Shown here: piece after piece, positions 1 through 64,000 of the stretch
How positions within the stretch are numbered: position 1 is the first letter of the stretch
Layout: each line of letters begins with the position of its first letter
Assembly (NCBI GenBank): GCA_022497155.1
Contig: MU385767.1
Coordinates: forward strand, 62,001 to 126,000
DNA from: Whalleya microplaca
Lineage: Eukaryota > Ascomycota > Sordariomycetes > Xylariales > Xylariaceae
Direction of reading: 5' to 3'
DNA: 64,000 nt
Program-made: the position numbers and the translations under genes
The notes under the pieces: generated by a model
Told to the model about the DNA's origin: nothing
Database searches by the model: none
What the model saw: the letters and a program-made list of their open reading frames with translations, nothing else

Positions 1-1
1 G

Positions 2-1324
2 TCAGTCTACGGTGCCGCGTGTGTTGGGGCTGCCATCCTCACTCTCTATCACAACTGGTTCGGCTACTATGGAGCATTAACTACCGCGTTTTATCTAACG
101 GCCATCGCTAATCCTCTACTAACCGTGGCTTCTAAGAAACGGCCCGGAATGACGTTTGGCCTTGGTTTCTTCATCTACAATGTGATGGTCCTGTTCCATG
201 TTTGGGTGGTTGCCTATGCCTTCGTCCCTGGCGGGCCTTACGTCCGCGAACATACGGACTGGATCATGACTACTTTCATGTTACTTCTTGGTGCTGGGGT
301 GTTCAACTTGAATTCGGTGAACGCCCAGCGCCGCGAAACCCCAAAGCCACCGTCGCAATCACGACATCGTAAATATCATACTTTAGCCCTCGGCATCGTC
401 AACATCTTCTTCCTCTCAGCTGCCTACCGCCGCTTCCCAACTAACGACTACAAGCCTTATCACGAGGATTCCAGAGTCATGACTGCCGGCATCTGGACGA
501 TCCACTTCTCCCTCGACAACGACATGTGGTCTTCCGAGTACCGCATGCGCGACCTGATCAAAGAGCTCGAAATCGACGTGATCGGCCTCCTGGAGTCCGA
601 TCTGCAACGCATTATTATGGGCAACAGGGACACGACGCAGTTCTTGGCCGAGGACCTAGGCATGTACGTGGACTACGGGCCGGGGCCTAACAAGCACACG
701 TGGGGCGCGGCACTACTCTCTAAGTTCCCGATCCTGAACTCGACGCACCATCTGCTGCCCTCGCCCGTGGGCGAGCTCGCGCCCGCCATCCACGCCACGC
801 TCGACGTGTACGGCGAGGCCGTCGACGTGTTCGTCTTCCACTCGGGGCAGGAGGAGGACGTCGAGGACAGGCGACTGCAGGCCGAGTACCTGTCCAAGCT
901 CATGGGCGCGACGCCGCGCCCCGCCGTCCTGCTCAGCTACCTCGTCACGAAGCCCCTCGAGGGCAACTATAACACGTACGTGTCGGACGCCTCGGGCATG
1001 CACGACGTCGACCCGTCCGACTGGGACCGCTGGTGCGAGTACATCATGTACAAGCGGCTGCGGCGCGTCGGGTACGCCCGCGTCTCGCGCAGCACCATCA
1101 CCGACACCGAGCTCCAGGTCGCCAAGTTCGTGGTCCCGCGGCCCGGCGACGAGACGGCCGCGCTCGCCGCCGTCGAGGATAACCCCGACGTCCGCGACCG
1201 CAGGGTCCGCGAGCGCGAGGTGCCCGAGGGCTGGCGCTTCCCGGCGCTGTTCAGGGGCTTGGGGGTTAGGGGGCACAGGTATCATGTCTTTAGCGAGCCC
1301 AGGTACTATATGCCGCCGGAGTGA
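2..1324 (+). CDS. CWH43: CWH43-like GPI-anchor lipid remodelling protein, C-terminal part (5' truncated by window edge)
   Basis: The reading frame is open from base 2 to the TGA at 1322-1324, so the gene begins before the window. The visible part has hydrophobic membrane segments (around 2-340) and then a soluble domain of the endonuclease/exonuclease/phosphatase fold, as in the C-terminal half of Cwh43. Near the end, the segments DRWCEYIMYKRL and GYARVSRSTITDTE match what I know of the most conserved part of that family. Cwh43 acts in the ER/Golgi membrane and exchanges the lipid of GPI anchors for ceramide. No intron is visible in this part. The 3' half is very GC-rich with strong GC3, unlike the AT-rich flank that follows. 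The family call is firm. The exact substrate role is inferred from yeast. Confidence 0.85.
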   Translation, partial: SVYGAACVGAAILTLYHNWFGYYGALTTAFYLTAIANPLLTVASKKRPGMTFGLGFFIYNVMVLFHVWVVAYAFVPGGPYVREHTDWIMTTFMLLLGAGVFNLNSVNAQRRETPKPPSQSRHRKYHTLALGIVNIFFLSAAYRRFPTNDYKPYHEDSRVMTAGIWTIHFSLDNDMWSSEYRMRDLIKELEIDVIGLLESDLQRIIMGNRDTTQFLAEDLGMYVDYGPGPNKHTWGAALLSKFPILNSTHHLLPSPVGELAPAIHATLDVYGEAVDVFVFHSGQEEDVEDRRLQAEYLSKLMGATPRPAVLLSYLVTKPLEGNYNTYVSDASGMHDVDPSDWDRWCEYIMYKRLRRVGYARVSRSTITDTELQVAKFVVPRPGDETAALAAVEDNPDVRDRRVREREVPEGWRFPALFRGLGVRGHRYHVFSEPRYYMPPE

Positions 1325-1349
1325 GGGGTGGGAGAGTGTGCGGAACGGG

Positions 1350-1380
1350 AATGCAATGCAATGCAATGCAATGTAATGCA
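1350..1380 (+). repeat. short AATGC tandem repeat in the 3' flank of CWH43
   Basis: About six copies of the pentamer AATGC, one of them altered to AATGT, start 26 bases after the stop codon. They are followed by GGATAGGATGGGATGG-type repeats. It is probably within the 3' UTR. Confidence 0.8.
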
Positions 1381-2720
1381 GGATAGGATGGGATGGATCC
1401 ATGGACGGAACCATGGATGCATGGGATGACTGCTCTGGATGACTTTAATGGGGTAATAGGTTGGGGACGCGGGCGATTGGCAGCCCCGTGATGAGGCAGG
1501 GAGGGAATGGAAGGATACGGTACACGTAGGGTTGAATGCTTAATGGTAAAACGAGATAAGATAAGACTTGTATAAATAATCTGGGGGGCTCTGCTTTTGA
1601 ATTTGATGTTCTGTAACCGTCTGTCCTGCCTCGGGATTGGCTATAAACGAGCCAACGTATATATGAATTTATACCTTAAGTAAATGTAACAGTGGCTTGA
1701 GGAATGTTATACACATACATGTGTGCTTTAGAGGACTGCTTTTCATTATCTGTGTTACGTACTATGATAGTATACACAAGAGATACATACTTAAGTAACA
1801 GTATAGTCGAATAAACTTAGTCTTGCTACACCTGAGCTGCCTTTGAAACCGAGTTACGTAACTCCAAATCTAAACACTACAATATAGTTATTGATATTTC
1901 GTACTTCATTAGAACTGAAATAACTAAGTAAAACTTTACGATATTTATACCAATATAATTGTGCTCCTTTATGTGTTCCTGAAGGCCTAGATCGATGATG
2001 CACGTGGCATTCGGCACTATCGTCCTGCACGTAAGCGCACAATGCAACCCTATACATAATTTGAATTATTATTCCCCCTGACCACGGCGCAAGGCACCGC
2101 ACCGACCACGGTATGACCCCGTATCCAAGCCGTATCACCCGAGATTATTCGACTGGATGCTCCCGAGCTTCAATCTTTAATTCCCACGCGCTTTGTGATC
2201 ATGCAAGTGGTATGGATTGTATTCATGCACGGCAGCGGCTCATGCTGACAGGGGCAGCACGGTTGCCAATGGAATCGTAAGCCCTAAGAAGGTATGTACC
2301 CATGGCACCATCCGAGTGGATGACGCCAGATAGCAATATGCAGGGGAAACGCCTCTCTTTTGTTCATCTTGGCGAGATGAGCGATCCGGTCGAGAAACCA
2401 CAGTTTTTTCGCTCGTTTGAGGAGAGCCAATGGCAGTGAGTGCCGAGCTGAGGGACCGCAGGGCGCCACTCAGTAGATCAATGCTGATCAGGTCGTATTG
2501 CAACCTTCTTTAAAGGGGAGCGTCCTAATAATAAATCGTCGGCTGCGATCCGCAATCTATCTGAGACATAAATATCAACATAGGGAAGGCGAGATATCCC
2601 GCCTTCCCTAGATGTTCGCTCGCTCTTTACTTCCATCTCAGCCCACGACACTCTTTACGTGAAAGGGATCCATTGAACGGGACTCGCGTTCAAAGCACCA
2701 ACCCAGTGGACTAGGTCAGG
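1381..2720. other. intergenic, no gene seen
   Basis: AT-rich spacer between CWH43 and the GH76 gene. The ORFs present (for example minus-strand ones at 1854-2138 and 2240-2503) are short, have no recognisable motif and show no exon-like continuation. The last 150 bases before 2721 should hold the GH76 promoter. I saw no clear TATA box. Confidence 0.6.
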
Positions 2721-3848
2721 ATGTTAACCTTACTATGGGGAGCAACATGTTGCCTCGCGGTGTCCGCTCTGGCTGAGGCCACGCACCCTCCAGCACAGCG
2801 AAAATACAGCAACGGCTCGGACTTCCCCGACGTCTCACAGGCGCGCGCGGCCATCAGCGCGCTCAACACCTACTACGACAACGCCACGGGGCGCTGGGAC
2901 CCGAACGGGGACTGGTGGCAGAGCGGGATCTCGCTGCAGGCGCTGGCGGACTTCATGGGGAAGACGGGGACGCGGGACTACCTGGCGCAGGCGTACAACA
3001 CGGTGCGGCAGCAGCGGGCGCCGCTGGCGTGGTGGCCGGAGGGCGGGGGCGAGTTCCGCGCCGACAGCACCGACGACACGGGTTGGTGGGCGCTGGCGCT
3101 GACGTCGCTGTACGAGCTGACGGGCGACGAGGAGCTGCTGCGGATCGCCCGCCTCGACGAGGCCTACATGTTCGACTACTGGAACACCACCACCTGCGGC
3201 GGCGGCCTGATCTGGGACGTCCCCTCTCGCACCTACCACAACGCCATCAGCAACGAGCTGTACCTGCAGCTGACCGCCAAGCTCCACAACCTCATCCCCG
3301 GCGACACGTACTACCTAAACCACAGCCTGTTGGAGTGGGACTGGTTCCGTGCTAGCGGCATGATCAACGCCGAGGGCCTGATCAACGACGGGCTGACCGA
3401 CGACGCGGCCTGTGTGAATAACGGCCAGCCCGTCTGGACCTACAACCAGGGCGTGGTGCTGGGCGGGCTCGTCGAGCTGTGGAAGGGCACGGGGGACACG
3501 TCATATCTGGATGCTGCACGAAGCATCGCTGACGCCGCGATCAAGAGCTCAGCACTGTTCCCCAACGGCACCCTAACCGATCCGTGCGATACAGCCGAGG
3601 ACTGCGAGCCTAATGGGACCGCATTCAAGGGCCTGTTCATGCGCGAGCTCGGCAAGCTGAACGAGGTTTTGGAGGGCCGTCCGTACCGGGACGTTATTCT
3701 GGATAATTTGCGCTCCATGTACGCGGTCGATCGGAATGCGTCAGATTTCTACGGGCTCTGGTGGCAGGGCCCGTTTGATAGCTCATCGACGGGGGTTGGG
3801 TCGCAGGTTTCTGCCGTTAATCTTTTGATTACCGCACTTGGATTGTGA
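2721..3848 (+). CDS. secreted glycoside hydrolase family 76 (alpha-1,6-mannanase-like)
   Basis: Intronless, 375 aa. Residues 1-20 form a signal peptide (hydrophobic core LTLLWGATCCLAVSALA), so the product is secreted. The GH76 fold follows. The paired aspartates D118-D119 in STDDTGWW sit where the catalytic Asp pair of the family lies. The segments NGDWWQSG, CGGGLIW, NAISNELYLQL, WTYNQGVVLGGL and LWWQGP are also typical. Family members cleave or transfer alpha-1,6-mannan. The fungal Dfg5/Dcw1 branch cross-links GPI proteins to the wall. This protein lacks a convincing GPI signal at its C-terminus (ends LLITALGL), so a free secreted enzyme is more likely. N-glycosylation sequons (NAT, NGT, NAS) are present. 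Strong GC3. Confidence 0.88.
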   Translation: MLTLLWGATCCLAVSALAEATHPPAQRKYSNGSDFPDVSQARAAISALNTYYDNATGRWDPNGDWWQSGISLQALADFMGKTGTRDYLAQAYNTVRQQRAPLAWWPEGGGEFRADSTDDTGWWALALTSLYELTGDEELLRIARLDEAYMFDYWNTTTCGGGLIWDVPSRTYHNAISNELYLQLTAKLHNLIPGDTYYLNHSLLEWDWFRASGMINAEGLINDGLTDDAACVNNGQPVWTYNQGVVLGGLVELWKGTGDTSYLDAARSIADAAIKSSALFPNGTLTDPCDTAEDCEPNGTAFKGLFMRELGKLNEVLEGRPYRDVILDNLRSMYAVDRNASDFYGLWWQGPFDSSSTGVGSQVSAVNLLITALGL

Positions 3849-6581
3849 GGGGGACTATGGTTGCATTACTGGGGACGTTAGATGCATGAGTTTACATTCC
3901 AGTGACTGATGGTAATCGGTTGCGTGATGCCTATGCGGTGGAAGCATTAAGCAGAGCTTCACGTGCATCCGCGTGCAGTGTCGGTATAGCAATAGTTGTG
4001 CTTTTGTAGATAAAGGATACCTCGATAAATAGATTAGCTATTGTGCCTATGGTTATGTCGAACGCCGTAGAGTCTGGTTATCAAAGACGAAATATTCGAG
4101 GATAAGGGATTTAGTAGACTTCTAGAGGCACAAGGCATCTCGTGACCTTGGTGTGTACATATGTCTAGGCTATCCCCGTCTCTACAGTTGGCCTCAAGTT
4201 TGTCAGGTCTTCTATGGCCAATGTCGCACCAGAAAAAGCATGTAGACTCTCAAAAATACCTTAACGCAGCATCTGCTAGAATAGTCTGCCATACCCTTTA
4301 CGTGGCTTTACCACTAGGTATTGCTAATAGATGAGGCTAATTGAAATTACAGGTGTCGACTCTGAGAAGCTGGAGATAATGATATGTACAAGACTTTATA
4401 AGGGGACTTTGCTTTATAGTTAGAAGGACAAGCAGGAACGGTCATCGTCGAAGCCATGGTCATTACATCGCATTCCGTTGTTCGGATGGACGTCTCACAG
4501 CTTACCGCACAGTTTAATCGTGCCAATCCTATGGCTGGAGAACTAGTAATGGACGAACTATATCCAGTGGCGGTGCTGGCATAGGAGCTTGCAGAAGAGG
4601 TAGAGGATCCCGAAACGACTTCCTCCAAGCGGCTGCCACAATGGGTAGACTCCTCTATTTTGTTAAAAAGCATCATGATCAACGAGCTAAGTCTCATAGA
4701 TGACGCCTTTTGACCGAAATTACCTACTGTCGTAATCCAGAACCTAAGCCCATAGAACCTCGTTACATGAAACCAAGTCTGGACAGGCCGAGATGAAAAT
4801 CTCGCCTCTTATTTGAGCAATCGCCATATCCTCCACTTCTGACTGGAGGAACCCGGCAAAAGGGGGGGTGTGGGATTTGGAGGCCAATTTGACATCACAT
4901 AGAATTTGTCAGCTGAACTTCTCCAGAGCTGAAAAGCAAGGAAGAGCTAAGAACGATGTATGTGTAACAGGATTGTATGGTGTGTAGTCTATTAAGTGTC
5001 TAAACCTGTTTGATCATGAGAGTATTTTGCACTGTTTGAGGAGAAAGGGGGCAGCCTGAATCGACTTACGGACTCTCGTGTAAGTCGATGCAAGATACCC
5101 CCGCGACTTTTTACAGTCTTACAAGATCTTCCAATTCTAAGCCCTTGGCCATATCTGTCTTATATCCCGATTCTAGGGGTAAAACTAATCCAAGCCCCTA
5201 ATCGGGTTCATATCATCACTAAGGTAAATGTGAGAAGGGCTTCAGGAGTAAACTAGTAGTAGTTTCTCTTAAGTTCCACGCTAGATTCCCGTTTTGGGTC
5301 CACCCCCTCAGATGGAGTTGAACTAGATGAGAAGAAGAAGCGGAGCAGGAAATGCGCACGATCTAGCGTCAGAACAGAAGTCAACAAAAGGCAGCACTTT
5401 ACGTGATGTGTGCTGAGATAAGACGCCGAGATCTGGGTTGCGTTATAATGAAATGTTAGTATTGTGGCCTGAGAAGTCTCCGAATCCCGTCGGAAAGCAT
5501 CGAATCCTCCGCTAAGCGGATTTCCGTACGCTGAACGACGCCCTCAACTAATAGCCCATGATACTCGCGGCCCGGGTGAATATTCTGGATGGAAGCTATA
5601 ACGGAAGTGGTCGTTTGGTTAGTCAAGCACTGGGACACATGTCCCGAGTTTCCTTTCGAATATTGAGTAATCTTAATATTGACTTGTCTAGACAGAGTTA
5701 AGCAGCGTGGAATTAGCACCACTAACGTGGGTTAGTAGTTTGGTCATGACTATGAAGAAAAAGCTATAGGTAGGGACCCAGAACACCAGTCTACCCCCAC
5801 TATTCCGTCCGAGTGGCTTTTCTTTCTACGCGATGGTGAAATTTGCGAAGTAATAACGCTAGATGTACGTTGGTACTTGGGCACTGATGCTAAGGTCAGA
5901 ACTAGGATATATCATGTACATAATGAAGATTCATCGTCATCCCGGAAGTGCCTCTTTTACATTAGAACTACAAGGACATCGTTCTCTATACGATCTCCAT
6001 TTTAGTCCAATCTAACTTAGCCGCAGTTTTTCATCTTACGAGTCAGTGTGGCAACTTATGGCCCTAAAGGCACGACTACTCCTTAAGCAAATTGTCTCCT
6101 TTATACGTGCATCATTTCGAAGACTATAATACATATATGAACAACAGGTGCAAAACCCGAATGATGGTCTCCTTAGTCTAGCGAAGTTGATGCTAAGGGG
6201 GAACATCGCCACAACCTTGCCATCATTGTTAATGACATAATATTAGTATCTCTATAGATCTGTAAATATTCTTGCTCTTCTGTTTGTCTGAAATGGATTA
6301 TATAGGCCAGGCCGCACGGGGCTATGAGACTTTTCTTTATCACCTTGAGGAACAGTGCAGACATACGAACCTGCCACTGATCTGAATGGATAATCGCTCA
6401 GGGGTAAAATGTATCCTCATAAAGAAGAAGAGTGAATAACATACTAGGATGATGCAGTGCTTCATATTTATAGGAGACAAGGCGGTAGGAAATGTGTATT
6501 ATGATCGCATTATTCATTAATGATAAAAACTATTATACGGGCTTAAGATAGTAGGCATTGATTTTCATTCAAAGCAGTCAT
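3849..6581. other. long AT-rich gene-poor stretch
   Basis: No convincing coding region on either strand. The longest ORFs (4347-4697 and 5456-5722, minus) have no recognisable motif. A small perfect hairpin sits at 5060-5089: a 10-bp stem (ATCGACTTAC and its complement) around a 10-base loop, beside a purine-rich run. The composition fits decayed (RIP-type) DNA. Confidence 0.55.
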
Positions 6582-7985
6582 TTAATGCTTCCCCATACCC
6601 ATCTTCATTCCCATTTTGAGCAGAGTCGATGCTGCTGGTCCAGTTATGCTTCGTCGTATAGACGGCAGCGACCTCCTCAACTTCGTGTTCGTACTGCTTG
6701 TCTTGTTCCAGTGGCTCAACACATCCTCGATGAGGGTGGAATTTCCAACAACGTCGTCAAGCAAGTCCGTTATAGAAATGTTACTGCCGTTAGTGAAGCT
6801 GCTAATGAGGTCGCTTGCGAGCTTCATAACCGGCACTGTGGACGTCACACGCCTCTTGTTGAGAACGGCCTCGATGAAACCAATATGCTCGCCGTTGACC
6901 ACGGTGGCATTCCCTGTCGCGTCAATTTGAATTTGGCCATTGCTCAGTGCGTCTCCCTGGTTAGAGAGAATCTTTCCGAAGTTCTGCAAAAGCACGTCGA
7001 TGTATAACTCGCCATTGAAGTACCTCGAGTTATTACCAGGCGGAATTAGGACATTATAAATAGTTATCAGGCCTATTCTAATGTCGCCTGACATCAAATT
7101 GAGCGATAGATCACCAATTCCGAGGGTCAGAGCGCCCCAGTTGGGCAGGTTGAGAGTCCCTTGGATGTTGGTGCCGTTCGCTTCGGCTGGCAAGATAAGT
7201 TGTAGATCTTCGATGGCAAAGCCACTCAGCTTGTTCAGTGAGTTGACTTCAACCGTCTTATCAATTTTCGCTGTGGAGTGCAGCGCTCCTAAATGGACTG
7301 GCGCCTCCCCACGAGTAGATAATGTCACCTTTGGTTGGTCAAAGACATCGCCGAACCAGGAGATGAGTTCGGTCTCATTGGTTATTGTGACTGTCTGGTC
7401 AGTGACGACAATTTGTGTCTCCCCATCGATATGCAGCTGCGGTAGAGTAATATTGACGAAGGGCGAAAACGTAGGGGTACGCTCGTTGTACATGAAGAGA
7501 TTCACAGGGGAAATATCTGCTGGCAGTGGCGTGTCGAGTGACGTGGTGATAGAAATGTTGAGTTTCTCTGATGATATAGCCACAAATGCGCCAGCAGTCA
7601 CGGGCATCGATTGATTGTCAAGTATGCGCTGGACGATGGCTGGAAGGATCACCAGAAACCTGAGTATTCTGTCAATAGTTGTCCATTCGATTTTTGAATA
7701 AATAAACACTCACAGGATCGGTAAAAGGATGGCAAGTAAGATGATAGACCCGATCAAGTACCACCACCAGAACCGCCCGCAATGGCGTTTAAACTTCTGC
7801 TTTTTTGTAAGAGGACTGGCTACTGCCGCCTTATCTTGGACATGATCAGTCGAAGATGCCTCGTCACTGTGTTTTTGGGGAGTATTCGAAGTCCCTTCAC
7901 CATCACCACCTCCAGCCCCATGTATAGATGCTGGCGGACTGCCGTGCTCATAGTGCGAAATATTCTCTTGAAAAGCTGACCCCAT
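6582..7985 (-). CDS. DUF3712-family single-pass membrane protein
   Basis: Two exons on the minus strand: 7714-7985 and 6582-7659. They are joined across a 54-nt intron (GTGAGT donor, ACTCAG acceptor) and give 449 aa. The in-frame stop seen at 7710 lies inside this intron. The N-terminus is a polar, Gly/Ser-rich cytosolic tail of about 70 residues. A long hydrophobic segment follows (FWWWYLIGSIILL through LPAIVQ, about 72-102), then an ectodomain of beta-rich character with many N-glycosylation sequons (NIT, NNS, NAT, NGS, NST, NKT). The layout, with the PAIVQRILDNQS junction just after the membrane, matches the fungal DUF3712 family. These are predicted vacuolar or cell-surface proteins of unknown biochemical role. 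The last residues are basic (KMGMKMGMGKH). Confidence 0.82.
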
Positions 7986-9382
7986 GTTTATCTTGTCTTT
8001 GGCAGCATCAAAACTCTATGGCAAGAAACGGCAGGATGGGTACCCGGACTCAGTTGGCCAGAACCACGAAGAATTTTGAGGACGACTTGGTGACCCTGGG
8101 GCATCTACCTAAAGTGCCAGAAGTCGTACCGCGGCATTGTAACATGTGAACTACAAATTCACTCTGCCATGATCGATCGGACAAGGGCCAGGCATTGTCT
8201 ACCCTCTAGCTACCCCTCACGATCTGTTTTCCTCTCCGCACACACATCTCAACATCCGCGTTCTTACCCCTGTTACAAGACATCGGATATTGCCAGGGGT
8301 CTAATCAGCTTAGAATTTCTAGGATGCTTACTGGTCTTCCCGTAGGTCACGCACATAACATTAAAGACTGAGATGGGGCGGATGGTAGTTTTGCGGGGTT
8401 AGTAGAGTAGGATTTTGACAATCATTTTAGTTTAGTAGATCTTCATCTTCACCAACATCACGACGTCGCAAAGGAATGATGTCATAGCACATTCTACTTG
8501 CCTAATATGAAAGTGATGAGCCTCTGTTTATTCCCGTTTCAGCCATCGCCTATAGAGATGGCCAATAGTCTTACATAGTATAGGTCTAATAACCCTCCAG
8601 CCCTCTAGGTTTGCGGGGTTACTGGTCGGCGTCTGAATCGCCAAGTGGATGGGCATCACTCGGAGTTAAACCCCAAATTCGGCATGCAATCTGTGCACGG
8701 CCGTTGAGTCGACCTGGTCTACAAAACATGCCATAGGACTATCGCCGTATTTGCACGTAGCTGCTAAGAAGGAAAGACAGAGAAAGGGCGGATGGGGAAA
8801 ACAGATAAATAACCCTTAAGTTAAGACACCAGCTAGTTCTAATTCAAATAGAACACTTATGAAAAGAATTTTAAGAAGCGAAGCCTATATAATGTGTCAA
8901 TTAGAGGGTTGGGGGCTGGTCACGTTGTATACTCGACTGAACACTGCATTGCAACCCCAGCCTTCCAAGCAAGCTAAGCTGTCGAATAGGCGGTCAGAAA
9001 AGCTTAACAACTCAGGTCCGCCGTGCATTTGGTCCCTGGTCTGCAACTCCCGATGGAGGAATATCGCCGAGGAAGTTGGGGAAGCTGGGGTAAGCTGGAG
9101 ATGTTTAGCGTCGGGAATTGGAGACTGGGGTAAGCTAATTACCCATGTGAGTATGTAGTTGACGACCCTAAGAAGGCATAATGTCCGAAACACCTCTGAG
9201 CACATCACGGAAAACAATTTCCATGTGATATGAAGCAGACGCGTGATGGAAGAAGGTATATTCTCGATCTTCCCACCTCGTCTGGCACGCATCCTACCCC
9301 CTGGCTGAGCCGAATCAGAGCTTCAGCGTCAAGTGAGAGGGCCACATTTGGAAGCTTCTCCAACATCTAGTCAACTATCGCC
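7986..9382. other. intergenic between divergent genes, no gene seen
   Basis: About 1.4 kb separate the start of the DUF3712 gene (minus) from the start of the modular secreted protein (plus), so it must hold both promoters. The overlapping ORFs at 8859-9158 (plus) and 8897-9292 (minus) shadow each other and neither has a recognisable motif. A locally repeated GGGGTAAGCT-like word occurs near 9085-9135. Confidence 0.5.
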
Positions 9383-11803
9383 ATGTTGTTCTCCAAACTC
9401 CTGATAGCGGCACTGGCCCCAGTCGGCCTCGTTGCCGACAGCGCACCGCGGACAGCCTCGACGCCAGAGTTGGACCTTGATGCGCTTCTTGCAAGACACA
9501 ATCTAGCATTGGTTCCTCGGTCAGACCTCACGGATGCGCTGACTGAGCTCAATGGCCTTCTTAGAAAGAACCAAGTTCAGCAACAGAAAGTTCCCATATA
9601 CCCGCGACAAAGTAGCAATAGCACTGGTTCTGGTTCCAGCTCTAGCTCCTCATCGGACAGTGGTGGCCTTGACCTTGGAGACCTTACAGGACTTGGTGAT
9701 CTGGGTAAAGTCCTCGAGAGTATTACCAAGCTCGTCACCCAGCTAGGCGACATCGGAGGTTATCTCTCGGCTCTTCAACAGCTACTGAGCGATGAATTCT
9801 TGCAAGCTCTACACGATGCTATGGTCTACCTAGCTGAAACACTACAACCACCTATTCCGCAACTCGCTAGGAGTATTCTTAACAAGACAGAGCCTCTAAT
9901 CGATCTGGTCTCTTCCCTTGATCTACAGAGTATCATAGACGAGGTCAAGGACATTGACGTGAAAGGCATACTCGGTGCCTTGTCCCCACTATTAACTACT
10001 GATTCAATCAAGAGCCTCGTGGCTTTGTTGAACAATGCTGGATCCCTTTTGACTTCGGAGACTGTCGATTCACTTAAGAAACTGCTTTCCAGTGCACAGC
10101 CACTAATTGATAGCCTCTCAGACATTGATCTCAAAGGCGTACTTGATGCTCTATCTCCCCTCCTAACACCGGATTCAGTCAAGGGTCTCGTGAGCTTGTT
10201 AGACAACGCCGGACAGCTTTTGACAACGGAAACTGTCTCAGCGCTCAAGTCATTGCTTTCTAGCGCACAGCCCCTGATCGACAGTCTTGGAAAGATTGAC
10301 CTTCAAGGCCTACTCGATGCTGTCGCCCCGCTACTCACGGCAGATTCAGTGAAGGGTATTGTTGGGCTGTTAGGAAATGCCGAAAACCTCCTTACGTCTG
10401 ATTTCGTTGACCAGACCAAATCCTTAATTTCTGGGGCGGCACCCCTGCTCGACAGTCTTAAGGATATTGATTTGAAAGGCTTGATAGATCAGATCACGCC
10501 GATCCTCAAGGAGCTCAGCCAGCTTGACCTTAAAGGCCTATTTGACGCCATTGGTCCACTTCTAACAACGGATTCCATCAAAGGCATCATAGGGCTTCTT
10601 GGCAATGCTGAAGATCTCTTGACTGGTGAATTCGTGGATCAAACCAAGTCCCTCATTTCAGGGGCAGGGCCTTTGCTCTCTAGCCTTGGCGACATTGACT
10701 TGAAAGGTCTGCTCGACAAGGTCTCACCCTTACTGGACAGCCTTAGCAAGATCGATCTCCAAGGCCTCTTCGACGCCGTGGAGCCGTTGCTGACACCTGA
10801 GTCGGTAAAGGGACTTGTTGGACTTCTAGGAAATACCGAGGACTTGTTGACAACTCAGTTCGTCAACCAAACCCAGACGTTGATATCTGGTGCTGTGCCC
10901 TTGCTTGCTGCCGTCGGAAAGATTGACCTTGAGAGTCTTGTCGACCAAGTGAAACCACTCCTGGATTCTTTAAGCAAGATCGATTTTGCCGACCTCATAG
11001 ATAAAGTGAAACCTATCTTGGATGCGGTGGGCCAGATTGATTTTGCAAGCTTGATTAAGCAAATCACACCAATCCTTAATTCTCTGGGAGAGATTGATTT
11101 GAAGGGTCTTATCGACAAGGTGCAACCTATTCTAGATGCTGTGGGCCAAATCGACATTGGAGGCCTGATTAAACAAATCACTCCAATTCTGAACGCTCTG
11201 GGAGACATCGACCTGAAGGGTATCTTCGATGCCATTGCCCCACTACTTAAACCATCATCAGTCGATGGCCTGGTCGGGCTCGTCGATAACGCCGAGGCGC
11301 TTCTCACCAGCAACTTTGTCAATGAAACGCAGACAATTATCGGCGGCGCAGCGCCATTGATTGGCGTTCTAGGGAAACTTGACATCCAGGGGCTCTTGGA
11401 TAAGGTCAAGCCACTTCTCAACACCTTGGGTCAAATCGACTTCAATGGCCTAATCAATGCTGTCAAGCCTCTTCTAAGTGCTCTAGACCAGATTGATATC
11501 CAGGGAATTGTTGACCAGATCACGCCATTAATCACGCCTGATTCCGTGAAAGGAATCACGACTCTTCTGGGTAACGCAGAGAGTTTGCTGACAGCTGCTT
11601 TCGTCTCGCAGACGACTGAATTGATAGGCGACGCTACACCGGTAAGTTGTCTTCTCATTTCTCTCTTCACATACACATACACAACTACTTCATTTATTTT
11701 CACGTGAGACTTACTTGCCAACTTCTCTAACCCTTCCATATAGATTGTAGCGACGATATCAGACTTCGTCAATGCCCTCCTCCAGGCGATACTAGGGAAT
11801 TGA
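9383..11803 (+). CDS. secreted protein made of thirty 19-residue modules
   Basis: Exons 9383-11641 and 11744-11803 (intron with GTAAGT donor and CTCTAAC branch, ending TAG at 11743) give 772 aa. Residues 1-19 are a signal peptide. A Ser-rich linker lies near residue 80. From residue 191 to 760 the chain is a run of 19-residue units without a single insertion or deletion. There are seven long units of 57 residues (type IDLKGLLDAVSPLLT / KGLVGLLGNAEDLLT / DQTKSLISGAAPLL) and nine single units of 19 (type IDLKGLIDKVxPILDxLGx). The leucine positions of the three thirds of a long unit coincide, so 57 is 3 x 19. Amphipathic helices in a solenoid, or a surface-active wall protein, are the obvious structural ideas. 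I do not recognise a named family and assign no function. Confidence 0.85.
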
Positions 11804-12351
11804 GATGTCAGATAATCACGCATATGGGCACCTTGGAAATGTAGGGAAAGAAAAACGGGCAACCTATAACGAGTGATGCAGTGTACTTAATGAATAATCA
11901 TGAATTGTAATGAATACCAGTAAACGACAACTAGTTCATAAGAAATTTCCCGTTAGCGCATACAAAACCTTATTGATTCGTAAAAGTAGGAATATGAAAT
12001 ATTTGTCTGCTCATAAGAGGATTTTAAAATCCCGAAAATGGTTGGAAGATGATTACCTAGTGAAATATGATAGCCAAATGTAGCCCAAAAGATAGATGTA
12101 CCTTGATGAAATGTAGAGATACAAATTGTATAATTGCACTACTAAGGTACGCTTTAAATCTCTTTAAATGATTATGTAGTCTCTATTAACGAATGATGAA
12201 GAGGGAGTGTTTTGAATACACTGAGAATTGTGTTTGACAGTCTTCATCAGCCATACCATCAACCCCCTCAGTATTCCTCTGAACCCTTTTACTTTTGTCC
12301 AAAATAACCATAACCAATGCCTCAGCAGCTGATAGAGACAGGCTCATGGAC
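11804..12351. other. intergenic, no gene seen
   Basis: AT-rich 3' flanks of two convergent genes. No ORF with a recognisable motif. Confidence 0.5.
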
Positions 12352-12696
12352 TTATTCGGGGCAAGTGATCTGAGGGCCAAGTGGGTCACAGGGGTTACTA
12401 CCTCCGCCACCGCTGTAACACAAGCCTACACAGAGAAGAGACTATGTCAGTCGCTGGATAGAAAGGATTGAAAAATATAAATATGTATATATAATTCCTG
12501 CATAACTCACCAGTGGAGTCACATTGACACCAATTTCCGATGCCGTTGTCAGGGTCAGCGCTTTGCTCACAAGTTAGCACTCTCACACTGTTATGAAGTC
12601 GCGATGTATAGAGTTCACGTACTGGTTGTAGCAGCCATTCTGGGCAGCCGCCAACCCGAGCATAGCGAAGAATCCGATGAAAGTTTTGAAATACAT
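12352..12696 (-). CDS. small secreted six-cysteine protein (65 aa, three exons)
   Basis: Deduced exons on the minus strand: 12623-12696, 12511-12560 and 12352-12425. Intron 1 has a GTACGT donor, a GCTAAC branch and an AAG acceptor. Intron 2 has a GTGAGT donor and a GTAG acceptor. The product begins MYFKTFIGFFAMLGLAAAQ, a clear signal peptide. The mature part is about 46 residues with six cysteines (NGC, WCQC, LCYS, NPCD, TCPE) around a GGGG stretch and ends at TAA 12352-12354. The size, cysteine content and AT-rich setting are those of secreted fungal effectors or antimicrobial-like peptides. The AAG acceptor of intron 1 is the least certain point. A GTGAAC/GAG pair would change only two or three residues. 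Confidence 0.6.
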
Positions 12697-15546
12697 TGTG
12701 CTTGATGATATTGTTCTTAGGAATCAATATTCTCGGATGGTTAGAAATCAGAACTGAAGAGTGCTTGTTTGCTCCATTTCCATTCCTTCTTATGACGGGC
12801 AGATCTCTCCTTTATATACTCGAGCTGGTAGCCGGCTCGACAGGCTCCTCTTGGAAGATACCTGCGCCAATATTGTAAAGCTTTCGAGACACTCCGAGTC
12901 AACCGACTCTATTCTATCGCAAGGTCTAGCCTAAGCAATTTTTAATGGGTCCTATTTGAGGTATCAACGCTGTCAACTTAGACAAAGTTTGTAGCACCTT
13001 CACCGCACCTTTTATCTGCTGTGTAACAATGCTCGTTGTCTTAATAATATTAAGACAACAATGACTGTGTACTGATGCACTTGGAGCTTACCTTTCGTAA
13101 GATGACGGAGAAAGGTTTCATTACCAGTAGCTTCCTGTTCAGGAATCTAAACACCTATTGTATTTCCCGAACATCAGGTCCAGCATTTCGAGTTGATTGG
13201 TATTTCTCTACCATAGTGGACGTTTCACAGAGGCCATGTAGATCCCGGGCTGCTCGCCGCTGACAGAACTCGGGTCTCGGATATGAATTCTACCCATTCA
13301 TAAGGCTCTTGTATACGCTTTATTAAGACACACAGAACGTAACAGTATCTTGAGGAGCACAGATGATGTGCACTTGATAACTCCCCTGTGGCATTTATGA
13401 GAAGAATCCTGCTTGTGATAAACGCGCGTGTTCGTTGATCACTCCGAGAGGAACCTTGTGCTGATTCAGCACATGGAACGAAGAGACGTCCACTGGCGAC
13501 GGCAAGTTTTGAAATATAATGACACTTGTAATCCTTTTATATATATATATATATATATATATAACTCATAACTATAAAATATTCGACAATCGCTGTTACC
13601 TACCGCGACGCTTTGTGCAATCAATCAAAGGTGGCTCTACATAATCGTTTTGGCCATCAGCTGAGTCATTTTGTAAATTTCCAGATCCCTCGTTCAGCAA
13701 GGTTGCTGGACTATGTTCATAAAGGATACATCTTGATTTATCTGTGTTGTCACTGTGTTTCTTTCGACTAATGCATATAAAACTTTTACGGTAAGCCTTA
13801 AAAGTATTGAACTTACAGAATTACCATTCAATCACCGGAATAATTATGATACTTCTATTGGACGTATTAGAGATGGTTTGCAGAGTTATATGGTTGGTGC
13901 ATGATTGCTAGCCGGGTTTACATCCCTTTCATAAATGACAACTTTCTTACTTAGGAAGGTTGTACAGTTGAACCATTGAGCGGGGTAATGGTAATTATTT
14001 GAGACACAGATACTATATGCTGAGTATATCTGAGAGTGATGTTGTCATGTGGTAGGTATTGAAGGAGAAGAGGTACGTAATCCAACGTCAGCAAATAGCA
14101 TATAATTCAGCTTATGACTTTACATCCGTTGTGCCACCATAAATAAGTAGAACAGTAGAGAGTTGGCTTGCTATTTGACCTTCTTCCCTCTTTTAGCAGA
14201 ATCTATCTTGCCAGTTGTGTGGTTGTACCCCTAAGACCTACATTCCGCGCATTTAATGAGGCAGCTGCTGGCGATATAGCCACACTATCATTAAGCCTAA
14301 CTATGTTCAATGCATGGTCAGCCTCACGGAGTTACTCGAAACTAGAGGATATCGAAACATGGATGAGGTATTATGAGGCCGGTACTTTATTTGACTCAGC
14401 CCCGTTCCTTGGGGTCCGATGGCAACATGTAAGGTTTACTCTTATAACTCATTCTGGGGATAAAACTCACGAAATGCTGACCTAGGTCAAGACTGATTGA
14501 CGCTGACACTTAGATATAGCTTCTTGGGTAAGCTACGTCAAGCGGTGAAAAGCGGATTGCTTACAGGTATGTCTTTCAAACTCATGACCGCCAGAGCCGG
14601 AGTTTTCATTCTCACAAGTGGGAATGAAAGTCAATACTGCCTTCTATTCATATGACATTCCCTGTATACAATCATGACGGCTAAACCTCACTTCACTCAG
14701 AGTTAGTCGTCGTTGCTTCGCAGCTCGGTCAATGTGAGGGGGGGGGGGTTATCACCAACAGCCACATTTGCCTACCAGGTCTCTAAAACTCATATAACGC
14801 ATATACTTCCATCGCTAACTTATCCTCAACTTTCATCATATTGACCTCAATGGCCAACACCACATAACGAACAAAAAGCTAGTCACGCCGTGGATCGAAC
14901 ACGGAACCTTCTCGGGACTTTGAACACTTCAATGTGAACGAGAAATCATCGGATGACGCGAGAAGGCCTCATGAGAAAACCAACCGCGATTCATTTAGAT
15001 TGAGGCCAAGTGTGTATGTCAATTCAACTTCCAAAAGCTTTCTCACAACCAGTATTATACACTCTCTGCTAAGCAATAGTGATGAATCCCCTACCTATTG
15101 AAGATTCAAGAAGATCAAATTCGCCCGTTGCATTTAAACGTGATGTAAGCTTGTTTCGTGGCCTGAGAGGACATAACATATGAGTGATGGATACAGTTTA
15201 TTAGTGATGACCATGGCGGCGTGCTTATTGCGTATGCGTATCCGATTGCAACAGTAGGGGATAGGTTAGGGGGCACTTGGATAGGTATCTTAGCAACCTG
15301 AGCCGGCAGAACTTCGGCATAACGTGCACGCCGCGTACGCGACTTCTGACGTATATTTGTCCCCCGACTTCTCGTCAGCGCCGACCCCGCTTCCTTGTTC
15401 CTCGCCTCAACTTCAACAACAACACACACACAACATCACCGCATTACAGCCTCGAATCCCCAGAGCTCGTATACGTACATCCAACAATCTCGTCTATCCA
15501 CACGATACAATCTGAAGACGCTTACGAGCCCTACGAACTATCTTAG
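12697..15546. other. long AT-rich gene-poor stretch
   Basis: No gene I can support. It contains an AT dinucleotide run (13539-13562), a G8 homopolymer near 14740, and a tRNA-like sequence on the minus strand at 14881-14960. The ORF at 14168-14485 (plus) has no recognisable motif and starts without a good context. The final 250 bases before 15547 should be the eIF1 promoter and 5' UTR and contain CA-rich tracts. Confidence 0.5.
13539..13562. repeat. AT dinucleotide microsatellite
   Basis: Uninterrupted alternating AT of about 24 bases. Confidence 0.9.
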
Positions 15547-16148
15547 ATGTCCATCGAGAACCTCAAGTCCTATGGTACGTGCTGTGCTCATCATCTCCTG
15601 GCTCATCCGTGCTCATCCGTGGTCGTCCGCATTCCCTGCTGTGTCACTGATTGCATCGAGCCTTGCATCTTGAATCTTTAATTTTGAATATTGACTCTCG
15701 AATCTGGCCCTGCTAACATTGTCGCCACCGATATTAGATCCATTCGCTGATGCTGAAGCGAATGACGACCCGGGACAATCTCAGAGCAAGAAGGAGGATT
15801 ACATCCACATCCGCATCCAACAGCGGAACGGTCGCAAGACCCTAACCACCGTCCAAGGCCTTCCCTCCAAGTTCGACCGAAAGAAGATCCTCACCGTGAT
15901 CAAGAAGAAGTTCGCCTGCAATGGCACCGTGGTGATGGACGTGAGCATGGGCGAGGTTATCCAGTTGCAAGGTGACCAGCGCAAGGCTATGCGTACGTGT
16001 GCTCGCTTGCTTCCTTCCTACCTGGCCTAGACGGCCTAGGTCACTACACTAGCATCCGTAAGCTGACTGTTTTGCAGAAGACTTCATGGTCGATAAGAAA
16101 GAAGGCCTGGAGCTCGACCCGAAGACCATCAAAGTCCATGGTTTTTGA
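15547..16148 (+). CDS. SUI1: translation initiation factor eIF1
   Basis: Three exons: 15547-15574, 15738-15992 and 16078-16148 (introns 163 and 85 nt, both with GTACGT donors), giving 117 aa. The first exon codes MSIENLKSY, and the phase-1 junction restores DPFADAE. The SUI1 core follows: IHIRIQQRNGRKTLTTVQGL, then KKFACNGTV and GEVIQLQGDQR. The last exon gives DFMVDKKEG...KTIKVHGF, the usual eIF1 ending. eIF1 binds the 40S subunit next to the P site and enforces AUG selection during scanning. Length and intron positions are ordinary for the family. The ATG at 15547 was chosen because it yields the conserved MSIENLK start. Confidence 0.96.
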
Positions 16149-16652
16149 TCGCTGCACGCTCTACTCAGTAGCACTTAGGCAGATAGATGGAACAAGTTGT
16201 ATGAAGACTCGGTTGAGTTACCTATGTCAATAATAATATTCCTTAGGGAGGACAACATTGCTCCTCGTGCGCTATCTAGATAATTAGAACAATGGCATAC
16301 TCATGGTTCATGGAAAGCTTCTGCATGGCACGCAACTCGGTGCATACGTGTTGCGCTACGCATTTTGGAATTGTGTATGGAATGTTGTGCCTATGCTCTT
16401 GAGACTGTAATTAACAGTCAGTGACTCAAGTGACTCATGTTGGTTGTAGGACAAGATTCATTTGACCCTCATGTTACGCGGAACTTCTTTTTGGCCTAGC
16501 CCTATCTAGTTCTTCATAACTTGAATGCTCCAGTATTGTGACGCAGTGCCCTATCTGAAGAGTTTCCCAATTGCAAAGTGGCCAGTGGGCTCTGATACAC
16601 GTCTGTGATATCCGGTGCCCAAGAGCTTCTTGAATTATGAGAAATAACAGCC

Positions 16653-17495
16653 TTAAATTCTTAGACGCCGGCCCCATCGTGCCTTCTCTCTCCTCCTTCT
16701 GCTTGCCCGTCTCGTAGCAAATGTTCGGCATCCGTGGATTGGTCTGAATCCGTTGATCGGCGAAAGCTCCTGGGTAACGTGCTCAGAATGAAATCTGACA
16801 TGCAACCTCAGCCAATGGGGAATTGAGAACTTGGTGACCTTTCTACCTCGATGTTTTTGCCGTTTATATCTAGGAAAGAGGCTCAAGATGACTTTCTGGT
16901 TGACAACGTTATGGTGTCCAATCGCGATGGCATTATTCTCGTGATGCTGTAAGGTAATCACACGGAATAGTAGAAAAGTAAGAGCAAGTAGGAGAAAGCT
17001 CCGTTTCTGCAGAAAGGCTGAGTGGGACGGAAAAGATAAAGGATCATGCCGAGGCCTAATATGACTGAAGAAAGTTGTAATTGGGTCGGCGTCGTGACTT
17101 CCAATCTCTGCTCTGAAGGTTCCGCCAGGAGCAATAGCAATCCATATAGTAGTGAGCAGTAGCGCAGTCGCATGAAGCTGTAATTCGCTGGTGTGGCGCT
17201 TCCTCGATTTCAAGTGAAGATGAAGTCTGGCGATAACTACCACCGTATAAAGAGTCGAGCCCGGCAAGTTACTCGTTTTAGGTTGACCATCTGATGACTG
17301 ACTTGGAATATGACGGCTAGAAAGGTTCCTGTTCTGCGTGCGGACTAGGTAGGTAGGTAATGAGTAGGCTTTTCGCGGGACTGGGGGGGAGAGTCTCTCT
17401 TCTGTTGGCCAATTATTCGAAGAGAAAATATCGATGTTGAGTCTTTCGGGCATAATTTGAATAATGGAATCTCTTCGACTGAATGGGCTAGACAT
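16653..17495 (-). CDS. hypothetical protein, uncertain
   Basis: Open frame of 280 codons on the minus strand with ATG at 17493-17495. It contains one strongly hydrophobic stretch (FLLLALTFLLFRVI) and a very basic C-terminus (RRASRRRREKARW). I recognise no domain. Short introns could be hidden inside. The base composition is ordinary, not the GC3-rich pattern of its coding neighbours. It may be a real membrane protein gene or a chance ORF. Transcript data would decide. Confidence 0.25.
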   Translation of the reverse strand: MSSPFSRRDSIIQIMPERLNIDIFSSNNWPTEERLSPPVPRKAYSLPTYLVRTQNRNLSSRHIPSQSSDGQPKTSNLPGSTLYTVVVIARLHLHLKSRKRHTSELQLHATALLLTTIWIAIAPGGTFRAEIGSHDADPITTFFSHIRPRHDPLSFPSHSAFLQKRSFLLLALTFLLFRVITLQHHENNAIAIGHHNVVNQKVILSLFPRYKRQKHRGRKVTKFSIPHWLRLHVRFHSEHVTQELSPINGFRPIHGCRTFATRRASRRRREKARWGRRLRI

Positions 17496-17760
17496 GATAG
17501 CTTTTATATGAAGTCTATTTAACTTGTGTTCCTAGGTACCTAGGCAGGGAAAGAATGGTTGGGAAAGAGGTAGGCCAGGCGGGAGATGTTGCGTTTACTT
17601 ATTGAGCTCAACAATATTGAGTAGAAGATATGACGTAGGTAGGCTATATCCTGTACCGAGATGTATGATGACTCGACAATTTCTACACTGCCTCCCAATT
17701 GACAAGCCTCCTATAACCAGGAGTAGAGATGCGTCAACTTTGACGTTGTCCTTTGATAGT

Positions 17761-19134
17761 TTACATATTGAAAACGCCTTTTATTTCCGGCCATAGCATT
17801 TCCAGAAGGCGCCACAAAACTATGTAACCGGTGGTAATCTGTAAAGCCTGGTTCCCATTCCCAGTTATCATACTTTTATTCTTGTTTCCAAGTTGTTGAG
17901 TTTTATTGGTGTCTCCCTTCGTTGTGCTCCAGTTAGTATTGCCTAGTTGAACTGTTGTATTGCAATCCCCCCAGATGCTGGACTCATTTAAATATTTTCC
18001 TTCGTTTGAACTAGGTACCGTGTGAGCTGATTGTCCATGAGAAGAACAGGCGTCATTAACCATCTTGGTAATGTTGTCCGCAACTTGCTGATACATTGGG
18101 TCGTCATCATTGGCAAATTTACATATTTGGCGATGATCAGCATCCAATGGTATCTGCTTCTCACGAGTGCCTGGCAATCCAAGGATCGCGGAGTGCTGAG
18201 TTACAACCTGAGTATATTGTTAGTCTACGCATTCTGAACGACGCATGATCTGATAATCCTTACAATACCGAAGCGACCAAGAGGTTGGGTTTCATAGAAG
18301 GTTAGAAATTGGAGATCCTCAAGGAGCTGGCGGAAGTCATTGGCGATAGTGTCGAGGATAGAACTACCCTTGAGTGCATCCATAAAGTTGTTACTAGGAC
18401 TCCCCAACAGGGAACGAGCAATCTTTGCCACTATATCGCCGACTTCTGTATGATTTCCCCCCTTATGCGGGGTGCTAAAGAAGGCAACACCAAACGTTGA
18501 TTTGCGGATCGATTCGTAGGTCTTGTCGTTACTTGAATGAACTAGAGCCTAGAGAGAGTTAGAAACTCCGCACATGTGCACACGAAGTTAGATAATTCTG
18601 GTGGCGTACCCGTTTCACAACAATTCCCCCTAAGCTATGGCATATAAATACCAATGGGCGGTTGGGATCCATCTACTGCAAGTGAGTCATTGCACCGTAA
18701 TCAACATGCCATGGTACGTACAGTCCGTGCTGCCTGAACATGATTTAGGAGGTTCTCGGCCTGCTCCGTTATACCAGCAGTTGATGCTTGAAATGCCACG
18801 TTTGAATTATATCCAAAGAGCAATATCCTTGCGCTTGGGATACGATTCGGAAGGAAATCTCTAAGCCATAACTTGCCCTCAGATGTCCATGTGGATTCGG
18901 CGTGTAATGGGTTACCAAGAGGGTTCAGTCCGTGAACGGCGACGATGCTAATTTGTATCTGTTAATCGGGTTGCAATATCGATCCTGAGCTGAAACATAC
19001 TCAACAGTAGGATTTGGAGGATTAACAAGGACTTTCAAGAAATTCTTCGAGTTTTCGGCTTTTCCTTCTTTTTTGGCCGTGCGGTATGTCTTTTCAGACT
19101 GCTTTCGACCCCAGGGAACCATTGTAAGCTTCAT
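17761..19134 (-). CDS. SesB-type alpha/beta-hydrolase with C-terminal amyloid-like repeat
   Basis: Five deduced exons on the minus strand: 19001-19134, 18722-18947, 18610-18672, 18264-18548 and 17761-18207 (introns 49-61 nt), giving 384 aa in one frame. The N-terminus leads into NPPNPTVDIVAVHGLNP, the oxyanion strand. Ser133 in FICHSLGGIVVK is the nucleophile elbow, and His261 in IPLDADHRQICKF is the likely catalytic histidine. GLPGTREKQ and FFSTPHKGG are typical of fungal SesB/SBP esterases, the lipase effectors of amyloid-controlled cell-death pathways. After the enzyme domain, residues 316-363 (17827-17970) form two and a half 18-residue repeats, x-G-D-x-N-x3-Q-x-G-x2-N-x-S type, exactly where known family members carry their amyloid motif. 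The same repeat occurs in two neighbouring genes. The enzyme call is firm. The amyloid role is inference. Confidence 0.8.
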
Positions 19135-20694
19135 ATTAATTTGGGCTTGGAACTGATGAACACGGATATTTTACTCCAAAGGTAGTATCTACGCAGAAAG
19201 CTTTTATTGTCTTCTAGTGAGCCTGAAATGCCCAATCATTGACATGCTAACACGCTTAGCCAGTATCAATGATACCTTCTGACGCTGTAAGCGAGTAAAA
19301 TGCGGATACCTTAGCTGAGAGCCTTGAAGAATATATACATATTGATGAGATACGCAGTTAATGATACTTGATTGGTTTGAGGTTTCGCTGTTTTAGAGTG
19401 GTAGATGGTTTGTTATATATACATGATGCTACTATATGTTCTATATTGTACCAGTCTTTGACCCTCAATTCAATACATATATGTAGCATTGATGATACTC
19501 CGCTGCAATCGGAACGCCCACCGCCTGTATCAATTATTGTGTGGTTGCACGAAACACAGCCTTCCTCGGCAATGCTGAAGTTGAGGCTGGCAACTGGCGG
19601 TGTATGCCAGCCGTCGTGTTCAGGCGGCCATTTTGAAGTGACCGCTGCTGGCCAACTTCGTCACAGCTCACTCTTGCTATCGTAAGAAAGTTGTACAAAA
19701 TAGGTAGGTCTTATATAGGACCGATTTTAGCCTTTGAGCTTTGTTTCCTACGGGTAGGTATCGACGAAATTAAAGATTGTAAGCGATGTTTGTTTCGCCC
19801 ATCCCCCTTTCGCAACAGAGGCTACGAAAGCCTCAAGAGTCGCAGTTCATGACGGAGGCATCATAATGCCTGCAAAATGGCTGCAAACTACCTAGGGGCC
19901 GGCAGGCTCCTCAAGCACCCAATGATAGTGTTGGTTGGACTTGGACATCTCGGCAAATCTCACTGAAATGGGGACGTGTCTGGGTCATCGGTTTCGTGGT
20001 GGCGCAATTGAGCGAGTTCGCATTTATGCCAATGGACTTAACAATCACAAATTCTCCAGGCTTTCTGAAATATGCGTCCTACTGTGCGACACTATTCTGC
20101 CTTGCTATATATGTAACCACAATGTATTAGAGACTTATGAAGGGCCAAGGCTGTCACTGTGTCTCGCACCCAACTTCGCGATAGGTGACTCGCGCGGGAT
20201 GCGACAGCTTATACATCGTAGCCTGCTTTATCTTCCGTTTCAAAATTTTTCTCCTTCGCATGTCATACCATTTTCTATTTCGGTGAGGCATGCTGTGCTT
20301 GACTTGCAAGGTTCTTCTGCATATATTTAACTTCGGTACTGTAATGCAACTCCGTAATACGACAGCTTCAAATGAATTATAAATAATCCCCAGCCTTGCT
20401 CAAAGGATAGCAATGATAATGCTCAGAGGGTAGGTCGCAACCTTGATAAATATCTGAGGCACCTCCGCCTTCACCAGGCGCAGGATAATATAACAAAACT
20501 ACCCAGCCTCAGGATGAAAAAGAATGTTTTTTTAACATCACATCCTATTGTGCTATAAACGACTGCCTTAGAAATAGTCTTAATATCAATACATCGGTAG
20601 GTCCTCTGCTATTATTTTCTTATGTACCGTCTCCCAGTCTGTACAAACCGAGCAGGTGTACTTTCGCCAACCCCTTATCGTCTATAGAGCAATA
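19135..20694. other. intergenic, degenerate repeat copy
   Basis: Shared promoter region of the divergent hydrolase (minus) and tail-anchored protein (plus) genes. Around 19355-19455 lies a C-to-T/G-to-A altered copy of a sequence also found near 59072-59165. Other ORFs here (19368-19685, 19935-20330) show no recognisable motif. Confidence 0.5.
19355..19455 (+). repeat. degenerate dispersed repeat, copy A
   Basis: Aligns by eye with 59072-59165: the shared frame runs GATTGGTTTGAGGTTTCGCT versus GACTGGCCTGAGGTTCAGCT, then AGAGTGGT, then ATACATGATGCTACT versus ATACACAATGCTACT. Differences are mostly C/T and G/A, as left by RIP. Confidence 0.45.
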
Positions 20695-21072
20695 ATGGCA
20701 ACGCGTACGGTGCATGACAAACCGCAACCGGAACCGGGGTTCTATTTTAAGAATTCCAAGGGAAACACATTGCGAGGCCCCCAAGAAGACAAGAGCGACA
20801 ACAAGGATGAGAGCGACGTCAAGAAACCCAGCGACCCAAAGCAAACCGACACGTCCATTTGCAATGTCAAGACTGACGGCCAAAATGATGGGGACGATAA
20901 TAATATCGATCAGGAGGGAGAAGGGAACAGGGGTAAGAATCGGGGACAGAGGAACAAGATTCGGCAGAATATCCCTCCTCCGCCTCCGGGCCTTGGCTAC
21001 ATGAAATGGATTGGTGCTTATGCAATAGCCCTAGGAGTTTTGGTGGTTTGGGCCCGTTGGATATTGAAGTAG
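20695..21072 (+). CDS. tail-anchored small protein with the shared 18-residue amyloid-like repeat
   Basis: Intronless, 125 aa, starting at the ATG 20695 that follows an in-frame upstream extension of poor quality. Residues 1-60 are charged and disordered-looking (many D, K, N, P). Residues 67-84 are one complete 18-residue repeat (DDNNIDQEGEGNRGKNRG), and 85-91 (QRNKIRQ) begin another with N and Q in register. Both match the repeats of the hydrolase and of the gene at 21664-22143. A PPPPPG linker then leads to one membrane helix (about 105-122, WIGAYAIALGVLVVWA) and a short basic tail, the layout of a C-tail-anchored protein. No enzymatic domain is visible. Inference: a membrane-tethered member of the same signalling group. 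It could also be an unrelated N/Q/G-rich protein. Confidence 0.55.
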   Translation: MATRTVHDKPQPEPGFYFKNSKGNTLRGPQEDKSDNKDESDVKKPSDPKQTDTSICNVKTDGQNDGDDNNIDQEGEGNRGKNRGQRNKIRQNIPPPPPGLGYMKWIGAYAIALGVLVVWARWILK

Positions 21073-21120
21073 TTGTGATGGATAGTATTCGAGGCTTGTT
21101 GGGTACTTTAGGGATGCGAA

Positions 21121-21357
21121 ATGACTGTTTTCACTGTAGTCCACTTAACAGTGGATATACTTCCCTCGTGGTATATTTCTTCTAGTGAATGGATGTATTA
21201 TCCTCAGTTCACACTGCCAATCATAGTGCTGCCGACCTTATGGCTCCTCCTAACCTTTCTGGTCTCCTTAATTGTGAATTACTCCTTGCTAGCACTGGTA
21301 ATAGAGGTTTTTGTGTATGTACAATTCGCCGTATTATCCTACTGCCTTAAACCGTAG
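21121..21357 (+). CDS. small hydrophobic ORF, doubtful
   Basis: 78 codons from ATG 21121 to TAG 21357. Most of the chain is hydrophobic and could form two membrane helices (FTLPIIVLPTLWLLLTFLV; YSLLALVIEVFVYVQFAVL). It lies 48 bases downstream of the tail-anchored gene on the same strand. No family is recognised, and AT-rich DNA readily yields such hydrophobic ORFs, so it is listed only as possible. Confidence 0.2.
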   Translation: MTVFTVVHLTVDILPSWYISSSEWMYYPQFTLPIIVLPTLWLLLTFLVSLIVNYSLLALVIEVFVYVQFAVLSYCLKP

Positions 21358-21663
21358 CTATGAACTGGGTCGTCTCCCGCCGCCCGGAAGGGTTATTAGA
21401 GAGGGGGTCCCGCCTTGTACTGGTTGTAATAGCTTTAAGAACGAGGGTTGCGAAGAGAAGATACTTATGTTCTACTAGTGAGATGTTTCGCGGGGAATAT
21501 ATACACTATTAAGTGGACTGGTGAAAATAGTCATTTTGCTAGGGATGGAACTGAAGGTTGTTTTGTCTATTGATGATCAAGTATCTAAACAATGAAGATT
21601 GAACATAACCACTGTCATCACTTAACGGGGAATTAGTGGTACATCAAACATGCAACCCGCCAA

Positions 21664-22143
21664 TCACTCCTGAAGCCTATCGACTTTGGTATTCCATGGC
21701 CAATGGGACAAGAGCCACTTATACCATTCCACGCATTCGCTACGGTCCCTTTCTGGAATATATTCCTTGTTTGTATCCTCCATGCCATCTTTATACTCGT
21801 CGCGAATGCGAGTCTGAATAATCGTCTTCTTGACACCAGTTGCTGTGCTGACGTTGTGTTGTCCCCGCTGGGCTATCCTATTATCATCTCCACGCGTGTT
21901 GCTGGTGTTGTAATTGTCAATCTGTAGAGTTCCGTTACCACATCCGTTGACCTCGGTAGAGTGACCATCACCTTTTTGACCGGTATTGTTGTTGTCTTTT
22001 TCATGGAGGCACTTATTTTTGACCCCGTATTGATCTATCTCGTTGCCATTGCAATTGTTCTCAGCATTGTTGCTGCCATCTGAGCTAGCGATGTAGTTGT
22101 TGCCGAACGCAATTCTTCTAAGTTTTGCGAAGAGGTCATCCAT
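21664..22143 (-). CDS. small protein with five perfect-register 18-residue N/Q/G repeats
   Basis: Single open exon on the minus strand, ATG 22141-22143, 159 aa. Residues 14-103 (21835-22104) are five consecutive units of exactly 18 residues. The four clear ones, starting at residues 32, 50, 68 and 86, all have N at position 3 and Q at position 7. Most also have G at 9, N at 12, S/T/C at 14 and G at 18. The last reads DDNRIAQRGQHNVSTATG. The repeat is the same as in the SesB-type hydrolase (17761-19134) and the tail-anchored protein (20695-21072). Short polar flanks follow, with a Trp-rich end (WYKWLLSHWPW). There is no signal peptide. A stacked beta-solenoid or amyloid core is the structural inference. 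An additional upstream exon cannot be excluded, since a CAG precedes the ATG. Confidence 0.55.
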   Translation of the reverse strand: MDDLFAKLRRIAFGNNYIASSDGSNNAENNCNGNEIDQYGVKNKCLHEKDNNNTGQKGDGHSTEVNGCGNGTLQIDNYNTSNTRGDDNRIAQRGQHNVSTATGVKKTIIQTRIRDEYKDGMEDTNKEYIPERDRSECVEWYKWLLSHWPWNTKVDRLQE

Positions 22144-23264
22144 ATTCTGTACTTAGGCGAATCAGTGCTGTGTTTTATGTGGCGTGAGGAATCCTAACTA
22201 TTCATATGCTGTAATAGGAAGCGTATTTTGATATGAGACAATTAAAGCCTGATATATTCTAGATAACCGATTACTGACACGGCAGCAAGTGAAGCGATTA
22301 TGTGGCAGAGGGTAATGGGTGAAAGAGCGACTCTTTGTTTGTTTCAAGCCTCGAGAACTTGAATACAATCCTGGGGGGTAATAATATCGAAAACAGACGT
22401 ACTTTTTCATTTTATGTAGGCTGAGTCGATTGAGACTGTTTATTCTATTCAGTATGGGTGGTTACGCAGAAATTTGCACTGTCGGTAAAACCTCATCTGG
22501 ACCTTCTGGCTGCCCCCAATTTGGCTGCCTCCCTCCTGGCTGCCCCTGAACCCCGAACAGTTGGAAAGGTATCTTAATGATACATTTTATACTTGGTATT
22601 CGAAGTATGAATCTACAATCCCCTTCTTTCAATTACAAGACTTACGTTCGAGGGTTCTCATATAGAGCTTTTGTGACGTCCGACCACAATATCAACAATC
22701 GCTTCCTGCCATTTACTAAGCATCAAAGAGCCTCATTGGTAGCTTAGGAATGTGATAAGTGATAGGCGGAACGGGTCGCGTACCATATGTGTATCATCCT
22801 GCACCCGTTATCGGTCCATGGCAAGGCAGTCTATTATCATCGAGTCCTAGCCTTACCAAGACCGAGATGTCAGATCGGACACTAATGAATATCCACTGTG
22901 ACGAACCTATATCTAGTGTTGTATCATATCAACCGACCGCCGAATCTGGTACAAGGATCGCACGTAATTCGGAGTGTTTCGGAGGACTGTTGCTTACTAC
23001 TGTAACTTTCTTTACTACAACGTTTAATATCATATCTTTGTACCTGCTACTATCATATTACCTCTTGGTCTACCTAGCAGCAGGTATAGTTGCGCTGAAG
23101 TGGGATTTTTGACTTTTAGGTAAACAGTGCTTGTACCTACCTAGGTAGGTATAGGATCAAGTGAAAGATACCTCCCTAGGCACTGTTCGTCAGAGAGACA
23201 TGGAGTCCTCTTACAGCTTCTCGTAAGGAAAATTAGGCAGCGGTCCCATCAATTCAATTCGAGT

Positions 23265-23353
23265 TATTTTCAAACCCACTTGAATTGACGATATTTACAA
23301 GTTAGGTTGATTAATTATCCACCATATCCTCCTCGAATTTACACGAACCTCTT

Positions 23354-23384
<31 letters not shown>

Positions 23385-23520
23385 ACATCANNNNNNNNNN
23401 TTTAAAACCCCCCTTTATTTTACATTTTTAAAACTATTGTTTTTTAATTAACCACCATATCCACCCCCAAATAAACACAACCCTTTTTGTTTTTTTTTTT
23501 TTTTTTTTTTTTTTAGAAAA
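23265..23520. repeat. near-duplicate flanks around a sequence gap
   Basis: The stretch before the gap (…ATTATCCACCATATCCTCCT… then a long T run) is repeated after it in corrupted form (…ATTAACCACCATATCCACCC… then a second T run). The second copy has G largely replaced and homopolymers lengthened. This looks like the same locus read twice, once with poor accuracy. Confidence 0.7.
23391..23400. other. assembly gap (10 N)
   Basis: Ten N bases preceded by T24 and a GTGTGTGTG run. The real length is unknown. Confidence 1.
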
Positions 23521-24481
23521 AAAAAAAAGTCCGCCAGCAAAATTCGAATGAGATCTTTAAATGTTTCTCTGGCTAATATCTTCTAACGCTGTCTTTGATT
23601 AAGCGTCTAATCCTTTACGTAGAACTGCTAGATAACCGCCGAGCTAAAGGCCGTCTCATCTCAGGGGCTCCCGACCGTCAAGTGATGATGAATGTGTTTA
23701 CGTCCGGGTGCTATCTACCTAGGTACACAACGACGCTGCCATGGCGTATAGGACGGCTAGAGTACCTCGTATAAAGACAGAGCTAGCGTTGCCGTTTCGC
23801 GTGACATAAGAAAATGCCCGACCGTCAAGTCACTAATAAGCATGGTATGAATATGTAACGAAGCCGTTACCACAGGTCTTGATTTGATACAACAGAAGGC
23901 GTAAAAGGGTAATTACTTAGATTGATTGCTAGCTAATTAAAAGAGAGTCTATCTAAAGGTCGGCGAACTGAAGTTTTATATATTCCTGAATGCCTTCCTA
24001 TTGCAGGCATGGATTGCCAAGCCTGGATTACCAAGAGGTCTTCACGTGACTATTGCGGGGGTAAGAGGAGGTTGGAATGAGTGTACGGAGTATGGCAGTG
24101 TCTAATCGGTGCTACGCCCCCCGAGGACTCTGATAATGGTACTTCCCTAATAGTCACTACTGTGATACTCATAGTTTGCATCTATTCCTACAAGTAGAGG
24201 AAAAAGAAACCTCGTCGTCTTGGAGCCAGCTGCTCAATTACATCTACTATTGATAAACGGGTTACGAAACCCGCATTTGGGATATAGCCCTTTGCCGTGG
24301 CGGTATGGCAAGCTGGGATACTCAGATATGACAGAAACCCAGACGCGAAAATTATATGATCACTATTATCTTGTTTGTAACTGTAGATAAGATGAGGCTT
24401 TTCTGCATGTTCCATTAGGAAGGTTCCCTTCCCCACCTCATAGACCCTAAGACCACAGCTTTTAAACCACACAACACATTA

Positions 24482-24553
24482 TCCGAATTGGTGTAGTGGC
24501 TAACATTTGACGCTCTCACCGTCAAGCCCGGGGTTCGATTCCCCGATTCGGAG
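24482..24553 (+). tRNA. tRNA-Glu (CTC)
   Basis: 72 nt. The acceptor stem TCCGAAT pairs with ATTCGGA, with G as discriminator. The D-arm lies in GGTGTAGTGGCTAACAT. The anticodon stem TGACG/CGTCA encloses loop CTCTCAC, giving anticodon CTC. The T-arm CGGGG-TTCGATT-CCCCG is intact. It has no intron. Both internal promoter boxes are present. Confidence 0.96.
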
Positions 24554-24723
24554 TCCATTTTTACGATTTGCATTTGCATCTGACTATATTAGAGAATTCC
24601 GATCAAGTTTTTTTTTTATGTTGGTGAATCCGGTCGCGTCTCTTTGTAGACTTCGTACAACTTAATAAAGGTTAGGCAAATAGCATTAAATCTCCGAAAA
24701 ACTTGATTGAACATGATTATAAG

Positions 24724-24846
24724 GTTTTTGACACGATAATAAGGGTACTAAAGATCCTTCGGATCTTAGATCTTTACACAATTTTACTAGAGTGATCACG
24801 GCAGCACCTAAATGATCTTTGCACACACTGTAACTGTGATAGTTTT
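24724..24846 (-). mobile_element. short dispersed element, copy 1 (113 bp, with 5-bp target-site duplication)
   Basis: The element spans 24729-24841 between direct repeats GTTTT (24724-24728 and 24842-24846). Its ends are TGACACGATAAT and CTGTGATA, an imperfect inverted pair. It matches the copies at 31620-31773 and 53971-54163 in the opposite orientation, sharing the words CACGGCAGCACCTAAATGAT and AAGATCC-GGATCTTAGATC. It lies 171 bp downstream of tRNA-Glu. No coding capacity. It is either a MITE-like element or a solo-LTR-like remnant. Confidence 0.65.
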
Positions 24847-25444
24847 CAATACCTCTATAATTGAAACAGGGCTAATGAACAGCCGTTCATTGAGAAACCG
24901 AAGAAAGGGACATAAACTTTGAAAGGGGCAATAGCCTATAATTATTAGACTGCTAGTTAGATGTAGGAATTATCACTCGCAGGCGAGATGCTATACAGAC
25001 ATTTCATGCAGCTTAGCAGGCCTTTCTATGTTATACAGTAGGACACTTATTAGGCTCTAGAAGGTGCCTTATTTTCTTTGCGTTGCTTTCTTGATACTGC
25101 ATTCGAATGGTCCATACACATTTGCTTGGTACCTATAACCAGAGAGACGGTTTACGTCATTCAAAGGTGCAATAATATCGAGAATTAGTACTACGTGCCA
25201 TCTAGGGACAATGACTAATTGGTATAAATTATTAAACTGTTATCGCAAACAAACGCTTGAAGTGATAGATTCGTAATACTAAATGCCTAGTTCATATTCC
25301 CTATATTATACCAATCCTATCCGGCCTCTCCACTTAAACCCTTCTTATGATAGCTATGTGTACATTCATGGTTCCTTGCAAAGCAGTGTGTGAAGTGACT
25401 TGTGTATGAACAAATGAGAAACAATACAATGAGAGAGTTTCGCT
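24847..25444. other. intergenic, no gene seen
   Basis: AT-rich 3' flank of the P450 gene (which reads leftwards). Nothing recognisable. Confidence 0.5.
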
Positions 25445-27196
25445 TTAAGAAGCCTGGACAAGGCAGCGGTGGCCTTTTGGATTCATTATGAAATAGAGTG
25501 CCGGCTCCATATCTTCGTCACTCATCCCCTCCAGCTTCGATATTGTCGCATGTGGAAACTGCCGGAAGAAGAGAGTCGTAGCCAAGCGTAACTCGTGGTA
25601 GGCCAGATGTATACCAATACAAGCTGTCATGGCATGGGTTAGCTTTGTAAGTATGGCATACGCAACTCCAGAACTACATAGTGCTTACAGCGTGAGCCTC
25701 CCCCAAAAGGCATATAGGAGTCCTTCATCCTCTTCGTAGGGTGGGCCCATCTGTCGGGGTTAAACCTATCCGGCTCCGGGAAAATGTCCTCGTTGCGGTG
25801 CAAGCTGTAGGCTTGCGTGAGTACCGTTGTTCGAGGTGGAAATGTATAGCCGCCAAGTGTCGCTCCGCTGGGTGGAACGAGACGCGGCAATCCTGCCGGC
25901 GCGGCAGAATGGAGACGTAGGGTCTCAGAAACAACTTGGCTTAGGTACGGTAGATCCTTTAACTGTTGCGTGTCAAAGTCGCCCGGAAGCGAACTGACCT
26001 CTTCAACAAGCCTCTGCTTCACGGCCGGATCCTTGCAGACACGGTAGACAAGATATGTCAGAGTGTTGGACGTGGTGTCGCTGCCAGCAATGACATAGAG
26101 GCCTGCATTATACGTAATTTCAGCGTGAGATAGGGTATCCTCACCCTTAGCATTATTGATGAGGCGTGTAAATAAAGTTGGCGGTGCTTGAGCATCATTC
26201 TCGAGGCGTTGTTGGTATTTACTCAGCAACTTCTCGGAATGGGCATTGACTCTAGGAACTGCTTCAAGTGCATTTTGCAAGAACGAAGGGCAAATCGCCT
26301 TAGGTATTTTCCGTACCCATGGCAAAGTCTGTTCAATGATGGTTGAAGCTCCGAAAGTTTGTATATCCAACAAGTATTGGTTTGTCTGTCGCTGGTTAGT
26401 AGCTAGATAGGCAAGTAATCAATAAGGATCACAATCACCTGGCCGGTTTGCAGCAGACGGAAGGACTCGCCAAATGTGAGTTCCCCGATAACATCCGATG
26501 TCATTAACATCCACCACTTGAACACATCCGCCGCCCCGCGCGTTTCCATTTCTTTAGCCATTTGCTGGATTGCGAAGCGCACGTTGGCCTCGACTTGTGG
26601 CAACACAGTCTGCAAGCCACTTTCTGAAAGCGGGTAAGATAAAAGCTTACGCCAACGACGATGTACTTCTACATCTTGTACATTGAAGAGATTTGCTCTT
26701 GTGTCTTTGTAGAAATCCCCCTTTATAAAGTCACCCTTAATCCGATGGATTGCTTGGGCATCGTCTGGGTTCGTGAAATCGACCGAGTTTGGGGCGATTC
26801 GCAATACGGGACCTAGTCATCTAGAGTTAGTCGCCTGTCGTATAAAGGCACCCCGTAGCAGATAGCCCAGTCCGATGGAAAGAAAGCCTGATATTACGAA
26901 CCATATTTTTGGTGTAGAGCATGGATATAGGTCGGCGATTTACCAGTCATATGGTAGTAGGCGTAGACTAAACCGGTCCATCTGCTATACCATGGCCCGG
27001 GAATGTGTCTCAATGGGTTGGTCAGACCTTTGAGTAGGAACTAAGCCGCATTAGTTCAAATATCAATGCCTCTCTTGTACGAGAACACTCTAACCGGGAG
27101 TAACGCCAATATGACGGAAATTCCAGCGAGTTGTGGTAGTGATACAGTTGAAAGTTCCGCCAGTGAAGGTATCGTTGAAGACATTGTTGAAGACAT
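25445..27196 (-). CDS. cytochrome P450 monooxygenase
   Basis: Five deduced exons on the minus strand: 27089-27196, 26902-27040, 26439-26812, 25689-26385 and 25445-25623, giving 498 aa. A hydrophobic N-terminal anchor precedes the proline hinge PLRHIPGPWYSRW. The I-helix motif AGSDTTS, the ExxR motif in SETLRLH and the heme loop FGGGSRSCIGIHLA (assembled across the intron 25624-25688) are all intact, so the enzyme should be functional. It is an ER-anchored haem monooxygenase. The substrate is not predictable from sequence, and no biosynthetic cluster partners are adjacent. Exon 1 is the weak point: the frame is blocked by a TAG at 27041-27043, and I assume a 48-nt intron with a poor GTGTTC donor. 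CCG|GTTAGA is an alternative donor. Confidence 0.85.
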
Positions 27197-29361
27197 GGTA
27201 AGTGATGTATAGCAGAAAGAAGGTCTGGGTCTAGATTAACCAATATATCTTGAAGTGACTTGTAGCATCGCTAAGGAGATAACACAAATCTTTAATACGA
27301 AAGGCATTAATTTCCAGGCACCAGCAGAACGGCCAAAGAGGAGTCCGAGAGTCCGTCCCCCGGTCGCCTTTCCAAACCGAGAGAAACAGTGGCTATAGGT
27401 CCGACGTATTAACTTTACTCGAGTATACTCGCTTATAGTTCACAGCCCCCTAAACACTCTAAATAGATAATGTTCATAGGCTTCGAACAATGATTCAAAG
27501 CTACGAAAACATGAACAAGCTACTTATGATTGTTGTTTTAAACTGTCTAATTCGGAAGAATTTTTACTTTACATGTCTACAGGTTGGATGTAAGGACACG
27601 TTCTAGAGTCGTAGGCACTAATAAACCACCCCTGTCGAATATATATTTTCACTATGCTTAAACAAGCATCACATCTCCACGATTACCTCTCAACAACAGC
27701 GCCCTGCATCAACTATATCGGCCATATAGTACCCTACTATGCTCCCTGGTTGCTACGGCGGTTCGCATATCCACAATAAGGGGCAGTAAAACTTATAGAT
27801 GAGGTAATACATTAGGCCAAGCCCCGGAAGCGGGTGATCATTCAGGCCGGCTAACTCCTACGTTGACCGACGTCCGACCTCCGACATCTAGACAGTTATC
27901 CATACCAATTTGTATGGATAGTTATCGGATTTAGAATACACGCGTGAAAAGCGAGCGGGTCTCCACCGGCTTGTAAAACCCGATGGCCTGTGCGAATGAC
28001 TTATACTCCCGCAGTCCTGCCTGTCAGTCTGCAACCATAATATGTACGGTTGCGGCACGGGCTTTGCCGGCACCCGCAGCATGCGTCACTAGGGCGCCCC
28101 ATCGGTTGTCGACAGTCAACCCTACTCTCTAAGAGCAGGAATTATTAATCAATATTCTGCATCACTACGTAACACCTATTGCCGGCGGCGCTCATGCCTC
28201 CGACCCGGAACGTTTTGGGGGACCCGTCCAACCCCGCTGTTGTTGCCGGCTTACGAAGTAGGCCCCGGTAGCTGTGGCTGAGTATATAGAGCGAGTAAGG
28301 TTCTATTCCTAACAGCGTTATTGGTATTCGCTCTATTAGCTCATTTCCGGTGTCGAATATTTAAACTTAAGGTATAACAATTAGCTTCAACAATATAGCC
28401 CACGTCTTTGCTTAGGTACTTCGTTTCTTGTCCCTCATGCATGTGACGCGGTATTCACGCCTAAGAAATCTGTGATTATTCTGTTCAATGGAGCATGGCC
28501 AATGAATGACGCCAGAAACACCCTCGAGAAATTATATACTTATATAACCCGACAGATCAATTAGCATACATCAATGTTATTTTTCCTCCTGGGCTCTGCG
28601 AGGTTGTTCATAGAAAAGTGCTGATACGACATTCGCCCCAAGCTTATGCATTCTTTCGCTAGATTAATCGTTCGTCATAGTAACGCATTAACAATAAAAG
28701 ATCGACCGTTATACCTCCTGGCAAGACAGATGAGTGGGGATAACTTCTCAGTCGTCAGTATAAAATCCTCAAGAATTTGCAGGCAAGCCTAACAGACGTT
28801 GAGCTAGCACTTTTATGGAGACATATTTTAACCGTCCTGATAGATATCAATATCGTCAAAGACTTCGGGAGGCGCTGCTTGGCCACCATATAAACTGGTT
28901 GTATTCGGACGTAGCTACACACTTGTACCTTAAGTAGTTAAGATGATACTAGGGAACGTAGTTTTTCTTGGATATAATAATTAGTTCTAGAGTACTCCGT
29001 ATAATAAATGTGGTATTTAGTAGAATTTCGATTAATCCCAGCTTTCAACGAATAGAAAGTGTAGATATTCAATACACCCGCGTTGTCTGGGCTTAACCCT
29101 TCCTCCACATTATCTTAGTCTCAGCTTGACAGACAAGGTTTATTCGAATATATGAGTAAATAAACCAAGGAATTTATTAGAACTTCATTTATATAATATG
29201 TTATAATCTCCGTAATAAAGGTATTTGCTGGTTTCAGTATGGAACTAGTGGGTAGTACGGGATGATTTGTGAGATTTCTTTGTCTGCCGGAAAATTAGAT
29301 AAATCTACGGCCTTATGGCCACGCTCATCCTTCATTTCGTAACGAACAAAAGTATCGAACG
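27197..29361. other. AT-rich gene-poor stretch
   Basis: No gene seen on either strand. A perfect 9-bp hairpin (TATCCATAC / GTATGGATA) lies at 27897-27920. A somewhat GC-richer island at 27840-28260 (ORF 27888-28082, minus) shows no recognisable motif. Confidence 0.5.
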
Positions 29362-30580
29362 ATGACAGACTTTCCACTGGTGCCTGGGCCAAAAATAAAG
29401 CCATTCAACACTGGAAGAAATCCACCGAGGATCGAGTTCATCAAGCATATTGGTAAAGGGTCCCACGCTCATGTATGGAAAGTAGAAATCAATCGTAAAA
29501 CCTACGCTTTAAAAATAGTACGAATGCCCCTTGCCGAGAATTTCGCTCGTGAGTCTTATTTTATCACAGTTCACTTTCTGGCATCACTATCCCGAGCCAG
29601 AATGTTACGGCCTCGAAATGAGCGATGAGCAGGTGAATGCTTACCTGCACCCGTTCGGTTGTGAGTGTCGCGTATACGGGCGTCTCCAGGAGCTGGGAAA
29701 GGAAGACCTTGCTATCCGGTGTTACGGATACCTGCTTCTTGATCAAAAGCAGCAGGCCCTTCTCCGTAAGTCAGACACCTTCTCCTGGGAGGAAGACTGG
29801 GGATACGAGGAATCCGTTTATAAGGGAAAGCCACTACGCGCCCTCGTTAAAGAGTATATCTCGGTACCCAGCCCACCCGCCAACAGACTCAAATTTGCCA
29901 AATATGGGACGGAAGTAGCCTGTAAGTAGCACGCGGAATGGTTATTTATACGTTCGCCTCTTACAGGCGCACGCATGCCCTGTTAGCTATGTTCAAGAGA
30001 AAAATATTTGGAACAAGTCTTACAACTCCCTTCTGTTTTCCCAGTATGGCCCAATAGAAGATTACTGATCCCCAACATTATAGTTAGCCCGCGTACGGCG
30101 CCGCGCCTTATCCGCGCAGTCAAGACAATGCATCGTTCCGGGATTCTGATTCGCGACATCGGCATCGACAACGTGATAGATGGTCGCCTGGTTGATTTCA
30201 GTATGGCTTGGACGATGCCGCACCCGTGCCTCGCACCGAAACCCCTGATCCCGTGGTACGAACTAGGACAGCACGATGCTTATTGTGTCGACCGTATGAT
30301 CGCCAATTGGAATGCAACGCACGGACCGGAATATAGGGAAGACGGGAAAGAGTTCATCTGGGAACGTATGTTACCAAATGAGGAATATATGGACAAGTTG
30401 AGATCACAGTCCGATAGGGAAGACCGTGAGTGGAACGAGGAGAACTACGCTTGGCACATTAGGATTCAAGACTTCGACTGGAAGAAGGCAGGAACGAAGA
30501 GGAATAAGAAGCAAAATGGCAAGACGTCCACAGTGAGAGCCTCAAAGACTAGACAAAAGAGACATACAATAGTTAACTAA
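29362..30580 (+). CDS. Fta2-type kinase-fold protein, copy 1
   Basis: Exons 29362-29517, 29570-29921 and 30045-30580 (introns 52 and 123 nt) give 347 aa. The start MTDFPLVPGPKIKPFN leads to a glycine-loop-like HIGKGSHAHVWKV and ALKI. FGCECRVYGRLQE and YGYLLLD follow, then RSGILIRDIGIDNV (catalytic-loop-like Asp) and VDFSMAWTMPHP (DFG-like). This set is that of fungal proteins annotated under the kinetochore Sim4-complex subunit Fta2 domain, a degenerate protein-kinase fold. In filamentous fungi the family is expanded and mostly not centromeric, so a kinetochore role is unproven. The C-terminal 30 residues are very basic. The paralogue at 34644-35859 has introns at identical positions. The DNA here is less GC-rich than in copy 2. 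Confidence 0.72.
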
Positions 30581-31303
30581 AACAAATCAATCAAGCCCTT
30601 GGTTTTTTATGTTTAGCCCAGAAGACACCTCACGTCTCTGGCTCAAAAGTAACACGCCAGGTTACAACTTACGCCTTTTCTCGGACATAATGATTTGTGC
30701 ATCTTCTGAAGGGCATTTTATCGAGATAAGTATGATAGAAGTGACACATTGCATCCACATGATATCTAGCTACCATAAAGGTTCGCTCGTACTTAAACAG
30801 CTTGATTAAGATACTTGGGACTCTTGTGGGATGCTGGATCCTGACTGTCCGTTAAAGTGGCCTTATAAGACAGCCCTAAACCATTTCGAAAGCAAGGTGA
30901 GCATATTCCAATATCAAGAGATATCATGGATACTGATTTCGCTCGCACACTCGTGGGCTCAATGCTACCAATACATAGAGCTCCTCTACAGCTATGAGAA
31001 CATGCGATCGCTAGGACGCTTCACCCCTGTAGCTACTTATATGAACAGAGCGCTGCCTTGCCTATAATTCTAGTCATGGTACTTTTCTAGTGACAACTAC
31101 TAGGTAAAAGAATCCCAACCTGTGTCAACTTTGGCGACATCGGCAATATCCAGTGTGTAGTTGTAATACATTGCGCTAACTTTTTCAAGGTACCCGCATG
31201 TAATATATTCCCGGCATTGTCAATCTTGCTGGCTAACTCGAAATTCGAGAATCGAGCCTCGAGGCCTCCTCCTTCACCCTCTTTTAGCCTAGCTCTCCAT
31301 CAG

Positions 31304-31305
<2 letters not shown>

Positions 31306-31347
<42 letters not shown>
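31306..31347. repeat. AC dinucleotide microsatellite
   Basis: About 21 uninterrupted AC units. Confidence 0.95.
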
Positions 31348-31351
<4 letters not shown>

Positions 31352-31619
31352 GGTAGCTTCGTTCTAGAGGAATATAGGCCTTTTAGCCACTCTCTTCTAC
31401 ACGCAGCCTGAAGCTCCGTGTACCGTGTCCGTTGTCTCGTTGCATATTTAGTGGACTGGCCACATTGATCTCTCAAATACGGGAGGTACGTACCCACAGG
31501 TGTACGGTCCATACCTAGGTATGTTGCTACCTACCTAGGTACGTACTCCCGTATGGCGACGGTAGAATGGTTATCGCCCGGCGGGGCACCCGACTAAGGT
31601 TTTCTGAGTAATTCTAAAT

Positions 31620-31773
31620 TATCACATTTACAGTGTGTGCAATTATCATTTAGGTGCTGCCGTGATCACTTTAGTTGACTCAGGTAGAATTGTGTAAAAG
31701 TCTAAGATCTAAAAGATCTTCTAGTAGCTTAGAAGATCCCGGAACTATAACTAATACCCCTATTATCGTGACA
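31620..31773 (+). mobile_element. short dispersed element, copy 2 (154 bp)
   Basis: Begins TATCACATTTACAGTGTGTG, carries ATCATTTAGGTGCTGCCGTG, and ends TATTATCGTGACA, as in copy 3. The centre holds AGATC-rich inverted words. The flanks (TAAAT / ACTAT) do not form a clear target-site duplication. Confidence 0.6.
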
Positions 31774-32737
31774 ACTATTAGTACCCATACTAGAGTAGTA
31801 GAGCCCTGCCTCTAGCTATAGTAGTCCATCCGTGAGTTCTAGACCTAGGCTTATCATATAGATAGTATAAGATATGAAGGTGTCAACTTTGATATTTGAT
31901 ACTTTTGGGAAGTGGTGGCTTAGTGCCCAGGTGGTGTGCGAGGTGGTCTGCTGCCAGATCTCTAATTCTTAGCTACCAGTATGCAAACCGCGCTCACCGG
32001 CAGATTCAGCCAAACCCTAAGAACAAATAATAAATGTACTCAGACATTTTACGGATACAATACCTAAGTATTATAAAAATGATGCCCCACAACACTATGT
32101 GGGATTGTTGCTGAGACTATAGACATCTGCTTTAGCAGAAGGATGATACGTTAGCGGGATTGGCTGGAACTGACTCTACCAATAGCACACCCTCAAGGCA
32201 CAAGGGAACGAACAGCCGTTTTTCGTACAAGAGTTTCGAGTATGTGAATGTCTCATCTGTCTCATCCCAGCTGTCTGAAGAGTTAACTATGCACCAAATC
32301 ATAAATTGTGCCACCTAGCACAGAGATCAGCTCTAGTTACAGCGTTGGGAACATTGATTGTAATAGCAGATTTTTCCAAAATGGCAATTTCTGGGCTCAG
32401 AAAGGTAGCACCCATCATCGCCTTCCAGAGTTTCAGCACACTTGTTGTAAAAGACAAAGACATTCTTTGTTTTCTTTACGCGATTCTATGAAGACTTCAG
32501 CGCCATCTAACTTATATTATCCTTGTTCAATTTCAGTAAAGTTAATTGTTCTGAAAGAAGGACAAAGGTAATCTTTGAAGTTAAATTGGCACACAATGCT
32601 TAGTGCCGGAATTATACCATTAGAGGCGTATACATATATATCGAAGTCTTCACGCGGGCTTCGTATTTGGCACTGCGAAGTCTCAAGTCAGTTTTACAGC
32701 ATAAAGGGCCATTAAATCTATACTCACAAGACAGGAA

Positions 32738-34234
32738 ATGAGCAACTACCACTGGGGGGTTAGTGACCATTCACAGGTACAATTCCAGCGTACTGCCAGG
32801 GACCTATTTAAGATCCCCAACCCCGAACCGCTCGTCGATGAGCACTTTAAAGGTGGCAATAGTTGGCGCGAAGACTACGTAGATGTGCAATGGGAAGACA
32901 TCAAGGTTTGGAGTGACTTCAATAATCTAAATATTGATCATTGTCTCATAGAAGAGTCTAGGATCAGAGTCCCCTGGACTAAACGCGATGAGACTGACTG
33001 CAGAAGCGCCTGCGAGGCTGAATACAGGATTAATGACGAAAACAATATCAACGACATGATCAGGAAGACCTTCGCAAGAGTTATGGAGAAAATAATGAAT
33101 CCTACTGCTGCAAGCTTACGCAGCAAGCTGGGACTACCACCCGTTAATCTGCAAATGAAGTTTGAAGGCGCGGATGTTAGGGTCACTGATGATGAAGGGA
33201 AGAAAAGGTGGCCGAAACGCCCAGATTGGCCCATAAACCATACGTCGGACAGTACTAGGGTAACAAGACGACGCCAGCCTAAAGAAGAAGAAACGATTTT
33301 CGTAGTTGGGGACGCCAAAAGGCACTGTGTCTTTGACCCTGAATGGTTGAAAAGCCAAGACGACTATGATCGAAAGAAGATGAAAGTCACCATGGGACAA
33401 TTAGGTATGTATGCATACTATGGGAAAACAAGATACGGGTTTGTAATAACGTCAATGACACTGACGGTCATGCGTTTCTACCTAATATCTGCAAAGGAGC
33501 GTCGGCTAGGTGTTGAATATCAGGTCATCCCCTGGTCAGCAAGTGGTTCGCAGTTGACCATTATCAAAGCTATCTGGGCGCTTGTAATGCTTAGCATGAA
33601 TGATCGCCATCGCAAAGTTGTACCTGATAGCGAATTAACACTACTAGGTGTTTGGCATTCTCAGCAGATTTTATCCAATAAGGTATATTGGCACCCTCTG
33701 ACCGAAAGTATTACGGTCCGCTTGCCCCAGGGTTGCTTTGAAAGCTCTGTACCAGTCTTGAATCAATTCATGTCTGCCGCGTGTATGGAAAGAGTACGGC
33801 TATTAGTTAGTCAGAGGAAGAGATCCGTGTCTTCGAGCGGTAAAGGCTCTTTAAGCAGCAGAAGTTCGGGCTTAAGCAGCAGAGGCAGCGAAGGATCCTC
33901 AAGCAGTGAAGGGTCCTCAAGCAGTGAAAGTTCTACAAGTGGAAATAGCTCTTCAACTAGGGAATCATTAACGAAAGAATCGTTGCTTGTAATTCACCTG
34001 GGGCCGCGCCAGAAGGGTCTGAACAAAGTGCGAAAAACTTCAGATCCCCAGCAAGAATCAAGGCGCAGATTAATTCGAGGGGAATTGCAGAGCCCCTCAG
34101 ACTGCGGTATAACCAGGAAGGTTGTGAGGCTTTTGCCATCACGTAAAGCTGAGAACAAGGAGGCACTTAAGGCTCTTATGCAGTGGCTCACAGAACTAAA
34201 AGAAATGAACAGTAAAGGAGCTAACACTGTATAG
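32738..34234 (+). CDS. hypothetical protein with possible PD-(D/E)XK nuclease-like core
   Basis: One open exon of 498 codons from ATG 32738. The central part reads ETIFVVGDAKRH, then an M-rich Q-L-G-M-Y-A-Y-Y-G-K-TRYGFVITS segment. An acidic-x-K pair (here DAK) on a strand, then a helix with Gln, then an RYGFIIT-like strand is the pattern I associate with fungal proteins carrying a restriction-endonuclease-like domain. This is an inference, not a firm assignment. Residues of about 365-410 are a Ser-rich low-complexity tract encoded by short tandem repeats (GGATCCTCAAGCAGTGAA type). The C-terminus is basic. It stands between two Fta2-type paralogues on the same strand. A missing upstream exon is possible. 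Confidence 0.6.
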   Translation: MSNYHWGVSDHSQVQFQRTARDLFKIPNPEPLVDEHFKGGNSWREDYVDVQWEDIKVWSDFNNLNIDHCLIEESRIRVPWTKRDETDCRSACEAEYRINDENNINDMIRKTFARVMEKIMNPTAASLRSKLGLPPVNLQMKFEGADVRVTDDEGKKRWPKRPDWPINHTSDSTRVTRRRQPKEEETIFVVGDAKRHCVFDPEWLKSQDDYDRKKMKVTMGQLGMYAYYGKTRYGFVITSMTLTVMRFYLISAKERRLGVEYQVIPWSASGSQLTIIKAIWALVMLSMNDRHRKVVPDSELTLLGVWHSQQILSNKVYWHPLTESITVRLPQGCFESSVPVLNQFMSAACMERVRLLVSQRKRSVSSSGKGSLSSRSSGLSSRGSEGSSSSEGSSSSESSTSGNSSSTRESLTKESLLVIHLGPRQKGLNKVRKTSDPQQESRRRLIRGELQSPSDCGITRKVVRLLPSRKAENKEALKALMQWLTELKEMNSKGANTV

Positions 34235-34643
34235 ATAAATCATGAAACATTATATCCTTTATTATTCAATACTATTTGAGATTTTCGTTCGAAATTGCTA
34301 GCCCCTTTTGTGATCCGAATACATTGAGTTCAATCTGTGAAGTAAATATAGGGATATACACAAATTGTAAAGACTAAGTATAATTTGTCTTTTCTATAGA
34401 GAGCTGGGAGAACTTATGTCATAATATAGTATTACGTATCTCATTGCCCTTTGAGTAAAATAACTACCTGTCACATCGCGGAACAAAGAAATTGCCTGCT
34501 TTCAGTATGGCCATAGATAGGCTCTATCCAAAAAAGCATCTTGCGTCACCTTTCCTTGTCTGGGAGAACATCTCAATTGTCTAGTATTGTACGTGTGGTC
34601 ATCAGTATCCCTCACTTTGGGAAAATCCCAGGATATGCGGAAA
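34235..34643. other. intergenic, no gene seen
   Basis: AT-rich spacer that should contain the promoter of Fta2-type copy 2. Confidence 0.5.
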
Positions 34644-35859
34644 ATGGCGGGCTTCCCACCGGTGCCTGGCCCAAAGCTCAACCCCTTCAATGCCGGAAGC
34701 GAACCATTGAAAATCGAGTTCATCGAGCATCTCGGCAAGGGCGACCACGCCCATGTCTGGAAAGTATCCATCAACGAGAAGATCTACGCTCTGAAGATAG
34801 TAAGAACCTCACCCAATCTACCCACAACCGCGTCGCAAAGCCCAACCAGCTCATGAAGCTCACGCCCTCTTCCTTGTAGTTCACCTTCTTCCACAACTAC
34901 GACCCCCCCGACCGCTACAAGCTCGAGCTGACCGCCGACGAAACCGACGCCTACCTGCACCCCTTCGGCTGCGAGTGCCGCGCCTACGCACGCATCCGCG
35001 ACGTCGGCGCCGACGCCCTCGTCGCACGCTGCTACGGGTACCTCCTGCTGGACCAGGAGCAGCAGGCAAGCCTGCGCCAGGCCGACGCCTTTGACTGGGA
35101 GAAGGACTGGGGCTACGAGGAGGCCGAGGACGCGGGCAAGCCGCTGCGCGCCCTCGTCAAGGAGTTCGTCGCGCTGCCAGATCCGCCCGCCGACGGGGTT
35201 GGCCGCTGGGAGACGGAGGTAGCCGGTAAGCAGCACCCGGGGGGTTGATGGTTTACACTTATACATTCGTCTCGTTGAGCACGGGAGCATAAATGGCCTC
35301 GGGGGTTGGATATGCTCGAGGGAAATCTTCCAGACAGAGCCTTCCAACTCCCGGCTGATTCACCCAATGCGTTTAAATGGGAGGAGGATCGCTGACTCCC
35401 GACTCCGTAGTTAGCCCGCGCTCGGCGCCGCGCCTCATCAGCACGGTAAGGACGCTGCACCGCTCGGGCATCCTGGTGCGCGATATCAGTCTCGCCAACG
35501 TGATCGAAGCGCGCATCCTCGAATTCAGCATGGCGTGGACGATGCCGCACCCGTGTCTGGCGCGCGTCCGGTGGCAGGACCGCGCTCATCGGGATGCCTG
35601 CGACGTTGACGGCATCATCGATGCGTGGAACGAGATGCACTCCGTAGAGCGAGCGGGGCGCGAGTTTGAGGGGGTGATATGGGTGCGTATGTTGCAGAAT
35701 AATGTGTATGCGAAGAAGCTGCGGTCGCGTGGGAATAGGGGCGAGTATAACGAGGCGAATTACGGGTATAGGAGGAAGGTGCTGGATTTCGACTGTAGGA
35801 AATTCGAAGCAAGGAATAAGAAGAAGAAGAAGAAAAAGAAGTCGAGCAAGATCGCCTGA
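34644..35859 (+). CDS. Fta2-type kinase-fold protein, copy 2
   Basis: Exons 34644-34799, 34880-35225 and (less certain) 35384-35859 give 325 aa. ATG 34644 was chosen because MAGFPPVPGPKLNPFN aligns with the start of copy 1. Both introns fall at the same codons as in copy 1. Conserved blocks: HLGKGDHAHVWKV, FGCECRAYARI, GYLLLDQEQQ, RSGILVRDISLANV and EFSMAWTMPHP. In the last block copy 1 has VDF and this copy has LEF, so the DFG-like Asp is replaced by Glu. The second half ends in a Lys-rich tract. The second intron needs a non-consensus GAG acceptor at 35381-35383, because the position that is CCCAG in copy 1 reads CCCAATG here. This copy may therefore be mis-spliced or decaying. It is strikingly GC-rich compared with copy 1. 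Confidence 0.62.
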
Positions 35860-36367
35860 ACTAGTATTGAACCTGAGAATTCTGTATATTGTCATGGGGT
35901 ACGGTGAAATTCATGAATATAGGGGGGAGTTGGTGGGCAAAAGTGAAGCGATTACACAAAGTCGAAACGTTTGTAACCAAGTAACAGTTACAACCAATAT
36001 TAATCCACCTTGATCAAGAGGAACTGAACTAACTGTCGACTTAAAAGCTGCTTGGGTGGAAAAATACAAAGAAGTCTGCTAATTGTAGTCTACTATAGTC
36101 CCCATATCCATCATGCACAGGAACCGAACCCCTGAAAGGCTGAGCAACCATTACGTAGCAGACGAATGCCACCACTAAGACTGAAAACCCTGGGTTATTG
36201 AAATAAGTTCAATTGCAATCCTACCAAGGTCTATTCAGCAGACATTATTAAATGCTTTAACGCCACATGCGAATGTTACAAAGCCTAAACGCCGACGCTA
36301 TGCAACCCTGACAAATTGTCTTGGAAAAATACCTTGGACCCCAAGAGGAAGACAAAGTAAATCAAGC
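35860..36367. other. intergenic between convergent genes
   Basis: No gene. It holds the 3' flanks of Fta2-type copy 2 and the ELYS-like gene, plus a vaguely tRNA-like sequence near 36110-36180 that does not fold properly. Confidence 0.5.
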
Positions 36368-37389
36368 CTACGCACGCCCTCCACTCCCCGTCTTGAACCC
36401 CTCGAGAACAACGCCCCAAGTGCCCTTCTCGCCGCCCAACCCGCCCTTGCCAGTGGCGATCCGGCGCATAAGCAGGGTGTCCTTAGCGACGGTGAGCCTC
36501 TTGCCCTCGCCGCTCTGTAAACACTCCTCAAGCCACTGCTCCTCGAGGGCGTCGAGGGGGAGACTGGCGAGTTCGAAGGCGCGGTCGGCGGTGTCGTCGC
36601 CGCGCGGGGCGGCCAGCACGGACAGCACGAGCTTCTGGAACAGCGGGCGGCGCATGAAGTCGGCGTGGGCGCGCGAGAAGCGGAAGGCGTCGGCGACGCT
36701 GGCGCGCGCAATGGCGTCGAAGAGCAGCGCCAGCGCGGGCGACGACTGCACGATCGGCTGCACGGTGTGGTAGTAGGCCAGCGGCAGGGTGAAGTCGCCG
36801 CGGCCCTCGGCGGCGGCGTGGCGCACCAGCACGGCAATGATGTCGTCGACGAAGTCGGGCTGGAGGGAGGGGTGCGTCAGGTACTGCAGGGCGATCTCGA
36901 AGGCGGCGGCGTCCATGTACCACAGCCCCTTCATCATGATCTGGTACTTGCCCGGGATGCCGGCGCGCGAGGCGAAGGACTCGGCCTTGCTGCCGTCGAG
37001 GCTGCGCAGGGTCTGGGAGCTCTTGGACGCGGCGCGCTCGTCGATGTCGAGGAGCAGGTAGTAGATGATGGACAGCTTGTGGTGGTAGGCGATCAGCTTG
37101 CTCTCGCAGATCTGGCCGTGGAGCTGGCGAAGCACCATCTCGTTCTTAGGAGGATAGTTGCTGGCAGCTGTACGAGGGTAAGTACGGCAATAAACTACAC
37201 ATTCTCGTGAAACAGGAAGTCGAGGAAATATGTACCCTTGGCGAGATTCAGAGCTTTCAGTACTCGATCGATGAATAGAGAACCCTCGAAACTACGGCGG
37301 CGGGACTCGACCTTTTGGATGAAGGCACGGTCGTAGGGAAACGGGTCGAGGGAGCCGAACACCCGCTCGAACTGGAATAAATCGACCAT
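36368..37389 (-). CDS. ELYS-like nuclear pore assembly protein
   Basis: Two exons on the minus strand: about 37201-37389 and 36368-37144, giving about 321 aa. The segment MMKGLWYMDAAAFEIALQYL-THPSLQPDFVDDIIAVLVRH with the alpha-helical repeats after it is the core of the ELYS domain found in fungal Ely5-type nucleoporins. These proteins act at the nuclear envelope in pore assembly. The N-terminus MVDLFQFERVFG starts at 37389. The intron is ambiguous: the frame closes at TAG 37195-37197 and reopens before YPPKNEMVLRQLHGQ. The options are GTGTAG...AAG (37145-37200) or a shorter GTAGTT...CAG intron of 38 nt that would add NYPPK. Strong GC3. It is divergent from SMC4 across 538 bp. Confidence 0.75.
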
Positions 37390-37927
37390 TTTGGAGAGGT
37401 GCTGAAGCTCGAATAGCGAACTGCTCTGCCGTCTCAGCCGTCTCTAATAATATAAGAATATAAAAAGGTGTTGAGAGTTGGCAGATGGTGGACAGGAGGA
37501 AGCAGCAATGTTGGCGGTACCTACTGTGTATGTCGATGCGCCGGTAGTTCTTCGGGTTAATTATTTTGTAGCTCGTCTTCGGAAGCTGCAATGGCTGCTG
37601 ATGACAGGCTGACGGGACGCGCTTGTGGGGTTGACAGGGGTGTGTCCATCGCAGCTTCGCTAAAGCTTTGGTGGGGGGTTGTTTATGTTTACTTCCCGAT
37701 CGGGTCATGCACAATTGTCCCGTGCAACCACTTACAACCACTTCCAACCACTCTTTTATGAACAACATAACGGCGACAGCGACGACAACGACAATAGCAA
37801 CGACAACAGCAACGACAACAGCAACGACAGCGACTGCTTACACCGATTCTATAAGCTCAAGCTTGGATTCCTGTAATTTTATCGCTATATCTGTGCTGTA
37901 TCTGTGCTGTAGTTGGCACCCACCGCC
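37390..37927. promoter_or_regulatory. bidirectional promoter region of ELYS-like and SMC4 genes
   Basis: 538 bp between two divergent ATGs. At 37770-37835 a CAACGACAACAG-type 12-base minisatellite occupies what is probably the SMC4 5' UTR. No TATA box is evident, as is usual for housekeeping genes. Confidence 0.5.
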
Positions 37928-40900
37928 ATGTCTACCCGACCAACCCGTCGTGCCGCGGCCGCGAGACGCGCAGCTATCGTTGAATCCGAGGACGAAGACG
38001 ATGTTGTCGCAAACACCACCAAGGTCAAGCAAGAAGAGAGCGAGGAGGAATTTGCCCCAGAAACATCCACCCGAGCCGCCCGGAGGACCACCCAGACCAG
38101 CAGGAGGAAGTCCGCAGTACCCGGGACGCCACGAGCAGCCCGCGCGAGGAAGAGTGTCGCCCCCGAGTCCACCATCATCGAACCCAGCGAAATACTCGAC
38201 CCCGATCAGACAGCTGCTACCGTAATCGGCCCAGAATCATCTACCAAGAAAGCCTCCCCGCGCAAGCGCAAGAGCGTTGCGCCCAGGAAGGCCAGCAAAG
38301 AGGCCACGCCCGACAGCCAGCCTGCGATCCCCACGCCCGCGCAATCCGAGGAACCGTCCGAGCTCCATGGCACGCCGCTGGCTGATATCACCAACCAGAG
38401 CATCAATGAGCAGCAACAACCCTCCGGAGACGAGACCGTCACCCAGGTCAAGCCCATCAGGCCCATGGACACCATCCTGGAGAAGCCCATGGATATCGTC
38501 CTGAAGTCGCGTCAGGTCGCTCCCCCCGTGGTCGAAGACACGGGGCCCAAGCCTCGTATCGTCATCACCTACCTCATATTGACCAACTTCAAGAGTTATG
38601 CCGGTCGACAGGAAGTCGGGCCGTTCCATGCCTCCTTCTCGTCAGTCGTTGGACCCAATGGATCAGGCAAGTCCAACGTCATCGACTCGCTTCTTTTTGT
38701 CTTCGGTTTCAGGGCGAGCAAGATGCGACAGGGGAAGATCTCGGCTTTAATCCACAATTCCGCCGCCTACCCCAATCTAGATCACTGTGAGGTGGCAGTT
38801 CACTTCCAAGAAGTCATGGACCTGGTTAGTTAGATAGATATGCTGTATTATATTGGACATAAAGTGCTAACTAGGTGAATGTCTAGCCCGGCGGTGGATC
38901 CGAAGTTATCCCCAACTCCCAAATTGTCATCTCCAGGAAGGTCTTCAAGAACAACTCCAGCAAGTACTATATCAACGGAAAGGAGTCCAACTTCACTACC
39001 GTGACTGCACTCCTCCGCGAGAGGGGTGTCGATCTTGACCACAAGCGTTTCCTCATCTTGCAGGGTGAAGTTGAGTCCATTGCCCAGATGAAGCCTAAGG
39101 CTGCCAACGAACATGAAGATGGTCTACTTGAGTATCTGGAAGACATCATCGGCACTTCCAAGTACAAGACACCAATTGAGGAGTCGGCCACCGAGGTGGA
39201 GACCCTCAACGAGATCTGCATGGAGAAAAGTGGCCGTGTTCAGCATGTCGAAAAGGAGAAAAACGGCCTCGAGGACAAGAAGAACAAGGCTCTGGCCTAC
39301 ATCCGAGATGAGAACGATCTAGCCCTTAAACAGTCAGCCCTTTACCAGCTCTACATGAGTGAGCTTGACGACAATGTTGCTGTTACCGAAGAGGCAATCA
39401 GCCAGATGCAAGCTCAGCTCGACGAGGAGCTCGAGAAGCATCAGGGGGGCGAACAGATCATCAAACAGCTACAAAAGGCATACTCAAAGGGCGGCAAGGA
39501 ATTCGAGTCTCAGGAGAAGGATGTCCAAGCCCTCGTGAAGGAGATCGCCAAATTCGAACAAGAAAGAGTCAAGTTTGACGAGAAGCGGAAATTCTTGACC
39601 GACAAGCAGAAAAAATTAGAGAAGACAATTACGAATGCCGAAAAGTCCACGACTGAAGCCGACGAGACGGTTGAACAGTGTACCGAGGAAATCGCCACGC
39701 GCACCGAAGAGATCGCCGCGCTCGAGCAGCGGGTTCAGGAAGAAGAGGCAGAACTCGCTACCATCCGAGATAGCTTGAAGGGCAAGACACAGGTGTTTTC
39801 GGACCAGATAGCCGTCAAGCAGAAGTCCCTCGAGCCTTGGAAGGAGAAAATCAACCAGAAGCAGTCTGCCATTGCCGTCGCCGAGTCGGAAATGGCCATC
39901 CTGGAGGAAAAGGCCAATGCTGGCGCTGTCGCCCTCGAAGAGATGAAGACCAAAATCGCTAACATCGAGGAGGGTCGTACTGCTAAGCTTGCTCAGCTCG
40001 AGGAGTTCCAAGCTGAAAAGGCCAAACTGGAGAAAGAGGCTAAGAAGGTCGAGACCGAGCTAGAGGGTATGACCGAGATGGAGGCTAGGGTTCGCTCTCA
40101 GGTGTCGAATGCGAGACAAAAGGCCGATGAGGCCAGATCTAGCCTTTCGCAAACGCAGAATCGCGGCAATGTGCTGGCGGCACTCATGCGAATGAGGGAG
40201 TCGGGAAGAATTGACGGCTTCCATGGCCGTCTTGGAAATCTCGGTACAATCGATGAGAAGTATGATGTCGCTATATCCACGGCGTGCGGTGCTCTTGACA
40301 ATTTCGTCACCGACACGGTTGACGCCGGTCAGCAATGCATCGAGTACCTTCGGAAGACCAACCTTGGGCGAGGCAACTTTATCTGTTTGGACAAGCTGCG
40401 CGTCCGTGATATCCAGGCTATACAGACCCCAGAGAATGCACCACGCCTATTTGACCTAGTCAAGGCTAAAGAGGACAAGTTCCGGCCTGCCTTCTACCAC
40501 GCACTACAAGACACCCTGGTCGCGAACGATCTAGCGCAAGCCAACCGAATTGCCTACGGTGCTAAGCGATGGCGAGTCGTCACTCTTGATGGAGAGCTTA
40601 TTGACAAGAGCGGTACTATGTCTGGTGGTGGCAAAACTGTCAAGAAGGGCTTGATGTCCAGCAAACTCGTGGCTGACACGACTAAGGAGAAGGTCGCCAA
40701 GTTTGAGAGTGACCGTGACGCCATCGAAAAGAAGTTCCACGAATTCCAAGAGTACCAACGGGAGCTGGAGACTCGCCTTAGGTACCTGAAAGACCAGATC
40801 CCTCAATTAGACACCAAAATGCAAAAGATCGGTCTCGAGGTGCAGAGCGCAGAGAAGAACCTAGCAGATGCCCACAGACGTGTCAAGGAGCTGGGCAAGG

Positions 40901-42505
40901 AACACCAACCCTCTCAGTCCGACGACAACAGAGTAGCTGTCCTGCAGAAAGAGATCGCCAAGCTGAACAAGGAGGTGTCGAAGCTGCACACCGAGACCGA
41001 AGGCGTGGAGGCAGAGATCAAAGAGCTGCAGGACAAGATCATGGAAGTCGGCGGTGAGAAACTCCGAGCTCAGCGCGCGACCGTCGATGCGATCAAAGAG
41101 GAGATTGCCTCCCACAACGAGGAAACCTCGAACGCCGAGGTGAAGAAAGCCAAGGCAGAGAAATCCAAGACGAAGCTGGAGAAAGACCACGCCAAGGCTA
41201 CCAAGGAGCTCGAGATCGCCATCCGCGACCTCGAGAAGCTCGAGGCGGAAGTCGAGAACCAAGACAGCAAGTCCGAGTCTCTGAACGCCCGTGTCGAGGA
41301 GGCCGAGGAGGCGCTCGGGGAGAAGAAGAAGGAACTCGCTGCGATGAAGTCCGAGTTGGACGAGAAGACCTCGCAGCTCAACGAGACGCGCGCCGTCGAG
41401 ATCGAAATGCGCAACAAGCTCGAGGAGAACCAGAAGGTGCTCGTCGAGAACCAGAAGCGCCTGCGCTACTGGAACGAGAAGCTGGGGAAGCTTGTTATCC
41501 AGAACGTTAGCGATCTCAGTGGCGAGTCGACGCCTGCACAAAAGCCTACCCAGAAGCCCACCCAGCAACCGACTAAGGAAGGCCAAGAGCCGGCCGAGGA
41601 CGAAGAGGAAGAGGAGGAGGAAGAGGCCGAGGAGGAAGCATCGCAAGAGCAGCCCCAGGAACAACCACAGGAACTCCCGCGGTTCACCAAGGACGAGCTC
41701 AAGGACATGAACAAGGAGACGCTCAACGCCGAGATCGCAGCCCTAGAGGAGAAAACACAAAACGTCAACGTAGACGTGAGCGTGCTCTCCGAGTACCGGC
41801 GGCGCGTAGAGGAGCACGCGGCGCGCTCCTCCGACCTCGCGAGCGCGGTGCAGCAGCGCGACGGCGCCAAGAAGCGGTGCGACGACCTGCGGCGGCTGCG
41901 GCTGGAGGGGTTCATGGAGGGGTTCTCGTGCATCTCGCTGCGGCTCAAGGAGATGTACCAGATGATCACGATGGGCGGCAACGCCGAGCTCGAGCTCGTC
42001 GACAGCCTCGACCCCTTCTCCGAGGGCATCCTGTTCTCCGTCATGCCGCCCAAGAAGAGCTGGAAGAACATTTCGAACTTGAGCGGTGGAGAGAAGACGC
42101 TGTCGAGTCTGGCGCTGGTGTTTGCGCTGCATCATTATAAGCCCACGCCGCTGTATGTCATGGATGAGATTGATGCTGCGCTGGATTTTCGGAATGTGAG
42201 TACCCCCTTTCATTTTCAATGTTTAATACACACAAAATACATATTCAATTTACTAATCATACTTTCGGTCACAGGTCTCCATCGTGGCCAACTACATCAA
42301 GGAGCGGACCAAGAACGCGCAGTTCGTGGTCATCTCGCTGCGCAACAACATGTTCGAGCTCGCCGCCCGCCTCGTCGGCGTCTACAAGGTCAACCACATG
42401 ACCAAGAGCGTCACCATCGAGAACCGCGACTTCATCGCCCGCGCCGTCTCCGCCCGCCACCAGCAGCATCTAGGTGGTGGTGGGGCTACCATGACGGTCA
42501 CGTGA
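37928..42505 (+). CDS. SMC4: condensin ATPase subunit SMC4
   Basis: Exons 37928-38824, 38887-42195 and 42275-42505 (introns 62 and 79 nt) give 1478 aa, normal for filamentous ascomycete SMC4. After a basic, Pro/Ser/Glu-rich N-terminal extension of about 200 residues comes the head: Walker A GPNGSGKSN at about 242, then KMRQGKISALIHNS. Long coiled coils flank the hinge (about 738-900, GFHGRLGNLGTIDEKYDVAI, with SGTMSGGGKTVKKG after it). Near the end are an acidic insertion, the ABC signature LSGGEKTLSSLAL (about 1363) and Walker B VMDEIDAALDFRN (about 1391), which is split by the second intron. SMC4 pairs with SMC2 in condensin and compacts mitotic chromosomes. The ATG at 37928 sits in an ACCGCCATG context. 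An in-frame upstream TTG is not a start. Confidence 0.97.
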
Positions 42506-45033
42506 TTGCGTGGACGTCGGCTCTTGTGGGGTCGGGTGGATGGTGGGCAGCGCTGGGGGTTGTGAGCGTATGGCATGGCATGACTTGATGATTGGATGGA
42601 CGGGTAGATGGATGAATAGATTGGGGGATAGGTGATGGCGTGTCGCGTCGTCTATATGGGATCAATGAATGAATGATGGTTGAATGACAGGATTACATAT
42701 ATCATAGTTGCGGTTCGTGTGTGATGAGAAGTGAAGCAAGCACATAAGCAAGCACGCTGCCATGTTGATTAAAGGTGAAGTTTAGAGCAGTATAATGAAT
42801 GAGATGAAACGAAGCGTCTGATATTGAGCGAGTTCATGGGGCAGACGGTCAGCTGGGGTATGACTGGATATACTTGGTTCGAGGTGATGATTTGAGATGT
42901 GGGTGTGAAGATGTACTGTCTAACCAGTTAAGATGTGTTTTTAGGGGGTGGTCGACAGTTTGTGCAGTATGTCCGCAGTGTGAACTGTACCTTATGAGTT
43001 CGACATGGCCGCTAGGAAGTTGACCGTGTATTCTGCCTGTCTTGCACATGGTGAGTCTTTAGTAACTATACTCGCTCCGCATATTGTCGAAGGGGGCAGC
43101 TTGTTGGTTTGATGGCTCGGATTTCATGGCTCTGACATATGGTGGCTAGGGTTGAGGGAGGGAGTAGTCTAGAATCTAAATTCGTGTCTAGATTATATAG
43201 ACTGCCAGGCTTAGAATCGAGGGAGGAGGGGAAAGGGGCGTATATGCTCAGCGCTGATTTAGCAATTGCGAATGTATATATATAGGACATAGCTTCATTT
43301 CCCTAGTAAGTACACATTGATGGTAAAACCGTATCATCTTGAGTAGCTGCAAGAACTCCGAGAGCAAACGCCATAACCATAGAAAATCAGAAGCCAGTCA
43401 GTTCAAGAAGGCGAATGCCACTGCACACTACCTCCGTGGATATGTATACTCTAAACCACGCTCTGTGTTAGGTATTCGTTGAATAATCGGGCTTCTGCTC
43501 TGTCGTGGACTTGTATGGAGGGTCCGGCGTGGGTGTTAACAAGTAATAATTACCAATATTAAAATAACCGTTGAATTCGATGATATTGTGGTTATCATAA
43601 ACATGATAAACTGCTTCCACAGCAATTAATGTATGAAATATAGCACTTTTATATGTGCCATGCGGGCTCCCAAAGAATAGGCGCTATCTGACAGTCCTCT
43701 GGTGATAAACCCTACAATAATAACGTGACTCAGGAATTGACTACTATAGATAGAGGCAAGGCTCTGATATGAATGCCAATCACAGATTAATAGAAGGATT
43801 GAGAGGAGCCTTATCTTCCAATATGGTATTTATTATATAATACCTGATGGGGAGCCCCCAGGACCATGAGCCATTCGTCTCCACCATTCTACTTTTCTAC
43901 CGTACAGGAATACTCTAACAGGTAACCTGTTCACTGTATGCAGGTATATCCAATAATTACGTCGTCAGTCCAGAAGGTGTACAGGAATACGTGTGTGACA
44001 AGGGCTGTAATTCAGGGCTTGGAAATATTCAATTCAGCAATAATTCTCTAGGCCCTCTAAGGGTACTTGTTGTTCTAAGTTTCAATCTGAGTCTAAGGTT
44101 CAGCGTCAGGTTCTTATAGACCTGCTGCCGCGGTACGTATTCCTGGTACGTATCTAGTCTGTTGCCGACATAGCCGCCGTCTGGTAATCATACCTTTTGT
44201 TAGGTAGTCATACATTCCAACAGTATCGAATAATATCCAGCAGCACCCAATATATGTACTTATGCAGCATTCCTGCATCTCGTATAGCTTCCAACAGGTC
44301 TTGGCTCCAATAGCCGTGTGACAACGTGCATATGTTACGCTTTCGAAAGCATTGTGTGGCAAAGCTCCTGCGTGCATAACATCATGACAAGCTACTTCTC
44401 GAGGCCTCTTACACGGTCGCCGATCTTTGAGGGGACCGTGGCGAATAGGGATGGGGGATCATTTCCGGAGTGGTGTGAAATAATATCGACGGAAACCGGT
44501 GTAATATGATATACATCAGATACTGCCGACACCGACCGATTTTATGGCGGACAAACAAAATTTGAAGGTGGTAACAATGCTACGGTGTACGAGAAAGCGA
44601 TGTAGTAGACTAGTTCTACAAATAATTGGCATAAAAAGGCCATCTGCAATACGTCATACCATGTCTCGCGTAAAGTTTCCCCCATGGACCAAGCGATATG
44701 GGCCTCTTTTCAACTTGGTCTTTTGTCGACATTACACCTGTTCTACCCGGGTACCATATATCTCACGTGGTCAAAGAAAACGGAGTTCATATAGATGCGG
44801 GTAAACGCGGGGAGGTAATAGATCGGGCTTCCCGGAAACAAATATAAAGACATGTTTTGGGGACATGAGAAAGTAAGTAGCTTAGGGATTGTCTTTACAT
44901 AACTCACCCAAGTCAGCGTTTCACCTGCACCCCTGTGGCATTACGATATATGTGCCATAACCCCGCTTAGGGCAAAGTTATCACGCGTCAGAGCTGCTGT
45001 TTTCTCCCTGATTTAGAAGCCGAGAATCTCAAG
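42506..45033. other. long AT-rich gene-poor stretch
   Basis: The first 300 bases are the SMC4 3' flank with GGATGGATG-type simple repeats. The rest shows no ORF with a recognisable motif on either strand (44114-44377, 44318-44509 and 44544-44804 were considered). It should contain the promoter of the gene at 45034. Confidence 0.5.
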
Positions 45034-47095
45034 ATGGCCGAAACAGAAAAGAGCAAGCGTTTACAGTCGTCCTTGAAGACAACAAAGGGAGATTTCTCGG
45101 AGGTAAGAAGAACTTGACCACTCTAAGTACCGTAAGTCTGACGACTGGCTTCTGGCAGATTGCTGCAGTCTCCCAACGGGGCATCAATAAAGCTATGGCA
45201 AACATGCTCAAACAGCACGATGAGATGACCCATGTGTCGGCCACTCTTACGGGCGTCAGCACCCTTTCCGCTGAGATTGGGCAGTCCCAGATCTCATTAA
45301 AGGTTACGGGTCCAAGCCGAGAGGACGCCGAGTATTTCGTCACATTTTCTAGCGGGACACTTCAGTTTCTGGTTGGGGACCACAGGTCAGTCATAATGGT
45401 CTCAACACTAGGCAGTGGGCTACTTAGTACCCGATTCCTGGCTGACAGATTGGTGCTCTGCAAGGGACCCGATCGATGTGAGTAAGTGGACAATCGCTTT
45501 CGATGTGAAAATCAGCAAGATGGACATCGAAGAAGGTTCGGATGAGGATAAGCGGGTGAGGGCAGCTCTTAACCAACCGGGGGATTTTTCGATCAGCTCC
45601 TTGTTTCTTGAATTCAATGGTCAGAGTACCCTACTCCATTGACATGACCAAGAAGCTAATCTCCATCACAGAAAGCAAGATAATGAGTTTCAAGTGAATA
45701 CCTCGATTTTCCTGTACAAACTCATTAGCATGGACCACTAACACCTTCAAGCTTCGCAGACAGTGACTTCCAGGGCTACGATTTGGACCCTGATCAACGA
45801 ATATATCTAGGCGGCGTGTTGGCTCATTGGTACGTCGGTTCCGAGGCCAGTGTTATGCAAGACAGAGAGAAGCGCACGATCGCCTATGGGTTGAAAACAA
45901 AGAACCAGGAATCCGTAAACGAGCTAGCCCCAAGCTTCCCACCAACGGCGTTGAAATTCCAGACTTACGAGTATATTGCCCCGGGTAAGACCAAGCCAGA
46001 GGAAGGACTTGGAAAAGGTGACAGCAACATGCTGCTATACCTGCAGATGACCGATCATGCGAGCTTCCCAGACGTCTCAATCATAGAATACTCTGGAAAC
46101 TATGCATCGCACGACATGGATGGAACCATGTGCATTGGACGAAGCATCCTGTGGGATAAGTATCTACTGCGAGGATTCACCCCGCCGTCCACCCAACCGC
46201 TTCTACAAATCTTCAATCAATATACTTATGCGTGGGTCGCTAAGGCGAGTGCATCGGACCCAGTCATAACGGTAAACTGGGAAATTGGGATGGGTGATCC
46301 GAGTCGTCATTCAAACAATTCCGAATTCTACTCCTGGAAGCAGAATCCCAACGATTCTATGGAGTGGACGTGGGCACCTGATGACAGTGAGCAACGCTTC
46401 AAACACCAATGGCAAGATGACGGGGCGTACGCCAACGTGGACATTACTTGTGAGTAGCTTCGCGCGAGCTGTGGTGTAAGTTACAGAGGTTAACTTCCCC
46501 TATTCCAGGCTCCACTGAAAACAAACTAAAAACCCAAGCCGGGTCTAACGTAGTCAATGCCAGCGGCATAACAGATATCAAGATCAAGTCAGACGCAGGC
46601 GGCAAAATAATCGGAGCCCTGTGGGAGTATAGATACGCGTGAGTACCTAATTGTGGTTTATATTAGAGAGGCTCGTATATTGCTGGGAAATTGTTACTGA
46701 TAATGGACTTAAACAGATTGCACGTTTGGGTCAATTGGAGCACCGAAATCACCATCAGCGCGGTGGAAGATGGAGGCCTTGCAATCTCTCTCGACTTACC
46801 TGATGATCTAACCAAGGCCTTTCACGTCGAATCGGATGAGCCGACATATAGCTCATCTAACGGGGGCTTTGGTTCACTTGACTTTGTAAAAGGCCTGGTG
46901 CAAGACTTGAAGAATAGTATAACGGATACGATAAATAAAACCAATTTCGGCGAAAAGGAATCGATGCTTCAAAATGATCTCAGAAGCTCATCGCGGTTCG
47001 TTATTCCAGGCGGCGGCAAGTTTCTCTACAAGTCACCCGTCTTCAATGACATCGGAGACCTTATGATCGAGGCCAGTTACAAGGAAAATATTTAA
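45034..47095 (+). CDS. six-exon protein of uncertain family, weakly P47/TULIP-like
   Basis: Deduced exons: 45034-45102, 45159-45385, 45465-45619, 45760-46449, 46509-46638 and 46717-47095, giving 549 aa. All junction phases agree. Only the second intron needs an unusual AAG acceptor (45464). There is no signal peptide. The chain alternates amphipathic strands with conserved-looking blocks: IAAVSQRGINKAM, KWTIAFDVKIS, LGGVLAHWYV, SFPPTALKFQTYEYI, GTMCIGRSILWDKYLL and LHVWVNWSTEITISAV. The N-terminal block followed by lipocalin-sized beta segments recalls the tubular-lipid-binding (TULIP) P47 proteins encoded next to some bacterial toxin genes. I hold this as a weak inference. The next gene on the same strand starts 931 bp downstream, and the two may be functionally linked. 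No membrane segment. Confidence 0.65.
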
Positions 47096-48026
47096 CTTGC
47101 TGGCCAATCTACAGATAGAGAGTTGGGTATGCAATGATCTCATAGCGATTAGTTCTAAGCAAGTTGTAGCGGGGGATGACAAAAAGGGAAGGCCGCAGGT
47201 AGGCCGTACAACGGTGGGATATGCCGGTGACTTTCCTAAAATTATTTGTATTGGGAGTTATTAGTGGTGATGGTGCAACCATATTCGTGGATTTCAGGGG
47301 CAGAAACGGTTTATGATAACCAATTCGTAAAAGTCCCTTTATGGGTTTTTTTTTTAAAAAAAAACAAGGAAATGGTGGACTTGAATAGGTGACCTTTAAA
47401 ATACTGACAAAAAAACAAGCACTCTGAGGGGGCCTATTATGGACTTACCCGACCAGGACCCCGAAAGACCAGATATTCTACACTTATCTCGCCGTCAAGT
47501 TACCACTTGGCCATTGGACCTCGCAGCTCCGGCTGAGAGGAAGGCGTCTTTTTCTAAAATATAACCTTTGCGCACCTGCCTCCTAGGTAGGTACCGTGAG
47601 TTATCTGTACTCCCAGTTCTCTACTGTCCAATGAAGGAATGGCCACATTACGTACGGGCGCATGCAAGACGTTTCCTAATGTGCCCACTCCTCAGCATAT
47701 GCCTTGTCTGCATGTACGATGTTTCATAGAATGCAACGAGAACCACACCACAGACAACAATTTGCAGGCGTGCCCCGCAAAGTTCGATAGATCAGAAAGA
47801 ATTTCCAATACCGGGCTGCAAGGTGACGAAAGTGGTTTTACGGAAGAAGTATCGATGACTTCCGTCAAGGTCAACCGTCCCAAGCCGCTTACATATATCA
47901 GTATGCATGTCAAACCATCCTAACCTAGGGTTATGCCTAGACAAAAAATAGATCAAGTAAGGCTATTTTGACACGAATAGTACTCACTTCCTTGTGGCAA
48001 AACAGCATACGTCTTATATAATAACG
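47096..48026. other. intergenic, no gene seen
   Basis: Contains a T-run/A-run palindrome (47347-47364) and a CCTAGGTAGGTACC motif near 47583. The ORF 47639-47923 (plus) shows no recognisable motif. Confidence 0.5.
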
Positions 48027-50726
48027 ATGAACAACATCGAGCCCCCTCCCAATTCCCCCAACAAGTGGCAGGAATATGCCAATGGTGATGTGGTAACGAC
48101 GGTTCCGTCCAGAGTCAGCCAGAAGAATCCTGATGAGGTAAGCAAGACTCTTCTAGACGCCTTTTCATCGGAGGCTCGCTCATGAAGTGAACCAGCAAAC
48201 CAAGATTCGACGAGATGTATATCTCGACGCACCCACTGCTCTCAGCACGCCTGCAAATAATCTGTACCTGTATACCGATGTTCTTGCATTCACGGAGAAA
48301 GAAACCGTCATCTCACCACCCGCATACGGCTTGATTCAGATAGTGGCGAGGGTCCTCACGGCGGACACTCCAATCAACCTGAAATTTGTCACAGATGGGG
48401 ATGACGGTTGCATGATCTGGATTTATTCGTCCATGCTCGACCAGCCGATCACAGTGTCGAGTGGTACTTCCAAGCCTATCCCCTTAGAGCTGGGTATGGG
48501 GACGGGAAAGACCGGAGTATTCTTAACTGTGCAGCCCAACAAGGTAGATACTGAGTACTATACCGACTTCGCTAAGGTCACGAACGAGGAGTTTCAAGCA
48601 AGTCTAGAAACGCAAATGCGCATCGCTCAAGCGCTGTTCTGGCGTGATGCATCCATCGCTATCTCGCTCTGCGCTTATGTGGCAACCGTTACGGCTCATC
48701 CGCCCGCGCATCCTGAAATAAATGCGCAAGCAGCGGCTCTGGGTCAGCAACTCGCCGCGCAGGCTATGACCGGGCCTAATGCGAGCTATGCTCCTGCTTT
48801 GGTTCTTGAGAGCTACAAGGCCACCGTACATGATGCGCTAGATGCCGTCTCCGATTTTGAAGAGCAGTACCATCGCTTTCAAGACAAAGAGGCCGAATTA
48901 GTTATTCAGAAGCAATCATGGGATGCCATGCTACAGCAGGCCGTGAATAGGAGGCTAGCCCTCAGGTTTCTGAGGGATTCAGCCTTTACCAAATACGCAG
49001 ACGCACAGGAGGTGGCTGGAGAATGCCTCGAGCAGTTTTCCGGTGATACAAAGAAGCTGGATGAAGCGCAGGAAATATTTGATAGGGGCTTAATAGCTTG
49101 GAAGAACTCACAGAACCTTCTCGCCTTCTTTCATATCTTAAAAGGGATCATCGGTACGTCAAATTAGCGGCCATTGCAGTCTTTCCGTGCCGTCCCTTCT
49201 TTTGCTGATGAGTATCCAGACTTCGCATTTGGTATAGGGAAGCTATCTCAAGGCGACCCTGAAGGGTTTCTCGATGCCATCCAAGCCATCGGAGAGGGTA
49301 TCGATGGTGTGAAAGAGGGGAAGCAAACCGAACAGGACGCGTCGCTCAAATCGGAGACCCTGGAGGCGCTTAGAGACTGCATGAAAGCTATCGAAACGAT
49401 ATATCCTGCCGTGGAGGGGGTAGTTCGGGCGGTACACGAGCTCGAAGCCAACCCAGATGCGGACATTCCCTCTATTGCTGACATTTCGGGTAGCAGCCAA
49501 GGCGACGGAAACGCCGCGCTAATTGTAACTCTCGCTGCATGGGATCGGTGGGCCCTGGAATCCGATGACCAGATGCAATTTGCTGTCGACCAAAATATTT
49601 CAGGGGCTAGCGAATATCTCTTGGCGCTGAGGAAGCATACCATCAACGGGAAGCAACTAGCTCAGGTAGAGGCCGAGGTTATCAAGTCAGGGCAAGAGTA
49701 CGTCCAGGCCGAGATGAACGTTGTACTCTGCGACAAAGACATCGAGGCCCTCAAGAAGCTAAGAGATGCCTACACGGGTCAAGAGGATATTTATGAGCAA
49801 GCAAAAGCTAAGTTCTTTGACCGCTTTCTCTCGATGCGAACGAGCCTCGTGATCGAAATGCGCAATCTCGTTTGGGCATACAAGTACTGGGCCTTGGCAG
49901 ACAGTCAGGTTGTCCTCGATTCCGAAAAGTCTACCGCGGACTTTCGTGCAGATCTCTTCTTTATTGATACCGAGGTAGAAACTGCCAACTCGCGATATTC
50001 CACTGACTTCCAACGTACGTCGCCTCTGCATCAATCCTCTTCGAAATAGCTAACTGTCCCCTATAGCGTTCAAATTTATTGTGCATTCCAAGGATGTAAG
50101 CCTGCCTTGGTTCCAGAGTTGCGGTATAATGAGCTGACCAATCTTAGCTCCCGGCTGATTATGGCCAAATGATGGTTCAAGGCCTTCGCAGCGACGCTCA
50201 CAGCGCCAGGTTCACTCTTGCACCCAGCGATGCCCTGAAATTTACTAGCGTCTTCACTTAGGGCTCCCATTTCCGGTTGGACGGTCTGGATGTAGTCTTG
50301 CGCGGAGCAGTCCCTACGCCGGACGCAATACAGGATGAAAAGGCCACGGTAGATATACAAATATCGACATCGGGTGTCTATGCAGATATTGAAGACGGAG
50401 ACATCTTCCACTTTACAAGCCTCCCCAGGAGCGTACGGTTCTTGTATGATATCACCGAATCGGGCGATCAAGGCGATACGCAGATTTATGGTTCTTGGCC
50501 AAGTGCAGACCATGCAAAGCCCACTCCACTTACCCAATGGACGATAAAGCTGCGGCACCCCGAGCGGCTCGACTTAAGCGGATTGACTGGAGTCGATTTG
50601 CTATGGACAGGCAATGCACGCTTCGAGGATGCGAGTAGCGCCAGGAGGAGAGGTATACGAAAGAGGAATATAGCTGGAAAAGCGGTAGCCAGGGTGAACC
50701 AGAGTGGTAAAATGCAGAAGACGTGA
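48027..50726 (+). pseudogene. large helical protein gene with an in-frame TAG (nonsense mutation, read-through or error)
   Basis: Deduced exons: 48027-48137, 48196-49153, 49220-50014, 50067-50095 and 50148-50726. The frame is continuous except for TAG at 50259-50261. Up to that stop the product is 668 aa. The same frame then continues for 154 more codons with coding character. The N-terminal 170 residues look beta-rich. The centre (about 190-570) is long amphipathic helices and coiled-coil-like segments. The C-terminal part beyond the stop has FRLDGLDVVLRGA, ISTSGVYADIEDGD, FHFTSLPRSVRFLYD and LTQWTIKL, a beta-sandwich-like tail. A helical body with a beta tail is seen in some pore-forming and Tc-type toxins, but I cannot name a family. 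A CAG-to-TAG change lies in the CpA context favoured by RIP. Losing the whole tail would probably inactivate it. Described only; no repaired version is given. Confidence 0.6.
50259..50261 (+). other. in-frame TAG inside the helical protein gene
   Basis: Codon frame from 50148 reads ...ACT TAG GGC... with coding-like sequence on both sides. No splice pair that removes the TAG keeps the frame without also deleting well-formed coding sequence. The best such intron would be 50175-50261 with a weak GTTCAA donor. Confidence 0.8.
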
Positions 50727-51690
50727 GCGTTTCCATATATAGGAGCTATGTCAGAGGCAAATACTGGTCCTTTGATTATCATCTTGTACTTGTCAATAAT
50801 TTTCTCTTACCAGAACAATGCAGTATATCCTTAAATGGCCATGCGCAATAGACTACCTAACCTTGCAAGCAAACATGAGAACTCTCTTTGCCCAACTTTG
50901 CAAGGCCATAGTGTTAGTAACGTTTATGCCACCAAGGGATCTAAGGACATGGATAGGAAAACACTGCAAGGATGATATGGTTTCTTCAGGCACATATTAA
51001 CTCATAAGCCTTTTATTCTCAGACCGATAAGTACTCCTCTTTATTAGGTGATTGGGTCACCGTTACAAAATTGATTATCCTGCAATCTTTCAACGAGTTT
51101 TTCCTTTTTTATTTCACTTTAATTTGAATTTCTTTTCCCCCTCTTCTCTCCAACGTGATGTAGAAACACTTGCTAATGGCTATGATAAAAGGATACTAAG
51201 AGTAGCAGTTCAGAAATTTGTCACATAGACAATAAATGACTCCTTATATATCACGACATGGTCTGGCAATGGAAGTCTAGCTATTGTATTCTGATTGCTG
51301 TTGACCTTGTCACAGCAATTATAGGCTGCGCACTATCTCACTTATATAGAGAACAAGAACGTCTTTTATACAAAGAGCCTTCTTATTTCACGGCCAAGAT
51401 ATTAAAGTCATATCAGATTAACAAGTTTGATGACGTTTGTATGCAAGGAAACATGCAATCTGACATGGCTACACAACTCATGAGTGACGATGTACTTCTT
51501 TGTCTCCACGACGACTAGTCATACGGGAACATCATCCAAAAATTCTCTGTCATCGAGGAGTCAGGACCCTGGCGAAATGAAACATAAATACCAACAGCAT
51601 GGCCATGATCTTCAAATACTAAACTCCGCAATTACTTATTCTACCACTACCTTCATACATACACTTTGCACAACAAATACTGATATCACC
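50727..51690. other. intergenic, no clear gene
   Basis: AT-rich. The ORF 51258-51518 (plus, 86 codons) opens with a possible membrane or signal segment (YCILIAVDLVTAIIGCAL) but has no other support. The last 100 bases should be the promoter of the next gene. Confidence 0.45.
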
Positions 51691-52268
51691 ATGTCCAGCA
51701 GCACAGGACAGGCGGGGACTTCGAAGGAGTCTGCCCCAGCAACAGCGTATATCCTATACCTCCAACCTTCTCACAGCACACTGACAATTTTATAGCAGCG
51801 GCAGCGCTGGTGCGGGGGCCAGCACTAGCCAGGCCTCGACCTCCGGAGCCGGGTGAGTACCCCGAGTTGTGCGAGGGATATGAATTCTGACAAGTAAAAA
51901 GATCCAGCGGGCAGAAGAAGAAGTCCCCAAGACCCATCTCCATGCAAGTCGTCCGCCAGAACTTCGATTTTGACTCTACCGGCATAGACGGGCCTCCTAA
52001 GCCTGATATGCGTCTTCCTCGGGAGGGTTCTTCGAGCTCCAGCTCGCAAACGCCCGCCGTGCCACGGGGACCCGTCCCACCCTTCGAGCCTGGCCCCATC
52101 ACGAGGAACTTCGAGTGCTTCGATTACGACAGCGAGGAACAGCGTGCTGCTCAAGCGCGTGCTGCCCAGGCTGCGGCCCCGGCCGCCGCGTCCGGGTCCG
52201 GGTCTTCGACCGCTGGATGCCTGGATTGCCTGAGGGCTGCGACGAGATGCTTCCGCCATCGGTCATAG
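51691..52268 (+). CDS. small low-complexity protein, Ser/Ala/Pro-rich
   Basis: Three deduced exons, 51691-51746, 51796-51852 and 51902-52268, joined by two 49-nt introns (GTATAT...TATAG and GTGAGT...AAAAG), give 159 aa in one frame. The N-terminal 50 residues are almost only S, T, G and A. A basic patch GQKKKSPRPI follows, then VVRQNFDFDSTGIDGPPKPDMRL, a Pro-rich stretch, FECFDYDSEEQ, an Ala-rich run and a Cys-containing end (GCLDCLRAATRCFRHRS). There is no signal peptide and no recognised domain. The last exon is clearly coding (GC3-rich), and the small exons fit by phase. Function unknown. Confidence 0.55.
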
Positions 52269-52861
52269 TTGCGACGTGAGGTGCCTAGCCCTTGTTGCCA
52301 AGGGCCGGGTAGCATGAGCGACTGTTTGTCTCGATTTGCTCTCACAAATTGGTAAAACTGGGAGTAGTTTTGCTTGCTTGGATGCTACGCTTTGTTTTCG
52401 CTGGGGATAATGAACGCTTGTAGTTAATACGATTGTTTCTCGCCCTAGTTCTGTGCCAATTATTGTAGACATGCACTTGTAGCAATGGAAGATTTCGATA
52501 TGGATTCGGTCTCAGGGGTAAGGCCGTCCTTCATGCGGTAACTTCCATAAGTTAACATCGAACGAGCTGTGAATAATGTGGAAGAAAGTCAAATCACATT
52601 AGAAATATCGATAGAAAGTGATGAACCAGGATATTGCACCGGGTCTTCCCATCACGAATGCCTAGAATATAATACATATTGATATATAGAAGCTCACTTC
52701 CAACTAAGCTGATATAAACTCGACATAGCACCCCTGACTCCCTACTGAACGCACTAGTTATCCATCCAATAAACCGCGCCCTTTAAAAACAAAAGTCAAC
52801 AATCATAATCCAAACCCCCAAAACCCCATCGAGCACATACATACCTAGGTACACAGTCCAC
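52269..52861. other. intergenic between convergent genes
   Basis: Nothing recognisable except an ACCTAGGT palindrome near 52848 at the 3' end of the next gene. Confidence 0.5.
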
Positions 52862-53146
52862 CTAGCACTTAGGCAAGAAATCGATAGCCTCTTCCCCGAT
52901 CCCATGGTGGGCCAGGCAAGTGGCGCACGAGTTCCGCTGCAGCTGGTAGTCGGCGTCGGGCCCACACTGCACGCCGACGTACTTCTTCTCCAGCATCGCA
53001 TTGTTGCAGATGTCGAAGCAGGGACCCACCACGCACCCCATGTCGCAGCGCGCCGATAGCTGCGCGCCCGTGATCGCGAGGCCGGTGCTCGTGCGCGGGA
53101 GGCCGAGCGCGAGGGCGAGGATGGAGATGGGGGTGGAGATTTGCAT
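52862..53146 (-). CDS. small secreted eight-cysteine protein
   Basis: Intronless, 94 aa, minus strand, ATG 53144-53146. Residues 1-22 are a signal peptide (ISILALALGL core). The mature part of about 70 residues has eight cysteines in the order C-x3-C-x4-C-x3-C, then C, then C-x2-C, and a C-terminal Cys as the last residue. That is enough for four disulphides. This is the form of fungal secreted effectors and defensin-like proteins. I recognise no specific family. GC3 is high, unlike the surrounding DNA, so it is under coding selection. Confidence 0.75.
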   Translation of the reverse strand: MQISTPISILALALGLPRTSTGLAITGAQLSARCDMGCVVGPCFDICNNAMLEKKYVGVQCGPDADYQLQRNSCATCLAHHGIGEEAIDFLPKC

Positions 53147-53965
53147 GGTGTATGGTTGATAGAGGAGATAGTTGTGTGAGGCTGTCTTTATGGCTGGATG
53201 GATAGATGGTGTGAGGTCTGGCGGAAGAGTATGCTAACTAAATGAGTGACGTGCCAGGTTGATGTAGATATTGTTGAAGTAGGTGCTGATGCGGATGAGC
53301 TGTTGAGCACTAGAGATTCCGACGGGAGTTTGACATCTTATATATATTTATCAGGCCCTGGTTCTAATGGTAGAGTGTCCTGGATATGTTGGAAGATGTT
53401 GGAAGATGTTTGCTTGTCGTGAAATGAGATAATAGAAGACGAAGAATGTACATGGTGATCCCCTGTACTTCATCCCTTAATAGTAAGAAATACTGATGAA
53501 TGTTGATTACAGGCATTTATTAGACACAGATTTCAGACGCAGCATGGATTATCTCAATAATCCCGATTCGACGAACTGTAGTATGAATCATCCAAGAAGG
53601 AATAGGGACTTAAACTCTAAGGTTCCTTCATGGTAGGAGGACCTACTCATAAACTGTAACGATGCTATCCTTCCGAGGAATGGTACTATGCACTGTGCCG
53701 TTCACACACATCTCATATGAGCAGGTTGCAGATATCTTTTCCTAGGCGAAAAACCCTGAGTTATCTCATGGTTAATCTAGAATGGATGCAAAATATGGGG
53801 ATGCTACTGTTAATTATACCGCAACGGTGAGGTTTGGAGGAATGCTACTATGTGCTGTGCCGTTGAAACAAGCTCTTATGTTAGTCAGTTGGAATTGTGA
53901 ATAGGATGCTTGTTGGGCATTATGCATATGATATGGTATTTGAAATATCTTGTTATATGCATAAC

Positions 53966-54168
53966 GTCAGTATCACAGTTACAGTGTGTACAAAGATCAT
54001 TTAGGTGCTGCCGTGATCACTCTAGTAAAATTGTGTCAAGATCTAAGATCCGAAGGATCTTCTAGTTACAGAAGATCTCTTTTAAGCCTATGGATCTCGG
54101 AGCAATATTGCTCCGAGATCCATAGGCTTAAAAGAGATCTTTAATACCCATATTATCGTGACAGTCAG
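53966..54168 (+). mobile_element. short dispersed element, copy 3 (193 bp, with 5-bp target-site duplication and internal palindrome)
   Basis: The element 53971-54163 is flanked by GTCAG direct repeats (53966-53970 and 54164-54168). Ends are TATCACAGTTACAGTGTG and ATTATCGTGACA. It shares ATCATTTAGGTGCTGCCGTG with copy 2 and, in complement, with copy 1. It is longer than the others because of the palindrome at 54072-54141. Confidence 0.7.
54072..54141. repeat. 70-bp perfect palindrome
   Basis: Two 35-base arms, centred on CAATATTG (54103-54110), are exact complements and begin AAGATCTCTTTTAAGCC. There is no unpaired loop. Confidence 0.95.
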
Positions 54169-55098
54169 CCTGTGCCGCATTTTCGACTCCGCGCCGCGAT
54201 TGTGATGATAATCTTCATCTGCTCCCATTCCCCGGAGCACTGAAGTCAAAGTAATAAATCGTACGGGGTCTATGCAGGTCTTGCTAATTTAGGGAGCTTG
54301 TGAACCGATGTGAGTTGCACCTATTAGCGGCCATAGAGTGATACCCATACTATATATACTACACGGTAACTAGTCCCTTGCAGAGTAGCCCTTTTATCAT
54401 ATATCGTGTCTGCTCACTGTTGCGATAGAGAAAACTCTGGGTGCTAACCACTACATAAACTGATCTCCTCTAGGACTAGGGCTTGCCATATAGGTGTATA
54501 TCAGGTGTCATGTCACTAGTTGCAAGGCTGCTGATCTTAGGGAACGACCTGCTAGTTCAGAAGTGCCATAAGACTTATGTGATGTAGGGATCTGAATTGA
54601 ATGCGTTGAGATATAAGAGATAATTGCTAGAAGGGCGAATAAAGGTTTTGACAATTGCTCCCTGGATTCATAATTCATCAAGCAATAGGTAGAACTACCC
54701 GATTGGTGAATAGATCAGGTTCATTGCATATCCCCACTGACCAAAGACGGGCCAGAGGGATTATCCCGGCCAACATGTTCCAATATAAAACATACAAGCT
54801 ATACCTAGCTAGTTGAAAGATCAATGCTATTACAGCATCTGCTCGTTATACGGTTAGATTATGTATATCATGTCACATAGTTTTGGTATCAGCAGAGGGC
54901 TACTCTGCTGGAGAACGAAGCACATGTAGAAGCAAGTGGCAGTCAACGGGCATCGTGGCTAATGACTCAATTCATTGCAGGTCATTATCTGAGAATTCAT
55001 GCCGAAAACCGTTGTCATGCAAGTGAAACCATTTCCGAAGACTTTCCGAAGACCGTTTTCTTCCCAGACCCCATTCCCTAAGACACCAAACAAAGCAT

Positions 55099-55794
55099 TT
55101 ACGTAGCCTTGGCAGTCTGGGTGGGCGTCACCTTCTTGCCATCCTTGTTGTAGCGCACACGCGGCGGGGGAGCACGGTTGCGTCGGCCCACGCGCGACCG
55201 GACACTGTAGAACTTGTCAGCAATTACCACTCTGTAGATCTAGGGGGGACAGCGGAGGGGGTGTAGGCGAGGTTCAACCAAGGCTCATCTCATCGTGCAT
55301 ACGCAGCTTTGGAGATAAAGCGCATAGTCTCTCCCTCGCGGGATGACGTACCGGACAATCTTGCCGTGGATGGCGCAAGAGACGCAGTACTGCAGCTTGA
55401 GGTACATCTTGGGAACCGTGTACTCGGAGAAGACGGAGGCGTCCGAGATATCACCTGTATCGTAAGAGTCAGTGAAAACCATTCTACCCCCATATCAATT
55501 GCAATTGCAACTTGGAAACCACTATATAAGTGGTAGGCTTGGAGAGGGTATATTCGTCGTGGGGAGGTTTGTTTAGACATACGGATGGCGGCAGACTCGA
55601 CCATGTTGCGGATGGTGAATCTCTTGATGGCCTTGTCCTTGGGGGTGCATCGCGAGCAGTTGCTGCATCGGATGGGCTTGACGTGGCCACGGCCCTTCTT
55701 GTTGCGGCCGCTGTGAGGTTGAGGTTAGTATTTTGTCCGCCATCTACTCTTGCATCTAGGGCATCGCATACTTGTTCTTTCTCTTCTTGACCAT
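55099..55794 (-). CDS. RPS26: 40S ribosomal protein eS26
   Basis: Four exons on the minus strand: 55772-55794, 55583-55710, 55352-55454 and 55099-55204 (introns 61, 128 and 147 nt), giving 119 aa, the expected length. It starts [17 protein letters not shown]. The zinc-binding cysteines are in RCSNCSRC and in [13 protein letters not shown], with [19 protein letters not shown] between and [18 protein letters not shown] near the end. eS26 sits at the mRNA exit channel of the small subunit. The intron-rich, short first exon (seven codons plus two bases) is typical of fungal ribosomal protein genes. It is divergent from the ubiquitin-eS31 gene. Confidence 0.96.
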
Positions 55795-57091
<1,297 letters not shown>

Positions 57092-58188
57092 ACGGGACCT
57101 GTTCACTGACTGCTCGGTTGGCATGGGTTTAGGGACTCGGAAAAACTGAAGCGGGATGATATGGATTCATGGACTCATAGTGTGACATAGATCACCTTTG
57201 CTAGTACCAATGCACGTCGATTACGAATAATTTCCGGTGTTTGACTTTGCCGCTGTAAAGTTTGCAACCAAGCGAATTCATGAGGCTTGGGTAACATGAT
57301 CTGTGACTCGATATGACTGGCATGGAAGATACATATGTCCCCGGGGGCTTGCATGCATGCATTGCTCACCATTCACCAAGCCACGTTTTTGTTTGTTCAA
57401 AGTATTCGTGTTCTCCATCGAGCTTGTTATGGTTCCTCGGATGAAGCCACCCCCATTCATTCCATGTTACCGAGTCCCCGGATCAATACATGAAAACAGA
57501 CTTTACTCCAATTCAGAACAGCAGTGATTGATTGGGTGTTCTAAGTGGCGATGGAAACAGTTGTTATTATTGTGTGGTCTAGCCATCTTCATTCATGACC
57601 TTGACAAGGGAATCAATCCCGATGACTATGAGTGTCATGCTGCTGTATTCAAAGATGCTACGAAATACTGGGCCGAATCAATCTATATATGCAAAGATGT
57701 ATGATTTCGGCAAGTTTGGCCTTGCTAACTCAACCAGCGACGCGGTTTGGTGGTTAGAGGTTCTCGTTAGATGTCGAGCTATAGTGAAATATCTTCATGG
57801 ATCATATGCAAACCCAACACATTCTGTACAGATTTCTACTTGCTCCGACACGAGACAGACTCGGGGTCCATGAGTGACAACATGGTACTTCTACCGTACT
57901 TGATCCGACGTTGTATATTCTATACAACAGATCACGCAAACAACCACAGTGACTAACTTACCAATGTATTTGCTACGACCGCCGGACGGCGGTCGTTCTG
58001 CTGACGAGTATATATAGACCAGCAATAGCGACCGCTCTCATGCCATCCGAACCACAGATATCTACCATACTGACACCATAACACACCCATATACACACAA
58101 ACCTCTCTGACCATACAACGCGCAGGAGCGAATATATACGCGGCGCGAACATATACGCATGCGCATCGCTATAAAGGGAACCTATACG
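57092..58188. other. intergenic; promoter of the first six-Cys gene
   Basis: No gene seen. A perfect inverted repeat ACGACCGCC/GGCGGTCGT lies at 57975-57996, followed at about 58010 by a TATATATA box. The sequence from the repeat to the ATG resembles the promoter of the second six-Cys gene (59380-59500). Confidence 0.5.
57975..57996. promoter_or_regulatory. 22-bp inverted repeat, possible zinc-cluster factor site
   Basis: 9-bp arms around GGAC. The CCG...CGG half sites in inverted order are what Zn2Cys6 activators bind. It lies 15-40 bases upstream of TATATATA. This is an inference from sequence alone. Confidence 0.35.
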
Positions 58189-58398
58189 ATGTGTCTTGAA
58201 AAGATATTCCAGGCCTGGTGCCCACACGGCAACCACTGGATCGAAAACACGCGTTACAGCGAGATTGAGCGCTGCCCTCGATACGTCCCGTTCAAAAAAT
58301 GCGTGAATCATTCCGAATCGGCGACCCTCAAGGCCGGTACGTTCGACTGCAGGTCATGCCTCGTAAAGGAGAGAGAGAAGATGGCCGTAAAGAAATAG
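58189..58398 (+). CDS. six-cysteine WC-P-x-G-x-HWIE family protein, copy 1
   Basis: Intronless, 69 aa, ATG 58189 (an upstream in-frame extension is 5' UTR-like). Cysteines at 2, 11, 29, 38, 54 and 57, identical in spacing to copy 2. The motif AWCPHGNHWIENTRYSEIE is nearly shared with copy 2, and the end is FDCRSCLVKE. There is no signal peptide, so an intracellular, perhaps metal-binding, protein is more likely than a disulphide-rich secreted one. The C-terminus is short and basic, where copy 2 has an acidic tail. I recognise no named family. Confidence 0.65.
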   Translation: MCLEKIFQAWCPHGNHWIENTRYSEIERCPRYVPFKKCVNHSESATLKAGTFDCRSCLVKEREKMAVKK

Positions 58399-59619
58399 GG
58401 GATTGGGTGCGTAATGGCGTGGTTTCGATGATGTGAATGGGCTTCGTTCGTTCTAATGTCCTCCCGTACCGCGAGTACGATCGGAGGTGCCGCTCTTTGG
58501 ACCGTTGGAAACAATCAGGATAATAATCATAATCATAATCATCATCGAAGTTGTTGCGCTCGTATACCTAAACTAAGGTGACATGTAGTGTGAGCTTGTC
58601 TTGAAGCGAGAATTTAGTTAATTTTATCTCGTGGATGTTCTTTGGCTGCTAAACCAGCGGCAAATAACTCTTGCCCTCGAGGAGAGCAGTTGAGTTGAGG
58701 ACAAGCTTGTCGATATTTTTCACGGAATAATGATGGATATAGTGACTTGATTAATGTAAGGAAAAGCTATAGGAAGGTAGTAAAGCCCCTTATATATACA
58801 TATATAGGCGGTCGGCTATACGTAGGCTCATACAACCTTAAGCCCTATAGTGTATATCTTAATAACGTTGCCATATTTTTATCAGGAGGTTATGAAATAT
58901 TAGGCTATTTAATTTAAGGGATATTTATACGTAATAATACATAATTTTGATAAATCGTATTTGCTGGTATAATCCATGGAATAGGAAGTTTGTTAATCGC
59001 CTTGCTATCAGTGAAATGGATTCTCGTCTACTAATATTAGATAGCTACACCTGAAAAATGTTAAAATATAGGGATAATGAGACTGACTGGCCTGAGGTTC
59101 AGCTATCTAGAGTGGTGGGTAGCCTGCTATACATACACAATGCTACTTATGTTGCCTTGTACCGTACCACCCGTTGACCCTCAGATGAACGGTACATTCT
59201 GTAGATACAGCCTCCTGTTTGCAAAGACGTAAGACAGAATCTAGTCCTATAAGTGGCAAAAAAGTGACTGCACTGTGACTGTACTCTGTTGGTGAGAGCT
59301 GGGCAATCAAGTCATCCTATGATACCTCGCTTGCTATTCATAGTTTCCATAGGTATTTGCTTCGATAATATTGGATGATCCTGCACAACAAGTGACGCGG
59401 ACAACCCCAGTGAATGACTTGCCAATTGGTATGTTACAACTATATATACCTACGGCAAGAACAGCGACTGCTCTCATTCCCACCTCAACTACACATACCC
59501 ATCTGCTATTGTTACACGCACAACACAGCCTACCCATACATACACCTACAAAAAGCTCAATCAACAACTACCCACCAGAACCCCTGTACCTACACCCACA
59601 AAAGAAAACTACCTCCAAG
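58399..59619. other. intergenic; duplicated flanks of the six-Cys genes
   Basis: 58606-58720 (TTAATTTTATCTCGTGGATG ... GAGGACAAGCT) matches 60130-60225 downstream of copy 2, showing that the duplicated unit includes the 3' flank. A degenerate repeat copy lies at about 59072-59165. TATATATACC near 59440 is the probable TATA box of copy 2. Confidence 0.5.
59072..59165 (+). repeat. degenerate dispersed repeat, copy B
   Basis: Partner of 19355-19455. This copy is the more GC-rich, less mutated one. Confidence 0.45.
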
Positions 59620-59910
59620 ATGTGCGTCACGACAACACACAAAGACTGGTGTCCGATGGGCAGCCACTGGATCGAGAACACGGGCTACAACGAGATCGAG
59701 CACTGCGAGGATTACCACCCATGGGCATTCTGCCAGAACCAGACCACCATCGGGCCCGAGAAGGTCGACGAGTACGACTGCAATGCCTGCATCGAGGAAC
59801 ACAAGGACGAGCTGCCCAACGGGGTCGATTCCGAACACGAGGAGGAAGAGCAAGAACAAGAACAAGAACAAGAACAAGACCCGGAGTCGGAGGTGTCAGA
59901 GGAGGAGTAG
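59620..59910 (+). CDS. six-cysteine WC-P-x-G-x-HWIE family protein, copy 2
   Basis: Intronless, 96 aa, ATG 59620 (context CCAAGATG). Cysteines at 2, 11, 29, 38, 54 and 57, as in copy 1. It carries DWCPMGSHWIENTGYNEIE, then YDCNACIEE. The extra length is an acidic tail with an EQ dipeptide run (encoded by GAACAA repeats near 59845-59880) ending SEVSEEE. The promoter resembles that of copy 1 (TATATATAC, then GCGACTGCTCTCAT). No signal peptide. Function unknown. Confidence 0.75.
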   Translation: MCVTTTHKDWCPMGSHWIENTGYNEIEHCEDYHPWAFCQNQTTIGPEKVDEYDCNACIEEHKDELPNGVDSEHEEEEQEQEQEQEQDPESEVSEEE

Positions 59911-61116
59911 AAGCAAACCAAGGGAACTAAATGCAGAGTTGGTTGGTTGGGAGGGACGTTGCGTTGTTTTGACGATAGGGATGAGCGCATTGCGTTCCTT
60001 TACCCTCGTTTGCCGGGAGCACGATAGGGACTTTACCTAGGTATTAGATCCGGTAGAGAAATAGATGAAACTGCTGCGTTTGTATTAAATCTGGGATAAC
60101 TATGCTCTGTGAATCTGTCTTTCAATGAGGGTTTATCTAATTTTATCTAGTTGATATAGTTTGACTGCTATATCAGGGGCAAACTGCCCTTCTACTGAAC
60201 TAGAGCAATTAAGCCGAGGACAAGCTGAACTATGACCAACATTAGGAGAACAAGGTGATGGAGTCGTTCCAAGCTCAAATGAAGCTACTGTATCGATTTA
60301 AGTCCAGTTGATCTGCTGCCCACGCTGAGATAATTTTGAAATTGGTGAATAGATATGACGTAGGGGTGAATGTGCAAAATTTGCGGTTGCAGTTGAATAC
60401 TTTGCCAGTTTTGTCAAGGCCAGTGCAAATGAAATACGCCCTATAGGACTGAGGGTGGTACGGGCCTACGTACGGCCAATTGCCTGGCTGTACATGTATA
60501 TATAGGGGACCCTGCTACCTTCCTATGGCTTCACCTTGCACTATCCAAGCTACTGTACTTCTCGTTACCTTTCCCCACATTGACATAGGCGCTGGGTCAG
60601 GCGTCATATCTGCTGGTCCCTTACCTAACCCATCACCGTGCCTCGAGGCCGTGATATCGTCTCAAGTACGTGTGTAACGGGTTGACGCAAGGCACCGCAA
60701 TGAGTTTGACAATACTGAGTCGTCTCTGATTACGATCATGTCACCCTCCTTCCCCTGGAATGCCTCTAATCTTGTCACTGTCAGACTTGATTCATTGTCC
60801 GACTCTCCCCTATCTTCACAGCTCTGCCGCCCCTCCACCTAACTACCCAGGTCTGCTCAACGCCAGCTACGCCTCGGACACGACGCTCTATGATTTAAAC
60901 CTCGTCAGATTCTCCACTACAACATTCTCCAGAGCAAGGAGTGTTCACTTTATAAATACATACCCTATACACACCCAGAGAGAGAAATAGAGAGAGAGAG
61001 GTACACACAAGAAGCCAACCATCCACCACATCCTCCAAAACTAAACCCCTTCTATCCAACCCAACCCCGCGAAACCCACTGAATAACCGGCAAAAAGCAA
61101 CTGGCCAACCAAAAAC
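59911..61116. other. intergenic; promoter of six-Cys copy 3
   Basis: No gene seen. A 3'-flank copy lies at about 60130-60225, and GCCAATTGCCTGG plus a TATATATAG box at 60475-60505 echo the promoters of copies 1 and 2. Purine-rich GAGAGA repeats occur at about 60978-61000. The ORF at 60480-60677 shows no recognisable motif. Confidence 0.5.
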
Positions 61117-61368
61117 ATGTGCACGGCGTATACCTTGCAGGACTGGTGCCTCCTAGGCCAGCACTGGATCTCCGGAACGGCGCGCACGGAGGTCTACCCG
61201 GACAGCTGCGGCCTCTGGTACTACCACGGGTACTGCCAGCTGCGGCGCTGGGGGGGCCGGCGGGTTGACATCCAGTACAACTGCAAGAGTTGCGTGCGGC
61301 AGCAGGAGGAGAACGACAGGCGGGCCGAGCAGAACCGCCAGCAGTCGAATTCACAGCAGCAGTCGTAA
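61117..61368 (+). CDS. six-cysteine family protein, copy 3 (diverged)
   Basis: Intronless, 83 aa. It begins MCTAYTLQDWCLLGQHWISG. Cysteines at 2, 11, 31, 40, 56 and 59: two residues are inserted between the second and third cysteine relative to copies 1 and 2, and all other spacings are the same (x8, x8, x15, x2). The C-terminus is Gln/Asn/Ser-rich (NRQQSNSQQQS). It is the most GC-rich and most diverged of the three. No signal peptide and no named family. Confidence 0.7.
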   Translation: MCTAYTLQDWCLLGQHWISGTARTEVYPDSCGLWYYHGYCQLRRWGGRRVDIQYNCKSCVRQQEENDRRAEQNRQQSNSQQQS

Positions 61369-62474
61369 GGGTAGTCTGGGGAGAAGGACGGCTTCGTTGG
61401 TATGGGGTTGCCGTCGGTATAAATTGGGCTGTATATTTTTTTTAAGGGATTGGTGAATAATGTACGGTGTTGAGTGTACCATAGGTTACCAGACAGGATG
61501 GAGACAGAGAGGGGTGGGCTATGGTGACTGGGTAGATTGGGTACCTGGCTATGAGCTACCAGAGGTTTACCTGATAAGCCTCGTAAGCGTAGTGTATCAT
61601 CACACATGACCTACAGACGCTGGGGAGAAAGTGCCTTTATAGGAGAAGAGGCAATTCTGTGCTATCTGGCTGTTTGGGGTAGGTTCTGGGCGGAACTTAT
61701 GGAAGAAGAGAAGTTCACTGTCACTCTCATCCTGCACGCCAAATGTACCTCGGGCGAGATCATGAAGGTGTACGCACGGGACCTCATCGTGGACCGAAAC
61801 CGACCGAACAACCATATCGGCAACCCGGTCATCACAGATCCAGAGGGTCTTGCTTGGCTGATTTGCAAGCTACGCAAGGACCAGGAGATCAACTCCTGGC
61901 ATGGCCATCAGTCTCGTGGAGATGGATAGCATTTGAATTTCTCTACAGTGTAGCGTTTGGAGGTTCTTTTAATGGTCTTCCTACGTCGAGTGAATGTTAC
62001 ATAGTTTCTCTTCTCGGCGAAATTAATTTATTGTGAAGTGGCGCATGATCATACATGTGGGTGTTTGTGAGATATAAAGCTCTACCATGATACATATGAC
62101 ATTAACACGGGGAAATCGCATGTATAAGTCCAAAGAATTCGGTCTCCTTGTTATTGGTATCGTCTTCGGGAGTGTTTAAGGAGCTCTGACATATAGTAGG
62201 GCACTGTGGTTTGCAATGTCTAGTAGCCTGTTGCTGTGAGAATCCTAGGGATTATGTCCAGATAAGCCTGGTATTCATACGATAAATGTGCAACATAAAA
62301 GCACGATTAAGAATGTGACGATTATACGTGCATAGGTAGATGGATAGGGGCTAAGACTTTCTAGCATAAAAACATCGGTTCTTCTCGTAGCGTACTTCAA
62401 TTTACTAAGCCTTCTTTGAAGCCGGCGCGTAGTTAACCTATCCGCTCAACCAATCATTCTCAAGCCATAGAACC
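61369..62474. other. intergenic with one doubtful ORF
   Basis: The ORF at 61606-61929 (plus) is 107 codons and reads as plausible protein in its second half (VYARDLIVDRNRPNNHIGNP), but I recognise no family and it could be a gene fragment. The rest is AT-rich. Confidence 0.35.
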
Positions 62475-63833
62475 CTAGTTGTTAGGAAACCCAGCCCTGA
62501 GGTTATCATACTTCGTATGCGGATAGTCCAAACAATTCCTCCTGTGGTCCAGCGCCTGGGGACCGCCAAGGCCATGAACCACATTTCCAATCAAGCTCTG
62601 CGGCCCCTCCTTATCCGCGCTGCTCTCCCACCACATCGCCCCGCCGAGCGCCCAGTCCCGCACAAAATGCGTCTTCATCCGCGCCATCTCGACCGTGTCG
62701 TAGCTGACCATCGTCCGTGTTCCCGGGTGGTAGCAGTAGCTGGCCCCCGCGGCCCTGTCGATCCGCTCCTCCGAGCCAGGGAGAGGGAGCTTCTTGTAGT
62801 CGTGCACGCCGTTCTCCCATGTGCCCTCGCCGATGCCGCTGTAGCTGCACCCGGGCCCGTCCGTGTTCTGGAATGCGCGACCGTACAGTGGCATCCCTAG
62901 CACGATCTTGCCCGGCGCCACGCCGTGCGAGGTGTAGTAGTTCAGGGCCCCGGTCGTGCTGAAGGGAGTAGAGCGGGGGTTCTGCGCGGACGGGAATATG
63001 TTCGCCTGGTGGCCCGCGGTCTGGTCCCAGGACCCCGCGTAATCGTACGCCATTAGGTTCCAGAAATCCAGAAGGCGGTCCATGGCGGGGATGTTCAGCT
63101 TTTGATAGTTTTGCGCGCCCGCCGGACAGGCGACGGTGAGCTCAAAGTGGTAAAAGGCGGGCAGCGTTCGACTGTAGCCGTCCATGGCGTCGCGCACGGC
63201 CTGTAGCAAGGCAACGAAGTCATTCGCCTCTGCGGGGGATTGTGGATACTCCCAGTCAATGTCGATGCCATCGAAGCCGAGGTTCTTGATCAGCTCGACG
63301 CAGGAATTGGCAAAATTGGCCCGACCTTGCGGCGTAGAGGCGGGCTGCTTGAAGTTGGAGCTGTAGGTCCAGCCGCCTACAGACAGGAGGACCTTCAGGT
63401 TGCGATTCCTGCGCTTCAGCAGATTAAGTTGCTTCATGCACCCGTACAGATTTGTGCCGCTGTCGTTCCAGCTGTCGCCCTCCCAGTGGATGTCAGTATC
63501 CGCCCAGGTGTCGGTCAGATACACCTCGCCCGAGTCGGGGCGCACGTTGGCGAATGCATAGAGAATATGGGTGAGCTTATCGGCAGGTAGATCCTGGGGC
63601 CGATGCTTGCGACCGTAGATGGCCCAGTTGACAAAGTACGCAACTGTGCGGTAATGCTCTGGTCCGCCTCCCATGTTTGTATTTGGTTTGGGGTTTGAGA
63701 TAATGCTAGGTATATATTGGCTGGAAATAAGACTGGAGAGTGACGAGGGTGAGATATTCCCAAGTAGGAGGATGGTGAATAATATTGCCAATGGGAGGAG
63801 ATAGAGAAGAGAAGGTCTGAGTGATGAGAACAT
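62475..63833 (-). CDS. GH18 chitinase (class V)
   Basis: Intronless, 452 aa, minus strand, ATG 63831-63833. An N-terminal hydrophobic segment (LLYLLPLAILFTILLLG) acts as signal peptide or anchor. The TIM barrel shows YFVNWAIYGRKH, LKVLLSVGGWTYS (the SxGG motif), FDGIDIDWEYP with the DxxDxDxE catalytic residues (Glu at about 195), LMAYDYAGSWD and GGAMWWESS. It hydrolyses chitin beta-1,4 bonds and may serve wall remodelling or scavenging. No carbohydrate-binding module or GPI signal follows the barrel. An in-frame ATG at MGGGPEHYRT (about residue 54) would give a cytosolic form. I prefer the longer one because its leader is a good signal sequence. Confidence 0.93.
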   Translation of the reverse strand: MFSSLRPSLLYLLPLAILFTILLLGNISPSSLSSLISSQYIPSIISNPKPNTNMGGGPEHYRTVAYFVNWAIYGRKHRPQDLPADKLTHILYAFANVRPDSGEVYLTDTWADTDIHWEGDSWNDSGTNLYGCMKQLNLLKRRNRNLKVLLSVGGWTYSSNFKQPASTPQGRANFANSCVELIKNLGFDGIDIDWEYPQSPAEANDFVALLQAVRDAMDGYSRTLPAFYHFELTVACPAGAQNYQKLNIPAMDRLLDFWNLMAYDYAGSWDQTAGHQANIFPSAQNPRSTPFSTTGALNYYTSHGVAPGKIVLGMPLYGRAFQNTDGPGCSYSGIGEGTWENGVHDYKKLPLPGSEERIDRAAGASYCYHPGTRTMVSYDTVEMARMKTHFVRDWALGGAMWWESSADKEGPQSLIGNVVHGLGGPQALDHRRNCLDYPHTKYDNLRAGFPNN

Positions 63834-64000
63834 ATGATGACTAGAATTTTTTATATGCTCCCTAGGGCCTTCTATCTGGAATCAAATCAGGGTCAGGCTC
63901 GGATAATCAGGTCGACATTCAGGTCTTGTAGTGTGGCTTGGAGCTTGTGTGTACGGTGGCGATGCAAGAGTAGCTCTTCTCGGCTTCGCTCAGCTCCATT
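63834..64000. other. 5' flank of the chitinase gene
   Basis: Short upstream region reaching the window edge. No further feature seen. Confidence 0.5.

Follow-up and report, generated by a model that had tools for sequence, protein, structure and literature searches.

Three neighbouring genes of Whalleya microplaca share a 9-residue G/N/Q-rich repeat: a candidate SesB-type amyloid-signalling module

Genes of the locus and their common repeat

The window, i.e., the whole stretch of 64,000 nucleotides that was analysed, contains three neighbouring genes that carry one repeated motif: a SesB-type esterase, a small tail-anchored protein (TA, anchor predicted) and a multi-repeat protein (REP). The common unit comprises 18 residues and is built from two 9-residue halves, GxxNxTxQx and GxxNxSxxx. 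The initial annotation had described an 18-residue repeat; its sharing by the three genes stands, and its period is refined to 9 residues with alternating Q-type and S-type halves. The positions of genes and repeats given there were recovered exactly or to within a few residues.

The esterase gene (17761..19134, minus strand) encodes an alpha/beta-hydrolase (DUF676) of 384 aa in the gene model, with five exons (19134–19001, 18947–18722, 18672–18610, 18548–18264, and 18207–17761); an alternative acceptor of the last intron yields 380 aa. The Pfam DUF676 serine esterase model matches with an E-value of 1.5e-5 and 25.1 bits (cut-off 20.3). The protein has a CHSLGG nucleophile motif and a conserved DADH..ICKF; herein, the residues that we take to be the active site are conserved. 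Its C-terminal motif (residues 316–359; 17839..17970, minus strand) consists of five contiguous halves of the Q-S-Q-S-Q type: GDCNTTVQL, GNTNWSTTK, GDTNKTQQL, GNKNKSMIT, and GNGNQALQI. The protein database contains 272 esterase homologues, among them the full-length P0001 with 85% identity and the same C terminus. NACHT/NB-ARC–type domains are precomputed in the homologues P0053, P0054, P0057, P0093, P0096, P0097, and P0100, and in the W. microplaca genome a NOD lies within 3 kb of 19 of 24 SesB-like loci (matches at E ≤ 10, some of them weak). Judged by DUF676, the NLR-domain homologues and the NOD-adjoining loci, the esterase is of the SesB type, as initially annotated.

TA (20695..21072, plus strand) is a single-exon gene starting with the ATG at 20695 and encoding 125 aa. 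Its motif (residues 66–92; 20890..20970, plus strand) comprises three halves of the Q-S-Q type: GDDNNIDQE, GEGNRGKNR, and GQRNKIRQN. Next come a proline linker and a single hydrophobic segment at the C terminus (residues 106–124; 21010..21066, plus strand), for which a membrane anchor is predicted from hydropathy alone (Kyte–Doolittle mean of 1.91 over 19 residues). No Pfam family matches TA; the initial annotation had described it as a membrane-tethered partner devoid of a HeLo domain. REP (21664..22143, minus strand) is a single-exon ORF of 159 aa. Its motif array (residues 14–110; 21814..22104, minus strand) contains, by eye, approximately ten 9-residue halves, several of them degenerate; the simple pattern [GD]xxN matches eight times, with two matches overlapping. 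No segment of REP is strongly hydrophobic (the best 17-residue mean is 0.31); the protein has an aromatic C terminus and belongs to no Pfam family. Five database candidates were returned by a homologue search that depends on shared 5-residue words, and none besides REP itself was a homologue. In none of the three genes does Pfam recognise a HeLo-like or other death domain.

The motif profile was built from 54 other esterases and contains no window sequence; its row P0011 is the paralogue from the second cluster described below. It scores 60.6 bits on the esterase, 36.8 bits on REP (E 3.4e-9) and 16.2 bits on TA (E 0.009), the latter two E-values being calculated for 20,000 sequences; TA is thus the weakest match of the three. 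For each of seven proteins tested, none of 2000 composition-preserving shuffles reached the real score. All three window genes are among these proteins, and the view that they share one motif is upheld. The spacing is rigid: in the 44-column alignment, 47 of the 54 rows show all 13 fixed G/N/Q positions free of gaps. No sequence relative of the motif was found among solved structures in the PDB at E ≤ 10.

Conservation and genomic context

The 54 esterases were counted as motif-bearing among 120 listed of the 272 homologues. The other 66 comprise two with a partial motif (P0065 and P0073) and otherwise truncated models, NLR- or repeat-fused proteins, more distant homologues or full-length proteins lacking the motif. 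All ten of the 120 for which a NOD or TPR domain is precomputed are free of it, a pattern in keeping with a motif that takes the place of covalent fusion. A tree of 48 rows, which included 37 of the 54 motif rows and the window esterase, places the motif-bearing esterases in a single clade (97/98). They occur in Xylariales, Fusarium, and Gaeumannomyces and span several genera from different orders.

Three motif queries against the 48 Mb genome gave 5, 2, and 5 matches at E ≤ 10, all of them within two clusters: that of the window, on contig C58, and its paralogue on contig C1. Of the six cluster genes, only the window TA was not itself returned. In the C1 cluster, an esterase, a TA and a REP follow one another as they do in the window, with order and relative orientation unchanged. 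Its REP frame is broken inside the array; because of this and the lack of an annotated homologue, REP may be dispensable or decaying. Motif units are no more alike within than between the clusters (BLOSUM means of approximately 42 for both), so co-evolution inside clusters is not seen; in sigma clusters, by contrast, units of one cluster resemble each other more closely than those of different clusters, according to the accessible part of PMC3321046. With the whole TA as query, a single weak match lay outside the two clusters (C5:518692, E 2.97); the profile scan detects no motif there.

TA has homologues in other species, P0123 (69% identity) and P0124 (56%), whose contigs equal in length those of the esterase orthologues P0005 and P0001, respectively. 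By this criterion, TA and esterase share a contig in each of two species, Hypoxylon crocopeplum and Annulohypoxylon stygium. Conservation in these two species is strongest in the motif and the anchor: within residues 58–92, TA is identical to P0123 at 31 of 35 positions and to P0124 at 25 of 35, compared with 35 and 26 of 57, respectively, in the N-terminal part. The collinear C1 copy and the probable linkage of TA and esterase in two further species support conservation of the gene set, and the refuting scenario of the initial annotation, in which homologues of these genes are never neighbours, failed, in favour of that annotation.

No NLR was detected in the vicinity, in line with the initial annotation: contig C58 carries no match to NACHT, NB-ARC, or NPHP3_N at E ≤ 0.01, and no NLR domain was detected within 680 kb of the C1 cluster, the nearest on that contig being 685 kb away. 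The genome contains 82 NOD loci after merging matches at E ≤ 0.01, some of them below the family cut-off and some possibly fragments of one gene. From 140 listed NOD matches, which overlap one another, 39 NLR-domain loci were scanned with 1.5 kb flanks using a profile that included the window esterase and REP rows; the best motif match had an E-value of 0.81. A third motif locus was not found genome-wide by the three motif queries, single-sequence searches that could miss a degenerate copy.

Relation to known amyloid systems

A close precedent is the sigma module of Nectria haematococca (sesA/sesB/het-eN), where SesA, SesB, and HET-eN share the sigma motif, as outlined in the available text of PMC3321046. 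Both feature a SesB-type esterase of approximately 385 aa whose C terminus carries a repeated, G/N/Q-rich motif, and in both it is clustered with a smaller protein bearing the same motif. Unlike the sigma module, the window has neither an NLR nor a Pfam-recognised SesA/HeLo-like protein. Sigma is built from two submotifs of approximately 9 residues repeated three times (PMC3321046, in the part available); period and alternation are alike here, whereas the signature is another, GxxNxTxQxGxxNxS, and the halves number five. At E ≤ 10, the NACHT_sigma model (PF17106) matches none of 22 motif rows and none of 51 full proteins; the genome shows no match to it at E ≤ 1. HMMER filters discard most matches above an E-value of approximately 0.1. 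Sigma membership by Pfam was rejected on these grounds. The accessible portions of PMC3321046 and PMC516043 name no counterpart of TA or REP; those of PMC516043 mention ORF-C, of 157 codons, downstream of SesB and without a homologue.

The PP module of Chaetomium globosum (HELLP/SBP/PNT1) similarly pairs a putative lipase with a membrane-targeting partner through a common motif that includes a Q-x-G element. However, PP is one pseudo-palindrome and the window genes carry tandem regular 9-mers; the partner here is by prediction a simple tail-anchored protein, with no recognised HeLo-like domain, although its role may be analogous, and no NLR is nearby. PP membership by Pfam was likewise rejected, as Ses_B (PF17046) matches neither rows nor proteins at E ≤ 10. 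The PP model also gave no match in the whole genome, a weak search in which the controls were equally silent, and the HET-s motif model PF17108 gave one sub-threshold match elsewhere in the genome (E 0.197). PUASM and GDQN resemble the present case in that a short G/N/Q motif is common to an effector C terminus and a partner; they differ in their effectors (PNP_UDP; SesA) and signatures, FxGxGxQxxGxGxF and NxxxGxQYxxxGxGDQNxVSxxxxQxN, respectively (PMC9815663 and PMC12261475, as far as accessible).

Curlins of the CsgA type have a regular Q-x-G-x2-N repeat with strand–turn–strand periodicity and rungs of approximately 22 residues. The window motif shares the Q-x-G-x2-N periodicity but has a rung of 18 residues. 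Curlins form extracellular fibres, whereas the window proteins have no secretion signal evident by eye and are associated with an enzyme and with a membrane anchor. Pfam Curlin_rpt (PF07012) is the best-scoring model on the motif rows, albeit weak: it matches 3 of 22 rows (best E 0.0018, uncorrected), none of 10 rows re-run singly, and 1 of 51 full proteins (E 0.43).

Taken by its sequence, the gene set resembles the sigma/SesB and PP/SBP systems, from which it appears to differ in three respects: the motif is distinct, a tail anchor takes the position of HeLo, and a repeat protein is added. Of the suggestion that motif and partner set are undescribed, the absence of any match to Pfam models of known motifs stands; the 9-residue G/N/Q architecture is sigma-like and weakly curlin-like. 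Because this architecture resembles the published sigma submotifs, the motif may be a far-diverged sigma relative rather than a new invention.

Candidate mechanism and competing explanations

We favour, with a probability of roughly 0.55, the reading that the three genes constitute a signalling module of the fungal amyloid type, built on a homotypic motif. For this module, we infer an amyloid fold, templating, and the following order of events, membrane target and outcome. The 9/18-residue unit would most likely form a short β-arch or β-solenoid rung with turns at G-x-x-N and two strands per 18 residues, and these rungs would stack in register on their counterparts in the partner proteins. Carrying many units and lacking any recognised catalytic or membrane domain, REP probably serves as nucleator or scaffold; it would draw the esterase, with its five halves, and TA, with its three, into a single polymer. 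Herein, TA would act as the membrane recruiter, comparable to the HeLo-like HELLP, which targets the lipase SBP to the membrane in the PP system (available text of PMC7885112). The esterase, clustered at the membrane that holds TA, would act on lipid there and cause membrane damage or start a death or non-self response. The shared motif, the confinement of the motif-query matches to two clusters, the collinear C1 copy, the TA–esterase linkage, the rigid spacing, the single clade and the lack of the motif in NOD- or TPR-bearing homologues speak for this module, as does a strongly hydrophobic segment downstream of the motif in 12 of the 54 esterases. Against it count the weak TA match, the just mildly hydrophobic tail of the window esterase (0.93), the broken C1 REP frame together with the missing annotated REP homologue, the equal likeness of motif units within and between clusters, the weak match of the TA query on C5, and the failure of the motif queries and the scanned NLR loci to reveal an NLR or other activator with the motif. 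A more specific version is possible, and we put it forward only tentatively: an NLR-independent amyloid signalosome in which soluble REP is the sensor and nucleator, templating the esterase onto a tail-anchored receptor at an organelle or ER membrane by means of an 18-residue, curlin-like motif not known from the fungal signalling amyloids described so far.

A diverged sigma system is a somewhat unlikely alternative to this module. The motif would be a far relative of sigma, the trigger an NLR with a matching N terminus elsewhere in the genome, and REP and TA accessory effectors. A C-terminal G/N/Q 9-residue repeat on a SesB-type esterase, with 44 alignment columns against 42 NACHT_sigma positions, fits this; so do the sigma submotifs GxGxQFNxx and GGTQNINT, which by eye follow the same G1 register (accessible text of PMC3321046), the suspected NLR–effector signalling between non-adjacent genes (PMC9815663, in part) and the many NOD loci of the genome. 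However, NACHT_sigma is silent on rows, proteins and genome, the motif queries returned no NLR, and the NLR loci scanned yielded none with the motif. Folded docking, in which stable β-solenoids pair end to end and hold the esterase in a membrane complex of ordinary lipid metabolism with no prion-like templating, is unlikely. The rigid, indel-free spacing would suit a solenoid, and conserved putative active-site residues and the lack of a Pfam-recognised HeLo-type death domain also speak for this reading. Against it speak the ties of the esterase family to NLRs, a composition of G, N, Q, T, and S with polar ladders as in known signalling amyloids, and curlin as the best-scoring, if weak, Pfam model.

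Very unlikely is an allorecognition or selfish element, i.e., a heritable aggregate with a part in heterokaryon incompatibility or spore killing, for which REP would be the prion while esterase and TA act as executioners. Its appeal lies in the sesA/sesB locus of N. haematococca, which controls a cytoplasmically inherited state according to the accessible parts of PMC516043 and PMC3321046, and in the duplicated unit with one broken REP frame, as is possible in fast-evolving recognition genes; that Xylariales, Fusarium, and Gaeumannomyces have all kept the motif-bearing esterase is more in keeping with a conserved immune role than with a polymorphic killer. Low-complexity coincidence of unrelated Asn/Gly-rich ORFs near an esterase is scarcely credible. 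All three stretches are N/G-rich, and REP and TA lack a Pfam family, but the shuffles and the collinear three-gene C1 cluster led to its rejection, and TA is conserved in two other species.

Described fungal amyloid motifs were, in the accessible portions of the literature, mostly found from NLR N termini or from known effectors beside NLR genes. Because searches start there, they could overlook a tandem-motif system whose small partners are un-annotated and which has no NLR next to it. Should it hold up, the module would contribute a signalling motif that occurs in several fungal genera of different orders and a new route by which a lipase reaches a membrane with no need of a pore-forming domain; it might also be a case of amyloid signalling that does without an NLR. 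The rigid period makes the motif a good structural subject for specificity among coexisting amyloid motifs.

Architecture of the cluster and its common motif

The window corresponds to C58:62001–126000 in a genome of 48 Mb and 114 contigs. The cluster comprises three neighboring genes that encode a G/N/Q-rich motif of alternating Q-type and S-type 9-residue halves. The SesB-type esterase (window 19134–17761, minus strand) is encoded by five exons and consists of 384 residues with a DUF676 domain (Pfam). Its sequence shows the nucleophile motif CHSLGG together with a DADH..ICKF block, and across 51 aligned homologues, S129, G131, G132, H257, C261, and F263 (numbering of homologue P0001) are invariant or almost so. 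Its motif is formed by five contiguous 9-mers. The predicted tail-anchored protein (TA; 20695–21072, plus strand) starts with a polar N terminus, followed by the motif, a proline run, and one C-terminal hydrophobic segment. The multirepeat protein (REP; 22143–21664, minus strand) shows the motif over most of its length, the C-terminal third being nonrepetitive with an aromatic stretch at its end. The coordinates place the esterase and TA genes in divergent and the TA and REP genes in convergent orientation.

The public esterase model of Whalleya microplaca, P0002, is 100% identical to the query over the 74% covered. Because this model terminates in NITKMFKRRKIFK, the motif encoded by the DNA at window 17761–19134 is absent from it, and the model of the homologue P0005 also stops short of the motif. 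Such gene models conceal the motif from proteome scans.

That one repeat is common to the three genes, as the initial annotation had proposed, is confirmed by a profile of 54 esterase homologue rows, which include P0011, the paralogue from a second cluster on contig C1, and no window row. It scores 36.8 bits for REP and 16.2 bits for TA in the window, 47.5 and 19.0 bits in the C1 cluster, and 19.4 and 17.2 bits for the TA homologues P0123 and P0124. For each of these six proteins, the real score was matched by 0 of 2000 shuffles, and scores were similar with a profile restricted to the 36 rows past rank 20. Genome-wide at E ≤ 10, the consensus 44-mer was found at five places, a composite 53-mer at two, and the C1 REP at five, all within the two clusters, as are the three places found with the whole REP. 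With the whole TA, the two TA genes were recovered along with a single weak match outside the clusters (C5:518692, E 2.97), at a locus in which the motif profile had no match.

Conservation of the motif and of the gene set

Among 120 listed esterase homologues (272 found), 54 carry the 44-residue motif pattern, herein defined by at most three mismatches among its 13 fixed letters; all 13 are matched in 47. The consensus is GxxNxTxQ[AF]GxxNxSx[TVI]xGxxN. Two further listed homologues, P0065 and P0073, show a partial motif. Truncated models, fusions to NLRs or repeats, and more distant relatives account for most of the other 64, and a few apparently full-length proteins also lack the motif. Motif-bearing genera include Hypoxylon, Daldinia, Annulohypoxylon, Xylaria, Nemania, Pestalotiopsis, Gaeumannomyces, Pyrenochaeta, and Fusarium. 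The motif-bearing esterases form one clade (support 97/98) in a 48-row tree of 38 motif rows including the window (37 of the 54 motif homologues), six fused rows, and four in no group.

The C1 cluster lies at about C1:1595130–1599700, as located by genome searches, with REP on the plus, TA on the minus, and esterase on the plus strand. Inverted, it reads esterase minus, TA plus, REP minus, which is the window arrangement. The duplication looks old, since the two esterases sit in different supported groups of the tree: the window esterase with P0001, P0003, P0004, and P0005 (100/99) and P0011 with P0016 (100/99). Within the array of the C1 REP (L025:204–740), there is a frame break; past TTGDRN, motif-like sequence continues in another frame.

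Outside this genome, strong but indirect evidence links TA to an esterase orthologue for both TA homologues found: the contigs of P0123 and the esterase P0005 (Hypoxylon crocopeplum) have an equal length of 295,947, and those of P0124 and P0001 (Annulohypoxylon stygium) one of 1,400,421. A protein database search returned no annotated homologue of REP. Its length of 159 codons may be set beside the 157 codons of ORF-C, which has no homologue and lies downstream of SesB in Nectria haematococca, according to PMC516043.

Relation to known amyloid motifs and to NLRs

According to PMC8086366 and PMC12261475, the Pfam models Ses_B and NACHT_sigma represent the PP and sigma motifs. At E ≤ 10, neither had a match among the 22 motif rows and 51 full protein sequences examined. 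Curlin_rpt matched three of the 22 rows weakly (best E 0.0018); when 10 rows were run again one by one, it matched none. The sigma submotifs, given as GxGxQFNxx and GGTQNINT in PMC3321046, share the period of about nine residues and could be remote kin of the present motif; PUASM and GDQN (PMC9815663 and PMC12261475) have other signatures. Among 14 control genomes, NACHT_sigma (PF17106) had a sub-cutoff match in one, Escherichia coli, possibly the curli genes, which would fit a sigma–curlin likeness. No description of the motif or of a tail-anchored partner was found in the accessible text of the papers returned by literature searches (including PMC5485727, PMC12258605, and PMC12881547); subscription papers, figures, and supplements may list the motif.

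NACHT, NB-ARC, and NPHP3_N gave 48, 9, and 83 matches genome-wide at E ≤ 0.01, merging to 82 loci. None lies on the window's contig, C58, and the nearest to the C1 cluster is 685 kb off. Judged by proximity, SesB–NLR arrangements are numerous in this genome: for 19 of 24 SesB-like loci (matches to the esterase query at E ≤ 10), a NACHT/NB-ARC-type domain is found no more than 3 kb away; the five others are the two motif-bearing loci and the weaker C3:433832, C28, and C38:370680. All 10 homologues with precomputed NOD or TPR domains among the 120 listed, a set whose length limit left out full-size NLRs, lack the motif. The motif profile had no match (best E 0.81) in 39 NLR-domain loci with 1.5-kb flanks, a few of which overlap; the remaining NOD matches were covered by single-sequence motif searches, which a degenerate copy or distant exon could escape. 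Genome-wide searches support, without proving, a genome devoid of a motif-bearing NLR. In this pattern, the enzyme is either NLR-fused without the motif or stand-alone with it, the same alternation between architectures as PMC3321046 describes.

Proposed action and neighboring features

The module appears to be a real, conserved form of fungal motif-based, probably amyloid, signaling, undescribed as far as our searches show. The earlier reading as an amyloid signaling module was right in outline; amyloid assembly itself is what we infer, as are membrane identity, substrate, trigger, and outcome. In Chaetomium globosum, HELLP targets the lipase SBP to the membrane, according to PMC7885112. By analogy, TA would supply a membrane-bound motif, the esterase would be the catalytic partner, and REP would act as multivalent scaffold or nucleator. 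In 12 of the 54 motif-bearing esterases, Xylaria and Nemania forms as well as the C1 paralogue among them, the motif is followed by a strongly hydrophobic segment, consistent with membrane action guided by the motif; the tail of the window esterase is only mildly hydrophobic (0.93). Counting against the model, motif units are no more similar within clusters than between them. P0021, P0022, P0026, P0029, P0036, P0051, and P0064 are among the esterases that combine the motif and a possible membrane segment in a single polypeptide.

Ordinary neighbors in the window are GH76 (2721–3848), SUI1/eIF1 (15719–16030), a P450 (25639–26373), an SMC protein (39001–42588), a ubiquitin–S27a fusion (56132–57091), and GH18 (62475–63833). 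A 774-residue ORF (9383–11707) contains tandem repeats of the type DLKGLLDALSPLLTPDSVKGL. The ORFs at 30008–30580 and 35377–35859, the latter matching FTA2 (E 4.6e-7), have the segments RSGILIRDI/RSGILVRDI and AWTMPHPCLA in common and look like related kinase-like fragments.
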